A stretch of DNA of 64,000 nucleotides, from positions 1,488,001 to 1,552,000 of the forward strand of contig NC_134830.1 in NCBI RefSeq assembly GCF_004210375.1, read 5' to 3'. A model generated the notes under the pieces. It had not been told where the DNA came from, searched no databases, and was given only the letters and a program-made list of their open reading frames with translations. Positions 1 through 64,000 of the stretch are shown here, piece after piece. Made by a program: the position numbers and the translations under genes. Source of the stretch: Tachypleus tridentatus (Eukaryota > Arthropoda > Merostomata > Xiphosura > Limulidae). Within the stretch, counting starts at the first letter, position 1, and each line of letters starts with the position of its first letter.

Positions 1-855
1 CAACATCCTAGAGTAAAGATGAGAGTAAAATAAAACATTTTAACCTCCTAGAGTGAAGATGAGAGTATAAAAAACATTCCAACATCCTATAGTATAGATG
101 AGAAAATAATAAAACATTCCAACATCCTAGAGTAAAGATGAGAGGATAATTAAACATTCCAACATCCTAAAGTAAAGATGAGAGTAGAATAAAACATTCC
201 AACATCCCAGAGTGAAGATGAGAGTATAATTAAACATTCCGACATCCCAGAGTGAATATGAGAGTAGAATCAAACATTCCAACATCCTAGAGAATAATGA
301 GAGTATAATAAAACATCCTAGAGTAAAGATGAGGGTATAATGAAACATTCCAACATCCTGTAATATAGATGAGAGTAGAGTAAAACATTCCAACATCCTA
401 TAGTATAGATGAGAAAATAATAAAACATTCCAACATCCTAGAGTAAAGATGAGAGGATAATTAAACATTCCAACATCCTAAAGTAAAGATGAGAGTAGAA
501 TAAAACATTCCAACATCCCAGAGTGAAGATGAGAGTATAATTAAACATTCCGACATCCCAGAGTGAATATGTGAGTAGAATCAAACATTCCAACATCCTA
601 GAGAGTAATGAGAGTATAATAGAACATCCTAGAGTAAAGATGAGGGTATAATGAAACATTCCAACATCCTAGAGTAAAGATGAGAGGATAATTAAACATT
701 CCAACATCCTAAAGTAAAGATGAGAGTATAATAAAACATTCCAACATCTTATAGTAAAGATGAGAGTATAATAAAACATTCCAACATCTAGAGTGAAGAT
801 GAGAGTAGAATAAAACATTCCAACATCCTAGAGAATAATGAGAGTATAATAAAAC
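1..855. repeat. Minisatellite, 40-bp unit
   Basis: About 21 tandem copies of an AT-rich 40-bp unit whose core reads CAACATCCTAGAGTAAAGAT. Copies differ by substitutions and short deletions. A longer block is itself duplicated: the variant CATCCTATAGTATAGATG occurs at 83 and again at 394, followed by similar sequence, so a segment of about 311 bp was copied as a whole. The long minus-strand reading frames here are products of the periodic sequence and show no recognisable protein. The array runs off the left edge of the window. Confidence 0.95.
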
Positions 856-1401
856 AACAACAGAAGGAGTAGTTTAGTCAAAGCTTTCCAGAAACAACAG
901 GAGGAGTAGTTTTGTCAAAGCTTTCCAGAAACATCAGAAAGAGTCGTTTTGTCAAAGCTTTCCAGAAACCACAGAAAGAGTCGTTTTGTCAAAGCTTTCC
1001 AGAAACAACAGAAAGAGTCGTTTTGTCAAAGATTTCAAGAAACCAGAAAGAGTCGTTTTGTCAAAGCTACCAGAAACAAAACAGAAAGAGTCGTTTTGTC
1101 AAAGCTTTCCAGAAACAACAGAAAGAGTCGTTTTGTCAAAGCTTTCCAGAAACAACAGAAAAGATGTTTTGTCAAAGCTTTCCAGAAACAACAGAAAGAG
1201 TAGTTTTGTCAAAGCTTTCCAGATACAACCTAAAGAGTAGTTTTGTCAAAGCTTTCCAAGAACCACAAGAAAGAGATGTTTGTCAAAGCTTTCCAGAAAC
1301 AACAGAAAGAGTAGTTTTGTCAAAGCTTTCAGAAACAACAGAAAGAGTAGTTTTGTTAAAGCTTTCCAGAAACAACAGAAAGAGTAGTTTTGTCAAAGCT
1401 A
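856..1401. repeat. Minisatellite, 37-bp unit
   Basis: About 15 copies of a 37-bp unit with core TTTTGTCAAAGCTTTCCAGA, directly abutting the 40-bp array. The unit length is not a multiple of three and the unit has few plus-strand stops. Overlapping reading frames of up to 192 codons therefore arise, cycling through the same peptide in three frames. I see no start context, splice site or homology that would make this a gene. Confidence 0.95.
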
Positions 1402-1850
1402 GCATATCCTACATTAATGTATTGACAGATATCATTAGTAAGTATTTAAATTCAAGTGGTGTATGTCTGGTTATCAGTTTTGGGAACTAAATAATGATAA
1501 CAATCTATATCTACCCGATGTATCTCATTGGAGCGAATGCTACTCAATAGGAAAATCCAATAACAGTATTATCAGATCTGATTTCGCATGTCACATTCAT
1601 ATGAAGGTAAGATACTGTCATTCCTAGAATTCTGAAATTCGACAAATTTTATGCGATAATTCTAGCTGTTGTGATATTTTCAATTTAATGGTTTGAAAAT
1701 CGTTTAAGCGCGCCTCTGAAGATAATAGCAGTAATACCAAAAATAGTTTTCAAACCTTTAACTTACCTTGATTGTCTCAGTGACGTACACGGCTGTTTAA
1801 TGAATAATTTAAACCATGAGCGTCTTAAGAATGTAACAAGTGTAACTAAA
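1402..1850. other. Non-repetitive spacer
   Basis: Single-copy AT-rich sequence between two minisatellites. No convincing reading frame, RNA gene or mobile element was seen. Confidence 0.6.
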
Positions 1851-4741
1851 AAAGTAGGATAGTATCTAACGGGGATAGAGAGAGACAACAACAATGGACA
1901 CAAACACTACAGTAGGATAGTATCTAACGTGGATAGAGAGAGACAATAACAATGGACAAAAAACACTACAGTAGGACAGTATCTAACGTGGATAGAGAGA
2001 CAACAACAATGGATACAAAACACTACAGTAAGATAGTATCTAACGTGGATAGAGAGAGACAACAACCATGGACAAAAACACTACAGTAAAACAGTATCTA
2101 ACGTGGATAGAGAGACAACAACAATGGACACAAACACTACAGAAGAGAGTATCTAACGTGGATAGAGAGAGACAACAACAATGGACAAAAAAACACTACA
2201 GTAGGATAGTATCTAACGTGGATAGAGAGGCAACAACAATGGACACAAAACACTACAGTAAGATAGTATCTAACGTGGATAGAGAAAGACAACAACAATG
2301 GACAAAAAACACTACAGTAGGACAGTATCTAAACGTGGATAGAGACACAACAACAATGGACACAAACACTACAGTAAGATAATATCTAACGTGGATAGAG
2401 AGGTACAACAACAACGGACACAAACACTACAGTAGGATCGTATCTAACGTAGAGTTGAGAGAGACAAATAGACAGTGAACATCTAAACACTACAGTAGTA
2501 GACAGTATCTAACGTGGATAGAGAGACAGCAAGAATGGACACAAACACTACAGTAAGATAGTATCTAACGTGGATAGAGAGAGAAACAACAACAACGGAC
2601 ACAAACACTACAGTAGGATAGTATCTAACATTGAATAAAGATAGACAAACAACTGTAACGGACAAACACTACAGTAGGATGGTATCTAACGTGGCATTAG
2701 ATGGAGAGGGAGTAACAATGGACACAAACACTACAGTAGGATGGTATCTAACATTGGATAGAGAGACAACAACAACGGATACAAACACTACAGTAAGATA
2801 GTATCTAACGTGGATAGAGAGAGAAGACAACAATGGAATGAACACTACTAGTAGGATAGTATCTAACGTGGATAGAGAGAGACAACAACAGTGGACACAA
2901 ACATTACAGTAAGATACATATCTAACGTGGATAGAGAGAGACAACAACAATGGACACAAACACTACAGTAGGATAGTATTCTAACGTGGATAGAGAGACA
3001 ACGACAATGGACACAAACACTACAGTAGGATAAGTATCTAACGTGGATAGAGAGAGACATCAACAACGGATACAAACACTACAGTAGGATAGTATCTAAC
3101 GTGGATAGAGACAACAACAATGGACACAAACACTACAGTAAGATAGTATCTAACGTGGAGAGAGAGAGACAACAACAATGGACAAAAAAACACTACAGTA
3201 GGACAGTATCTAACGTGGATAGAGAGAACAACAACAATGGACACAAACACATATAGAAAGATGGTATCTAACGTGGATAGAGAGAGGACAACAACAATGG
3301 ACAAAAACTTACTACAGTAGGATAGTATCTAACGTGGGATAGAGCAACAACAACAATGGACACTAAACACTACAGTAAGATAGTATCTAGCACGTCAATA
3401 GAGAGACAACAACAACGGACACAAACACTAATGTAGGATGAGTATCTAACGTGAATAGAGACAACAACAATGGACACAAACACTACAGTATAATAGGTAA
3501 TATCTAACGTGGATAGAGAGACAACAACAACAACGGACACAAAAAACTACAGTAGGATGATGAGTATCTAACGTGGATAGACAGAGAGACAACAACAATG
3601 GACACCAAACACTACAGTAGGATGAGTATCTAACGTGGATAGAGAGAAAACAACAATGGACACAAACACAAAGTGGGATGGTATCTAACGCATAGAGAGA
3701 GACAAACAACAATGGACACAAAACACTGTGTAGGATAGTATCTAACGGATAGAGACAACAACAATGGACACAAACACACTACAGTGGGATGAGTATCTAA
3801 CGTGGATAGAGAGAGACAACAACAATGGACACATAACTACAGTAAGATGAGTATCTAACGTGGATAGGAGAAGAGACAACAACAATGGACACAAACTACA
3901 GTAGGATAGTATCTAGTGGATAGAGAGAGACAACAACAATGGACACAAACACTACAGTAGGATAGTATCTAACGTGGATGAGAGAGACAACAACAATGGA
4001 CACAAACACTACAGTAGGATAGCAGTATCTAACGTTGATAGAGAGAGACAACAACAATGGACACAAACACTACGGTAATATAGCATCTAACGTGGATAGA
4101 GAGGGACAATAACAATGAAAGGACAACAAACACACTACAGTAAAGATGAATCTAACGTGGATAGAGAGGAGACAACAACAATGGACACAAAACACAAACA
4201 GTATGATCGTACATCACAAGTGGATAGAGAGACAACAACAATGGACACAAACACAAACAGTAGGATGAGTATCTAACGTGGATAGAGAGACAACAACAAT
4301 GGACACAAACATTGCAGAGATAGTATCTAACTTGATAGAGAGAGACAACAACAACGGACAAAAACACTACAGTAAGATAGTATCTAACGTGGATAGAGAG
4401 ACAACAAGAATGGACACAAACACTACAGTAAGATAGTATCTAACGTGGATAGAGAGAAACAAAAACAACGGACACAAACACTAAGTAGGATAGTATCAAC
4501 GAATAAAGATAGACAACGACAACGGACACAAACACCACAGTAGGATAGTATCTAACGTGGATGAGAGAGACAACAACAATGGACACAAACACTACAGTAG
4601 GATAGTATCTAACGTGGATAGAGAGAGACAACAACAACGGATACAAACACAAACAGTAAGATGAGTATCTAACGTGGATAGAGAGACAACAACAATGGAC
4701 ACAAACACTACAGTAGGATAGTATCTAACGTGGATAGAGAG
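1851..4741. repeat. Minisatellite, about 58-bp unit, running into a gap
   Basis: About 50 copies of a unit of roughly 56-60 bp, with core GTATCTAACGTGGATAGAGA followed by a purine-rich ACAACAACAATGGACACAAA segment. The left part is fairly regular. From about 3.2 kb to the gap, units carry many one- to four-base insertions and deletions. Reading frames on both strands follow the periodicity and are not genes. Confidence 0.95.
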
Positions 4742-5241
4742 NNNNNNNNNNNNNNNNNNNNNNNNNNNNNNNNNNNNNNNNNNNNNNNNNNNNNNNNNNN
4801 NNNNNNNNNNNNNNNNNNNNNNNNNNNNNNNNNNNNNNNNNNNNNNNNNNNNNNNNNNNNNNNNNNNNNNNNNNNNNNNNNNNNNNNNNNNNNNNNNNNN
4901 NNNNNNNNNNNNNNNNNNNNNNNNNNNNNNNNNNNNNNNNNNNNNNNNNNNNNNNNNNNNNNNNNNNNNNNNNNNNNNNNNNNNNNNNNNNNNNNNNNNN
5001 NNNNNNNNNNNNNNNNNNNNNNNNNNNNNNNNNNNNNNNNNNNNNNNNNNNNNNNNNNNNNNNNNNNNNNNNNNNNNNNNNNNNNNNNNNNNNNNNNNNN
5101 NNNNNNNNNNNNNNNNNNNNNNNNNNNNNNNNNNNNNNNNNNNNNNNNNNNNNNNNNNNNNNNNNNNNNNNNNNNNNNNNNNNNNNNNNNNNNNNNNNNN
5201 NNNNNNNNNNNNNNNNNNNNNNNNNNNNNNNNNNNNNNNNN
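4742..5241. other. Assembly gap, 500 N
   Basis: Exactly 500 N, a conventional filler size. It separates two unrelated tandem arrays (58-bp on the left, 79-bp on the right). The true distance and the linkage of the two sides are therefore unknown. Confidence 0.99.
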
Positions 5242-8200
5242 AGTAAATAATGACGTTATTAAAACTGTTTACGATAGGTTGTTATTTCCAACAGCTCTGT
5301 TCTACTTACCGTAGTGAGTGAGTAAATAATGACGTTATTAAAACTGTTGACGATAGGTTGTTATTTCCAACAGCTCTGTTCTACTTACCGTACTGAGTGA
5401 GTAAATAATGACGTTATTAAAACTGTTTACGATAGGTTGTTATTTCCAACAGCTCTGTTCTACTTACCGTATTGAGTCAGTAAATAATGACGTTATTAAA
5501 ACTGTTGACGATAGGTTGTTATTTCCAACAGCTCTGTTCTACTTACCGTACTGAGTGAGTAAATAATGACGTTATTAAAACTGTTTACGATAGGTTGTTA
5601 TTTCCAACAGCTCTGTTCTACTTACCGTACTGAGTGAGTAAATAATGACGTTATTAAAACTGTTGACGATAGGTTGTTATTTCCAACAGCTCTGTTCTAC
5701 TTACCGTACCGAGTCAGTAAATAATGACGTTTTTAAAACTGTTGACGATAGGTTGTTATTTCCAACAGCTCTGTTATACGTACCGTAGTAAGTGAGTAAA
5801 TAATGATTTATTAAAACTGTTGACGCTAGGTTGTTATTTCCAACAGCTCTGTTCTACTTACCGTACTGAGTGAGTAAATAATGACGTTATTAAAACAGTT
5901 CACGATAGGTTGTTATTTCCAACAGCTCTCTTCTACTAACCGTAGTGAGTGAGTAAATAATGACGTTATTAAAACTGTTGACGATAGGTTGTTATTTCCA
6001 AGCTCTGTTCTACTTACCGTAGTGAGTGAGTAAATAATGACGTTATTAAAACTGTTGACGATAGGTTGTTATTTCCAACAGCTCTGTTCTACTTACCGTA
6101 GTGAGTGAGTAAATAATGACGTTATTAAAACTGTTGACGATAGGTTGTTATTTCCAACAGCTCTGTTCTACTTACCGTACTGAGTGAGTAAATAATGACG
6201 TTATTAAAACTGTTGACGATAGGTTGTTATTTCCAACAGCTCTGTTCTACTTACCGTAGTGAGTGAGTAAATAATGACGTTATTAAAACTGTTGACGATA
6301 GGTTGTTATTTCCAACAGCTCTGTTCTACTTACCGTACTGAGTGAGTAAATAATGACGTTATTAAAACTGTTGACGATAGGTTGTTATTTCCAACAGCTC
6401 TGTTCTACTTACCGTAGTGAGTAGTAAATAATGACGTTATTAAAACTGTTGACGATAGGTTGTTATTTCCAACAGCTCTGTTCTACTTACCGTACTGAGT
6501 GAGTAAATAATGACGTTATTAAAACTGTTGACGATAGGTTGTTATTTCCAACAGCTCTGTTCTACTTACCGTAGTGAGTGAGTAAATAATGACGTTATTA
6601 AAACTGTTGACGATAGGTTGTTATTTCCAACAGCTCTGTTCTACTTACCGTACTGAGTGAGTAAATAATGACGTTATTAAAACTGTTGACGATAGGTTGT
6701 TATTTCCAACAGCTCTGTTCTACTTACCGTAGTGAGTGAGTAAATAATGACGTTATTAAAACTGTTGACGATAGGTTGTTATTTCCAACAGCTCTGTTCT
6801 ACTTACCGTACTGAGTGAGTAAATAATGACGTTATTAAAACTGTTGACGATAGGTTGTTATTTCCAACAGCTCTGTTCTACTTACCGTAGTGAGTGAGTA
6901 AATAATGACGTTATTAAAACTGTTGACGATAGGTTGTTATTTCCAACAGCTCTGTTCTACTTACCGTACTGAGTGAGTAAATAATGACGTTATTAAAACT
7001 GTTGACGATAGGTTGTTATTTCCAACAGCTCTGTTCTACTTACCGTAGTGAGTGAGTAAATAATGACGTTATTAAAACTGTTGACGATAGGTTGTTATTT
7101 CCAACAGCTCTGTTCTACTTACCGTAGTGAGTGAGTAAATAATGACGTTATTAAAACTGTTGACGATAGGTTGTTATTTCCAACAGCTCTGTTCTACTTA
7201 CCGTAGTGAGTGAGTAAATAATGACGTTATTAAAACTGTTGACGATAGGTTGTTATTTCGAACAGCTCTGTTCTACTTACCGTAGTGAGTGAGTAAATAA
7301 TGACGTTATTAAAACTGTTTACGATAGGTTGTTATTTCCAACAGCTCTGTTCTACTTACCGTACTGAGTGAGTAAATAATGACGTTATTAAAACTGTTGA
7401 CGATAGGTTGTTATTTCCAACAGCTCTGTTCTACTTACCGTACTGAGTCAGTAAATAATGACGTTATTAAAACTGTTGACGATAGGTTGTTATTTCCAAC
7501 AGCTCTGTTCTACTTACCGTACTGAGTGAGTAAATAATGACGTTATTAAAACTGTTGACGATAGGTTGTTATTTCCAACAGCTCTGTTCTACTTACCGTA
7601 CTGAGTCAGTAAATAATGACGTTATTAAAACTGTTGACGATAGGTTGTTATTTCCAACAGCTCTGTTCTACTTACCGTACTGAGTGAGTAAATAATGACG
7701 TTATTAAAACTGTTGACGATAGGTTGTTATTTCCAACAGCTCTGTTCTAATTACCGTAGTGAGTAAGTAATTAATGACGTTATTAAAACTGTTGACGATA
7801 GGTTGTTATTTCCAACAGCTCTGTTCTACTTACCGTACTGAGTGAGTAAATAATGACGTTATTAAAACTGTTGACGATAGGTTGTTATTTCCAACAGCTT
7901 TGTTCTACTTACCGTAGTGAGTGAGTAAATAATGACGTTATTAAAACTGTTGACGATAGGTTGTTATTTCCAACAGCTCTGTTCTACTTACCGTATTTCG
8001 TGAGTAAATAATGACGTTATTAAAACTGTTGACGATAGGTTTTTATTTCCAACAGCTCTTTTCTACTTACCGTAGTGAGTGAGTAAATAATGACGTTATT
8101 AAAACTGTTGACGATAGGTTGTTATTTCCAACAGCTCTGTTCCACTTACCGTACAGAGTGAGTAAACAATGACGTTATTAAAACTGTTGACGATAGGTTG

Positions 8201-11200
8201 TTATTTCCAACAGCTCTGTTCTACTTACCGTACAGAGTGAGTAAATAATGACGTTATTAAAACTGTTGACGATAGGTTGTTATTTCCAACAGCTCTGTTC
8301 TACTTACCATAGTGAGTCAGTAAATAATGACGTTATTAAAACTGTTGACGATAGGTTGTTATTTCCAACAGCTTTGTTCTAGTTTACCGTACCGATAGGT
8401 TGAGTCCAACAGTAAATAATGACGTTATTAAAACTGTTGACGATAGGTTGTTATTTCCAACAGCTCTGTTCTACTTACCGTAGTGAGTGAGTAAATAATG
8501 ACGTTATTAAAACTGTTGACGATAGGTTGTTATTTCCAACAGCTCTGTTCTACTTAGCGTACTGAGTGAGTAAATAATGACGATATTAAAACTGTTGACG
8601 ATAGGTTGTTATTTCCAACAGCTCTGTTCTACTTACCGTAGTGAGTGAGTAAATAATGACGTTATTAAAACTGTTGACGATAGGTTGTTATTTCCAACAG
8701 CTCTGTTCTACTTACCGTACTGAGTGAGTAAATAATGACGTTATTAAAACTGTTGACGATAGGTTGTTATTTCCAACAGCTCTGTTCTACTTACCGTAGT
8801 GAGTGAGTAAATAATGACGTTATTAAAACTGTTGACGATAGGTTGTTATTTCCAACAGCTCTGTTCTACTTACCGTAGTGAGTGAGTAAATAATGACGTT
8901 ATTAAAACTGTTGACGATAGGTTGTTATTTCCAACAGCTCTGTTCTACTTACCGTAGTGAGTGAGTAAATAATGACGTTATTAAAACTGTTGACGATAGG
9001 TTGTTATTTCCAACAGCTCTGTTCTACTTACCGTAGTGAGTGAGTAAATAATGACGTTATTAAAACTGTTGACGATAGGTTGTTATTTCCAACAGCTCTG
9101 TTCTACTTACCGTACTGAGTGAGTAAATAATGACGTTATTAAAACTGTTGACGATAGGTTGTTATTTCCAACAGCTCTGTTCTACTTACCGTACTGAGTG
9201 AGTAAATAATGACGTTATTAAAACTGTTGACGATAGGTTGTTATTTCCAACAGCTCTGTTCTACTTACCGTACTGAGTGAGTAAATAATGACGTTATTAA
9301 AACTGTTGACGATAGGTTGTTATTTCCAACAGCTCTGTTCTACTTACCGTACTGAGTGAGTAAATAATGACGTTATTAAAACTGTTGACGATAGGTTGTT
9401 ATTTCCAACAGCTCTGTTCTACTTACCGTAGTGAGTGAGTAAATAATGACGTTATTAAAACTGTTGACGATAGGTTGTTATTTCCAACAGCTCTGTTCTA
9501 CTTACCGTAGTGAGTGAGTAAATAATGACGTTATTAAAACTGTTGACGATAGTTATTTCCAACAGTTGTTATTGAGTCAGTAAATAATGACGTTAACGAT
9601 AGGTTGTTATTTCCAACAGCTCTGTTCTACTTACCGTAGTGAGTGAGTAAATAATGACGTTATTAAAACTGTTGACGATAGGTTGTTATTTCCAACAGCT
9701 CTGTTCTACTTACCGTACTGAGTGAGTAAATAATGACGTTATTAAAACTGTTGACGATAGGTTGTTATTTCCAACAGCTCTGTTCTACCTTACCGTAGTG
9801 AGTGAGTAAATAATGACGTTATTAAAACTGTTGACGATAGGTTGTTATTTCCAACAGCTCTGTTCTACTTACCGTACCGAGTCAGTAAATAATGACGTTA
9901 TTAAAACTGTTGACGATAGGTTGTTATTTCCAACAGCTCTGTTCTACTTACCGTACTGAGTGAGTAAATAATGACGTTATTAAAACTGTTGACGATAGGT
10001 TGTTATTTCGAACAGCTCTGTTCTACTTACCGTAGTGAGTGAGTAAATAATGACGTTATTAAAACTGTTGACGATAGGTTGTTATTTCCAACAGCTCTGT
10101 TCTACTTACCGTACTGAGTGAGTAAATAATGACGTTATTAAAACTGTTGACGATAGGTTGTTATTTCCAACAGCTCTGTTACCGTACTCTTTCAGTAAAT
10201 AATGACGTTATTACCGATAGGTTGTTATTTCCAACAGTAGTGAGTAAATAATGACGTTATTAAAACTGTTGACGATAGGTTGTTATTTCCAACAGCTCTG
10301 TTCTACTTACCGTACCGAGTCAGTAAATAATGACGTTATTAAAACTGTTGACGATAGGTTGTTATTTCCAACAGCTCTGTTCTACTTACCGTATTGAGTG
10401 AGTAAATAATGACGTTATTAAAACTGTTGACGATAGGTTGTTATTTCCAACAGCTCTGTTCTACTTACCGTAGTGAGTAAGTAATTAATGACGTTATTAA
10501 AACTGTTGACGATAGGTTGTTATTTCCAACAGCTCTGTTCTACTTACCGAGTGAGTAGAGTAATAATGACGTTATTAAAACTGTTGACGATAGGTTGTTA
10601 TTTCCAACAGCTCTGTTCTACTTACCGTACTGAGTGAGTAAATAATGACGTTATTAAAACTGTTGACGATAGGTTGTTATTTCCAACAGCTCTGTTCTAC
10701 TTACCGTACTGAGTCAGTAAATAATGACGTTATTAAAACTGTTGACGATAGGTTGTTATTTCCAACAGCTCTGTTCTACTTACCGTACTGAGTGAGTAAA
10801 TAATGACGTTATTAAAACTGTTGACGATAGGTTGTTATTTCCAACAGCTCTGTTCTACTTACCGTAGTGAGTGAGTAAATAATGACGTTATTAAAACTGT
10901 TGACGATAGGTTGTTATTTCCAACAGCTCTGTTCTACTTACCGTACTGAGTGAGTAAATAATGACGTTATTAAAACTGTTGACGATAGGTTGTTATTTCC
11001 AACAGCTCTGTTCTACTTACCGTACTGAGTGAGTAAATAATGACGTTATTAAAACTGTTGACGATAGGTTGTTATTTCCAAGCTCTGTTCTACTTACCGT
11101 AGTGAGTCAGTAAATAATGACGTTATTAAAACTGTTGACGATAGGTTGTTATTTCCAACAGCTCTGTTCTACTAACCGTAGTGAGTGAGTAAATAATGAC

Positions 11201-14200
11201 GTTATTAAAACTGTTGACGATAGGTTGTTATTTCCAACAGCTCTGTTCTACTTACCGTAGTGAGTGAGTAAATAATGACGTTATTAAAACTGTTGACGAT
11301 AGGTTGTTATTTCCAACAGCTCTGTTCTACTTACCGCTGAGTGAGTAAATAATGACGTTATTAAAACTGTTGACGATAGGTTGTTATTTCCAACAGCTTT
11401 GTTACCGTACTTACTACCGAGTGAGTAAATAATGACGTTATTAAAACTGTTGACGATAGGTTGTTATTTCCAACAGCTCTGTTCTACTTACCGTACTTAC
11501 CGTAGTGAGTAAATAATGACGTTATTAAAACTGTTGACGATAGGTTGTTATTTCCAACAGCTCTGTTCTACTTACCGTACTGAGTGAGTAAATAATGACG
11601 TTATTAAAACTGTTGACGATAGGTTGTTATTTCCAACAGCTCTGTTCTACTTACCGTAGTGAGTGAGTAAATAATGACGTTATTAAAACTGTTGACGATA
11701 GGTTGTTATTTCCAACAGCTCTGTTCTACTTACCGTAGTGAGTGAGTAAATAATGACGTTATTAAAACTGTTGACGATAGGTTGTTATTTCCAACAGCTC
11801 TGTTCTACTTACCGTACTGAGTGAGTAAATAATGACGTTATTAAAACTGTTGACGATAGGTTGTTATTTCCAACAGCTCTGTTCTACTTACCGTAGTGAG
11901 TGAGTAAATAATGACGTTATTAAAACTGTTGACGATAGGTTGTTATTTCCAACAGCTCTGTTCTACTTACCGTAGTGAGTGAGTAAATAATGACGTTATT
12001 AAAACTGTTGACGATAGGTTGTTATTTCCAACAGCTCTGTTCTACTTACCGTAGTGAGTGAGTAAATAATGACGTTATTAAAACTGTTGACGATAGGTTG
12101 TTATTTCCAACAGCTCTGTTCTACTTACCGTAGTGAGTGAGTAAATAATGACGTTATTAAAACTGTTGACGATAGGTTGTTATTTCCAACAGCTCTGTTC
12201 TACTTACCGTACTGAGTGAGTAAATAATGACGTTATTAAAACTGTTGACGATAGGTTGTTATTTCCAACAGCTCTGTTCTACTTACCGTACTGAGTGAGT
12301 AAATAATGACGTTATTAAAACTGTTGACGATAGGTTGTTATTTCCAACAGCTCTGTTCTACTTACCGTACTGAGTGAGTAAATAATGACGTTATTAAAAC
12401 TGTTGACGATAGGTTGTTATTTCCAACAGCTCTGTTCTACTTACCGTACTGAGTGAGTAAATAATGACGTTATTAAAACTGTTGACGATAGGTTGTTATT
12501 TCCAACAGCTCTGTTCTACTTACCGTAGTGAGTGAGTAAATAATGACGTTATTAAAACTGTTGACGATAGGTTGTTATTTCCAACAGCTCTGTTCTACTT
12601 ACCGTACTGAGTGAGTAAATAATGACGTTATTAAAACTGTTGACGATAGGTTGTTATTTCCAACAGCTCTGTTCTACTTACCGTAGTGAGTGAGTAAATA
12701 ATGACGTTATTAAAACTGTTGACGATAGGTTGTTATTTCCAACAGCTCTGTTCTACTTACCGTAGTGAGTGAGTAAATAATGACGTTATTAAAACTGTTG
12801 ACGATAGGTTGTTATTTCCAACAGCTCTGTTCTACTTACCGTACTGAGTGAGTAAATAATGACGTTATTAAAACTGTTGACGATAGGTTGTTATTTCCAA
12901 CAGCTCTGTTCTACTTACCGTAGTGAGTGAGTAAATAATGACGTTATTAAAACTGTTGACGATAGGTTGTTATTTCCAACAGCTCTGTTCTACTTACCGT
13001 AGTGAGTGAGTAAATAATGACGTTATTAAAACTGTTGACGATAGGTTGTTATTTCCAACAGCTCTGTTCTACTTACCGTAGTGAGTGAGTAAATAATGAC
13101 GTTATTAAAACTGTTGACGATAGGTTGTTATTTCCAACAGCTCTGTTCTACTTACCGTACTGAGTGAGTAAATAATGACGTTATTAAAACTGTTGACGAT
13201 AGGTTGTTATTTCCAACAGCTCTGTTCTACTTACCGTACTGAGTCAGTAAATAATGACGTTATTAAAACTGTTGACGATAGGTTGTTATTTCCAACAGCT
13301 CTGTTCTACTTACCGTACCGAGTCAGTAAATAATGACGTTATTAAAACTGTTGACGATAGGTTGTTATTTCCAACAGCTCTGTTCTACTTACCGTACCGA
13401 GTCAGTAAATAATGACGTTATTAAAACTGTTGACGATAGGTTGTTATTTCCAACAGCTCTGTTCTACTTACCGTAGTGAGTGAGTAAATAATGACGTTAT
13501 TAAAACTGTTGACGATAGGTTGTTATTTCCAACAGCTCTGTTCTGACTTTACCGATAGGTTGTTATTTCCAACAGCTCTGTTCTACTTACCGTAGTGAGT
13601 AAATAATGACGTTATTAAAACTGTTGACGATAGGTTGTTATTTCCAACAGCTCTGTTCTACTTACCGTAGCTCTGTGAGTGAGTAAATAATGACGTTATT
13701 AAAACTGTTGACGATAGGTTGTTATTTCCAACAGCTCTGTTCTACTTACCGTACCGAGTCAGTAAATAATGACGTTATTAAAACTGTTGACGATAGGTTG
13801 TTATTTCCAACAGCTCTGTTCTACTTACCGTACCGAGTCAGTAAATAATGACGTTATTAAAACTGTTGACGATAGGTTGTTATTTCCAACAGCTCTGTTC
13901 TACTTACCGTAGTGAGTCAGTAAATAATGACGTTATTAAAACTGTTGACGATAGGTTGTTATTTCCAACAGCTCTGTTCTACTTACCGTAGTGAGTGAGT
14001 AAATAATGACGTTATTAAAACTGTTGACGATAGGTTGTTATTTCCAACAGCTCTGTTCTACTTACCGTAGTGAGTGAGTAAATAATGACGTTATTAAAAC
14101 TGTTGACGATAGGTTGTTATTTCCAACAGCTCTGTTCTACTTACCGTACCGAGTCAGTAAATAATGACGTTATTAAAACTGTTGACGATAGGTTGTTATT

Positions 14201-17200
14201 TCCAACAGCTCTGTTCTACTTACCGTACTGAGTGAGTAAATAATGACGTTATTAAAACTGTTGACGATAGGTTGTTATTTCCAACAGCTCTGTTCTACTT
14301 ACCGTACTGAGTGAGTAAATAATGACGTTATTAAAACTGTTGACGATAGGTTGTTATTTCCAACAGCTTTGTTGCTACTTACCCATACCGAGAGTGAGTA
14401 AATAATGACGTTATTAAAACTGTTGACGATAGGTTGTTATTTCCAACAGCTCTGTTCTACTTACCGTAGTGAGTGAGTAAATAATGACGTTATTAAAACT
14501 GTTGACGATAGCTTGTTATACCGTTCCAACATGACGTTATTAAAACTGTTTCGATAGGTTGTTATTTCCAACAGCTCTGTTCTACTTACCGTAGTGAGTA
14601 AATAATGACGTTATTAAAACTGTTGACGATAGGTTGTTATTTCCAACAGCTCTGTTCTACTTACCGTAGTGAGTGAGTAAATAATGACGTTATTAAAACT
14701 GTTGACGATAGGTTGTTATTTCCAACAGCTCTGTTCTACTTACCGTACTGAGTGAGTAAATAATGACGTTATTAAAACTGTTGACGATAGGTTGTTATTT
14801 CCAACAGCTCTGTTCTACTTACCGTAGTGAGTGAGTAAATAATGACGTTATTAAAACTGTTGACGATAGGTTGTTATTTCCAACAGCTCTGTTCTACTTA
14901 CCGTAGCTCTGTTGAGTGAGTAAATAATGACGTTATTAAAACTGTTGACGATAGGTTGTTATTTCCAACAGCTCTGTTCTACTTACCGTACTGAGTGAGT
15001 AAATAATGACGTTATTAAAACTGTTGACGATAGGTTGTTATTTCCAACAGCTCTGTTCTACTTACCGTAGTGAGTCAGTAAATAATGACGTTATTAAAAC
15101 TGTTGACGATAGGTTGTTATTTCCAACAGCTCTGTTCTACTTACCGTACTGAGTGAGTAAATAATGACGTTATTAAAACTGTTGACGATAGGTTGTTATT
15201 TCCAACAGCTCTGTTCTACTTACCGTAGTGAGTGAGTAAATAATGACGTTATTAAAACTGTTGACGATAGGTTGTTATTTCCAACAGCTCTGTTCTACTT
15301 ACCGTAGTGAGTGAGTAAATAATGACGTTATTAAAACTGTTGACGATAGGTTGTTATTTCCAACAGCTCTGTTCTACTTACCGTAGTGAGTGAGTAAATA
15401 ATGACGTTATTAAAACTGTTGACGATAGGTTGTTATTTCCAACAGCTCTGTTCTACTTACCGTAGTGAGTGAGTAAATAATGACGTTATTAAAACTGTTG
15501 ACGATAGGTTGTTATTTCCAACAGCTCTGTTCTACTTACCGTACTGAGTGAGTAAATAATGACGTTATTAAAACTGTTGACGATAGGTTGTTATTTCCAA
15601 CAGCTCTGTTCTACTTACCGTACTGAGTGAGTAAATAATGACGTTATTAAAACTGTTGACGATAGGTTGTTATTTCCAACAGCTCTGTTCTACTTACCGT
15701 ACTGAGTGAGTAAATAATGACGTTATTAAAACTGTTGACGATAGGTTGTTATTTCCAACAGCTCTGTTCTACTTACCGTAGTGAGTGAGTAAATAATGAC
15801 GTTATTAAAACTGTTGACGATAGGTTGTTATTTCCAACAGCTCTGTTCTACTTACCGATAGGTTGAGTGAGTAAATAATGACGTTATTAAAACTGTTGAC
15901 GATAGGTTGTTATTTCCAACAGCTCTGTTCTACTTACCGTAGTGAGTGAGTAAATAATGACGTTATTAAAACTGTTGACGATAGGTTGTTATTTCCAACA
16001 GCTCTGTTCTACTTACCGTACCTGAGTGAGTAAATAATGACGTTATTAAAACTGTTGACGATAGGTTGTTATTTCCAACAGCTCTGTTCTACTTACCGTA
16101 CCGAGTCAGTAAATAATGACGTTATTAAAACTGTTGACGATAGGTTGTTATTTCCAACAGCTCTGTTCTACTTACCGTACCGAGTCAGTAAATAATGACG
16201 TTATTAAAACTGTTGACGATAGGTTGTTATTTCCAACAGCTCTGTTCTACTTACCGTAGTGAGTGAGTAAATAATGACGTTATTAAAACTGTTGACGATA
16301 GGTTGTTATTTCCAACAGCTCTGTTCTACTTACCGTAGTGAGTGAGTAAATAATGACGTTATTAAAACTGTTGACGATAGGTTGTTATTTCCAACAGTTC
16401 TACTCTGACGTTATTCTGTTGACGATAGGTTGTTATTTCCAACACTCGTTCTACGTGTGAGTGAGTAAATAATGATATTAAAACGTTGACGATATTAAAA
16501 CTGTTTGACGATAGAGTAAATAATGACGTTATTAAAACTGTTGACGATAGTTGTTATTTCTACTTACCGTACTGAGTGAGTAAATAATGACGTTATTAAA
16601 ACTGTTGACGATAGGTTGTTATTTCCAACAGCTCTGTTCTACTTACCGTACTGAGTGAGTAAATAATGACGTTATTAAAACTGTTGACGATAGGTTGTTA
16701 TTTCCAACAGCTCTGTTCTACTTACCGTACTGAGTGAGTAAATAATGACGTTATTAAAACTGTTGACGATAGGTTGTTATTTCCAACAGCTCTGTTCTAC
16801 TTACCGTAGTGAGTGAGTAAATAATGACGTTATTAAAACTGTTGACGATAGGTTGTTATTTCCAACAGCTCTGTTCTACTTACCGTACTGAGTGAGTAAA
16901 TAATGACGTTATTAAAACTGTTGACGATAGGTTGTTATTTCCAACAGCTCTGTTCTACTTACCGTAGTGAGTCAGTAAATAATGACGTTATTAAAACTGT
17001 TGACGATAGGTTGTTATTTCCAACAGCTCTGTTCTACTAACCGTAGTGAGTGAGTAAATAATGACGTTATTAAAACTGTTGACGATAGGTTGTTATTTCC
17101 AACAGCTCTGTTCTACTTACCGTAGTGAGTGAGTAAATAATGACGTTATTAAAACTGTTGACGATAGGTTGTTATTTCCAAGCTCTGTTCTACTTACCGT

Positions 17201-20200
17201 AGTGAGTGAGTAAATAATGACGTTATTAAAACCGTTTACGATAGGTTGTTATTTCCAACAGCTCTGTTCTACTTACCGTACTGAGTGAGTAAATAATGAC
17301 GTTATTAAAACTGTTGACCATAGGTTGTTATTTCCAACAGCTCTGTTCTACTTACCGTACTCAGTCAGTAAATAATGACGTTATTAAAACTGTTGACGAT
17401 AGGTTGTTATTTCCAACAGCTCTGTTCTACTTACCGTAGTAAATAATGACGTTATTAAAAGTGACAGTAAATAATGACGTTATTAAAACTGTTGACGATA
17501 GGTTGTTATTTCCAACAGCTCTGTTCTACTTACCGTAGTGAGTGAGTAAATAATGACGTTATTAAAACTGTTGACGATAGGTTGTTATTTCCAACAGCTC
17601 TGTTCTACTTACCGTAGTGAGTGAGTAAATAATGACGTTATTAAAACTGTTGACGATAGGTTGTTATTTCCAACAGCTCTGTTCTACTTACCGTACTGAG
17701 TGAGTAAATATTGACGTTATTAAAACTGTTGACGATAGGTTGTTATTTCCAACAGCTCTGTTCTACTTACCGTACTGAGTGAGTAAATAATGACGTTATT
17801 AAAACTGTTGACGATAGGTTGTTATTTCCAACAGCTTTGTTGTACTTACCATACCGAGTCAGTAAATAATGACGTTATTAAAACTGTTGACGATAGGTTG
17901 TTATTTCCAACAGCTCTGTTCTACTTACCGTACCGAGTCAGTAAATAATGACGTTATTAAAACTGTTGACGATAGGTTGTTATTTCCAACAGCTCTGTTC
18001 TACTTACCGTAGTGAGTGAGTAAATAATGACGTTATTAAAACTGTTGACGATAGGTTGTTATTTCCAACAGCTCTGTTCTACTTACCGTAGTGAGTGAGT
18101 AAATAATGACGTTATTAAAACTGTTGACGATAGGTTGTTATTTCCAACAGCTCTGTTCTACTTACCGTAGTGAGTGAGTAAATAATGACGTTATTAAAAC
18201 TGTTGACGATAGGTTGTTATTTCCAACAGCTCTGTTCTACTTACCGTACTGAGTGAGTAAATAATGACGTTATTAAAACTGTTGACGATAGGTTGTTACT
18301 TTAGTGAGTCAGTAAATAATGACGTTATTAAAAGACGATAGGTTGTTATTTCCAACAGCTTTGTTCTACTTACCGTAGTGAGTGAGTAAATAATGACGTT
18401 ATTAAAACTGTTGACGATAGGTTGTTATTTCCAACAGCTCTGTTCTACTTACCGTATTGAGTGAGTAAATAATGACGTTATTAAAACTGTTGACGATAGG
18501 TTGTTATTTCCAACAGCTCTGTTCTACTTACCGTACTGAGTGAGTAAATAATGACGTTATTAAAACTGTTGACGATAGGTTGTTATTTCCAACAGCTCTG
18601 TTCTACTTACCGTACTGAGTGAGTAAATAATGACGTTATTAAAACTGTTGACGATAGGTTGTTATTTCCAACAGCTCTGTTCTACTTACCGTACAGAGTG
18701 AGTAAATAATGACGTTATTAAAACTGTTGACGATAGGTTGTTATTTCCAACAGCTCTGTTCTACTTACCGTACCGAGTGAGTAAATAATGACGTTATTAA
18801 AACTGTTGACGATAGGTTGTTATTTCCAACAGCTCTGTTCTACTTACCGTACCGAGTCAGTAAATAATGACGTTATTAAAACTGTTGACGATAGGTTGTT
18901 ATTTCCAACAGCTCTGTTCTACTTACCGTACCGAGTCAGTAAATAATGACGTTATTAAAACTGTTGACGATAGGTTGTTATTTCCAACAGCTCTGTTCTA
19001 CTTACCGTAGTGAGTGAGTAAATAATGACGTTATTAAAACTGTTGACGATAGGTTGTTATTTCCAACAGCTCTGTTCTACTTACCGTAGTGAGTGAGTAA
19101 ATAATGACGTTATTAAAACTGTTGACGATAGGTTGTTATTTCCAACAGCTTTGTTCTACTTACCGTAGTGAGTGAGTAAATAATGACGTTATTAAAACTG
19201 TTGACGATAGGTTGTTAATTCCAACAGCTCTGTTCTACTTACCGTACTGAGTGAGTAAATAATGACGTTATTAAAACTGTTGACGATAGGTTGTTATTTC
19301 CAACAGCTCTGTTCTACTTACCGTAGTGAGTGAGTAAATAATGACGTTATTAAAACTGTTGACGATAGGTTGTTATTTCCAACAGCTCTGTTCTACTTAC
19401 CGTAGTGAGTGAGTAAATAATGACGTTATTAAAACTGTTGACGATAGGTTGTTATTTCCAACAGCTCTGTTCTACTTACCGTAGTGAGTGAGTAAATAAT
19501 GACGTTATTAAAACTGTTGACGATAGGTTGTTATTTCCAACAGCTCTGTTCTACTTACCGTAGTGAGTGAGTAAATAATGACGTTATTAAAACTGTTGAC
19601 GATAGGTTGTTATTTCCAACAGCTCTGTTCTACTTACCGTAGTGAGTGAGTAAATAATGACGTTATTAAAACTGTTGACGATAGGTTGTTATTTCCAACA
19701 GCTCTGTTCTACTTACCGTAGTGAGTGAGTAAATAATGACGTTATTAAAACTGTTGACGATAGGTTGTTATTTCCAACAGCTCTGTTCTACTTACCGTAC
19801 TGAGTGAGTAAATAATGACGTTATTAAAACTGTTGACGATAGGTTGTTATTTCCAACAGCTCTGTTCTACTTACCGTACCGAGTGAGTAAATAATGACGT
19901 TATTAAAACTGTTGACGATAGGTTGTTATTTCCAACAGCTCTGTTCTACTTACCGTATTTGAGTCAGTAAATAATGACGTTATTAAAACTGTTGACGATA
20001 GGTTGTTATTTCCAACAGCTCTGTTCTACTTACCGTAGTGAGTGAGTAAATAATGACGTTATTAAAACTGTTGACGATAGGTTGTTATTTCCAACAGCTC
20101 TGTTCTACTTACCGTAGTGAGTGAGTAAATAATGACGTTATTAAAACTGTTGACGATAGGTTGTTATTTCGAACAGCTCTGTTCTACTTACCGTAGTGAG

Positions 20201-23089
20201 TGAGTAAATAATGACGTTATTAAAACTGTTGACGATAGGTTGTTATTTCCAACAGCTCTGTTCTACTTACCGTACCGAGTCAGTAAATAATGACGTTATT
20301 AAAACTGTTGACGATAGGTTGTTATTTCCAACAGCCTGTTCTACTTACCGTACAGTAAATAATGACGTTATTAAAACTGTTGACGATAGGTTGTTATTTC
20401 CAACAGCTCTGTTCTACCGTACCGTGAGTGAGTAAATAATGACGTTATTAAAACTGTTTACGATAGGTTGTTATTTCCAACAGCTCTGTTCTACTTACCG
20501 TACTCAGTCAGTAAATAATGACGTTATTAAAACTGTTGACGATAGGTTGTTATTTCCAACAGCTCTGTTCTACTTACCATACTCAGTCAGTAAATAATGA
20601 CGTTATTAAAACTGTTGACGATAGGTTGTTATTTCCAACAGCTCTGTTCTACTTACCGTAGTGAGTAAGTAAATAATGACGTTATTAAAACTGTTGACGA
20701 TAGGTTGTTATTTCCAACAGCTCTGTTCTAATTACCGTAGTGAGTAAGTAAATAATGACGTTATTAAAACTGTTAACGATAGGTTGTTATTTCCAACAGC
20801 TCTGTTCTACTTACCGTACTGAGTGAGTAAATAATGACGTTATTAAAACTGTTGACGATAGATTGTTATTTCCAACAGCTTTGTTGTACTTACCATACCG
20901 AGTCAGTAAATAATGACGTTATTAAAACTGTTGACGATAGGTTGTTATTTCCAACAGCTCTGTTCTACTTACCGTAGTGAGTGAGTAAATAATGACGTTA
21001 TTAAAACTGTTGACGATAGGTTGTTATTTCCAAGCTCTGTTCTACTTACCGTAGTGAGTGAGTAAATAATGACGTTATTAAAACTGTTGACGATAGGTTG
21101 TTATTTCCAACAGCTCTGTTCTACTTACCGTAGTGAGTGAGTAAATAATGACGTTATTAAAACTGTTGACGATAGGTTGTTATTTCCAAGCTCTGTTCTA
21201 CTTACCGTAGTGAGTGAGTAAATAATGACGTTATTAAAACTGTTGACGATAGGTTGTTATTTCCAACAGCTCTGTTCTACTTACCGTACTGAGTGAGTAA
21301 ATAATGACGTTATTAAAACCGTTTACGATAGGTTGTTATTTCCAACAGCTTTGTTCTACTTACCGTACTGAGTGAGTAAATAATGACGTTATTAAAACTG
21401 TTTACGATAGGTTGTTATATCCAACAGCTCTGTTCTACTTACCGTAATGAGTGAGTAAATAATGACGTTATTAAAACTGTTGACCATAGGTTGTTATTTC
21501 CAACAGCTCTGTTCTACTTACCGTACTGAGTGAGTAAATAATGACGTTATTAAAACTGTTTACGATAGGTTGTTATTTCCAACAGCTTTGTTCTACTTAC
21601 CGTACGGAGTGAGTAAATAATGACGTTATTAAAACTGTTGACGACAGGTTGTTATTTCCAACAGCTCTGTTCTACTTACCGTACCGAGTCAGTAAATAAT
21701 GACGTTATTAAAACTGTTGACGATAGGATGTTATTTCCAACAGCTTTGTTCTACTTACCGTACTGAGTGAGTAAATAATGACGTTATTAAAACTGTTTAC
21801 GATAGGTTGTTTTTTCCAACAGCTCTGTTCTACTTACCGTAGTGAGTGAGTAAATAATGACGTTATTAAAACTGTTGACGATAGGTTGTTATTTCCAAGC
21901 TCTGTTCTACTTACCGTAGTGAGTGAGTAAATAATGGCGTTATTAAAACTGTTGACCATAGGTTGTTATTTCCAACAGCTCTGTTATACTTACCGTACTG
22001 AGTGAGTAAATAATGACGTTATTAAAACTGTTTACGATAGGTTGTTATTTCCCACAGATTTGTTCTACTTACCGTACTGAGTGAGTAAATAATGACGTTA
22101 TTAAAACTGTTTACGATAGGTTGTTATATCCAACAGCTCTGTTCTACTTACCGTAGTGAGTGAGTAAATAATGACGTTATTAAAACTGTTGACGATAGGT
22201 TATTTCCAACAGCTCTGTTATACTTACCGTACCTGAGTGAGTAAATAATGACGTTATTAAATGAGTTTACGATAGGTTGTTATTTCCAACAGCTCTGTTC
22301 TACTAACCGTAGTGAGTGAGTAAATAATGACGTTATTAAAACTATTGACGATAGGTTGTTATTTCCAACAGCTCTGTTCTACTTAGCGTACTGAGTGAGT
22401 AAATAATGACGATATTAAAACTGTTGACGATAGGTTGTTATTTCCAACAGCTCTGTTCTACTAACCGTAGTGAGTGAGTAAATAATGACGTTATTAAAAC
22501 TGTTGACGATAGGTTGTTATTTCCAACAGCTCTGTTCTACTTACCGTACTGAGTGAGTAAATAATGACGTTATTAAAACTGTTGACGATAGGTTGTTATT
22601 TCCAACAGCTTTGTTCTACTTACCGTACTGAGTGAGTAAATAATGACGTTATTAAAATTGTTTACGATAGGTTGTTATATCCAACAGCTCTGTTCTACTT
22701 ACCGTAGTGATTGAGTAAATAATGACGTTATTAAAACTGTTGACCATAGGTTGTTATTTCCAACAGCTCTGTTCTACTTTCTGTACTGAGTGAGTAAATA
22801 ATGACGTTATTAAAACTGTTTACGATAGGTTTTTATTTCCAACAGCTCTGTTCTACTTACCGTAGTGAGTGTGTAAATAATGACGTTATTAAAACTGTTT
22901 ACGATAGGTTGTTATTTCCAACAGCTCTGTTCTACTTACCGTACTCAGTCAGTAAATAATGACGTTATTAAAACTGTTGACGATAGGTTGTTATTTCCAA
23001 CAGCTCTGTTCTACTTACCATACTCAGTCAGTAAATAATGACGTTATTAAAACTGTTTACGATAGGTTGTTATTTCCAACAGCTCTGTT
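5242..23089. repeat. Satellite array, 79-bp unit, about 226 copies
   Basis: A 17.8-kb array of a 79-bp unit. The period is read directly from successive AGTAAATAATGACG starts at 5242, 5321 and 5400. Each unit contains the near-palindrome TAATGACGTTATTA, the segment GGTTGTTATTTCCAACAG and the string TCTACTTACCGTA. Main variants are CGTACTGAGTGAG, CGTAGTGAGTGAG and CGTACCGAGTCAG, and TTGACG versus TTTACG. The centre is very homogeneous. The ends, especially from 20.4 kb on, are more diverged, as expected from homogenisation by unequal exchange. Several short scrambled patches interrupt it (near 9.55, 10.2, 13.55, 14.5, 16.4, 17.45 and 18.3 kb). The left end is at a gap, so the real array may be longer. 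It lies upstream of the first visible FGF exon, either in an FGF intron or in the 5' flank. Confidence 0.98.
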
Positions 23090-23845
23090 GTATTTGCTGT
23101 TCTATTCACGACTGAACGGATGATAAAGTTTCCGTTGATACATCATGGGAGATAACGTTAAATTTAAAATGATATTTTCTCTGTTCACATTGGTACGGCT
23201 TTAATAGATCTTACAACACTCAAGTCCGAGAATGGGGACCCTACTCTGGATAATTAATATATTTTGTTACGTAGCTTTCATTGAAACAAAAATATAATTT
23301 GAGCCGAGTTTTCGCTCAATAAATTAACTGCGTTTTGGAACCATTTCCAGTTTGTAAAACTTAATTTTTTGTTATAACTGTCCACAGTTTTTTATAGATT
23401 GGCTGTTTGTGAAGCACAAATTCAATACATAATGGACTCTACTCTGCTAGCTGAAGGTATCAAAACCCGATTTTTAGCAGCGCTAGCCCGCATCTTATCG
23501 CTGGGTATTTGGTGAGGATAAAGTTTTATGACTAAATGTAATAATGTATTCTGGAAAGCAGTCATGAGAAACAGTGATTCTACTAATGTCTAACTGTTCA
23601 ATCATAAATACTTATGTGAAATAGGCTATCTATTTAGGACAGATCTTAATACTGAAGTTGTTAGAAACTGTAATTGTTTTAAGTGTTTGTGAAATATTTA
23701 TAATATTTATACTTCTCTTTATGTAGGTAATATATTCTAAAGAAAAGTAGAAGTTATCCAAAGTATAATGCGAAAACGAAATATATAGCAAAATTCTTAA
23801 GCCTAAACATACTGAGAACATATTGTTAGCACTTGGCTATAGCAA
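23090..23845. other. Non-repetitive spacer upstream of the FGF exon
   Basis: Single-copy AT-rich sequence. A short frame at 23432-23511 (27 codons, partly hydrophobic, ending at a GTGAGG) looks a little like a signal-peptide exon. Its splice phase does not fit the FGF exon at 25168, so I do not call it. Confidence 0.6.
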
Positions 23846-25011
23846 GTGAAAGGTGAATGAAAACCTGCAGTGGAGGGTAACTGAGTTTGTAGAAAACGTA
23901 AGGGAAATGTGGATGAAACCCTGCTGTGGAGGGGAACTGAATTTGTAGAAAACGTAAGGGAAAGGTGGATGAAACCCTGCTGTGGAGGGGAACTGAGTTT
24001 GTAGAAAACGTAAGGGAAATGTGGATGAAACCCTGCAGTAGAGGGGAACTAAGTTTGTAGAAAACGTAAGGGAAAGGTGGATGAAACCCTGCTGTGGAGG
24101 GGAACTGAGTTTGTAGAAAACGTAAGGGAAAGGTGGGTGAAACCCTGCTGTGGAGGGGAACTGAGTTTGTAGAAAACGTAAGGGAAAGGTGGATGAAACC
24201 CTGCTGTGGAGGGGAACTGAGTTTGTAGAAAACGTAAGGGAAAGGTGGATGAAACCCTGCAGTGGAGGGTAACTGAGTTTGTGGAAAACGTAAGGGAAAG
24301 GTGGATGAAACCCTGCTGTGGACCCTGCTGTGGGGAACTGTGTTTGTAGAAAACGTAAGGGAAAGGTGGATGAAACCCTGCTGTGGAGGGGAACTGAGTT
24401 TCTAGAAAACGTAAGGGAAAGGTGGGTGAAACCCTGCTGTGGAGGGGAACTGAGTTTGTAGAAAACGTAAGGGAAAGGTGGATGAAACCCGGCAGTGCAG
24501 GGGAACTGAGTTTGTAGAAAACGTAAGGGAAAGGTGGATGAAACCCCGCAGTAGAGGGGAACTGAGTTTGTAGAAAACGTAAGGGAAAGGTGGATGAAAC
24601 CCTGTAGTGGAGGGTAACTGAGTTTGTAGAAAACGTAAGGGAAATGTGGATGAGACCCTGCAGTAGAGGGGAGCTGAGTTTCTAGAAAACGTAAGGGAAA
24701 GGTGGATGAAACCCTGCTGTGGGGGGGAACTGAGTTTGTAGAAAACGTAAGGGAAAGGTGGATGAAACCCTGCTGTGGGGGAACTGAGTTTGTAGAAAAC
24801 GTGGAGGAAAGGTGGATGAAACCCTGCAGTGGAGGGGAACTGAGTTTGTAGAAAACGTAAGGGAAAGGTGGATGAAACCCTGCTGTGGAGGGGTACTGAG
24901 TTTGTAGAAAACGTAAGGGAAAGGTGGAGGGGAACTGAGTTTGTAGAAAACGTAAAGGAAAGGTGGATGAAACCATGCTGTGGAGGGGAACTGAGTTTGT
25001 AGAAAACGTTC
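23846..25011. repeat. Minisatellite, 56-bp unit
   Basis: About 21 copies of a 56-bp unit with cores GTAGAAAACGTAAGGGAAAG and TGTGGAGGGGAACTGAGTTT. The minus strand lacks stop codons in all three frames of the unit, so a 398-codon reading frame runs across the array. Because 56 is not a multiple of three, its peptide repeats every 168 bp, mixing three frames. This is a composition effect and the frame has no recognisable domain. The array ends about 160 bp before an FGF exon. Confidence 0.95.
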
Positions 25012-25167
25012 GGTCACTAGAGGTCGCAGACATGATCCACCCCCTTTCAGTAAACAGTCAATCACGGTGACATAACTGTACCAGCCTTTTAAGATATGTC
25101 TTCTTGTTTCTGTTTCAAAATCTCAGACTTATGGTGTTGGGTTCTGAACGTGTGTTTTTGATTACAG

Positions 25168-25282
25168 GATGACGAAGGCTCTTGTAGGGTGAGCTGCAGC
25201 CGTCTTTACAACAAGCACGGATACTTCCTGACTATGGACAAGGAAGGAAACATATTCGGTAGAAAGAACAAACAGGGTGATG
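25168..25282 (+). CDS. Fibroblast growth factor, core exon 1 of 3 visible
   Basis: Internal exon encoding the start of the FGF beta-trefoil, a secreted ligand of FGF receptor tyrosine kinases that binds heparan sulfate. The 38 codons include RLYNKHGYFLTMDKEG, matching the family pattern of a short strand, G-[YF]-[FL] and D-G. The exon is bounded by a TTGATTACAG acceptor and a GATG|GTGAGT donor and ends in phase 1. Its 3' boundary falls where vertebrate FGF genes have their first core intron. An in-frame TGA just upstream and the good acceptor mean that earlier coding sequence (N terminus, probably a signal peptide) lies in another exon. I could not find it in this window. Together with the exons at 31955 and 37787 it gives a core of about 135 residues. 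The FGF subfamily cannot be fixed by eye. Confidence 0.9.
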
Positions 25283-25730
25283 GTGAGTGTTTATTAAATG
25301 TTACTGTAAATAACAAACCATCAGCCATCTAATCGTTCATGTGATCTGAAATAAAAACATAACTTGGGGGAGGGGTCTCACTTCTCGCTTTCAAATAATT
25401 CATTTCTGTATTTTCTGTGACCCGTGTTTTCATCTTAACATCAGATGTTTGTAAACCTGACAGTCGTATCAAGATCTTGTATGTTAGGAGAATGTGGAAG
25501 TGCTTCCAAAGTAATGGTACAGCCACTTGACCCAATAATAACTGAGACAAATGACCACTATTTGATTTCGTTGAGATTGGAACAGATGTCAGATTTAAGT
25601 GTATGTTACATCAATGTAGAAAAGTAAAATTCGGCAAAACGATAAGTTAGTGCGAGACACCATCAGATGTTTTCTGTTTATAGTAGCTGTATTAACAACA
25701 TGTGAAAGTGCCAGATTTAAACCCTTTTTG
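25283..25730 (+). other. FGF intron, unique part
   Basis: Intron sequence after the donor at 25283. Around 25.65-25.75 kb there is a diverged copy of the neighbouring 77-bp unit, probably close to the single-copy ancestor of that array. Nothing else recognised. Confidence 0.6.
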
Positions 25731-27140
25731 TTTATGTTAACGGTTTTAACAATACTGCCAGGGAACCAACACGTGGAGATACGAGACACTGATTTAGACA
25801 GCTGCTGTTTATATTAACAGTGTTAACAATACTGCCAGGGAACCAACACGTGGAGATACCAGACACTGATTTAAACAGCTGCTGTTTATAATATTGGTGT
25901 TAACAATACTGCCAGGGAACCAACACGTGGAGATACCAGACACTGATTTAGACAGCTGCTGTTTATATTAACGGTGTTAACAATACTGCCAGGGAACCAA
26001 CACGTGGAGGTACCAGACACTGATTTAGACAGCTGCTGTTTATATTAACGGTGTTAACAATACTGCCAGGGAACCAACACGTGGAGGTACCAGACACTGA
26101 TTTAGACAGCTGCTGTTTATATTAACGGTGTTAACAATACTGCCAGGGAACCAACACGTGGAGATACCAGACACTGATTTAGACAGCTGCTGTTTATATT
26201 GACGGTGTTAACAATACTGCCAGGGAACCAACACGTGGAGGTACCAGACACTGATTTAGACAGCTGCTGTTTATATTGACGGTGTTAACAATACTGCCAG
26301 GGAACCAACACGTGGAGGTACCAGACACTGATTTAGACAGCTGCTGTTTATATTGACGGTGTTAACAATACTGCCAGGGAACCAACACGTGGAGGTACCA
26401 GACACTGATTTAGACAGCTGCTGTTTATATTGACGGTGTTAACAATACTGCCAGGGAACCAACACGTGGAGGTACCAGACACTGATTTAGACAGCTGCTG
26501 TTTATATTAACGGTGTTAACAATACTGCCAGGGAACCAACACGTGGAGGTACCAGACACTGATTTAGACAGCTGCTGTTTATATTAACGGTGTTAACAAT
26601 ACTGCCAGGGAACCAACACGTGGAGGTACCAGACACTGATTTAGACAGCTGCTGTTTATATTAACGGTGTTAACAATACTGCCAGGGAACCAACACGTGG
26701 AGGTACCAGACACTGATTTAGACAGCTGCTGTTTATATTAACGGTGTTAACAATACTGCCAGGGAACCAACACGTGGAGGTACCAGACACTGATTTAGAC
26801 AACTGCTGTTTATATTAACGGTGTTAACAATACTGCCAGGGAACCAACACGTGGAGGTACCAGACACTGATTTAGACAACTGCCGTTTATATTAACGGTG
26901 TTAACAATACTGCCATGGAACTAACACGTGGAGGTACCAGACACTGATTTAGACAACTGCCGTTTATATTAACGGTGTTAACAATACTGCCAGGGAACTA
27001 TCACGTGGAGGTACCAGACACTGATTTAGACAACTGCTGTTTATATTAACGGTGTTAACAATACTGCCAGGGAACTAACACGTGGAGGTACCAGACACTG
27101 ATTTAGACAACTGCTGTTTATATTAACGGTGTCAACAACA
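25731..27140. repeat. Minisatellite, 77-bp unit, in FGF intron
   Basis: About 18 copies of a 77-bp unit (AATACTGCC at 25751 and 25828). Most units carry both CACGTG and CAGCTG, two E-box hexamers, plus GTTAAC. Right-hand units change CAGCTG to CAACTG. Copies are very similar, so the expansion is recent or well homogenised. Confidence 0.95.
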
Positions 27141-28258
27141 CGTGGAATAATCTTCTTTTTATACTTCACCTTACAGCCAGATAACAGTCGTTTGGTCATT
27201 TGGAGAGAGAATGGCTTCAGATCCATTTTCTTAAAGGAACGTAGGGAAGAGGTTGGAGGGTTGATGCTACAAAGCTGCCACATACTAAATGGATGATCCC
27301 TTTCAACTGGTTGATAGATTACTAGAAAGTGGGAGAGGGTAAGTGGAGCCTGCCATTTAAGTGAATCAGGCCCTAAAATGCCCCCCGACCTAATTCATTC
27401 CTCACCGATGTTGCTGGCATTGTATTAGTGTAAAGATGTGAATTTTTTTATCAGTATTGATTGGATGACCAACCAGATCACATCAGATGTCTGACTTCTT
27501 TATATTTTACCATCTTTTACTCAGATTCGTTTCTTTTGGTGGTTTTTATTTCTTTTCTCTTGCACTTTATTACACTTGTACCAGCTGACCCAGGTGTGCG
27601 ACCTTTGGTCAGATATTAGAATTTCAACGAACCTTCTCTTTGGCTGTCGGAAACTGACATCAATGCAACAGACAAGACGCATCACGTGTAATACTGGACA
27701 TTTTCCCATATTTTATCATGGAAAGTTTTCATTTTGTATGGAGCGCCGCCCAACGGTGGACATAAAATATGCAATAATTTCTTTACGTTGAAAGTTAAAA
27801 AACAAAATGGTAAAGAGCAGTTTCCTAAACCTACGTTATCAGCACTCAGCTTTCTGTTTTACATGTGCACATTTTATTGTATTATTACACGGACTTAAGT
27901 CATTTATATGTACATTATACAAGTTTCTATAATATATTTAGTATGTATATTGTTATATATTAGTATTACATAACAAAGAGTAAATTTGTTTATTAGTTCT
28001 CGGTAATGTTAAGAACCATTCGGTATAGATTACCAATATTTAAAGTATCTTTTTAACTGTTTATGTTCTTCAAGTTATAAATAAATTGTTGGATAGAAAA
28101 TGTGTGAATTTTAAAAGTAGAATACAAAACATTGATTGGTCATTTGTTCTCTCGTGTACTTCACGTTTATATCCTTTAGTAAAACTTTAAACTAAATTAA
28201 CAAATATCAAATGATGCGAGTTGTTGATACAACGTTAAACTTTGTGTACAAGTTGATA
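27141..28258 (+). other. FGF intron, unique part
   Basis: AT-rich intron sequence. Short reading frames on both strands show no recognisable protein. Confidence 0.6.
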
Positions 28259-28929
28259 AGTTGTTCATGTTATTGTTAGTCAAGTTTCCATGAGTAAAAA
28301 GTTGTTCATACTGTTATTGTTAGTCAAGTTTCCATGAGTAAAAAGTTGTTCATACTGTTATTGTTAGTCAAGTTTCCATGAGTAAAAAGTTGTTCATACT
28401 GTTATTTTTAGTCAAGTTTCCATGAGTAAAAAGTTGTTCATACTGTTATTGTTAGTCAAGTTTCCATGAGTAAAAAGTGGTTCATACTGTTATTGTTAGT
28501 CAAGTTTCCATGAGTAAAAAGTTGTTCATACTGTTATTGTTAGTCAAGTTTCCATGAGTAAAAAGTTGTTCATACTGTTATTGTTAGTCAAGTTTCCATG
28601 AGTAAAAAGTTGTTCATACAGTTATTGTTAGTCAAGTTTCCATGAGTAAAAAGTTGTTCATACTGTTATTGTTAGTCAAGTTTCCATGAGTAAAAAGCTG
28701 TTCATACTGTTATTGTTAGTCAAGTTTCCATGAGTAAAAAGTTGTTCATACTGTTATTGTTAGTCAAGTTTCCATGAGTAAAAGTTGTTCATACTGTTAT
28801 TGTTAGTCAAGTTTCCATGAGTAAAAGCTGTTCATACTGTTATTGTTAGTCAAGTTTCCATGAGTAAAAAGTTGTTCATACTGTTATTGTTAGTCAAGTT
28901 TCCATGAGTAAAAAGTTGTTCATACTGTC
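28259..28929. repeat. Minisatellite, 44-bp unit
   Basis: About 15 nearly identical copies of a 44-bp unit with core GTTATTGTTAGTCAAGTTTC, inside the FGF intron. Confidence 0.95.
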
Positions 28930-29159
28930 AATCCACATATAGCCGACCGATTATAATTAACTTAATGTTTCATAGATGGCGACCCAGAGGCTCAGCGATT
29001 GATAGCCAGAGGGTGCTGCCCAGTCTCTGTTTATTCACTTAAACTCTTTCTACTTTTCAAATATACGCATGCGCATTGGAGATAAAATTTAACCACGTGT
29101 GTTCCTACTGTCACTGTACTCTGTATATAGTGTAATACTTATCTACCCCCCTCTTCCAT

Positions 29160-29226
29160 AGGTTCGATTCTCCGTGGTGAACAGACTAGGGATACTTCGT
29201 TGTGTAGATTTGCACTAAGAAAACAC
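29160..29226 (+). mobile_element. tRNA-derived SINE fragment
   Basis: A box-B-like GGTTCGATTCTCC is followed by a short body and a CACTAAGAAAACAC end, resembling the 3' part of the SINE at 39454. No A box remains. It may be a separate, related SINE family. A second weak box-B-like GGTTGGATTCTCG lies at about 29.29 kb. Confidence 0.45.
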
Positions 29227-29468
29227 TAACAATATATCATATCTTCTACCCACTGAAAGATCAGTGGTAGGTTTACGAACGAAATGTTCCTGGTTGGATT
29301 CTCGTCGGTGTATTATTACAGGAAAAAAACAACAGTACTTGATACTTGTCAGAAATAATTGCCTTACTGATTTGTACCACATGCTATTTTGTTGGTTTCT
29401 GACTTTCTCACCACAACTAATTGAGAACAGCCGTCCCAGATTATTAATTCATAATTAAATAAAGAGCC

Positions 29469-29668
29469 AAGCACATGCTCGTCCTTTCAGCCTTAGGGGC
29501 GTTATATTGTTATGGTCAATCTCACTATTCGTTGGTAAAAGAGTAGCCCAAGAGCTGGCGGTGGGTGGTGATGACTAGTTGCCTTTCCTCTAGCCTTACA
29601 CAGCTAAAATAGGGACGGCTGGCACAGATAGCCCTCGAGTAGCTTTGTGCGAAATTCAAAAAACAAAA
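29469..29668 (+). mobile_element. 5'-truncated tRNA-SINE (V-like family 1)
   Basis: Body of the same SINE family that is complete at 31184 and 48606. It has the shared segments GTAGCCCAAGAGCTGG, GGTGGTGATGACTAG and GATAGCCCTCGAGTAGCTTT, then an AATTCAAAAAACAAAAAC tail. The tRNA-like head is missing. Coordinates are approximate at the 5' end. Confidence 0.85.
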
Positions 29669-29691
29669 ACATTACTTTCCCGTTAATCTCT

Positions 29692-29904
29692 GAACCATTC
29701 CACCTGCTAGTCGTCCAGCGTATTCTGAGTTCACGTGAAGCAATGAACCATTCCAGCTGCTAATCGTCCAGCATATTCTGAGTTCACGTGAAGCAATGAA
29801 CCATTCCACCTGCTAATTGTCCAGCGTATTCTGAGTTCACGTGAAGCAATGAACCATTCCACCTGCTAGTCATCCAGCGTATTCTGAGTTCATGTGAAGC
29901 AATG
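29692..29904. repeat. Tandem repeat, 53-bp unit, 4 copies
   Basis: Four copies of a 53-bp unit beginning GAACCATTCCACCTGCTA, with starts at 29692 and 29745. Located directly after the SINE tail. Confidence 0.93.
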
Positions 29905-30398
29905 TTTTAAATGAATTTAACACCAATTTATTTATCTTTTTATCACGATGACAGATTACTGTATAGTAAACAAATCAGTTAGTCCCAAATATCACGTAGC
30001 GAATTGAATGTCGAGACGCTACACCAGGTATGGAACAACAAACGAAGATACATGTGAGTGAAGCATGTGTTTTTAATTTATTTTTAGCCTGCCAGTTGGG
30101 TTATTGTCCTACAGAACCAAAATCCTTATCAAATGTTAACAATAAAAGCGAATGTTTACACTTGATAAAGGGAAGACAAGAACATCAGAAGAGTAATTTT
30201 ACAGATTATTAAAACAAAGCAAGAAAATAGGTCTCTAAAGTTGAGAACGATTACGTACATGTCAAGTATCGCTTACAATGAATTAACCATTAATATAAAT
30301 TACTTTATCAGAAACAACATTTATGTATCGATTAATTAGAGTTTTGAAAGAAGCTAAACTAACTCGTTTAGCTTGAACGAAAAAAAATTTCACTAGGA
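29905..30398 (+). other. FGF intron, unique part
   Basis: AT-rich single-copy intron sequence. A 60-codon plus-strand frame at 30030 has no recognisable features. Confidence 0.55.
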
Positions 30399-30816
30399 AC
30401 TCTTTAAAATCATATCATATCCCGACAAGCTGCTAACCAAGGATTCTTTAACTAAAACTATATCGTATCCCGACAAGCTGCTAACCAGGGATTCTTTAAC
30501 AAAAACTATATCGTATCCCGACAAGCTGCTAACCAAGGATTCTTTAACTAAAATCATATCATATCCCGACAAGCTGCTAACCAGGGATTCTTTAACTAAA
30601 ACTACATCGTATCCCGACAAGCTGTTGACCAAGAATTCTTTAACTAAAACCATATCGTATCCCGACAAGCTGTTGACCAGAGATTCTTTAACTAAAACCA
30701 TATCGTATCCCGACAAGCTGTTGACCAGAGATTCTTTAACTAAAACCATATCGTATCCCGACAAGCTGTTGACCAGAGATTCTTTAACTAAAACCACATC
30801 GTATCCCGACAAGCTG
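30399..30816. repeat. Minisatellite, 48-bp unit (16-residue frame)
   Basis: Nearly nine copies of a 48-bp unit with core ATATCGTATCCCGACAAGCT. The length is a multiple of three, so open frames on both strands repeat a 16-residue peptide (minus strand SGYDMVLVKESLVNSL). The frame starts and ends with the array and lies in an FGF intron, so I treat it as non-coding. Confidence 0.92.
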
Positions 30817-31183
30817 TGGTCAATGAAAACATGTCTTTTCTTCTCACACTACCCAAGAATGATCATAAAAGGATTTTACGCAGTGTTGCAGACATGTTGC
30901 CTATACTTAGATCAAATTGGTGTGGTTTTACACTAGTAGGGTTAATATTGCAGTAGTAATATGACGTCATTGCCCTTGTTAACATCTGTTGATTGATTTT
31001 GTGTATGAAATAATATTTTCGATGATATATTTATTAGGTAGAACAATAATAATTAAATGATGAACTCTGTTTAAGTGTACAACAGCTAAGTAGTACAAAA
31101 GTTGTAGTGAGTTGTTATGATCTCCGGGAAATATTCTATTCAGTCTTTCATATAGCGTTTTAACTTTCCGTGTAGCTCATTTT
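30817..31183 (+). other. FGF intron, unique part
   Basis: AT-rich single-copy intron sequence. No feature recognised. Confidence 0.55.
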
Positions 31184-31456
31184 GCCTCTTACTAGGCTAG
31201 AGTTGTTGGGGCACTCGACTCCCAATCTGAGGGTTGCGGGTTCGAATACCGGTCACACCAAACATGCTTGCCCTTTCAGCCATTGGGAGGCATTATATGT
31301 GACGGTTAATCCCACTATTGCTGATAAAATAGTAGCCCAAGAGTTGGAGTTGGATGGTGATAACTAGCTGCCTTCCATTTAGTCTTACACTGCTAAACTA
31401 GGAATGGCTAGCGCAGATAGCCCTCGTGTAGCTTTGCGTGAAATTCAAAACCAACT
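31184..31456 (+). mobile_element. tRNA-SINE, family 1, near full length
   Basis: The tRNA-like head has a box-B motif GGGTTCGAATACC at about 31.24 kb. The body follows (GTAGCCCAAGAGTTGG, GATAGCCCTCGTGTAGCTTT) and ends in AAATTCAAAACCAACTAAAC. Noncoding retroposon that depends on a LINE for movement. Moderately diverged from the copy at 48606. Confidence 0.88.
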
Positions 31457-31954
31457 AAACTTGTTCGGCTGTAAGTGATCAGTGTTAGCTTATGGAGCAG
31501 TAAATCAAAAGCAAAACGCTTCATGATGTGGTGTTGCAGAAAACAAAATGCATTTTCACGGTGGTTGAGTAATAACTTTATTAGTGCCATAGTGCGGTTG
31601 GAAGAGCTGTAGAAAGCCTGTGTGGCGGCAGGTGCTTTTGGCTGTTTCCATTTATTCTGGCTAGTAATTTAAAATCAAGAACTGCTGTTTATTCACTTTG
31701 AGTGTTTAACACACTTACTACAAACGGTGTCATAAGGGTGAAATGTTGTATCCGATATTATTGTTTCTGTTTATCATCCTAATTCATTGTATTCATCTGA
31801 ATCAGTGAGGTATGTTTTATATCAAACAGTGACGTCATTAGCTCTGTTAATGGTAATATTCTATACAATTTTCAAACAACTATTTGTAATTAGCTGGATA
31901 AACTTAGCTTATTCGGTTTTATGTTTCTTACTGACAAATTTTTTTCTATGGTAG
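31457..31954 (+). other. FGF intron up to the acceptor
   Basis: Intron sequence ending in a pyrimidine-rich TTTTTTTCTATGGTAG acceptor. No other feature recognised. Confidence 0.6.
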
Positions 31955-32061
31955 GAACCTTTTCGGTCTCTCTGACGCCTAACGGAGAAGGAGTGAAAAT
32001 TAGAGGAACAACAGCAGGAAAGTATGTGGCTATGAATGAAAATGGAAATCTATATGCACAG
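31955..32061 (+). CDS. Fibroblast growth factor, core exon 2
   Basis: Middle FGF exon, 107 bp, close to the 104-bp middle exon usual in vertebrate FGF genes. Two bases complete the phase-1 codon from the exon ending at 25282. Then come 35 codons including KIRGTTAGKYVAMNENGNLY, which matches the family signature I-[KR]-G-x-x-[ASG]-x-[KR]-Y-[LVI]-[AC]-M. Donor CAG|GTAACA, phase 0. The boundaries and phases match the conserved two-intron layout of the FGF core, which supports a working gene and not a processed copy. Confidence 0.93.
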
Positions 32062-32520
32062 GTAACAGGTCACGATATCTGTGTTTTGGTGATGCTCTAT
32101 GACCCACACTGGTTTCTTAAATTGTGATTTTTATATTAGTCAAAACAATATAGGGAAATTCATAGTTTCCATTAAAACGTATCGGTGATATTCCCGAGTC
32201 CAGTCATGTGTTTGTTTACCATTTCTGTGGTTTAACGTGTGCATTTCATATGTTATTTCACCACTCGTGTGGCCTAATGATGTATTTCAGCTTCATATAA
32301 AATTGAAGATACCCAATGTTAGAAATTTTAAGAATAGCAGAGTTTTAAGAAATTCAAGTTCATAATGTAATGACCATAAATAAGACATTTGTTTACTTCA
32401 GTGACGTGGAAAGCAATAGTTATGTGACAAGTTTGTCAAACATACGCCGTTATACAGTGGCTACAAGTGAGGTCATCGCATTGTCAGACCATCAGTACAA
32501 TTGATCGCCTAGAATCCTGG
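32062..32520 (+). other. FGF intron, unique part before LINE copy C
   Basis: Single-copy intron sequence. Its last ten bases, AGAATCCTGG (32511-32520), are the left target-site copy of the LINE that follows. Confidence 0.65.
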
Positions 32521-35500
32521 TTTGTTGGTTGGCTGTTTGGCGTTTAATGACGCAAAGCAACTATGCTGTGTGCTCCAAACAACCGGTAAAACGTTAAAGC
32601 AAAATTATCAACATTCATAAAAAGAATCATGTTAAAACAAAATAGTTTAATTTATGAGTAGAAAACATAAATAACATTGAATCCAATTTTTACATTTAGT
32701 CTACAGCGGTAAGAAAACAAAACTACAGTAATACAATGATGAAACTTTGTAGAATGGACGACAACTTCCTGTTGTGGAGACACAAGTGTAGAGGATGACG
32801 TTTCGAAAGTCTTCCGCTTTTCGTCTTCAGTTTCATCATGAATATTCTGTCTACAGTTTCATCATGAATATTCTGTCTACAGTTTCATCACGAATATTCT
32901 GTCTACAGTTTCATCACGAATATTCTGCCTACAGTTTCATCACGAATATTCTGCCTACAGTTTCATCCTACAGTTTCATCACGAATATTCTGTCTACAGT
33001 TTCATCACGAATATTCTGTCTACAGTTTCATCACGAATATTCTGTCTACAGTTTCATCACGAATATTCTGTCTACAGTTTCATCACGAATATTCTGTCTA
33101 CAGTTTCATCACGAATATTCTGTCTACAGTTTCATCACGAATACTCTGTCTACAGTTTCATCACGAATATTCTGTCTACAGTTTCATCACGAATATTCTG
33201 TCTACAGTTTCATCACGAATATTCTGCCTACAGTTTCATCACGAATATTCTGCTTAAATAACAAAGAATACAGTAATAAAAGTTGTAAAGGATTATCTGT
33301 AGCATAATTGTGATTATCATATCTCACCAGGATAACTAACAGGTAAATACAAACATTAGTGTTAGACACCTGAAGTTTACCTTTCCAGTTCTGACGTTAC
33401 GACTGTTTTCTAATTCCTTATCGTTGTGCTGTAATTCCTAAAAAGGAGTCACCTTAAAAAAGGTTTAATTTATAAATTAAAAACTTAAATAGCATTAAAA
33501 AGATCAATGATCCTCAGAAAACTAAAAACAAATTTGTAAAGGGGACAATGTCATCATTGCCAGTGACATTGTCCAGTGTTAGGGGTAAACCTGTGTTGAG
33601 ACGGCAAGACCGTAACATGTGGAATATTATGACGTAAATTTTATCAAGGTGAAATAATACTGACAGACAATGTCGTTTGAGAAAGGCTTCTCTGACTGAC
33701 ATTTCAAGTTAAATCAGGCTGTTCATGGTAGAGTGCTGTTGTCAGGATACACACTTGGTTGGCGAGAATAATTTGATTTGAGGAACCAAACATTAACCAT
33801 CTTCTCTATGGTCTTAGAGACAGCTTGTCAAAGCAATTGGACTATAGTTTGAAGGAATCTTGAGATCCTTCTCAGGCTTAGAGAAAGCATTCTCCTGCCA
33901 GATCCAGTTAAACACAACGAGAAGAATAGCAAAATAAGCAAGAAAGAGATGATGCGGCTTCTCGTAGTGTGTATCATGAGGTCCGACCGATGAAGGGCCA
34001 GTTTGAATTTCACCAGTGGCAATTATAGTCAGAGAGAGGATCAGCTCGAAAGTAAAGAGGTGATCGCTCTGCCCGAGTCTTGATGGCTAAGAAGGTGGAG
34101 GATAAAGTAGAAGTGTTAGATAAATAGCAAAAGCTTTCACCTAGAGTATTGGCGATGCTCTGAGTATCAGCTACTTCCTGGCCATCAGAGAGCAAAATCA
34201 TAAGGGGACAGAAGTATACTGCCCACTAACCTTCCAAATCTTGTCCCTTATGGAACTGGTGGTAGAAGAGATGCTAATTGTGAATGTAATCCAAGATTCC
34301 TTCTGGTTTGACATTGTACCTGCCGAGCATTTGCACGGGCCCATTGAATAGTGATACGGTTTGAAAGTGTGGGATACCTACGAAAGGTATCCCAGACCCG
34401 TTTTTGAGCCTTCTGTGCCATGTGGTGGGCAGGATTTCATACGGACGAGGATACTGTGGAAAAAGTGTTGAGGTTTTAAGAATACATTGATAAGCTGCCT
34501 GGATAGTACACTCGGTCACTGCTGCCACTCAGTCGTCTATCGATGACTTACAGACAATGGCAGAATCAATTTCTAAGAGACCAGTGAAAGAGGGCCAATT
34601 AGCCTGGTCCAACTTCCACCAGGTCCCCTGGGTCAAGTGGCATTGGCCATGATCAGTCTCTCTCAAAATGACAGGATAATGATCACTGCTCCAGGGGTTA
34701 CTGTCAGCCTTCCAGGAAAAGTGAAGAGGGAGCAGACTGAGAAATTAATAGCATTACAAGAATGACCAGGTGCATAAAAGTATGTATAAATACCAGTACT
34801 GAAAAGAGAAGAGTTGTGGTCCGAGAGCATATGCTCTATGGTGCGACTCCCTTCTATCAATAGTAATAGTATTATGTCCGTTAAAATGATTAAAAAGGGA
34901 GATAGCAACTGTTCAACGAGAACAACAAAGTCTGATTGATCATAGGTGTTTCCAGGAGACAGATGGAAAGAACAAACAGTGATGGTACGACCCAAGGAAA
35001 ATCTGATGGTTACTACCTCCAAAAGTGTGCTAAGTGGCAAAGACAGGGTGATCACATGCCAATCGACCAGCAGTGTCACCCCTCCATGCACCCATTCATC
35101 ATACAACTTGTCATTTCTGTACAAAGAAACCTGCTGAAAGGTGACTGTATATGTAGGTTTCAGAAGGCATGAACGAATAATTGTTCTACATCTTGGGATC
35201 AAAGAAGAAGGTGGGCCCAAGGAAATACCCAAACCTGGAACCAAAGGAAGTGGATCTAGGGATCTACTGGAAGGAATGGTAGGGACAGAGATGAGTGTTG
35301 ATGTCGACTCATCAACTTTCATAACTATGGAGGGCAACAGACTTTTCATGTGGTTTGAAAACGATTCTTTTGGAGGCACAGAGAGATTTGTCTGGTCTTC
35401 CATTGTAGCAGAGGACTGGAGTGCAGCAGTATATGTCTTAGACGGAGTGGTGGACAGTAACTTTCGAGCTTTGGGGCAAGAAATGTTGTGAACCATTTTC

Positions 35501-36664
35501 AAACGTTGTACCTCTTTTTATTCCAATATCTAGGGTATAAACAAAAGTAAGATGGGTGAGTTCCACTACAGTTAACACAATGAGAGTCTATTTCACACTC
35601 ATAAACAACATGGTCCTTGCCACCACAACAAGCACACACCAAGGAACCACAACATGATATCCTTGAGTGACTGAACAGCTAAAATTGGAAAATTTCAGAG
35701 GGTTTGGAATATATGGCCATACTTTGCAATTTAGATAACCTGTCTTTATGGTGGTAGGCGGCCATGGTGAAGCAAACGTCAAAATTAGAAAATTGGTTGG
35801 CATCATAATTCCATCTTTGCAAGTGGAGACATGCCTCACTGGAGAAACTCCTTTGGACAACAAGGATTTATAACTCGAGGATGTTCTTCAAATCTCTTTC
35901 ATTAATAAGTCCTCATGGCGAATTCAAAGTAGCATGGGAATAACTTTAATGAGTGTATCCCCAATGGCCTTCAAATGCAAGAGGAGTTCACTGTGTTTAG
36001 GAGTGAATGTTTCCACCAAAATGTCCCCAGAACGTAACTTTTTGTCGGACTTAGAAGAGCCAGCAAGCCCCTTTAGTCCCTTCTGAATAAAAAAACAAAA
36101 GGGAGACATTTGCCTTCAGGTTTGTCTGATGAAGAATGTAATATCAGAATACGAGGTACAGGTGTTGAAGAAGTTGAAGATTGCTGCTCAGAATTTTTGA
36201 GTCATGGTACTTTACCTATGATCTATTTTTATTTTTAATTGGGGATCCATCATAAAGAAAGAATATTTTGATGCCCATTGACCCCACCCAACATGGAGCC
36301 TTACGAGGGGACACACAACAGTGCCAAACAAGGACACTGCAGCAATGCCAGGGTTTCGTGAGCACTATTCCCAAACATCAGCATCAGATACGATGTCCAC
36401 AACACCTGTTGAGAACGTCCAACACTGGTACTCAGTTGAACTAGGCAAAGTGGGCCAGCTGATTGACCCTTGGGGCCACCTCAAAGATTCCTGTCTATAG
36501 GAATTTAAGGCCAAAGTAGCATGTTCAGGTTAGACTCCTCAACCACTAGGGTCCTCTCCTCCCCTTCACAAGGTGAATGTTTAGATCTCATAGGAGGTAA
36601 ACTGAAAGAACAGAATTTTCTCTAGGAGATCCCACCATCATATACAAAAATTCACACCAAGGGA
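32521..36664 (-). mobile_element. LINE (I-like clade), copy C, internally deleted, in FGF intron
   Basis: About 4.1 kb, antisense to FGF. Both ends are present: the 3' end begins at GTTGGTTGGCTGTTTGGCG and the 5' end is at the CACACCAAGGGA shared with copies A and B. The flanks AGAATCCTGG (32511-32520) and AGAATACTGG (36665-36674) look like a 10-bp target-site duplication with one mismatch. Compared with copy A it lacks about 1.8 kb (RNase H and the second half of the reverse transcriptase). It also lacks a few hundred bases around the ORF1-ORF2 junction. Remnants include endonuclease-like sequence (LYRNDKLYDEWVHGGV, 34663-35502) and ORF1 parts (35588-36109). Many stops and frame changes are present, and it is dead. 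Confidence 0.88.
32825..33256. repeat. Minisatellite, 26-bp unit, inside LINE copy C
   Basis: About 16 copies of CAGTTTCATCACGAATATTC plus TGTCTA, lying in the 3' untranslated part of LINE copy C. Copy B has only a CTACAGTATTACAAG-like stretch there. The preceding 32750-32824 sequence (GTTTCGAAAGTCTTCCGC) is also absent from the other LINE copies, so a small foreign insertion probably seeded the array. Confidence 0.92.
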
Positions 36665-36674
36665 AGAATACTGG

Positions 36675-37786
36675 ATCCAGTAAACTTTTCAAGAAACTTC
36701 TAACAGTATGTGGTTCCTAATATATTTAACAGTTGAGCAGCTAGTGGACAACACATCAGCAGTAGATATCACTGTACTATGAATGTCATACAGTATGAGA
36801 ATGGTATCTTGAATTCTGTGACACTTCTGAAGTTGTGAATTGTCAAATTGTTCATCTGATAGATGTGTCTGCTGGATTCAACTGGTGAGAAGAAACATAG
36901 TAACTGATGATGCCTGGACTTGAGTACAGTTCAGCAAGAAGTGGAAGCTTTAGGAAGAAATCAGCTTTACTTCTGGTAATATTGATGAACTGGCAGTAAC
37001 TTAGAGTCATATTAACCTGGCACATGGTTCACTCACTTCATGTTAGTAACATTTGGCTTTCATGTCAACATTACCACATGTACTCCAGCTGTATATGTTT
37101 GTATTCTAGATAAGTGGTCATCTGAGTTTTTTTAACATGTTTTGTACAACAAATCAGTTATATAACCATGAATGTTCCATGTAATGAGTGTTTTAGTAGA
37201 ACCACAGGAAAACAAAACTTTGGTTGTGGTTATAATTCTTGGAAAATTTGGCCATGCTAGTTAGAAAATCATGTGAATTGTATTAGAATATTGTTAGAAT
37301 TTCATTATTCAACCCTTTTAACATCACCAGGGTACCATTCTAGTGGTTTGTATTTTTATTATGATGAAACATCTAATGTTTTCAAATTGAGGTCGACTGT
37401 TGGGTCATTTTTAAACATGATACTGCACGTGTAACATTGTTCAAATATCATTTTATGAATGTTTGTTTTATGTTTCCTTGATAAAGGTAATGAGTTCATC
37501 AAACTCTTATTAACAAATGAAACTAGTGCTACTAAAGCTAGGAAATAAATGTTAAATTGTAGAGTTAATGTCATGGTTTGTGAAACAGATCTGTGTTGTA
37601 CTTGTGTTTAATGCTTGTCATGTGTGATTGACCCTTGTTTCTGGAAAATAATTTCGGAGAATAATTGTACTTTCAGTTAGTAAAACAGCTATAATCTTAA
37701 CTATTGCACATTCTGAAAGGTTTAGCCATTTTTGTTTCCCTCTCTATACCTACAAACGTTTCATTATGTGTTTTTATTTATCTCAG
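36675..37786 (+). other. FGF last intron, unique part
   Basis: AT-rich single-copy intron following the right target-site copy of LINE C. It ends in a TTTTTATTTATCTCAG acceptor. Nothing else recognised. Confidence 0.65.
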
Positions 37787-37969
37787 GACAATCCTAACTC
37801 CGATGAAGTACTTTTCATTGAAAACTTTGAGTCTGATTACTTCCAGTACGAGTCTAAGAAATACCACAAGTGGTATCTTGGGATAAGGAAAAACGGAAAA
37901 CCAAAAAAAGGTCACAAAACAAGGTCAAGGCAGAGAGCCACCATGTGGCTGAAGCAATCACCCAGTTGA
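37787..37969 (+). CDS. Fibroblast growth factor, last coding exon
   Basis: Sixty codons and a TGA stop. The exon starts in phase 0 after TTTATCTCAG and follows the phase-0 donor at 32061. It encodes the C-terminal part of the beta-trefoil: a F-x-E-x-F...Y-x-x-Y-x-S-x-K-Y segment (VLFIENFESDYFQYESKKY), the conserved WYLGIRKNGK strand, and a basic GKPKKGHKTRSRQRATMW stretch that forms the heparin-binding face in this family. The protein stops a few residues after the core, so it has no long C-terminal tail, unlike the insect FGFs. The basic segment slightly resembles FGF8-type and FGF9-type sequences, but I do not assign a subfamily. Confidence 0.94.
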   Translation, partial: DNPNSDEVLFIENFESDYFQYESKKYHKWYLGIRKNGKPKKGHKTRSRQRATMWLKQSPS

Positions 37970-38628
37970 AGATATATCTACAGAATATCCTGTTCCATTA
38001 CCCTGTTGTAGCCCAGTGTTGTCAAGGTTTACATATGATGGATAGAAGCCATTATTATCTCAGTTTACTGATGTCCAGCAAAATAATGAATATCTGAAGA
38101 ATGAGGTATTTCTATAGCAACTAAAATAGTGTACAATGATGTCTGTTTTTACCACAAGTTATGTCTTAATAATTATTTCAGCTAATTAAGAGGCCATAAG
38201 GATCCACTGCTGACAGCCATTCAAAGCATTTTACTCTAGAACTGTTAACAGATATTTTTTCTCTCAAGTATAATTCCTTCCTTCACACATCTTTGTTACC
38301 CTGCCTTTCCCAGGTTTTGTGAGTCAACTATGTACCTGTTGTTTCAACACTACCTGGGATTTGTATGAAAGACTGTTTTTAATCACATCTATAAATTCCA
38401 TGAGTCCTAAATGTAAAACAACAACTTGTTAATACAAATAATTTGTGTATTATGTTCGATATAAAATGAAAGGAACAATGTGCCAGAGTATCGAAGGTTT
38501 GGTAAATATTTTGTGTGAAAACTTTATACCATACTGATTAATCCAAAACATTTGTACTAAATAATTTTCTGAATTGTGTATAATTGTCATTTATATGCTG
38601 TCTATCTGTAGATTTATGATTACAGTTA
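37970..38628 (+). other. FGF 3' untranslated region
   Basis: AT-rich sequence of about 660 bp between the FGF stop and the first good polyadenylation signal. No further coding potential seen. Confidence 0.7.
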
Positions 38629-38634
38629 AATAAA
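38629..38634 (+). terminator. Polyadenylation signal of FGF
   Basis: AATAAA in the context GTTAAATAAAGAAAC, followed by GT/T-rich sequence (TTGTTTCTTTC). Further AATAAA hexamers occur near 39.05 kb and could serve a longer form. Confidence 0.65.
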
Positions 38635-38754
38635 GAAACTTGTTTCTTTCTTTAAGTTATTGTTAAATACATCTACAAGTGGGGACTTTATGTTATTGAT
38701 GGAACACATTCAAAATGATTCCCTTTGTACTGTCTTATGAGAAAACATTGGCAA

Positions 38755-39010
38755 ATCTTGTCATTGGGTTCCTTGAACATAAATATATAAATTTTTCATC
38801 CATACTGTGTCTCCTGACTTGTTATTATGTTACATAAACATAAATATACAAACATTTGATCCAAACTGTCTCGTCATTAAGTTAGTTAAATGTAATTGTG
38901 TGATTCAAACTATCTCTGCTAACTTTTTATCATGTTACTTCAACATAAATATATAAATGTTTCATGCAAACTGTGTCTGCTGACTTGTCATTATATTATT
39001 GTATATAACC
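38755..39010. repeat. Degenerate tandem repeat, about 60-bp unit
   Basis: Roughly four diverged copies of a segment with ACATAAATATATAAA, CATACTGTGTCTCCTGACTT and TATTATGTTA. Old and AT-rich, just past the FGF 3' end. Confidence 0.7.
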
Positions 39011-39099
39011 TAATATTGTGCACCTGAACTTTGATTGTTGACAGAGTAATAAAATAATGAAATAAAAAAACTTAGTACAACAGAATGACCTGTTGAACA

Positions 39100-39314
39100 G
39101 TAGAATTGTCAGATGCAAGGGTTATTTAATGCCTCTTGAATTGGTAGGACTGTCAGATGCAAGGGTTATTTAATACCTCTTGAATTGGTAGGACTGTCAG
39201 ATGCAAGGGTTATTTAATACCTCTTGAATTGGTAGGACTGTCAGATGCAAGGGTTATTTAATACCTCTTGAATTGGTAGGACTGTCAGATGCAAGGGTTA
39301 TTTAATACCTCTTG
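39100..39314. repeat. Tandem repeat, 44-bp unit, 5 copies
   Basis: Nearly five copies of a 44-bp unit with core GTCAGATGCAAGGGTTATTT. Very similar copies, unrelated to the other 44-bp array at 28259. Confidence 0.93.
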
Positions 39315-39453
39315 TAAATCCATAGACTTACCGCTGTGCTAGCGGGAGGCTATCTCAAGTAATTACCTTTAACTAATATTTCTTTATTATCCAGATAGAT
39401 ACAGTGAGAAGTTTTGACATATTATGAATTTCTGTTTATATCCTCTCCATGAG

Positions 39454-39588
39454 GGTCCCTCGGTGGTACAGCGGTAAGTCTACAACACTAACGGTAAAAT
39501 TTAGAACGCTAAAATCAGTGGTTCGATTCTTCTCGGTGGACTCAACAGATAGACCATTGTGGCTTTGTTATAAGAAACACACATCCTC
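39454..39588 (+). mobile_element. tRNA-SINE, family 2
   Basis: The tRNA-like head has GGTCCCTCGGTGGTACAGCG (A-box region) and GTGGTTCGATTCTTC (B box). A short body follows, GGCTTTGTTATAAGAAACAC, with a CACACATC end. A different tRNA origin from family 1. Confidence 0.8.
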
Positions 39589-39609
39589 CATGACGTTGGA
39601 TTAATAAAG

Positions 39610-42600
39610 TTGGTTGTTTGGTTTGCTGTTTTAGCAACTAGACTATCTGCGTCGAACATTCGGTAAAAAGTTAAAATTAAAGTAAAATCCTTAAAAGGAA
39701 ATTAAGGTAAAAGAAAACAAAGTTGAATATTTGAATTAAAAACATAAATAACATTAAATCAGATCTAGTCTTCAGTATAACTACAGTATTACAAGTTGTA
39801 AAGGACTTTGTGTAGCATAATTCTAATTATCATAACTCGCTAGGATTATTAGCGGATAAGTTCAAACATCAGCGTTAGTCACCTGAAGTTGGCCTTTCCA
39901 GTCCTGGTTTCGAGTTATTTGACGTTACGGCCGTTTTCTAATTTCATATCGAACTAGATGTACTTTTATTCTTAAAAGGGGATCACATTAAAAATGTCTA
40001 ATGTATAAATTAAAACACTTAAATAACATTAAAAAGATTAATGGCTTTTAAAATACTACGAACATGTCTAAGGTGGACAGTGTCACTGTCACAGTTAACA
40101 CTCTCTAATGTTACACACAAATCTTGGGACAAAACATGTTTAAAATTGTGCCGTCGTTGAGAGTCGTAACGACGGCAAGACAGTAAAATGTGGCTTATTG
40201 TGACCTGAGTGTTACACTGGTGCATCAGTACCAGAAAACAATGAGTAAAAAACTGTGACCAATGCGTAGTCTAGTTAGAACAACTTCCTAGGACTGCCAT
40301 AGTACAACAGAGGGTTTTATTTGGAAAAGCTTGTTTTCACGTCGCTCAGTCCAAGTCCATTGCCAACTGTGTGGAGCCAAGCCTTGAATATAGGACCATA
40401 GTCCATGTATGTAATAGGCACAGTAGTGATTGAGTCAGAGCAGATAGACTTAGCTACGGTGTCGGCGAGTCCATTACCGCGAATACCAATGTGGGCTGGT
40501 ATCCAGAAGAACTAGATAAAAGTAGATGTTAAAGAGAAATGGGCCAGTTGGTTTTGAATATCGGCGAGAACAGGGTGTGAACTAATGTGAAACGATTCCA
40601 GAGCCAGTATAAATAGTGTAATTTGAGTACTGCTTAGCTTCTGTGTGATGCATGGCAAGAGAAATGACGTACACTTCAACAGTTGTAAAGGGATTATGCG
40701 TGCAACCACCAAACTATGACAGAGCCCACACAGTCACCTGACTTCGAACCATCTGTATAAATAGGAATATAAGGATGGTTCGAAAGATGTTCAGCAAATA
40801 ACAGACAGTATTTCTAATCAGGAGTGTCTACTTTTCTCAAATGACTTAAAGATAGGTCACAACTGGGGACTGTAAGAAGCCATGGTGGGATGGGCTGGCC
40901 AGTGGATATAGCAATGTTATCCAAGGACAGATCAAATTCATTTAACTGTACCTGAATACGAAGGCAAAAAGGAACAATGGCATATTGTCTGTTCTGAAAA
41001 CGTATGGCCCACCAAAGAAGGGAAACACAACCCCAGGTGGGATGCTTTGGTAAGGAACGAAGTTTCGAAGTATATAGTAAAGACAGTTGCAAACAGTAGA
41101 GGTGTAAAGAAGATTCACGAGACTATGTATTAACTCTGAACTGGGGAAGTGCAGAAAGCCCCGGTGAAGAGCCGAAGTCCTTAATGATGAATGAGGTCCA
41201 GTATTTTTAAGGCCACGATCCTAACAGAGCCATAGACCTGTGATCCAAAGTTAAGTTTCAATCGAATACGAACACAATATATAGAACATCAATCCACTCC
41301 TAAAGTGGTGGAAGAGAGGACATGGAAGATGTTCAGTGCTCTTGTACATTTGACTCACAGCTGCTTGATGTGTGGTTATAAAGGGCAACTTATGGTCAAA
41401 GATAAGCCCCAAGAACTTTGTCTCTGGGACCACAGGCAGCACAACTTCACTGATACGGAGTACAGGATCAGGATGAATACCCCGTTAGCAGCAAAGGTAC
41501 ATGCAAACAGTTTCAGAGAGATAGAGTTAAAACCGTTTGTTGTGGTCCACTTCAGTAAACGAGTGAGGGCAGTCTGTAGCTGCCGCTCAATATACCTCTT
41601 GTTTGACAACTGACATGAGATGTGAAAGTTGTCGATATAGAGCCCGTTTGCAACAGTAAGAGGGAATTGTTCAGTGATGGCACTAATCTTTATACTGAAA
41701 AGTGTGGCACTCAAAATACAGCCCTGAAGGACTCCAAGTACCTGTAGAAAAGAACAGGAAAGAGTCGAACCCACACGAAATCGGAATCGCCTGTCCATTA
41801 AAAAATTAATAAAAATTGGCAAATGACAACGTAACCCATATATATGGAGGTCTCGCAAAATGCCATACCTCCATGTTGTGTCATAAGCCATCTAAATGTC
41901 AAAAATATTGATGTAAAATGTTGTTTGAGAAAAGTTTCTCTGACTGACGTTTCAAGTTGAATTAGGTGGTCCATGGTGGAGTGCTGTCGTCGGAACCCAC
42001 ACTGGGTGGGCGAGAGGAGGTTGTTTGATTCGAGGAACCAAACAAGACGAGCATTAACCATCCTCTAAGGTCTTACAGAAACAGCTCATCAAAGGAACTG
42101 GATAGTAGTTTGAAGGAATCTTGGAATCCTTCCCAGGCTTGGAGACAGATAGGACAATAGCCTGGCATCAGGAAAAACATTCTCCTGCCAGATGTCCAAC
42201 CGATGTACTGCCAGACTGATGAAGGGATAGTTTCAGTTCCACCAGTGTAAAGGAACGATTATAGTCATAGAGACAATCAGCTCGAAAGGAAAGAGGTGAT
42301 TACTCTGCCCGAGTCTTCATGGCTAAGAAAGTGTAAGAAGAAACATATGTGCTAGATACCCAGCAAAAGCTTTTACCTAGAGTATCGGCGATGCTCCAGG
42401 TATCAGCCACTTCCTGGCTATCAGAGAGCAAGATCGAGAGGGGGACAGAGTGATATTGCCCACTGACCTTTTGAATCTTGTTCCATACGACTTTGGAGCT
42501 GGTGTTAGAATATGTACTGGTTGTGAACGTAATGAAGATTTCTTATGGCTTTGACGTATCCCAGGAAATGCCTGTACCCGGAACCAAAGAAAGTGGATCT

Positions 42601-44052
42601 TGGGGTTTGTTGGAATGTATGTAAGGGACAGAGATGGGTGTTGAAATTGATTTATCAACTTTTTTAATCATGGAAATCAAAAGGCTTTTCATTTGCCTTG
42701 AGAACGATTCTTTTGGAGGCACAGAGAGATCTGTTGGCACTCCTGCTGTTGTAGTGGAACGAAGTACAGCAGCATATGTCCGAGATGAGGTGGAGGACAG
42801 CAACTTTCGAGCCTCAGGATAGGTAATGTTATGAATCATTTTCAAATGCTGCAACTGTTTTTCCTCCAACCATTGAGGGCAAGAACGAAAGTAGGACGGG
42901 TAAGAACCATTGCAATTGACACAATGAGAGTCTGTTTCACACTCGTAGGCATCATGGTTCTTGCCACCACAACGAGCACATGTCAAGGAACCACGACATG
43001 ACGTCTTTGAGTGACCGAACCTCTGGCATTCAAAACATTTGAGACGGTTTGGAATATATGGCCGTACTCTGCAATTAATATAACCTACCTTGATGATGGC
43101 AGGTTGACACGGTGATGTAAATGTCAGAATGAGGACATTGGTCGGCATCATAATTTCATCTTTGTGGGTGGAAGTACGCCTAACTGCAAAAACTTCTTGG
43201 TTGGAGAAACCAGCGAAAATCTTTTAATCAGGTATGTTCCCCAAATCTCTCTCAACCATAACTCCTCCTGACGAATTCAAAGTATAATGAGGTGTAACCT
43301 CAATAAGAATATCCCCAATTGGAATGGAAAAGAAGTTCACTGTGTTGAGATGTTTCCACCAATATGTCTCCAGATCGAAGCTTCTTTACTGACTTTGGAG
43401 AGCCAGCAACTCCCTCTAGTCTGTTCTGAATGAAAAAGAGAGACATCTGCCCTAATGGTTTGTCTGAAGTAAAATGTAATATTAGAAATTGAGGTACAAA
43501 TGTTACAGATGTTGAAGACTGCTGCTCAGAATCTTCAAGACGTGATCGTTTACCTACGGACTGTTTTTTCACTATTTAATTTAAGATTTTATTTGGAGAA
43601 TCCATAGTAAAAAAGAATATTTCAGTGCACACTGACCCCACCCACCATGGAGTCCTACGAGGGGACGCATTACAATGTCAAACAGGAACACCGTAGCAAC
43701 GCCATGGCTTCGTGAGCACTATACCCAAACACCAGCATCAGATACAATGTCCACAACACTTGTTGAGAAGACCCACCACTGGTACGTGGTTGAACCTAGC
43801 TTAAGTGGACCAGCCAAATGACCCAATGGGGGCCACCCCTTGATAAAGCCATAATTTCTGTAGAAATTCAAGGCCAAAGTGATGCGTTGAAGTTGAACCC
43901 CTCAACCACCAGGATCCTCTCCTCCCCTTCACGGGTCACCACGCATGTCACACACGTGGGTGGATATTTACATCCAAGAGGAGGTGAACTGAAAGAACAG
44001 AACCTTCCCTGAAAGGTCCCCTCATCACGTGCAGGAATTCATATCGAGGGGA
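39610..44052 (-). mobile_element. LINE (I-like clade), copy B, internally deleted
   Basis: About 4.4 kb with both ends present. It is flanked by a perfect 11-bp target-site duplication GATTAATAAAG (39599-39609 and 44053-44063). From 3' to 5': 3' UTR; ORF2 C terminus with MHQCNTQVTISHILLSC (40019-40225); a remnant of RNase H (40512-40712); reverse transcriptase with AYDTTWRYG and GLYIDNF (41376-41891); then ORF1 with the CCHC knuckles CFECQRFGHSKTSC and CARCGGKNHDAYEC (42543-43151) and an N-terminal part (43300-43572). About 1.2 kb covering the endonuclease is missing, joined at a short GACGT(A/C) homology. Other frame changes make it inactive. Confidence 0.9.
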
Positions 44053-44063
44053 GATTAATAAAG

Positions 44064-44702
44064 AAAAATGCTATAATCACGGCTTCGATTCCGCCCGTAG
44101 ACACAAAAGACCTCCTGATGTTGGTGTGTTTAAATACACTTTTTTCTTTTCGTGTACTTCCAATTCCACGAACATAAAAGTTATTATAAGCATTTTGTTT
44201 TATCCACATCGTAACGTAACGTATGATTAAATAGGTTTAGCTACTAAGCTCTTTTCATTAAGTAAACTCCAGATCCCTAGTAGTGATTGTTTTGCCACAT
44301 TCTTACAAACATCGATACCAGTTTAAATATTTGTTTTATTTAATCAAAGCAAACTCGTACACACAGTAAATACGAGATCTGTTTTCCGAAACTATACGAG
44401 AGTTAACTGGGCTACTCATTCTTAATTTAGTAATGGTAGGCTAGACAGATATGTACCAGGGCCTACAGCCAAGCTTTAGGCTACTGTTTAACCAGATAAA
44501 CATACACTTTTATTAACTGTCAAATGTTTAAAATAAAGTACATTCTTTAAGACACACAGTAAGACCACTTCCGCAGTTTCGATAGCACAAACAGCTGAGT
44601 ATTGTTACACTGAAGAAAGGTGTTAATGTTACACATGCCTCTGAAAATGAAAAGTACCCATTTTGAAAGCACTCAGATTGTAGGGTTTCATAACTATAAA
44701 TT
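44064..44702. other. Intergenic sequence with SINE scrap
   Basis: AT-rich sequence. At 44078-44125 a GGCTTCGATTCCGCCCGTAG segment followed by TCCTGATGTTGGTGTG resembles a diverged family-2 SINE. The rest is unrecognised. Confidence 0.5.
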
Positions 44703-45625
44703 GGTTGTTAAATGTAGTGTTCTTGTAACATCGCATGTACTTTACCTATGATTAACTTATAGTTTTCCCAGTGACTCAGTGTGTTTCTATGGTTTTATTA
44801 TTTCACTGACCTGGTTCTAGTGTACTTTATGGTTTTATTGATTGTTAAATGTAGTGTTCTTGTAACATCACATGTACTTTACCTATGATTAACTTATAGT
44901 TTTCCCAGTGACTCAGTGTGTTTCTATGGTTTTATTATTACACTGACCTGGTTCTAGTGTACTTTATGGTTTTATTAATTGTTAAGTGTAGTGTTCTTAT
45001 AACATCACATGTACTTTACCTATGATTAACTTATAGTTTTCCCAGTGACTCAGTGTGTTTCTATGGTTTTATTATTTCACTGACCTGGTTCTAGTGTACT
45101 TTATGGTTTTATTGATTGTTAAATGTAGTGTTCTTGTAACATCACATGTACTTTACCTATGATTAACTTATAGTTTTCCCAGTGACTCAGTGTGTTTCTA
45201 TGGTTTTATTATTTCACTGACCTGGTTCTAGTGTACTTTATGGTTTTATTGATTGTTAAATGTAGTGTTCTTGTAACATCACGTGTACTTTACCTATGAT
45301 TAACTTATAGTTTTCCCAGTGACTCAGTGTGTTTCTATGGTTTTATTATTTTACTGACTTGATTCTAGTGCACTTTATGGTTTTATTAATTGTTAAATGT
45401 AGTGTTCTTGTAACATCACATGTACTTTACCTATGATTAACTTATAGTTTTCCCAGTGACTCAGTGTGTTTCTATGGTTTTATTAATTGTTAAATGTAGT
45501 GTTCTTGTAACATCACGTGTACTTTACCTATGATTAACTTATAGTTTTCCCAGTGACTCAGTGTGTTTCTATGGTTTTATTATTTCACTGACCTAGTTCT
45601 AGTGAACTTTATGGTTTTAGTAATT
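44703..45625. repeat. Tandem repeat, 138-bp unit
   Basis: Nearly seven copies of a 138-bp unit (GTTAAATGTAGTGTTCTTGT at 44706 and 44844). One unit near 45.48 kb is shortened by loss of the CACTGACCTGGTTCTAGTG part. Lies between the convergent FGF and UGDH genes. Confidence 0.94.
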
Positions 45626-46770
45626 GGCTGACCCTAAAACAAAGTGTTTCTATGGTTTGAAGACGTCTGGTCACAAAGTTTACACATGTACAATAAGTGA
45701 AATGTTTGAAACTCTTTGGCATATGTGCAAGAAGGACAGAGGACAATGTCAGCTTAAACAGAGGCATGTTTACTCTGTTGTTTCTAGAGTGGAACCAGAA
45801 AATGCACCGTAGATAAAAACATTGTGTTTTTAATAAAAAGTGTTAGTTTAATTCTGTGAAGTTGTAACACATAGTCGTTTAAACAAACTGCCAACACAAC
45901 AGAAACAAACTTACTTTAATGAAAATATATTTTTTACAATGTGATGTCAAAAGATAGAAAAACAGTGAATGAAAGAGCACAAGACATTAGGAAGAATATT
46001 TCATAATGTCAAATCTATAAACTACAAAAAGTTCCCACCCTCAACTGGAAATGTTATTTATGTGCATCAATCTTATCTCCTGGTGCAACACAAAACTCAC
46101 ACTTTAAAGAAGAGAATCTTTGTCTTCTGGTCACAAACAGGGATCTGTCATTCTTCTGTAAGATATTTAGTTATAATGGTATTACATTAATAATATTAAA
46201 AACCTTCTATGAACTAAATTGACGTTTTTGTTTGTTAAAACGTCTAACTGTTAGATTTCTCACATAAAGTAATCAATACGTACCATTGGTGGGCGTTACA
46301 AAACCTTATGAATAAAGATATTCTTGTACAAATACTTTATGTGACTGAAATATGACCATCAATCTTAGTGAAAATAACTGATTAAATAACTATATATTAC
46401 ATTCTAACTATAACTATATACACACACACATTATAAATATTTCACACATGAAATTTAAAAAATGTTTGATACTAAAAGTATTTTTAATCTTAAAACGAAA
46501 ATTACTTTTCTTGTTGAATAGGCAACATGGAAAATGAATAAACAGGCATGAGAGAAATGTTGCATAAGAAACCTTAAAGCTTAATAAAACAATTTGATAT
46601 TTTGTGAATGAAAGCACTGTAATGTTTATTGACAATATGCCAAATTTTGTAAACCTATGTTTACTAATTTTAAAGTTATAGAATGAAAACTGTAATAAGC
46701 ATAAAATGGTTACAAGGTCAGTCCAGAGCTGACAAAGTAAAGTAAAAAAATAGAATAACAACTTGATAAA
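45626..46770. other. Intergenic AT-rich sequence
   Basis: No gene recognised. A 62-codon plus-strand frame at 45624-45812 begins inside the last repeat unit and has no family I know. Minus-strand frames near 46.4-46.8 kb are AT-driven. A short CA run lies at 46.42 kb. The 3' UTR of UGDH may extend into this region on the minus strand. Confidence 0.5.
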
Positions 46771-47906
46771 CAACTGAAGAAGTACAAACTTGGTAGCTTA
46801 GACTCCAACATTACTGTACAAACAAACAACTGAAGAAGTACAAACTTGGTAGCTTAGACTCCAACATTACTGTACAAACAAACTTATAAAATCTTTCATC
46901 TTAAACAACTGAAGAAGTACAAACTTGGTAGCTTAGACTCCAACATTACTGTACAAACAAACAACTGAAGAAGCACAAACTTGGTAGCTTAGACTCCAAC
47001 ATTACTGTACAAACAAACTTATAAAATCTTTCATCTTAAACAACTGAAGAAGTACAAACTTGGTAGCTTAGACTCCAACATTACTGTACAAACAAACTTA
47101 TAAAATCTTTCATCATAAACAACTGAAGAAGTACAAACTTGGTAGCTTAGACTCCAACATTACTGTACAAACAAACTTATAAAATCTTTCATCATAAACA
47201 ACTGAAGAAGTACAAACTTGGTAGCTTAGACTCTAACATTACTGTACAAACAAACTTATAAAATCTTTCATCTTAAACAACTGAAGAAGTACAAACTTGG
47301 TAGCTTAGACTCCAACATTACTGTACAAACAAACTTATAAAATCTTTCATCATAAACAACTGAAGAAGTACAAACTTGGTAGCTTAGACTCTAACATTAC
47401 TGTACAAACAAACTTATAAAATCTTTCATCATAAACAACTGAAGAAGTACAAACTTGGTAGCTTAGACTCCAACATTACTGTACAAACAAACTTATAAAA
47501 TCTTTCATCATAAACAACTGAAGAAGTACAAACTTGGTAGCTTAGACTCCAACATTACTGTACAAACAAACTTATAAAATCTTTCATCATAAACAACTGA
47601 AGAAGTACAAACTTGGTAGCTTAGACTCTAACATTACTGTACAAACAAACTTATAAAATCTTTCATCTTAAACAACTGAAGAAGTACAAACTTGGTAGCT
47701 TAAACTCCAACATTACTGTACAAACAAACTTATAAAATCTTTCATCTTAAACAACTGAAGAAGTACAAACTTGGTTAAACTCCAACATTACTGTACAAAC
47801 AAACTTATACAATCTTTCATCATAAACAACTGAAGAAGTACAAACTTGGTAGTTTAGACTCTAACATTACTGTACAAACAAACTTATAAAATCTTTCATC
47901 ATAAAC
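46771..47906. repeat. Tandem repeat, 79-bp unit (second, unrelated)
   Basis: About 15 copies of a 79-bp unit (CAACTGAAGAAG at 47041 and 47120) with core GTACAAACTTGGTAGCTTAG. Two early units lack the CTTATAAAATCTTTCATC part and are about 47 bp long. It has the same length as the large satellite but no sequence similarity to it. Lies just downstream of the UGDH stop, so it may be in its 3' UTR or flank. Confidence 0.94.
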
Positions 47907-48004
47907 AAAGAAACAATTATTTAAAAGGATTTGAAAGCAAACGCTACAACATGACTAAATTAAATTACCACATCATGTTCAACAACTGTTGATTTTAATT
48001 GCTG

Positions 48005-48355
48005 CAAGTGGTTCTTTGTCCTACCATTACAATATGCAGTTGCTTGTTTCTTGATATATTAAGATACTTACAGGACAAGTCAGTTGCAAGATACAGTCAG
48101 CAACCACTGTGGATATTACTTCAAGTGGTTTTTTGACCTACCATTATAATATGCAGTTGTTTGTTTCCTAATATATTAAGATACTTACAGGAGAAGTCCG
48201 TTAGAAGATATGGTCAACAACTGTTGTGGATGTTACTTCATGTCGTTCTTCGACCTACTGCTTCAACTTGAAATCCAATAGCGAGTAACTCATCCACATT
48301 TAGGATTTTTCTTCCATCAAATATAAATGCAGGTTTTAGCATGGAGTTATATATC
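48005..48355. repeat. 117-bp triplication that includes the UGDH terminal exon end
   Basis: Starts of the repeated CAAGTGG / CATGTCG segment lie at 48005, 48122 and 48239, a step of 117 bp. The third unit begins at the UGDH stop codon and reads back into its last codons. The other two are diverged downstream copies. On the minus strand each of the first two units contains CCTGTAAGTATC, a good splice-donor match. Confidence 0.75.
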
Positions 48356-48372
48356 TTCTTATAGTCTAAATG
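48238..48372 (-). CDS. Ugdh: UDP-glucose 6-dehydrogenase, last coding exon
   Basis: Terminal coding exon on the minus strand, 44 codons plus TGA, after a TATTGTAG acceptor in phase 0. UGDH oxidises UDP-glucose to UDP-glucuronate with two NAD+ in the cytosol, feeding glycosaminoglycan synthesis. The peptide LDYKKIYNSMLKPAFIFDGR matches the C-terminal domain, including the FDGR(R/K) motif whose arginine contacts substrate across the subunit interface, and then IGFQVEAVG. The preceding exon ends in SEFL, and the join reproduces the family spacing exactly. The predicted end, GRRTT, is about 25 residues shorter than the vertebrate tail. A further 3' exon using one of the nearby donors would be an alternative, but the in-frame TGA comes first. 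Confidence 0.92.
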   Translation of the reverse strand, partial: HLDYKKIYNSMLKPAFIFDGRKILNVDELLAIGFQVEAVGRRTT

Positions 48373-48605
48373 CTACAATAATAAAAATGTTGTAACTTGA
48401 TGCATTCACTCTGTCTGACAGAAAGTAAACTTTATATATACTTTTAAATTTATCTGTATGAGTTCTAATAGATCATTAAGTTCTCAATATCTAAATTTAA
48501 TATATTTTATGTGCGCGTGTGTGTAGACAACTTAGGAACATTGATTTGTTACCCCTCATAACATATTTAGAAATACTTCACATTCGTGGAAAATTGTATG
48601 AATGA

Positions 48606-48885
48606 TTTTGTTTGTTTGTTTTTGAATTTCACACAAAGCTACTCGAGGGCTATCTGTTCTAGCCGTCCCTAATTTAGCAGTGTAAGATTAGAGGGAAGGC
48701 AGCTAGTCATCACCACCCACCGCCAACTCTTGGGCTACTCTTTTACCAACGAATAGTAGAACTGACCGTCACATTATAACGCCCCCACGGCTGAAAGGGC
48801 GAGCATGTTTGGCGCGACGGAGATGTGGACCCGCGACCTGCAGATTACGAGTCGCACGCCTTAACACGCTTGGCCATGCCGGGCC
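48606..48885 (-). mobile_element. tRNA-SINE, family 1, full length with target-site duplication
   Basis: Complete element in the UGDH last intron, flanked by an exact 11-bp duplication TGTATGAATGA (48595-48605 and 48886-48896). On the minus strand it starts GGCCCGGCATGGCCAAGCGT and has tRNA-like A-box and B-box regions (CAGGTCGCGGGTCCACATCT). The body shared with 31184 follows, ending in a CAAACAAAC-type tail. The clean duplication and low divergence suggest a fairly recent insertion. Confidence 0.95.
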
Positions 48886-49122
48886 TGTATGAATGAGCTA
48901 CAAGTCACCAGTTACACACGGTGACCATTAAAGTCAGGAACGGTTAACAGTTACCACAATCAAACCAAAACTAAAACCAAACATATACCAGATTCAAATG
49001 AAAACTAACGAATAAAATAAAATAGATACAAGAGTTTCTGGTGAAATCAAACAGCTGCCATGGACAGACCAAAGGTCACAGAGAAAGCCAAAGGGTCACC
49101 AGAAATAAACAAAATATATATA

Positions 49123-50352
49123 CCGCACCTTGCTAAAGTATTCACACCCTTACAACAGAAACTTGCAAATGGAACTTTATACCGAGAACCTAGACAATCT
49201 GCCTCAGACTGATGAAGTTAGAAAACACTGATGTTTTATGTAAGTCAGTTTAAAATATCACATTAGTATTCAACCTATTTACTACAGCAACCCTAAATCA
49301 ATTCAGGTGTAAAATATCACTGTAATGGTCTCCAAATTAAGCCATCTGTCCAAACAGGCAGGCAGGAAACTGGTTAGGGATGCCACTGTGAGGCCAGCAG
49401 TGACTTTGAAAGATCTGCACTATTTTTGAAATGTTTCACTTGAGTTTCAGACATGATACTTTTCAATGTTCATACATCAACAATATCCTGGTTCCTACAC
49501 AAAGCTGGTCTTTAAGGGCGAGTGATAAGAAAAAAGTTATTACTGGAAAACAAAAGAATCATCTTATATCTTGTACGGAGTTATAACAAAGTGTAACTAA
49601 CACTGCAAATATGTGACAGAAGATTTTGTGGTCAGATGAGCAAAATAGTTACCTTACCTCTCTAAATTGTAAGACTTACATCTTGGGCAAGCATATCATC
49701 CAGTAAACATCAGTCCCAACTGTCAAACATAGTGGTGGCAGCATCATATTATAGGATACTTGCCAGGATTGAGAGGAAAGATGGATGATGCAAAGTATAG
49801 ACAAATCCTAGAGGCAAACCTGCTTGACTCAGCCAAGAATATAAAACTAGGTCAAAAATTCATATTTCATTGGGCCAAAGCTGCAATGGGATTATTTCAA
49901 AAGAATACAAAAAGGGAATGTCCTGGAGTGGCCCAGTCAAAGTCCTGAGTCGAATCCATTGAAACATTTATGGCAAAATTTGAAGATTGCTGTCCATCAA
50001 CAATCCTCACTGAACTTTTCAAAATTGGAACAATTTTGTCAGAACGAATGAATAAATATTGTACCATTTTTTGTGGGAAGCTCTATCTATCTAAAATCAC
50101 TCACAAAAGTAACAGCTACCAATGGTGTTTCTGCTAAACACGGACCTGGGAATGGGGTGAGAACACATGCTGTCATTAAATTTCAAGTAACATATTTTCT
50201 TTGTAAGTTTTGCTACAATTTAACTTCTTAAACACAACAGTCTCATGTTTGATCATTATTGTTCTGAATAAAAACAATAAAAATTGTTTACGTTATTTGA
50301 ATTTCATCAAAACGTAACCTTACTATTAGGGATGAATACTTCTGCTAAGCAA
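49123..50352 (+). mobile_element. Tc1/mariner-like DNA transposon remnant
   Basis: About 1.23 kb between TA dinucleotides. The left end CACCTTGCTAAAGTATTCAC and the right end GGGATGAATACTTCTGCTAA are imperfect inverted repeats of each other. They resemble the GCAAAGTATTC-type ends known from animal Tc1-like elements. Inside, plus-strand transposase remnants are readable: TVKHSGGSII near 49.72 kb, the region before the second catalytic Asp in Tc1-like enzymes, and EWPSQSPESNPLKHLW near 49.93 kb, the family's W-P-x-x-S-P-D-x-N-P-I-E-x-x-W motif, with the catalytic Asp changed to Glu-Ser. Frame changes and stops separate them, so the element is inactive. It lies in the UGDH last intron. Confidence 0.88.
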
Positions 50353-50358
50353 TACATG

Positions 50359-50403
50359 TGTGTATATATAAATATATATATATACATACGTATACACACA
50401 CAT
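50359..50403. repeat. TA/CA simple repeat
   Basis: A run of TATATA and ACACAC dinucleotides directly after the Tc1-like element. Confidence 0.85.
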
Positions 50404-50485
50404 TATGGAAACAGTCTGTAGCTGGGCTCTTCCAAAGCTACAAATATAAACTTCATTTACTGATTAAACTAAAACAGACTAGTTA

Positions 50486-52821
50486 GTTGGGTGATTGTTT
50501 GGCATTTATTGGCATAAAGCAACGAAGCTATCTGTACCAAACAACCAGTAAACATAATGCAAGTGAAACTGTAATAAAACATAAATCAAAGTACAACAAA
50601 ACAATATCTGAAGTTCAGAAAAAAAAGATTTCAATAGGATTTAAGAGGTCAATTGCAGTAAAAAGAAGTAACACGAACAAGTTGTACAGTGTCAAACAAC
50701 GGAGGTAAACCCATTAAAAAGACATCTTTAAAAAGGTGCCACCTTTCGCAATCATAATAAATGAACAACAGTAAAATAAGGGACATTGTAACTTGGGTGT
50801 CACAAAGACCACATATTGGTGGATTAATCCCATATAAAAGAACATTATGCAATGAAAAACTATGACAAGGACAATTATTTTCTTCTGATTCTTACAGAAA
50901 CAAGACGGCCAAAGAACGAAAGATGTAATCTAGAAAAGCTTGTTTACTCATTCCAAATAGACTGCCAACTGACATAAAGCTGGAACTTTAAGAAAAAACT
51001 GTGGTCCATATATAAAGCAATCACAGCTATAACAGCACCAGATTAGATGGATTTAGCTAAGATGTCAGCAAATGTATTCCTGAGAATACTGAGACGACTA
51101 CGGAAAAGACTAGTAGAGTCAGTGTTTACAGTATAACTGGTAGAGGACTAGTAGAGTCAGTGTTAACAGTATAACTGGTAGAGGACTAGTAGAGTCAGTG
51201 TTTACAGTATAACTGGTAGAGGACTAGTAGAGTCAGTGTTTACAGTATAACTGGTAGAGGACTAGTAGAGTCAGTGTTTACAGTATAAATGGGGTAAAGC
51301 TTCTACATGGCCCAGAGCAAAAGAAGTTTGATACAACTTGGTAGTGAACACAGAAAACTGTACAGGAGATCCTATTAACAACAACAGAGTCACAACAAAC
51401 TATGTCTGAGCCCACAGAGACACCTAATTTCAAACCATACCTGTAAACAGGAATAGAAGAATGGGTTAAAAGATGTTCAGGAAATAGAAGACAGTACTTC
51501 CATCTAAAGTATCTACCTTCCTCAGGTGACTCAACCAAAGGTCACAGATTGGGATGGTAAAAAAGCCATAGTAAGATGGACTGATCAGTGGAGATAGCAA
51601 TATTATCCAAGGACAGACCCAATTCAGCTAGATGCACCTGAATACAAAGACCAAAAGCAGGAATGGAAGACCATCTATTGAGGAAGAGTATAGTCCACTT
51701 TGGAAGAAAGATATAATCCCAGATGGGAAGCTGTGGTAAGAATTAAAGTTTAGAAGCATACTGCAAAAACGTTGCAAATGGTGGAGGTTAAGAGGAGATT
51801 TGTGGGTATTAGTGTACAAACTTTGGGCTGTATAAGTATGGAAAACCCTGTGCAGAGCCAAATCCCCAAATGGTGAATGGCATCCGGCATCTTCAAGGCC
51901 GAGGTTGTGGCAGAACCTCAGACAAGAGAGCCGTAGTCCACTTTGGAGCAAAAGAGGATGCAATAGATCTTGAGCACAGTACATCAATCCATTCTCCAAG
52001 AGGTAGAAGAGAGGATGCATAGGATGTTCAGTGCCCTTGTATACTTGACACATAACTACTTGATGTGAGAAAGGAAAGTCAGCTTACAGTCAAAGATAAG
52101 CCCCAATAACTTTCCCTCAGGGACCACAAGAAGAACAAAATTACTGTGGTGGAGCTTGGAACCAGGATGCGCATGATTTTAGAGAAAGATAAATTATAAC
52201 CGTTTGCTGTGGTCTACTTCAATAAATGATTGAAGGCAGCCTGAAGCTGCTGCTCAGTAAACCACATGCTTGACGACGGACATGAGATACGGAAGTAATC
52301 AGCATAGAGCCCATTTGCAACAACAGGAAGAAGTTGTTTAGTGACAACATTAATCTTAACACTGAAAAGTGAAATACTTAATACACTACTCTCAGAGACT
52401 CCAAGTTCCTGTGGAAAAGAATAAGAAAGTGTTATATCTACGTGGACTTGCAACCACTTGTTCAGTAGAAAGTTCCGAATAAAAAGGGTAAATAATCATG
52501 CAACCTATAGCAGTGGAGATCCTACAAAATGTCCTACTTCCACAATGTCATAAACCTTCTCAAGATCAAATAAACACGGAAACAAGATGTTTCCTCTTTA
52601 GGAACATGTCCCCGATTGACATTTCAAGATGTTTCCTCTTTAGGAACATGTGCCCGATTGACATTTCAAGTCGAAGCAGGTAGTTCATGGTGGAGTCTGT
52701 TGACGGAACCTTCGTTAAGTGGATAAAGGAGGAAGTTTCATTCAAGGAACCAAACATTAACCATCCTTACAGAGACAACTAACTGGATGATAATTAGTAG
52801 GAATTCTTCCCACGCCCAAAT
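50486..52821 (-). mobile_element. LINE (I-like clade), copy D, 5'-truncated
   Basis: About 2.3 kb, an older diverged copy. The 3' end is present (GTGATTGTTTGGCATTTATT near 50.49 kb, like the other copies). It then runs through ORF2 C terminus and RNase H remnants to the reverse transcriptase (FPQELGVSESSVLS and GLYADYF, 52214-52453), and stops near 52.82 kb at a junction with fragment E. A 38-bp segment with CCGATTGACATTTCAAG is duplicated at 52.61-52.68 kb. Heavily broken. Confidence 0.85.
51109..51288. repeat. Minisatellite, 38-bp unit, inside LINE copy D
   Basis: Nearly five copies of a 38-bp unit with core GTCAGTGTTTACAGTATAAC. The single-copy counterpart in copy A (near 54.94 kb, AATCAGTATAAATAGTGCAG) is the part of ORF2 encoding the RNase H IYTDS motif. 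The array therefore expanded from LINE coding sequence. Confidence 0.9.
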
Positions 52822-53038
52822 AAAGGAACAATGGCAGATTATCTGTTGTTAAAAAGTGTGGTTTATTGTGGTTGGAGTCCAGGTAGGATGCTGTGGTAAG
52901 GACCAAAGTCTGGAAGCATACATTAGAGACAGTTGCAAATGGCGAATATACAGAGGGGGCTCATGAGATTCCACATACAGACTTTGCATAGGAGAAGTAC
53001 AAAAAGCTCCAATACAAAGCCAAAGCCCCTGGTGATGG
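52822..53038 (-). mobile_element. LINE fragment E, part 1 (host of copy A insertion)
   Basis: Aligns by eye with copy A 55.31-55.53 kb, e.g. GGTAGGATGCTGTGGTAAGG against GGTGGGATGCTTTGGTAAGG. It stops exactly at the target-site copy CCCTGGTGATGG (53027-53038). The same ORF2 region also occurs within copy D, so this is a separate or rearranged piece. It resumes at 59713 on the far side of copy A. Confidence 0.82.
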
Positions 53039-53199
53039 TTGATTGATTGATTGATTTAGTGTTTTAAGGCACAAAGCAGCGAGGCTATCTGCGCCAGACA
53101 TTCGGTAAAAATGTAAAAAAAAATAAAAAATAAATGTAGTAATAGACATAAATGGAAATGAAGGTAAAACAAAAAAGTATAAAACCAATGTTGACACCT

Positions 53200-54060
53200 A
53201 GTCTACAATGTTAAGATAGAAGGCAGAGTATAAGAAGTTGTAAGGTATTTACTCTAGCAAAAAGGTAATTATCATAACCCGCCAGGAAGACTAACAGGTA
53301 AGTTCAAGAACCACCGTCAGTCACTTGAAGTTGGTCTTTCCAGTCCTGGTTCTGGGTTATGTGTCATAGCAACCAGTATCAAAATGTAAAAGAATAGAAG
53401 TTTTAAAAGATACATAGCAAAATTGTAACAATGAGTAGCCAAATGTCCAGTAAAAAGATAAAGTCAAGTAAATGGAGTAAAATTTGTAAAAGTAATTGAA
53501 GATAAAAGCAAAACGGCAATTAAAACAGAAAATGGTGTAAAAACCAATGGTGACATCCAGTCTTCAAAGTTGTAAAATATTTACTCTAGCAAAAAGGTAA
53601 TGATCATAACCCGCCAGGAAGACTAACAGGTAAGTTCAAGAACCACCGTAAATCACCTGAAGTTGGCCTTTCCAGTCCTGGTTCCGGGTTATGTGTCATA
53701 GCAGCTATTATCAAAATGTAAAATAATAAAAGTTTTAAAAGACACTCCGCAAAATTGTAACAATGAGTAGCCAAATGTCCAGTAAAAAGATAAAAGTCAA
53801 GTAAATGGAGTAAAATTTGTAAAAGTAATTGAAGATAAAAGCAAAACGGCAATTAAAACAGAAAATGGCGTAAAAACCAATGTTGACATCCAGTCAACAA
53901 AGTTGTAAAGAACTACCTGTAGCAGAATGGTAATGATCATAACCTGCCAGGAAGACTAACAGGTAACTATAAAAACCACCGTCAGTCACCTGAAGCTGGT
54001 CTTTCCAGTCCTGGTTCCGGGTTATGAGTCAATATGGCCAGTACTAAAAATTTAAGTAGT
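53200..54060. repeat. Tandem repeat, 330-bp unit, in LINE copy A 3' UTR
   Basis: Three copies of about 330 bp. The segment TCTAGCAAAAAGGTAAT and the following CGCCAGGAAGACTAACAGGT recur near 53.25, 53.58 and 53.91 kb, and a partial fourth copy lies near 54.09 kb. Copies B and C carry the segment once. Confidence 0.88.
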
Positions 54061-54299
54061 AAAAGTGTGAAATGATATGCAGCAAAGTATAATAACAACT
54101 CGCCAGGACGACTAACGAGTAGTTCAAACGGATAGTTCAAACAGTAACGTTAGTCACCTGAAGTTGGCCTTTCTAGTCCTGGTGTCGAGTTATTTAATGT
54201 TCTGGCCATTGTCCAATGTCAAATTGAAGGAGAGAGGTTAAAACTGTAAAAAAGGAACCACAATTAAAAAGGTGTAATGAATAAATATGCAACACTTAA

Positions 54300-57200
54300 A
54301 TGAGATTAAAAGATTAATGGCCATTAAAAATTAAAAACATTATCAAGGTGGACAGAGTCACCATCACCAATAACTCTGTCCAATGTTACAGACTGACCCT
54401 GGGAAAAATATGTTTAAAATATTGCCGTCGTTGAGAATTGTAACGATGGCAAGAAAGTAAAACGTGGCTGATAGTGATTTGAGTGTTACACAAACTACAC
54501 ATTGGTGCATCAGTTCCAGATAAAAGAAAATGATGAGTTAAAAAACTGTGACCAATGCGTAGCCTAGTGAGAACAACTTCCTCCTTCCGAACTTTACGGA
54601 AGCTAGATGGCCAAAGTCCAATTTTGGGTTTGATTTGAAAAGTTTGTTGTCACGTTGCTCACCCAAGTGGACTGCCAGCTGGCACGGAGCCGAGCCTGAA
54701 GACAACACCATAGTCCATGTACGGAATAGGCATAGGAGTGATGGTACTGAAGCAGACATATTTAGCTGCCATGTATGCAAGCTCGTTCCCGCGATACCAA
54801 CATGGCCTGGTATCCAGAAAAACTGGATTGAAGTAGCTGCTAATGAGAAATGGGCCAGTCGGTTTCGAATATCAGCGAGAATAGGATGTGAGCTAACGTG
54901 TAGCGATTCCAAGGCAAGTATAGAACTAAGCGAATCAGTATAAATAGTGCAGTTGGAGTACTGCTCAGCTGCAATATAATCCAGGGCAAGAGATATGGCA
55001 TACAGTTCAGCAGTGAACACAGAAGCTGTAGAAGGGATTCTGCGCGCAACTACTGACCCATAGCAGAGCCCACTAAATTACCTGATTTGGAACCATCTGT
55101 ATAAATGGAAACTGAATGATTGTTTGAAAGATATTCATTGAATAAAAGACGGTACTTCCAAACTGGAGTATCTGCCTTTTTTCAGGTGATTGAAAGAAAG
55201 GTCACATTTGAGGGCTGTAATAAGCCATGGTGGGATGGGCCAACCTGTGGAATCTGCAATGTTATCCAAGGACAGACCCAATTTATCCAATTGCGCCCGG
55301 ATGCGAAGGCCAAACGGAGCAATGACAAATCGTCTGTTCTGAAAAAGTACTGCCCACCGAGGAAGGAAAACACATTTCCAGGTGGGATGCTTTGGTAAGG
55401 AATGAAGTTTCGAAGTATAGTGTAAAGATAGTTGCAAACGGCGAAGGTGTAGAGAAGGTTCATGAGATTCAATGTATATACTTTGAACTGGAGAGGTACG
55501 GAAAGCCCCAGTGCAGAGTCAAAGTCCTTGGTGATGAATGGGGTCCAGCATCTTTAAGGCCGAGGGTCTGGCAGAGCCATAGACCATTGATCCATAATCG
55601 AGTTTCGATCTAATAAGAGCACGATATACCTTTAACATTGAACAGCGATCTGCCCCCCCAACTGGTAGAAGAGAGAACACGGAGGATGTTCAGTGCTGTT
55701 GTGCATTTGACCCGAAGCTGCTTTAAGTGTGGTATAAAGGTCAGTTTACGATCAAAGATAAGCCTCAAGAACTTGGTCTCCGGGACCACTGGCAGCAAAA
55801 CTTCACCGATATGAAGTTCAGGATCAGGGTGAATACCCGTCGACGGCAAAAGTGCATGCATACAGTTTTGGAGAGAGAGAAATTAAAGCCGTTCGCCAGA
55901 GTCCACTTCCGTACACAATTGAGGTCGGTTTGTAGTTGCCGCTCAATATATCTCATGTTTGACGACTGACATGTGAAAGTCGTCGACATACAGCCCATTC
56001 GCAACAGTGAGAGGGAGTTGTTTAGTGATTGCATTTATCTTTATACTGAAGAGTGTAACACTCAATACACAGCCTTGAGGGACTCCAAGTTCCTGTACAA
56101 AAGAACGGGAAAGTGTCGAACCCACACGAACTTGGAATCTCCTGTCCATTAAAAATTTTTTAATAAACATGGGTACATGGCCACGTAACCCATATGTATG
56201 GAGGTCTCGCAAAACGCCATACCTCCATGTTGTGTCGTAAGCCTTCTCTATGTCAATGAATATTGATACAAGATGTTGGCGGTTGAGAAAGGCTTCTCTG
56301 ATAGATGTTTCAAGACGAATTAGGTGGTCTGTGGTGGAGTGCTGTCGACGGAACCCACACTGGGTGGGAGAGGAGGTTGTTTGATTCAAGGAACCAAACA
56401 AGACGAGCATTAACCATCCTTTCTAATGTCTTACAGAGACAGCTCGTCAAAGCAATTGGACGGTAGTTTGAAGGAATCTTGGGATCTTTCCCTGGCCTAG
56501 AGAAAGGTAAAATAATAGCCTGGCGCCAGGCATCAGGAAAAACATTATCCTGCCAGATCCGGTTGAAAACAATCAGAAGGACATCAAGAGAAGCAGGAGA
56601 TAGATAGTGCAGCATGTCATAATGAATATCATCAGGTCCAACAGACGTACTGGCAGACCGAAGAAGGGCCATTTTTTAGTTCCACCAGGGTAAAGGGACA
56701 ATTATAGTCAAAGAAACAGTCAGTTCGAAAGGAAAGAGGTGATCGCTCTGCCCGAGTCTTGATGGCCAGGAAGGTGGAGGAACAAGCAGAAGTGCTAGAT
56801 ACCCGGCAAAAGCTTTCACCTAGAGTGTTAGCAATGTTCCGAACATCAGTCACCTCCTGACCATCAGAGAGTAAGATCGAGAGGGGGGACAGAATTGTAG
56901 TGCCCATTGACCTTTCGAATCCTGTCCCATATGATCTTGGAACTGGTGGTAGAAGATATGCTGGTTGTGAACTTAATCCAAGATTCCTTCTGGCTTTGAC
57001 GTCTTACCCACCCAGCATGTGCACGGGCCCGTTGGAAAGCAACCCGGTTTGAAAATGTAGGATATCTAGGAAAAGTATCCCAGGCCCGCTTTTGAGCCTT
57101 CCGTGCTAAGTGGCAAGCAGGATTCCACCACGGACGAGGATATCGTGGAAAACGTGTCGAGGTTTTAGGAATACACTGAGCAGCTGCATGTGTAATACAG

Positions 57201-57991
57201 TCAGTTACCGCTGCTACACAGTCGTCTATTGATGGCTGATTTACGATGGCAGGATCAAGTTCTGCGAGAGCAGTGAAAGTGGACCAGTCTGCCTGATCCA
57301 GCTTCCACCGGGGCACACGGGTTGGGTGGCATCGACCACGGCAAGTCTCTCTCAAAAGGATCAGAAAATGATCACTGCCTAGTGGATTACTGTCAACCCT
57401 CCAAGATAAATGGGAGAATAATGAAGAGGAGCAAACTGAGAGATCAATAGCGGTAAAGGACTGACTAGGTGCATGAAAGTAAGTGGAAGAACCAGTATTG
57501 AAAAGAGAAAGATTGTGATCAGAGAGCATCCGCTCTACAGATCGGCTCCTCCCATCAATAATAGCACTTCCCCAGAGGGGATGATGTCCATTAAAATCCC
57601 CTAGGATTAGAAATGGAGATGGCAATTGTTCAACAAGAGCATCAAAATCTGATTGATCATATGTCTCTCCAGGGGATAGGTACAGAGAACAAACAGTGAT
57701 GGTATGACCCAAGGAAACACGGATGGCTACAGCCTCCAAGGGTGTGTTGAGTGACAAAGACAGGGTGGGCACGTGTTGATCAACCAACAGTGCCACCCCT
57801 CCATGTACTCGACCATCACACAACCTGTCATTTCTGTACAGAGGAAACTGCCGAATGGAGACAGTATCAGCAGTTTTGAGAAATGTTTCTTGTAAAGAAA
57901 GACAAACAGGATGGTAGGAAGCAATCAGCGTTTTGATATCATCCAGATTAGAACGTAAACCTCGACAGTTCCATTGTATCAAGGTGGCCAT
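54300..57991 (-). pseudogene. LINE copy A ORF2 (endonuclease, reverse transcriptase, RNase H), broken
   Basis: Would encode a protein of about 1,200 residues that nicks the target and copies the LINE RNA. The first 375 residues are open from the ATG at 57991 and carry the APE endonuclease motifs QWNCRG, LSLQET, GDFNGHHPLWG and SDHFL. After 56864 the frame changes repeatedly (at least five times). Reverse transcriptase motifs remain readable: NYRPIALTS, DIEKAYDTTW, VPQGCVLS and the catalytic YVDDF (55943-56672). They are followed by RNase H motifs FTAELYAI, IYTDS and WIPGHVG (54538-55020). Endonuclease residues look intact, so this copy decayed recently or suffers consensus errors. ORF2 starts one base after the ORF1 stop. 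Confidence 0.9.
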
Positions 57992-57992
57992 T

Positions 57993-59213
57993 TTAAGAAT
58001 GGGTAGGTGAAGTGGCTGGAGAACCCTTCGGTTTACGACCACGTCTTTTTTTCTTTACTGTCTTTAGTCGGAGGAGGTCTATCAACCTCCATGGATCCTG
58101 CTCTGGGTCGGGTGGGCAGATTTTGTTATTGGAAGGGGAATCCAGTGACTGAGGACGCGAATGAATAATTGTTTTGTCTCTTGTGGTGGGAGAAAAAGAT
58201 GTATCAGAAGAAATGCCTGTATTTGAAACTGAAGGACGTGGATCTTGAGGTTTGTTGGAAGGTATGGGAGGAACAGAGATGAGTGTGGAAGTCGATTCAT
58301 CAACCTTTTTAACCATGGAGGTCAAAAGGCTTTTCATTTGTTTTGAAAACGATTCTCTTGGAGGCACAGAGAGATCTGTCTGCACCCCCACTGTAGTTGT
58401 GGAATGAAGTGCAGGAGCATATGACCGAGATGGAGTTGTGGACAGCAATTTCCGAGCCTCAGGATAACTAATGTTATGTGTCGTTTTCAAACGCTGCACA
58501 TCTTTTTCCTCCAACCATTTTGGGCAAGAATGAAAGTAAGAGGGATGAAAACTATTGCAGTTTACGCAATGTGGGTTCATGTCACAGTCATAGGCATCGT
58601 GGTCCTTGCCTCCACAACGAGCACATGTCAGGGAACCACGACAAGATGTCTTTGAGTGGCCGAATCTCTGACATTGGAAACATCGAAGAGGGTTTGGTAT
58701 GTATGGCCGAACCCTGCAAATGAGATAACCTGCCTTGATGGTAGCAGGTGCACGTGGTGAAGTAAATGTTAAAACGAGGGTATTTGTTGGCAGTGTAACT
58801 CCATCTTTGCGAGTGGAGATGCGCCTCACTGCAGAAACTCCTTGAGTGGAGAGACCAGCGAAAATCTCTGACTCGGGAACGTTCTTGAAATCCCTTTCAA
58901 CAATAACTCGTCGTGAAGAATTCAAGGTAGCATGGGGTGTAACCTCAATAGGTATATCCCCAATTGCCTTTGAATTCAAGAGGAGTTCACTGTGTTGGGA
59001 TGTGGATGTTTCAACCAATATGTCACCAAATCGAAGTTTCTTTACTGACATTGGAGAGCCAGCAAGTCCCTCTAGTCCCTTTTGAATAAAAAAAGGGAAC
59101 ATTTGCCCTAATGGTTTTTCCGAAAGAGAATGTAATATAAGAAAATGAGGTACGTGTGTTACTGATGTTGAAGATTGCTGTTCTGAGTATTCAAGACGTG
59201 GTCGCTTACCCAT
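57993..59213 (-). CDS. LINE copy A ORF1, gag-like nucleic-acid-binding protein
   Basis: Intact frame of 406 codons starting at ATG 59213 (MGKRPRLEYSEQQSSTS). ORF1 proteins of this LINE group bind the element's RNA and escort it to the nucleus. Three zinc knuckles are visible: C178-C191 (CFQCQRFGHSKTSC), C197-C210 (CARCGGKDHDAYDC) and C216-C230 (CVNCNSFHPSYFHSC, slightly irregular). Before them, residues of about 60-175 look like the RNA-recognition-type fold seen in this group. A Ser/Thr/Pro-rich segment follows, and a basic KKKRRGRKPKG near the C terminus is a likely nuclear signal. It ends with TAA, one base before the ORF2 ATG (TAAAATG). Copies B and C keep only broken parts of this ORF. 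Confidence 0.93.
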   Translation of the reverse strand: MGKRPRLEYSEQQSSTSVTHVPHFLILHSLSEKPLGQMFPFFIQKGLEGLAGSPMSVKKLRFGDILVETSTSQHSELLLNSKAIGDIPIEVTPHATLNSSRRVIVERDFKNVPESEIFAGLSTQGVSAVRRISTRKDGVTLPTNTLVLTFTSPRAPATIKAGYLICRVRPYIPNPLRCFQCQRFGHSKTSCRGSLTCARCGGKDHDAYDCDMNPHCVNCNSFHPSYFHSCPKWLEEKDVQRLKTTHNISYPEARKLLSTTPSRSYAPALHSTTTVGVQTDLSVPPRESFSKQMKSLLTSMVKKVDESTSTLISVPPIPSNKPQDPRPSVSNTGISSDTSFSPTTRDKTIIHSRPQSLDSPSNNKICPPDPEQDPWRLIDLLRLKTVKKKRRGRKPKGSPATSPTHS

Positions 59214-59712
59214 TGACTGTTTTTTTTTACAATTTTATTTAAATTTTTTAGAGGATCCATAGGAAAAAGGAAAAATTTCGGTACCCACTGACCCCACCCA
59301 CCATGGAGCCATACAAGGGGACGCACTACAAAGTCACGCAAGGACAATGCAGCAACGCTAGGGTTTCGTGAGCACTATACCCAAACACCAGCATCAGGCA
59401 CAATGTCCACAACACCCGTTGAGAACATCCAGCATTGGCACTTGGTTGAATTTAGTCCAAGTGGACCAGCCGATTGACCCAAGGGGGGCCACCCAAAGGC
59501 CGCCCGTCTACAGGAATTCGAGGCCAAAGTGGTGTGTTAGGGTTGGACCCCTCACCAACCAGGATTCTCTCATCCCCTTCACGGGTCGCCACGCACGGCA
59601 AACACGTGGGTGGATGTTTAGATCCTAGAGAAGGTAACCAGATAGAACAGAACCTTCCCTGGGAGGTCCCTCACCAAGTACAGGAATCCACACCGAGGGG
59701 CCCTGGTGATGG

Positions 59713-59750
59713 ACAGGATCCAACATTTTTAGTGCTGAGTTCTAAAGTAC
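59713..59750 (-). mobile_element. LINE fragment E, part 2
   Basis: ACAGGATCCAACATTTTTAG onward matches copy A 55.54-55.57 kb (GGGGTCCAGCATCTTTAAGG). It continues fragment E across the copy A insertion. Similarity fades after about 59750. Confidence 0.7.
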
Positions 59751-60185
59751 AGATAATCAAGTACATTAGAGCAAACATATGATAACATTTAAAATTTTAC
59801 TGAATAAAAATGTTTAATATATATCTATTAGGTTTGAGATATTACACAAATGCGATTTTAAAGTTTTTACACAAAACAAATATTTTTAATCACATATTCA
59901 AAACCACTTTGTATCATATAGTTAGCATTATGAGTGCAAAATGTCATAATAAAATGATAAACAATTCTTTAGTTAAATACTTAATAAAAAAATTTAAATT
60001 TTTATTGTTTATAACAGTCTGTGAAAAACTTGTAGTAACTAATCTCATGGTTACATGACACACAACTTGTAACCATAGAGTTAGAATCTTAAACTATATT
60101 CCCCATTACTCTTTTCACAAGTCCCTCTTTCCCTGTAACAACTCTCATGTCTTATGTTTATATTATTTTCAAAGCCTAAACATAC
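59751..60185 (-). other. UGDH last intron, 5' part
   Basis: AT-rich intron sequence between fragment E and the donor TTG|GTATGT of the exon ending at 60186. No other feature. Confidence 0.6.
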
Positions 60186-60277
60186 CAAGAACTCACTCCA
60201 CTCTGTACAGATGACCACTGCATGGGCTCCTTCTGAGGCTGAATATGGATTTGTATGAAATGACAGCAACTCTAGAA
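60186..60277 (-). CDS. Ugdh: UDP-glucose 6-dehydrogenase, exon with GAHAVVICTEW
   Basis: Ninety-two bases. Two bases complete a Val codon with the phase-1 G of the upstream exon. Thirty codons follow, including NPYSASEGAHAVVICTEWSE, which is nearly invariant in UGDH (vertebrate DPYEACDGAHAVVICTEW). It lies in the C-terminal Rossmann-like UDP-binding domain. Acceptor TTTTATCTGCAG, donor TTG|GTATGT, phase 0. The next exon is 11.8 kb away at 48372 because the intron filled with mobile elements. Confidence 0.94.
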
Positions 60278-60977
60278 CTGCAGATAAAAGGCCTTGTACA
60301 TAATATATTGGACAGTTTTAAGGAAGGTTCAGTGATTAAGTACAATAAAATGGCAGCAGAAAAACATAAGTAGCTTGAACCTAATTCATTCTAATGATAT
60401 ACGTTTTAGTGAAATTGGTAAAGAAGACAGATGCTATGGCCATGTAAGGTTAAAACATTCTCAAATGAATAGTTTTATTACTTATGAGTAGAATATTTTT
60501 ATATAGATAAAATACATGGCATATCAGTAAAAGTTATGATAAATCAAGCACTGGAAAGGTCTATGAAGAAGACTTACCTTTAAATAGTAAAGCAACTAGT
60601 CATTTAATAGTAAAACAACTGGTCATCTGATGGTTGTATTTTTAAATTTTTTAAATTTCATGCTCAGGAATATCAGTAACTTACAAATACCATAATGTTG
60701 GAAAAATGAGATTATTTATATTCTAGTATTATTTCTTTGTTTCCATATCATTGAAAATATTACTCAAACGATAAGTCATATAAAGATCATTTAATATTGT
60801 AAGAAAATAGGTCAGTAGGCATTAAAACTATGAGGAAAACGTCATGAAGGAAAGCATTATAATAGTTTTATCATTAAATAAAAACCTTTAACTACACTAT
60901 AGATAAGTCACTTATAAACGTATGTACTTCAATATGATACAACATGAAACACAATAAGAAAAACAAACACACAAGAC
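60278..60977 (-). other. UGDH intron
   Basis: About 700 bp of AT-rich single-copy intron. No feature recognised. Confidence 0.65.
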
Positions 60978-61018
60978 CTTTTTCTGGTTCATCTGTAATA
61001 TCTGGGTGTGTGAGATCT
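60978..61018 (-). CDS. Ugdh: UDP-glucose 6-dehydrogenase, 41-bp exon
   Basis: Short exon encoding E-DLTHPDITDEPEK, the counterpart of vertebrate VDLSHPGVSEDDQ. It starts after TTGTTTATAG and takes the phase-2 GA from the upstream exon to make a Glu codon. It ends with a phase-1 G at AAAAAG|GTCTTG. The donor is weak (GTCTTG), but the reading frame and protein alignment continue correctly on both sides. Confidence 0.85.
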
Positions 61019-61325
61019 CTATAAACAAGATAAAAGACAAAATTATAAATAAAAACCTTTACTGTTTTGTAATTTGAATAAGGTTAGTTTTCTGTGTAAT
61101 AAACAGTCAGTTCATGTTTTATTCTAACTTGAATAATCTTGAGTTGTATTAAAACTATGAAGCAGACATGTTTGCTTATAATAAGATTTTAAAAATGTCT
61201 TAACAGAAAGTGAATAAAACCTAATTTACTAAGGTCCAAATACACTACATCAAGCATGACATGTTTATATCAAAATTATTATATTCATTATACCTTCACT
61301 AAGCTGTATGAATGTCCAGACTTAC
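61019..61325 (-). other. UGDH intron
   Basis: About 300 bp of AT-rich intron between two UGDH exons. No feature recognised. Confidence 0.65.
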
Positions 61326-61421
61326 TCAATTATTTGTTGTTGATTTACTTTGGGGTCATAAATGGATAAGAGGGCTCCTTCTTCTAACAGATGTTTACAG
61401 ACATAGATAGCAGGAGATTCT
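61326..61421 (-). CDS. Ugdh: UDP-glucose 6-dehydrogenase, exon ESPAIYV to DPKV
   Basis: Ninety-six bases encoding ESPAIYVCKHLLEEGALLSI and then YDPKVNQQQII, matching vertebrate [25 protein letters not shown]. This is the start of the C-terminal UDP-binding domain. Acceptor ATATTGTAG; donor ATTGA|GTAAGT. It begins with one base that must complete an AG- codon (Arg of the GDTR motif). That two-base remainder is exactly what the exon at 62879-63009 supplies, although that exon is on the other strand. Confidence 0.94.
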
Positions 61422-61608
61422 CTACAATATTAACAATCAGTTGTTAATATTAAATGAGAAAAGTTTGATTGTATTTAAAAATGAGAAAACAAAATTTTTA
61501 ATTACATATGAAAAGGATTATAAAAATATATAATTTTTCCTACACTGAAAATGTATTTCTAATAAATACTTACCTTCCTATTACATCATTTATTTGTGTT
61601 CAGTGCTG
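61422..61608 (-). other. UGDH intron up to the gap
   Basis: Intron sequence upstream of the exon at 61421, running into the gap. No feature recognised. Confidence 0.6.
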
Positions 61609-62108
61609 NNNNNNNNNNNNNNNNNNNNNNNNNNNNNNNNNNNNNNNNNNNNNNNNNNNNNNNNNNNNNNNNNNNNNNNNNNNNNNNNNNNNNNNNNNNN
61701 NNNNNNNNNNNNNNNNNNNNNNNNNNNNNNNNNNNNNNNNNNNNNNNNNNNNNNNNNNNNNNNNNNNNNNNNNNNNNNNNNNNNNNNNNNNNNNNNNNNN
61801 NNNNNNNNNNNNNNNNNNNNNNNNNNNNNNNNNNNNNNNNNNNNNNNNNNNNNNNNNNNNNNNNNNNNNNNNNNNNNNNNNNNNNNNNNNNNNNNNNNNN
61901 NNNNNNNNNNNNNNNNNNNNNNNNNNNNNNNNNNNNNNNNNNNNNNNNNNNNNNNNNNNNNNNNNNNNNNNNNNNNNNNNNNNNNNNNNNNNNNNNNNNN
62001 NNNNNNNNNNNNNNNNNNNNNNNNNNNNNNNNNNNNNNNNNNNNNNNNNNNNNNNNNNNNNNNNNNNNNNNNNNNNNNNNNNNNNNNNNNNNNNNNNNNN
62101 NNNNNNNN
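61609..62108. other. Assembly gap, 500 N
   Basis: Exactly 500 N. The UGDH exons on its two sides are consecutive but on opposite strands, so the contig to the right is probably placed in the wrong orientation. Confidence 0.99.
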
Positions 62109-62595
62109 AAACCTAATGAAAGTTTTAATACCGATTATCATGTTTAAACCTAATGAAAGTTTTAACACTGATTATCATGTTTAAACCTAATGAAAGTTTT
62201 AACACTGATTATCATGTTTAAACGTAATGAAAGTTTTAATACTGATTAACATGTTTAAACCTAATGAAAGCTTTAACACTGATTATCATGTTTAAACGTA
62301 GTGAAAGTTTTAACACTGATTATCATGTTTAAACGTAATGAAAGTTTTAATACCGATTAACATGTTTAAACCTAATGAAAGCTTTAACACTGATTATCAT
62401 GTTTAAACGTAATGAAAGTTTTAACACTGATTATCATGTTTAAACGTAATGAAAGTTTTAATACTGATTAACATATTTAAACGTAATGAAAGTTTTAATA
62501 CTGATTAACATGTTTAAACCTAATGAAAGCTTTAACACTGATTAACATGTTTAAACCTAATGAAAGTTTTAATACCGATTAACATGTTTAAATGT
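62109..62595. repeat. Tandem repeat, 37-bp unit
   Basis: About 13 copies of AAACCTAATGAAAGTTTTAA plus CACTGATTATCATGTTT. Two variants (CCTAATG/CGTAATG and TTATCATG/TTAACATG) are interspersed. Starts at the gap edge. Unrelated to the 37-bp array at 856. Confidence 0.95.
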
Positions 62596-62878
62596 ATGTT
62601 TCTACTAAAAATGAAGCACATGTGAATTTTTGCGATGACTATAAATCCACTCGAAGTAAAAATATATCTCAAGAGGGATGTTATGATTATTAAAACTTTT
62701 ATTACAATAAAGTAGTGAACAACATTTCAACCTGAAGATGACCTAGAAGGTTGAAATGTTGGTGTCCACTTTATTTTAACAAAAGTTTTAATAACAATAC
62801 TAGCTGTATTCATATACATGTGAATTTTATAACAGTTATCATGATTCAAGCTACTTCTTAATTTCTGTGTATTAGCAG
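62596..62878. other. UGDH intron before the + strand exon
   Basis: Single-copy intron sequence containing the inverted repeat at 62685-62796. It ends in the acceptor TCTGTGTATTAGCAG. Confidence 0.65.
62685..62796. repeat. Imperfect inverted repeat (foldback)
   Basis: Two arms of about 48 nt (62685-62732 and 62748-62796) are reverse complements with roughly eight mismatches, separated by about 15 nt. The inner ends are ACATTTCAACCT and AGGTTGAAATGT. Probably a small foldback or MITE-like element, or the ends of a longer element brought together. Confidence 0.8.
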
Positions 62879-63009
62879 ATAATAGAAATGAACAGATATC
62901 AGAGGACTCGATTCGTTCAAAGAATTGCTGAAAAGCTTTTCAACACACTTACTGGTAAAAAAATTACAGTTTTTGGATTCGCTTTCAAGAAGAGTACAGG
63001 GGATACAAG
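62879..63009 (+). CDS. Ugdh: UDP-glucose 6-dehydrogenase, exon IIEMN to GDTR (opposite strand)
   Basis: A 131-bp exon after TTAGCAG, phase 0, ending ACA AG|GTACGA in phase 2. It encodes [20 protein letters not shown] and then [19 protein letters not shown]. These match vertebrate VIDMNDYQRRRFASRI and ILGFAFKKDTGDTR, which cover the helix linking the domains and the conserved FAFKK substrate-binding segment. In the protein it comes directly before the exon at 61421-61326, and the phases join without a gap. It is on the plus strand while the rest of UGDH is on the minus strand. Earlier exons, with the NAD-binding domain and catalytic Cys, are not in the window. Confidence 0.93.
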
Positions 63010-63029
63010 GTACGAAAAATGGAAAACTG

Positions 63030-63435
63030 TTAGATGTCTTCATATTCATTACTCTGTAGTCGGCACTTTCCTCAACATTATTTTGTTTCTTGTGTTTACA
63101 TATCCATTACTCTGTAGTCAGCATTTTCCTCTACATTATTTTGTATCTTGTGTTTACATATCCATTATTCTGTAGTCAGCATTTTCCTCTACATTATTTT
63201 GTATCTTGTGTTTACATATCCATTATTCTGTAGTCAGCATTTTCCTCTACATTATTTTGTATCTTATGTTTACATATCCATTACTCTGTAGCTGGTGTTT
63301 TTCCATACGTTATTTTGAACCTTGTGTTTACATATCCATTACTTTGTAGTTGGCGTTTTTCTATACATTATTTTGTATTTTGTGTTTGCATATCCATTTC
63401 TCTGTAGCTCATGTTATTTCATACATTACTTCCTA
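63030..63435. repeat. Tandem repeat, 58-bp unit, in UGDH intron
   Basis: About seven copies of a 58-bp unit with core TTTACATATCCATTACTCTG and a CTACATTATTTTGTATCTTG part. It begins 20 bp after the exon donor, and later units are more diverged. Confidence 0.93.
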
Positions 63436-64000
63436 GTTACTTTTGTCTGAATCACTTTATCAAAATGGTGTTTTCTGGTGACTGTTGTTGTTTCTGAGCA
63501 AGTTGTGTCTGAATCATATTTTGAAGATGTGGTTTCTCTGGTGACTGTTGTTGTTTCCAAGTTAGTTTTATCTGAATCACTTTATCAAAATGTAGTTTCT
63601 CTGGTGACTGTTGTTGTTTCCAAGTTAGTTTTATCTGAATCACATTATCAAGATGTAGTTTCTCCGGTGACTGTTGTTGATTTTGAGCTAGTTGTGTCTG
63701 AATCACATTATCAAGATGTAGTTTCTCTGGTGACTGTTGTTGTTTCCAAGTTAGTTTTATCTGAATCACATTATCAAGATGTAGTTTCTCCGGTGACTGT
63801 TGTTGATTCTGAGCTAGTTGTGTCTGAATCACATTATCAAGATGTAGTTTCTCTGGTGACTGTTGTTGTTTCCAAGTTAGTTTTATCTGAATCACTTTAT
63901 CAAGATGTAGTTTCTCTGGTGACTGTTGTTGTTTCCAAGTTAGTTTTATCTGAATCACTTTATCAAGATGTAGTTTCTCTGGTGACTGTTGTTGTTTCCA
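63436..64000. repeat. Minisatellite, 63-bp unit, reaching the window edge
   Basis: About nine copies of a 63-bp unit with core CTGGTGACTGTTGTTGTTTC. There are two variants (A, TTCCAAGTTAGTTTTATC; B, TTCTGAGCTAGTTGTGTC) in the order B A A B A B A A. Since 63 is a multiple of three, the minus strand stays open for 168 codons with a 21-residue period (containing KLTWKQQQSPEKLHL). It lies in a UGDH intron and is antisense to that exon, so it is not called as a gene. Confidence 0.94.

Follow-up and report, generated by a model that had tools for sequence, protein, structure and literature searches.

A probable allelic false duplication of the UGDH 3′ half, placed tail to tail on a chromosome scaffold of Tachypleus tridentatus

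An assembly gap between two copies of a sequence has been described as a mark of false duplication (PMC9516828). The heterotype false duplications reported by Ko et al. (2022; PMC9516828) are the closest known counterpart of the locus analyzed here, with which they share near-identical copies on one scaffold, a gap between these copies, and a false partial gene copy. In contrast to those cases, the copies at this locus are inverted and lie tail to tail, and both are probably displaced by about 1.1 Mb relative to the remainder of the gene; the main text of that study contains none of the terms "inverted", "opposite", or "orientation". For the horseshoe crab Tachypleus tridentatus, duplicates with at least 98% identity were reported for 4,855 of 34,966 predicted proteins of a chromosome-scale assembly, leading to the conclusion that it contains considerable redundancy and mis-assembly (PMC7210998). 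For their own assembly of the mangrove horseshoe crab, the same authors described duplicate heterozygous contigs as well as pairs of contigs whose ends overlap (PMC7210998). Table 1 of another study gives 34,966 genes for the T. tridentatus assembly CNA0000821 (PMC7815833), and the assembly that had been judged redundant is very probably the one used here. Whereas the redundancy in PMC7210998 is expressed as a genome-wide protein count, the present analysis concerns a single locus and the layout of its contigs.

The window is a 64,000-nucleotide stretch of T. tridentatus DNA on chromosome-scaffold C6 (C6:1488001-1552000), taken from an assembly of 2,167,478,450 bases in 205 contigs. The exons at this locus match the UDP-glucose 6-dehydrogenase (UGDH) chains of PDB entries 2q3e and 2o3j and the domain families PF03721, PF00984, and PF03720 in gene order. 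Compared with these structures, the encoded protein pieces appear to hold nothing unusual, and only their placement in the assembly seems odd. Judged from the DNA itself, the locus is very probably a heterotype (allelic) false duplication combined with misplacement in a diploid assembly, that is, an assembly error and not biology.

UGDH exons on the two sides of the gap

Two contigs meet in the window. Contig A1 (C6:1493242-1549608, window 5242-61608) carries a copy of the UGDH 3′ half on the minus strand, and is separated by a scaffold gap of exactly 500 N (window 61609-62108) from contig A2 (C6:1550109-1608750), whose plus-strand copy begins within the window part (62109-64000) and which extends 56.7 kb past the window. 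The plus-strand exon of A2 at 62879-63009, encoding 43 residues (IIEMN...GDT plus a terminal AG; the GDTR exon), is preceded by AG and followed by GT, and UDP-glucose 6-dehydrogenase accounts for 14 of its 21 PDB matches (E 2.9e-13 to 1.5e-8). The remaining seven matches, including the top-ranked one, were rejected as WD-40 repeat artefacts in which no single stretch passes. On the minus strand of A1, the exon at 61326-61421 ((R)ESPAIYV...QQII, ESPAIYVCKHLLEEGALLSIYDPKVNQQQII; the ESPAIYV exon) is bordered by AG and GT and opens with the nucleotide needed to complete the Arg codon of the GDTR exon. It matches the UDP-binding domain PF03720 at 28.3 bits when scanned alone, against a cut-off of 30, and at 34.1 bits in a wider frame. 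The initial annotation had described these as consecutive exons of UGDH that lie on opposite strands with a 500-N gap between them, and this description holds, with matching phase and splice sites; their adjacency in UGDH is borne out by the paralogue on scaffold C10, in which both exons share a strand and follow each other in this order at a distance of 3.7 kb. Further exons follow on the minus strand of A1, namely the next exon at 60978-61018 (DLTHPDITDEPEK; borders set by eye from AG/GT), an exon with NPYSASEGAHAVVICTEWSEF at 60185-60285 (approximate borders, placed by eye via its copy in A2), and the last exon at 48235-48375 (HLDYKKIYNSMLKPAFIFDGRK...RRTT and a stop; approximate borders, computed from the reversed A1).

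UGDH also continues inside A2. An exact copy of the ESPAIYV exon of A1, with AG/GT borders, is present on the plus strand of A2 at C6:1556881-1556976, together with a PF03720 match at C6:1556864; in window numbering it would stand at 68881-68976, past the window end and 5.9 kb downstream of the GDTR exon. In A2-internal positions, the GDTR (771-901) and ESPAIYV (6773-6868) exons are both on the plus strand and are followed there by the DLTHPD exon (~7180), the TEWSEF exon (~7990), and the final exon, which encodes FDGRK and contains the stop (~19.5-19.65 kb). The ESPAIYV, DLTHPD, and last exons (the latter at window ~48.3 kb, minus strand) are mirrored in A1, in which the TEWSEF exon was located by eye. 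Since A2 carries its own downstream exons, it represents a plus-strand gene that has no need of A1, and A1 is not its missing half.

This result bears directly on the earlier proposal that the two exons facing the gap are each other's missing neighbors, which has to be abandoned because A2 has its own ESPAIYV exon and continues through to the stop. The proposal implied that the right contig is simply inverted and that flipping it would restore one UGDH gene across the gap, as the opposite strands, the matching phase, and the exon adjacency across a scaffold gap had suggested. However, C6:1550109-1608750 has an ESPAIYV exon of its own along with everything that follows in the gene up to the stop, and by simple arithmetic a flip of A2 where it stands would move its GDTR exon to ~58 kb from the ESPAIYV exon of A1 and leave two 3′ halves head to tail. 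A simple inversion is therefore already refuted, and we regard it as next to impossible. What stands is the reading as a scaffolding artefact at the 500-N gap, where the relative orientation of the contigs is untrustworthy, whereas flipping the right contig is not supported, given its own downstream exons. The initial annotation had also named a complete second UGDH gene continuing along the plus strand beyond 64 kb as evidence against its reading, and such a continuation was found, for the 3′ half of the gene.

Near-identical copies and the 5′ half of the gene

A1 and A2 were compared after tandem-repeat masking, the unmasked comparison of the two C6 places being swamped by a 79-bp array. From A2 6587, which corresponds to the last base of A1, up to where the 79-bp array begins, A2 matches A1 with both order and strand reversed, and A1 is contained in A2 as far as its own array. 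A global alignment of A2 6587-46172 with the reversed A1 (38.5 kb outside the array) comprised 37,836 identical and 117 different bases (99.69% over 37,953 aligned bases), the differences being 77 transitions and 40 transversions, in addition to 69 gap runs covering 2,199 bases. Non-coding sequence is included in this near-identity, which extends through introns and an inserted retrotransposon. Searched against the whole genome, a 1,129-base probe from A1 matched at full length twice, once in A1 and once in A2, and partially over 78 bases on C13. The insertion in the last UGDH intron (window 54538-59213, minus strand) is an apparent non-LTR retrotransposon with open reading frames for a PF14529 endonuclease and a PF00078 reverse transcriptase, and with an RNase H match below threshold. 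The element falls in a stretch where A1 and A2 align at 99.3%, and a relative about 80% alike is found at window ~42.2-44.1 kb.

Genuine paralogues, such as copies from a whole-genome duplication, might in principle be interleaved tail to tail at the gap, as horseshoe crabs are reported to have undergone three rounds of whole-genome duplication (PMC7815833) and C10 carries a UGDH paralogue. However, C6 and C10 are only 76-85% identical in exons (some of these matches being repeat-like), compared with 99.69% between A1 and A2, so that this explanation is likewise already refuted and scarcely conceivable.

The upstream exons of UGDH are found on C6 in and before contig B1 (C6:2647921-2698198), which lies 1.1 Mb from A1 and A2. 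On the plus strand, 5′ exons are located at 2545918, 2563530, 2685040, 2687065, and 2687854, the PF03721 and PF00984 exons spanning 2545918-2688021. A stretch conserved with the C10 paralogue at ~C6:2691305 is likely to be a further exon. An identical copy of the GDTR exon then follows at C6:2693902 (plus strand), after which B1 ends. Only with A2 following B1 do the exons for the N-terminal, central, and UDP-binding domains fall in order on one strand. B1 (over its last 5.07 kb) and A2 (over its first 5.02 kb) form a dovetail from the first base of A2 to the last base of B1, with 4,920 identical and 17 different bases (99.66% over 4,937 aligned bases), so that the divergence is about equal in the two pairs (0.31% for A1/A2 and 0.34% for B1/A2). 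No match to B1 was found for the last 8.4 kb of A1, and the masked A1 shares with B1 only repeats of at most 267 bases at 82-90% identity. On the scale of A2, B1 stops at ~5015 and A1 starts at 6587, leaving 1.57 kb between them; for 791 bases of this interval, the single full-length match in the genome was A2 itself, alongside partial matches of a dispersed repeat.

The three contigs cover one locus in two tilings, one consisting of A2 alone and the other of B1 and the reversed A1 with ~1.57 kb missing. Contigs of the same tiling do not overlap, whereas overlaps between the tilings reach 99.66-99.69% identity, which is the picture expected of two alleles kept apart by the assembler. The two copies would accordingly be alleles of one locus, A1 probably representing one allele of the UGDH 3′ half. 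Some findings speak against an allelic origin. The substitution divergence of 0.31-0.34% is about half of the heterozygosity of ~0.65% published for another T. tridentatus individual (PMC6390705), and the UGDH 5′ part of the other haplotype was not seen, most 5′ exons on C6 having been found once.

A real and recent inverted duplication, in the form of a palindrome with arms of ~52 kb that copies the UGDH 3′ half on C6, would also produce near-identical inverted copies on one scaffold and two full-length genome matches to the 1.1 kb probe, and animal sex chromosomes do carry true palindromes whose arms are comparably similar. Such a palindrome should show continuous sequence between its copies and boundaries independent of contig ends. 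However, the copies are separated by the assembly gap at 61609-62108 and the breakpoints coincide with contig ends, since A1 is contained in A2 up to the array, B1 and A2 dovetail, and the end of A1 has no match in B1. Inside the array, the correspondence of A1 and A2 is lost after 4.8 kb. The same divergence is also present in the B1/A2 overlap, outside the supposed palindrome, and the UGDH 5′ half on C6 would have no 3′ half in place, and the left copy no 5′ half. In addition, the assembly contains further near-identical inverted pairs at other places. A palindrome is thus very unlikely, and we hold out equally little expectation for a version of it that is young (99.69% outside the array), includes the 79-bp satellite, and is possibly polymorphic between individuals.

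The search for a second full UGDH gene on C6 led to its rejection, most 5′ exons being found once only: this applies to the PF03721 exons for positions 1-59, 91-149, and 143-182 and to the PF00984 exon, and the exon for positions 46-90 gave two hits, at 2563530 (plus strand) and 2932720 (minus strand). The full-length model TIGR03026 gave only six matches to central exons, none of them over the cut-off. The second and third detected UGDH exons are separated by an intron of 121 kb in the scaffold (C6:2563661-2685040), compared with ~8 kb in the C10 paralogue; an examined portion of 45 kb consists mostly of a 48-bp tandem array (to C6:2681457) and includes a 500-N gap, and further misplaced contigs may lie inside this intron.

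Tandem arrays and the probable place of the contigs

The contigs at both places break at tandem arrays: a 37-mer at the start of A2, a 71-mer at the end of B1, and a 79-mer at the ends of A1 and A2 and at the start of contig B2, which begins at C6:2698699 after the gap C6:2698199-2698698. The 37-bp repeat (62109-62596, plus strand, end approximate) occupies the very start of A2 and is also present in B1, and is likely the reason for the contig break there. The 79-bp array (AGTAAATAATGACGTTATTAAAACTGTTGACGATAGGTTG...) occupies window 5242-23089 in A1, C6:1596281-1608750 in A2, and C6:2698699-2736113 in B2, covering ~12 to 37 kb in these contigs, each of which begins or ends inside it. A further array of ~9 kb at C6:2476382-2485327 means that the array is not unique to B2. 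A genome search with the 79-mer, in which two of five candidates were scored, did not have A1, A2, or B2 among the matches listed. The arrays of A1 and A2 remain in register for only 4.8 kb at 97.3% identity, and then differ in length, which also counts against the allelic reading. The flanking contigs have other arrays, the one left of A1 (window 1-4741) ending in a 58-bp tandem repeat and the one after A2 (C6:1609251-1612000) starting with a different, 50-bp repeat. In the 232 kb examined around the two C6 places, all five gaps are exactly 500 N long, so that 500 N looks like a fixed placeholder.

An allelic false duplication with misplacement could have arisen at these arrays as follows. 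A single ordinary UGDH gene on C6 would have been broken by the assembler at the tandem arrays, with both parental alleles of its 3′ half kept, A2 representing one haplotype and B1 plus the reversed A1 the other. The scaffolder would then have joined A1 and A2 tail to tail with a 500-N placeholder, ~1.1 Mb away from the gap that follows B1. The mirrored layout may stem from Hi-C scaffolding in which two alleles are taken for neighbors, so that a block is followed by its mirror. The proper place of the block would be the gap at C6:2698199-2698698, to which both contigs of the window probably belong, and B2 opens in the 79-mer on the strand expected after A2, which makes this gap the most likely location. 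An in-register overlap between the array end of A2 and the array start of B2 was not found, so the placement before B2 draws on the shared array, the strand, and the overlap with B1.

Similar pairs elsewhere in the assembly

The UGDH paralogue on C10 is itself present in two inverted copies ~1 Mb apart (102728320-102766570, minus strand; 103773872-103807140, plus strand), and the best pieces of six exon-centered pairs are 94.1, 97.9, 98.1, 98.4, 99.1, and 99.4% identical. A partial third copy with the later exons (102242017-102248948, plus strand) is inverted to one of these copies and parallel to the other, and is 99.7 and 97.1% identical to the 102.73-Mb copy at two exons. The C10 copies are probably false duplications of the same kind. 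In addition, one UGDH exon on C6 has an inverted second copy with 98.9% identity, and a MutS-domain gene has inverted copies 0.75 Mb apart on C4 (C4:116359986-116367469, minus strand; C4:117107537-117115088, plus strand), which in a 1.4-kb sample are 98.8% identical over 742 bases and 99.1% over 460 bases. Another MutS match recurs on C32 (a C10/C32 pair among the matches listed).

The frequency of such pairs was sampled in 14 gene clusters, counted by eye among the matches listed (the best candidates) and comprising two UGDH, three polymerase B, five MutS, and four tRNA synthetase I clusters. A second equal or near-equal match was found for four of these clusters, namely the C6 UGDH (the finding itself), the C10 UGDH, the C4 MutS, and the C10/C32 MutS; the first three were checked at the DNA level. 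The other ten (all three polymerase B, all four tRNA synthetase, and three of the five MutS clusters) had no second copy among the matches listed. Duplication in the assembly is patchy, a point against the explanation as a false duplication. Every same-scaffold pair observed here is inverted (A1/A2, the C6 exon, C10, and C4), although four pairs are too few for a rule. Given the inverted pairs at the C10 UGDH and C4 MutS loci, seemingly recent inverted duplicates in this assembly should first be checked for an origin as haplotigs.

We see no new biology at the locus, and its significance is one of caution only. UGDH counts in this assembly, like studies of synteny, inversions, or gene families after duplication, would meet a spurious extra partial gene, a broken true gene, and a false inversion here. 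As a separate observation on gene content, coagulogen (PF02035), which to our knowledge is confined to horseshoe crabs, has 19 matches in the genome.
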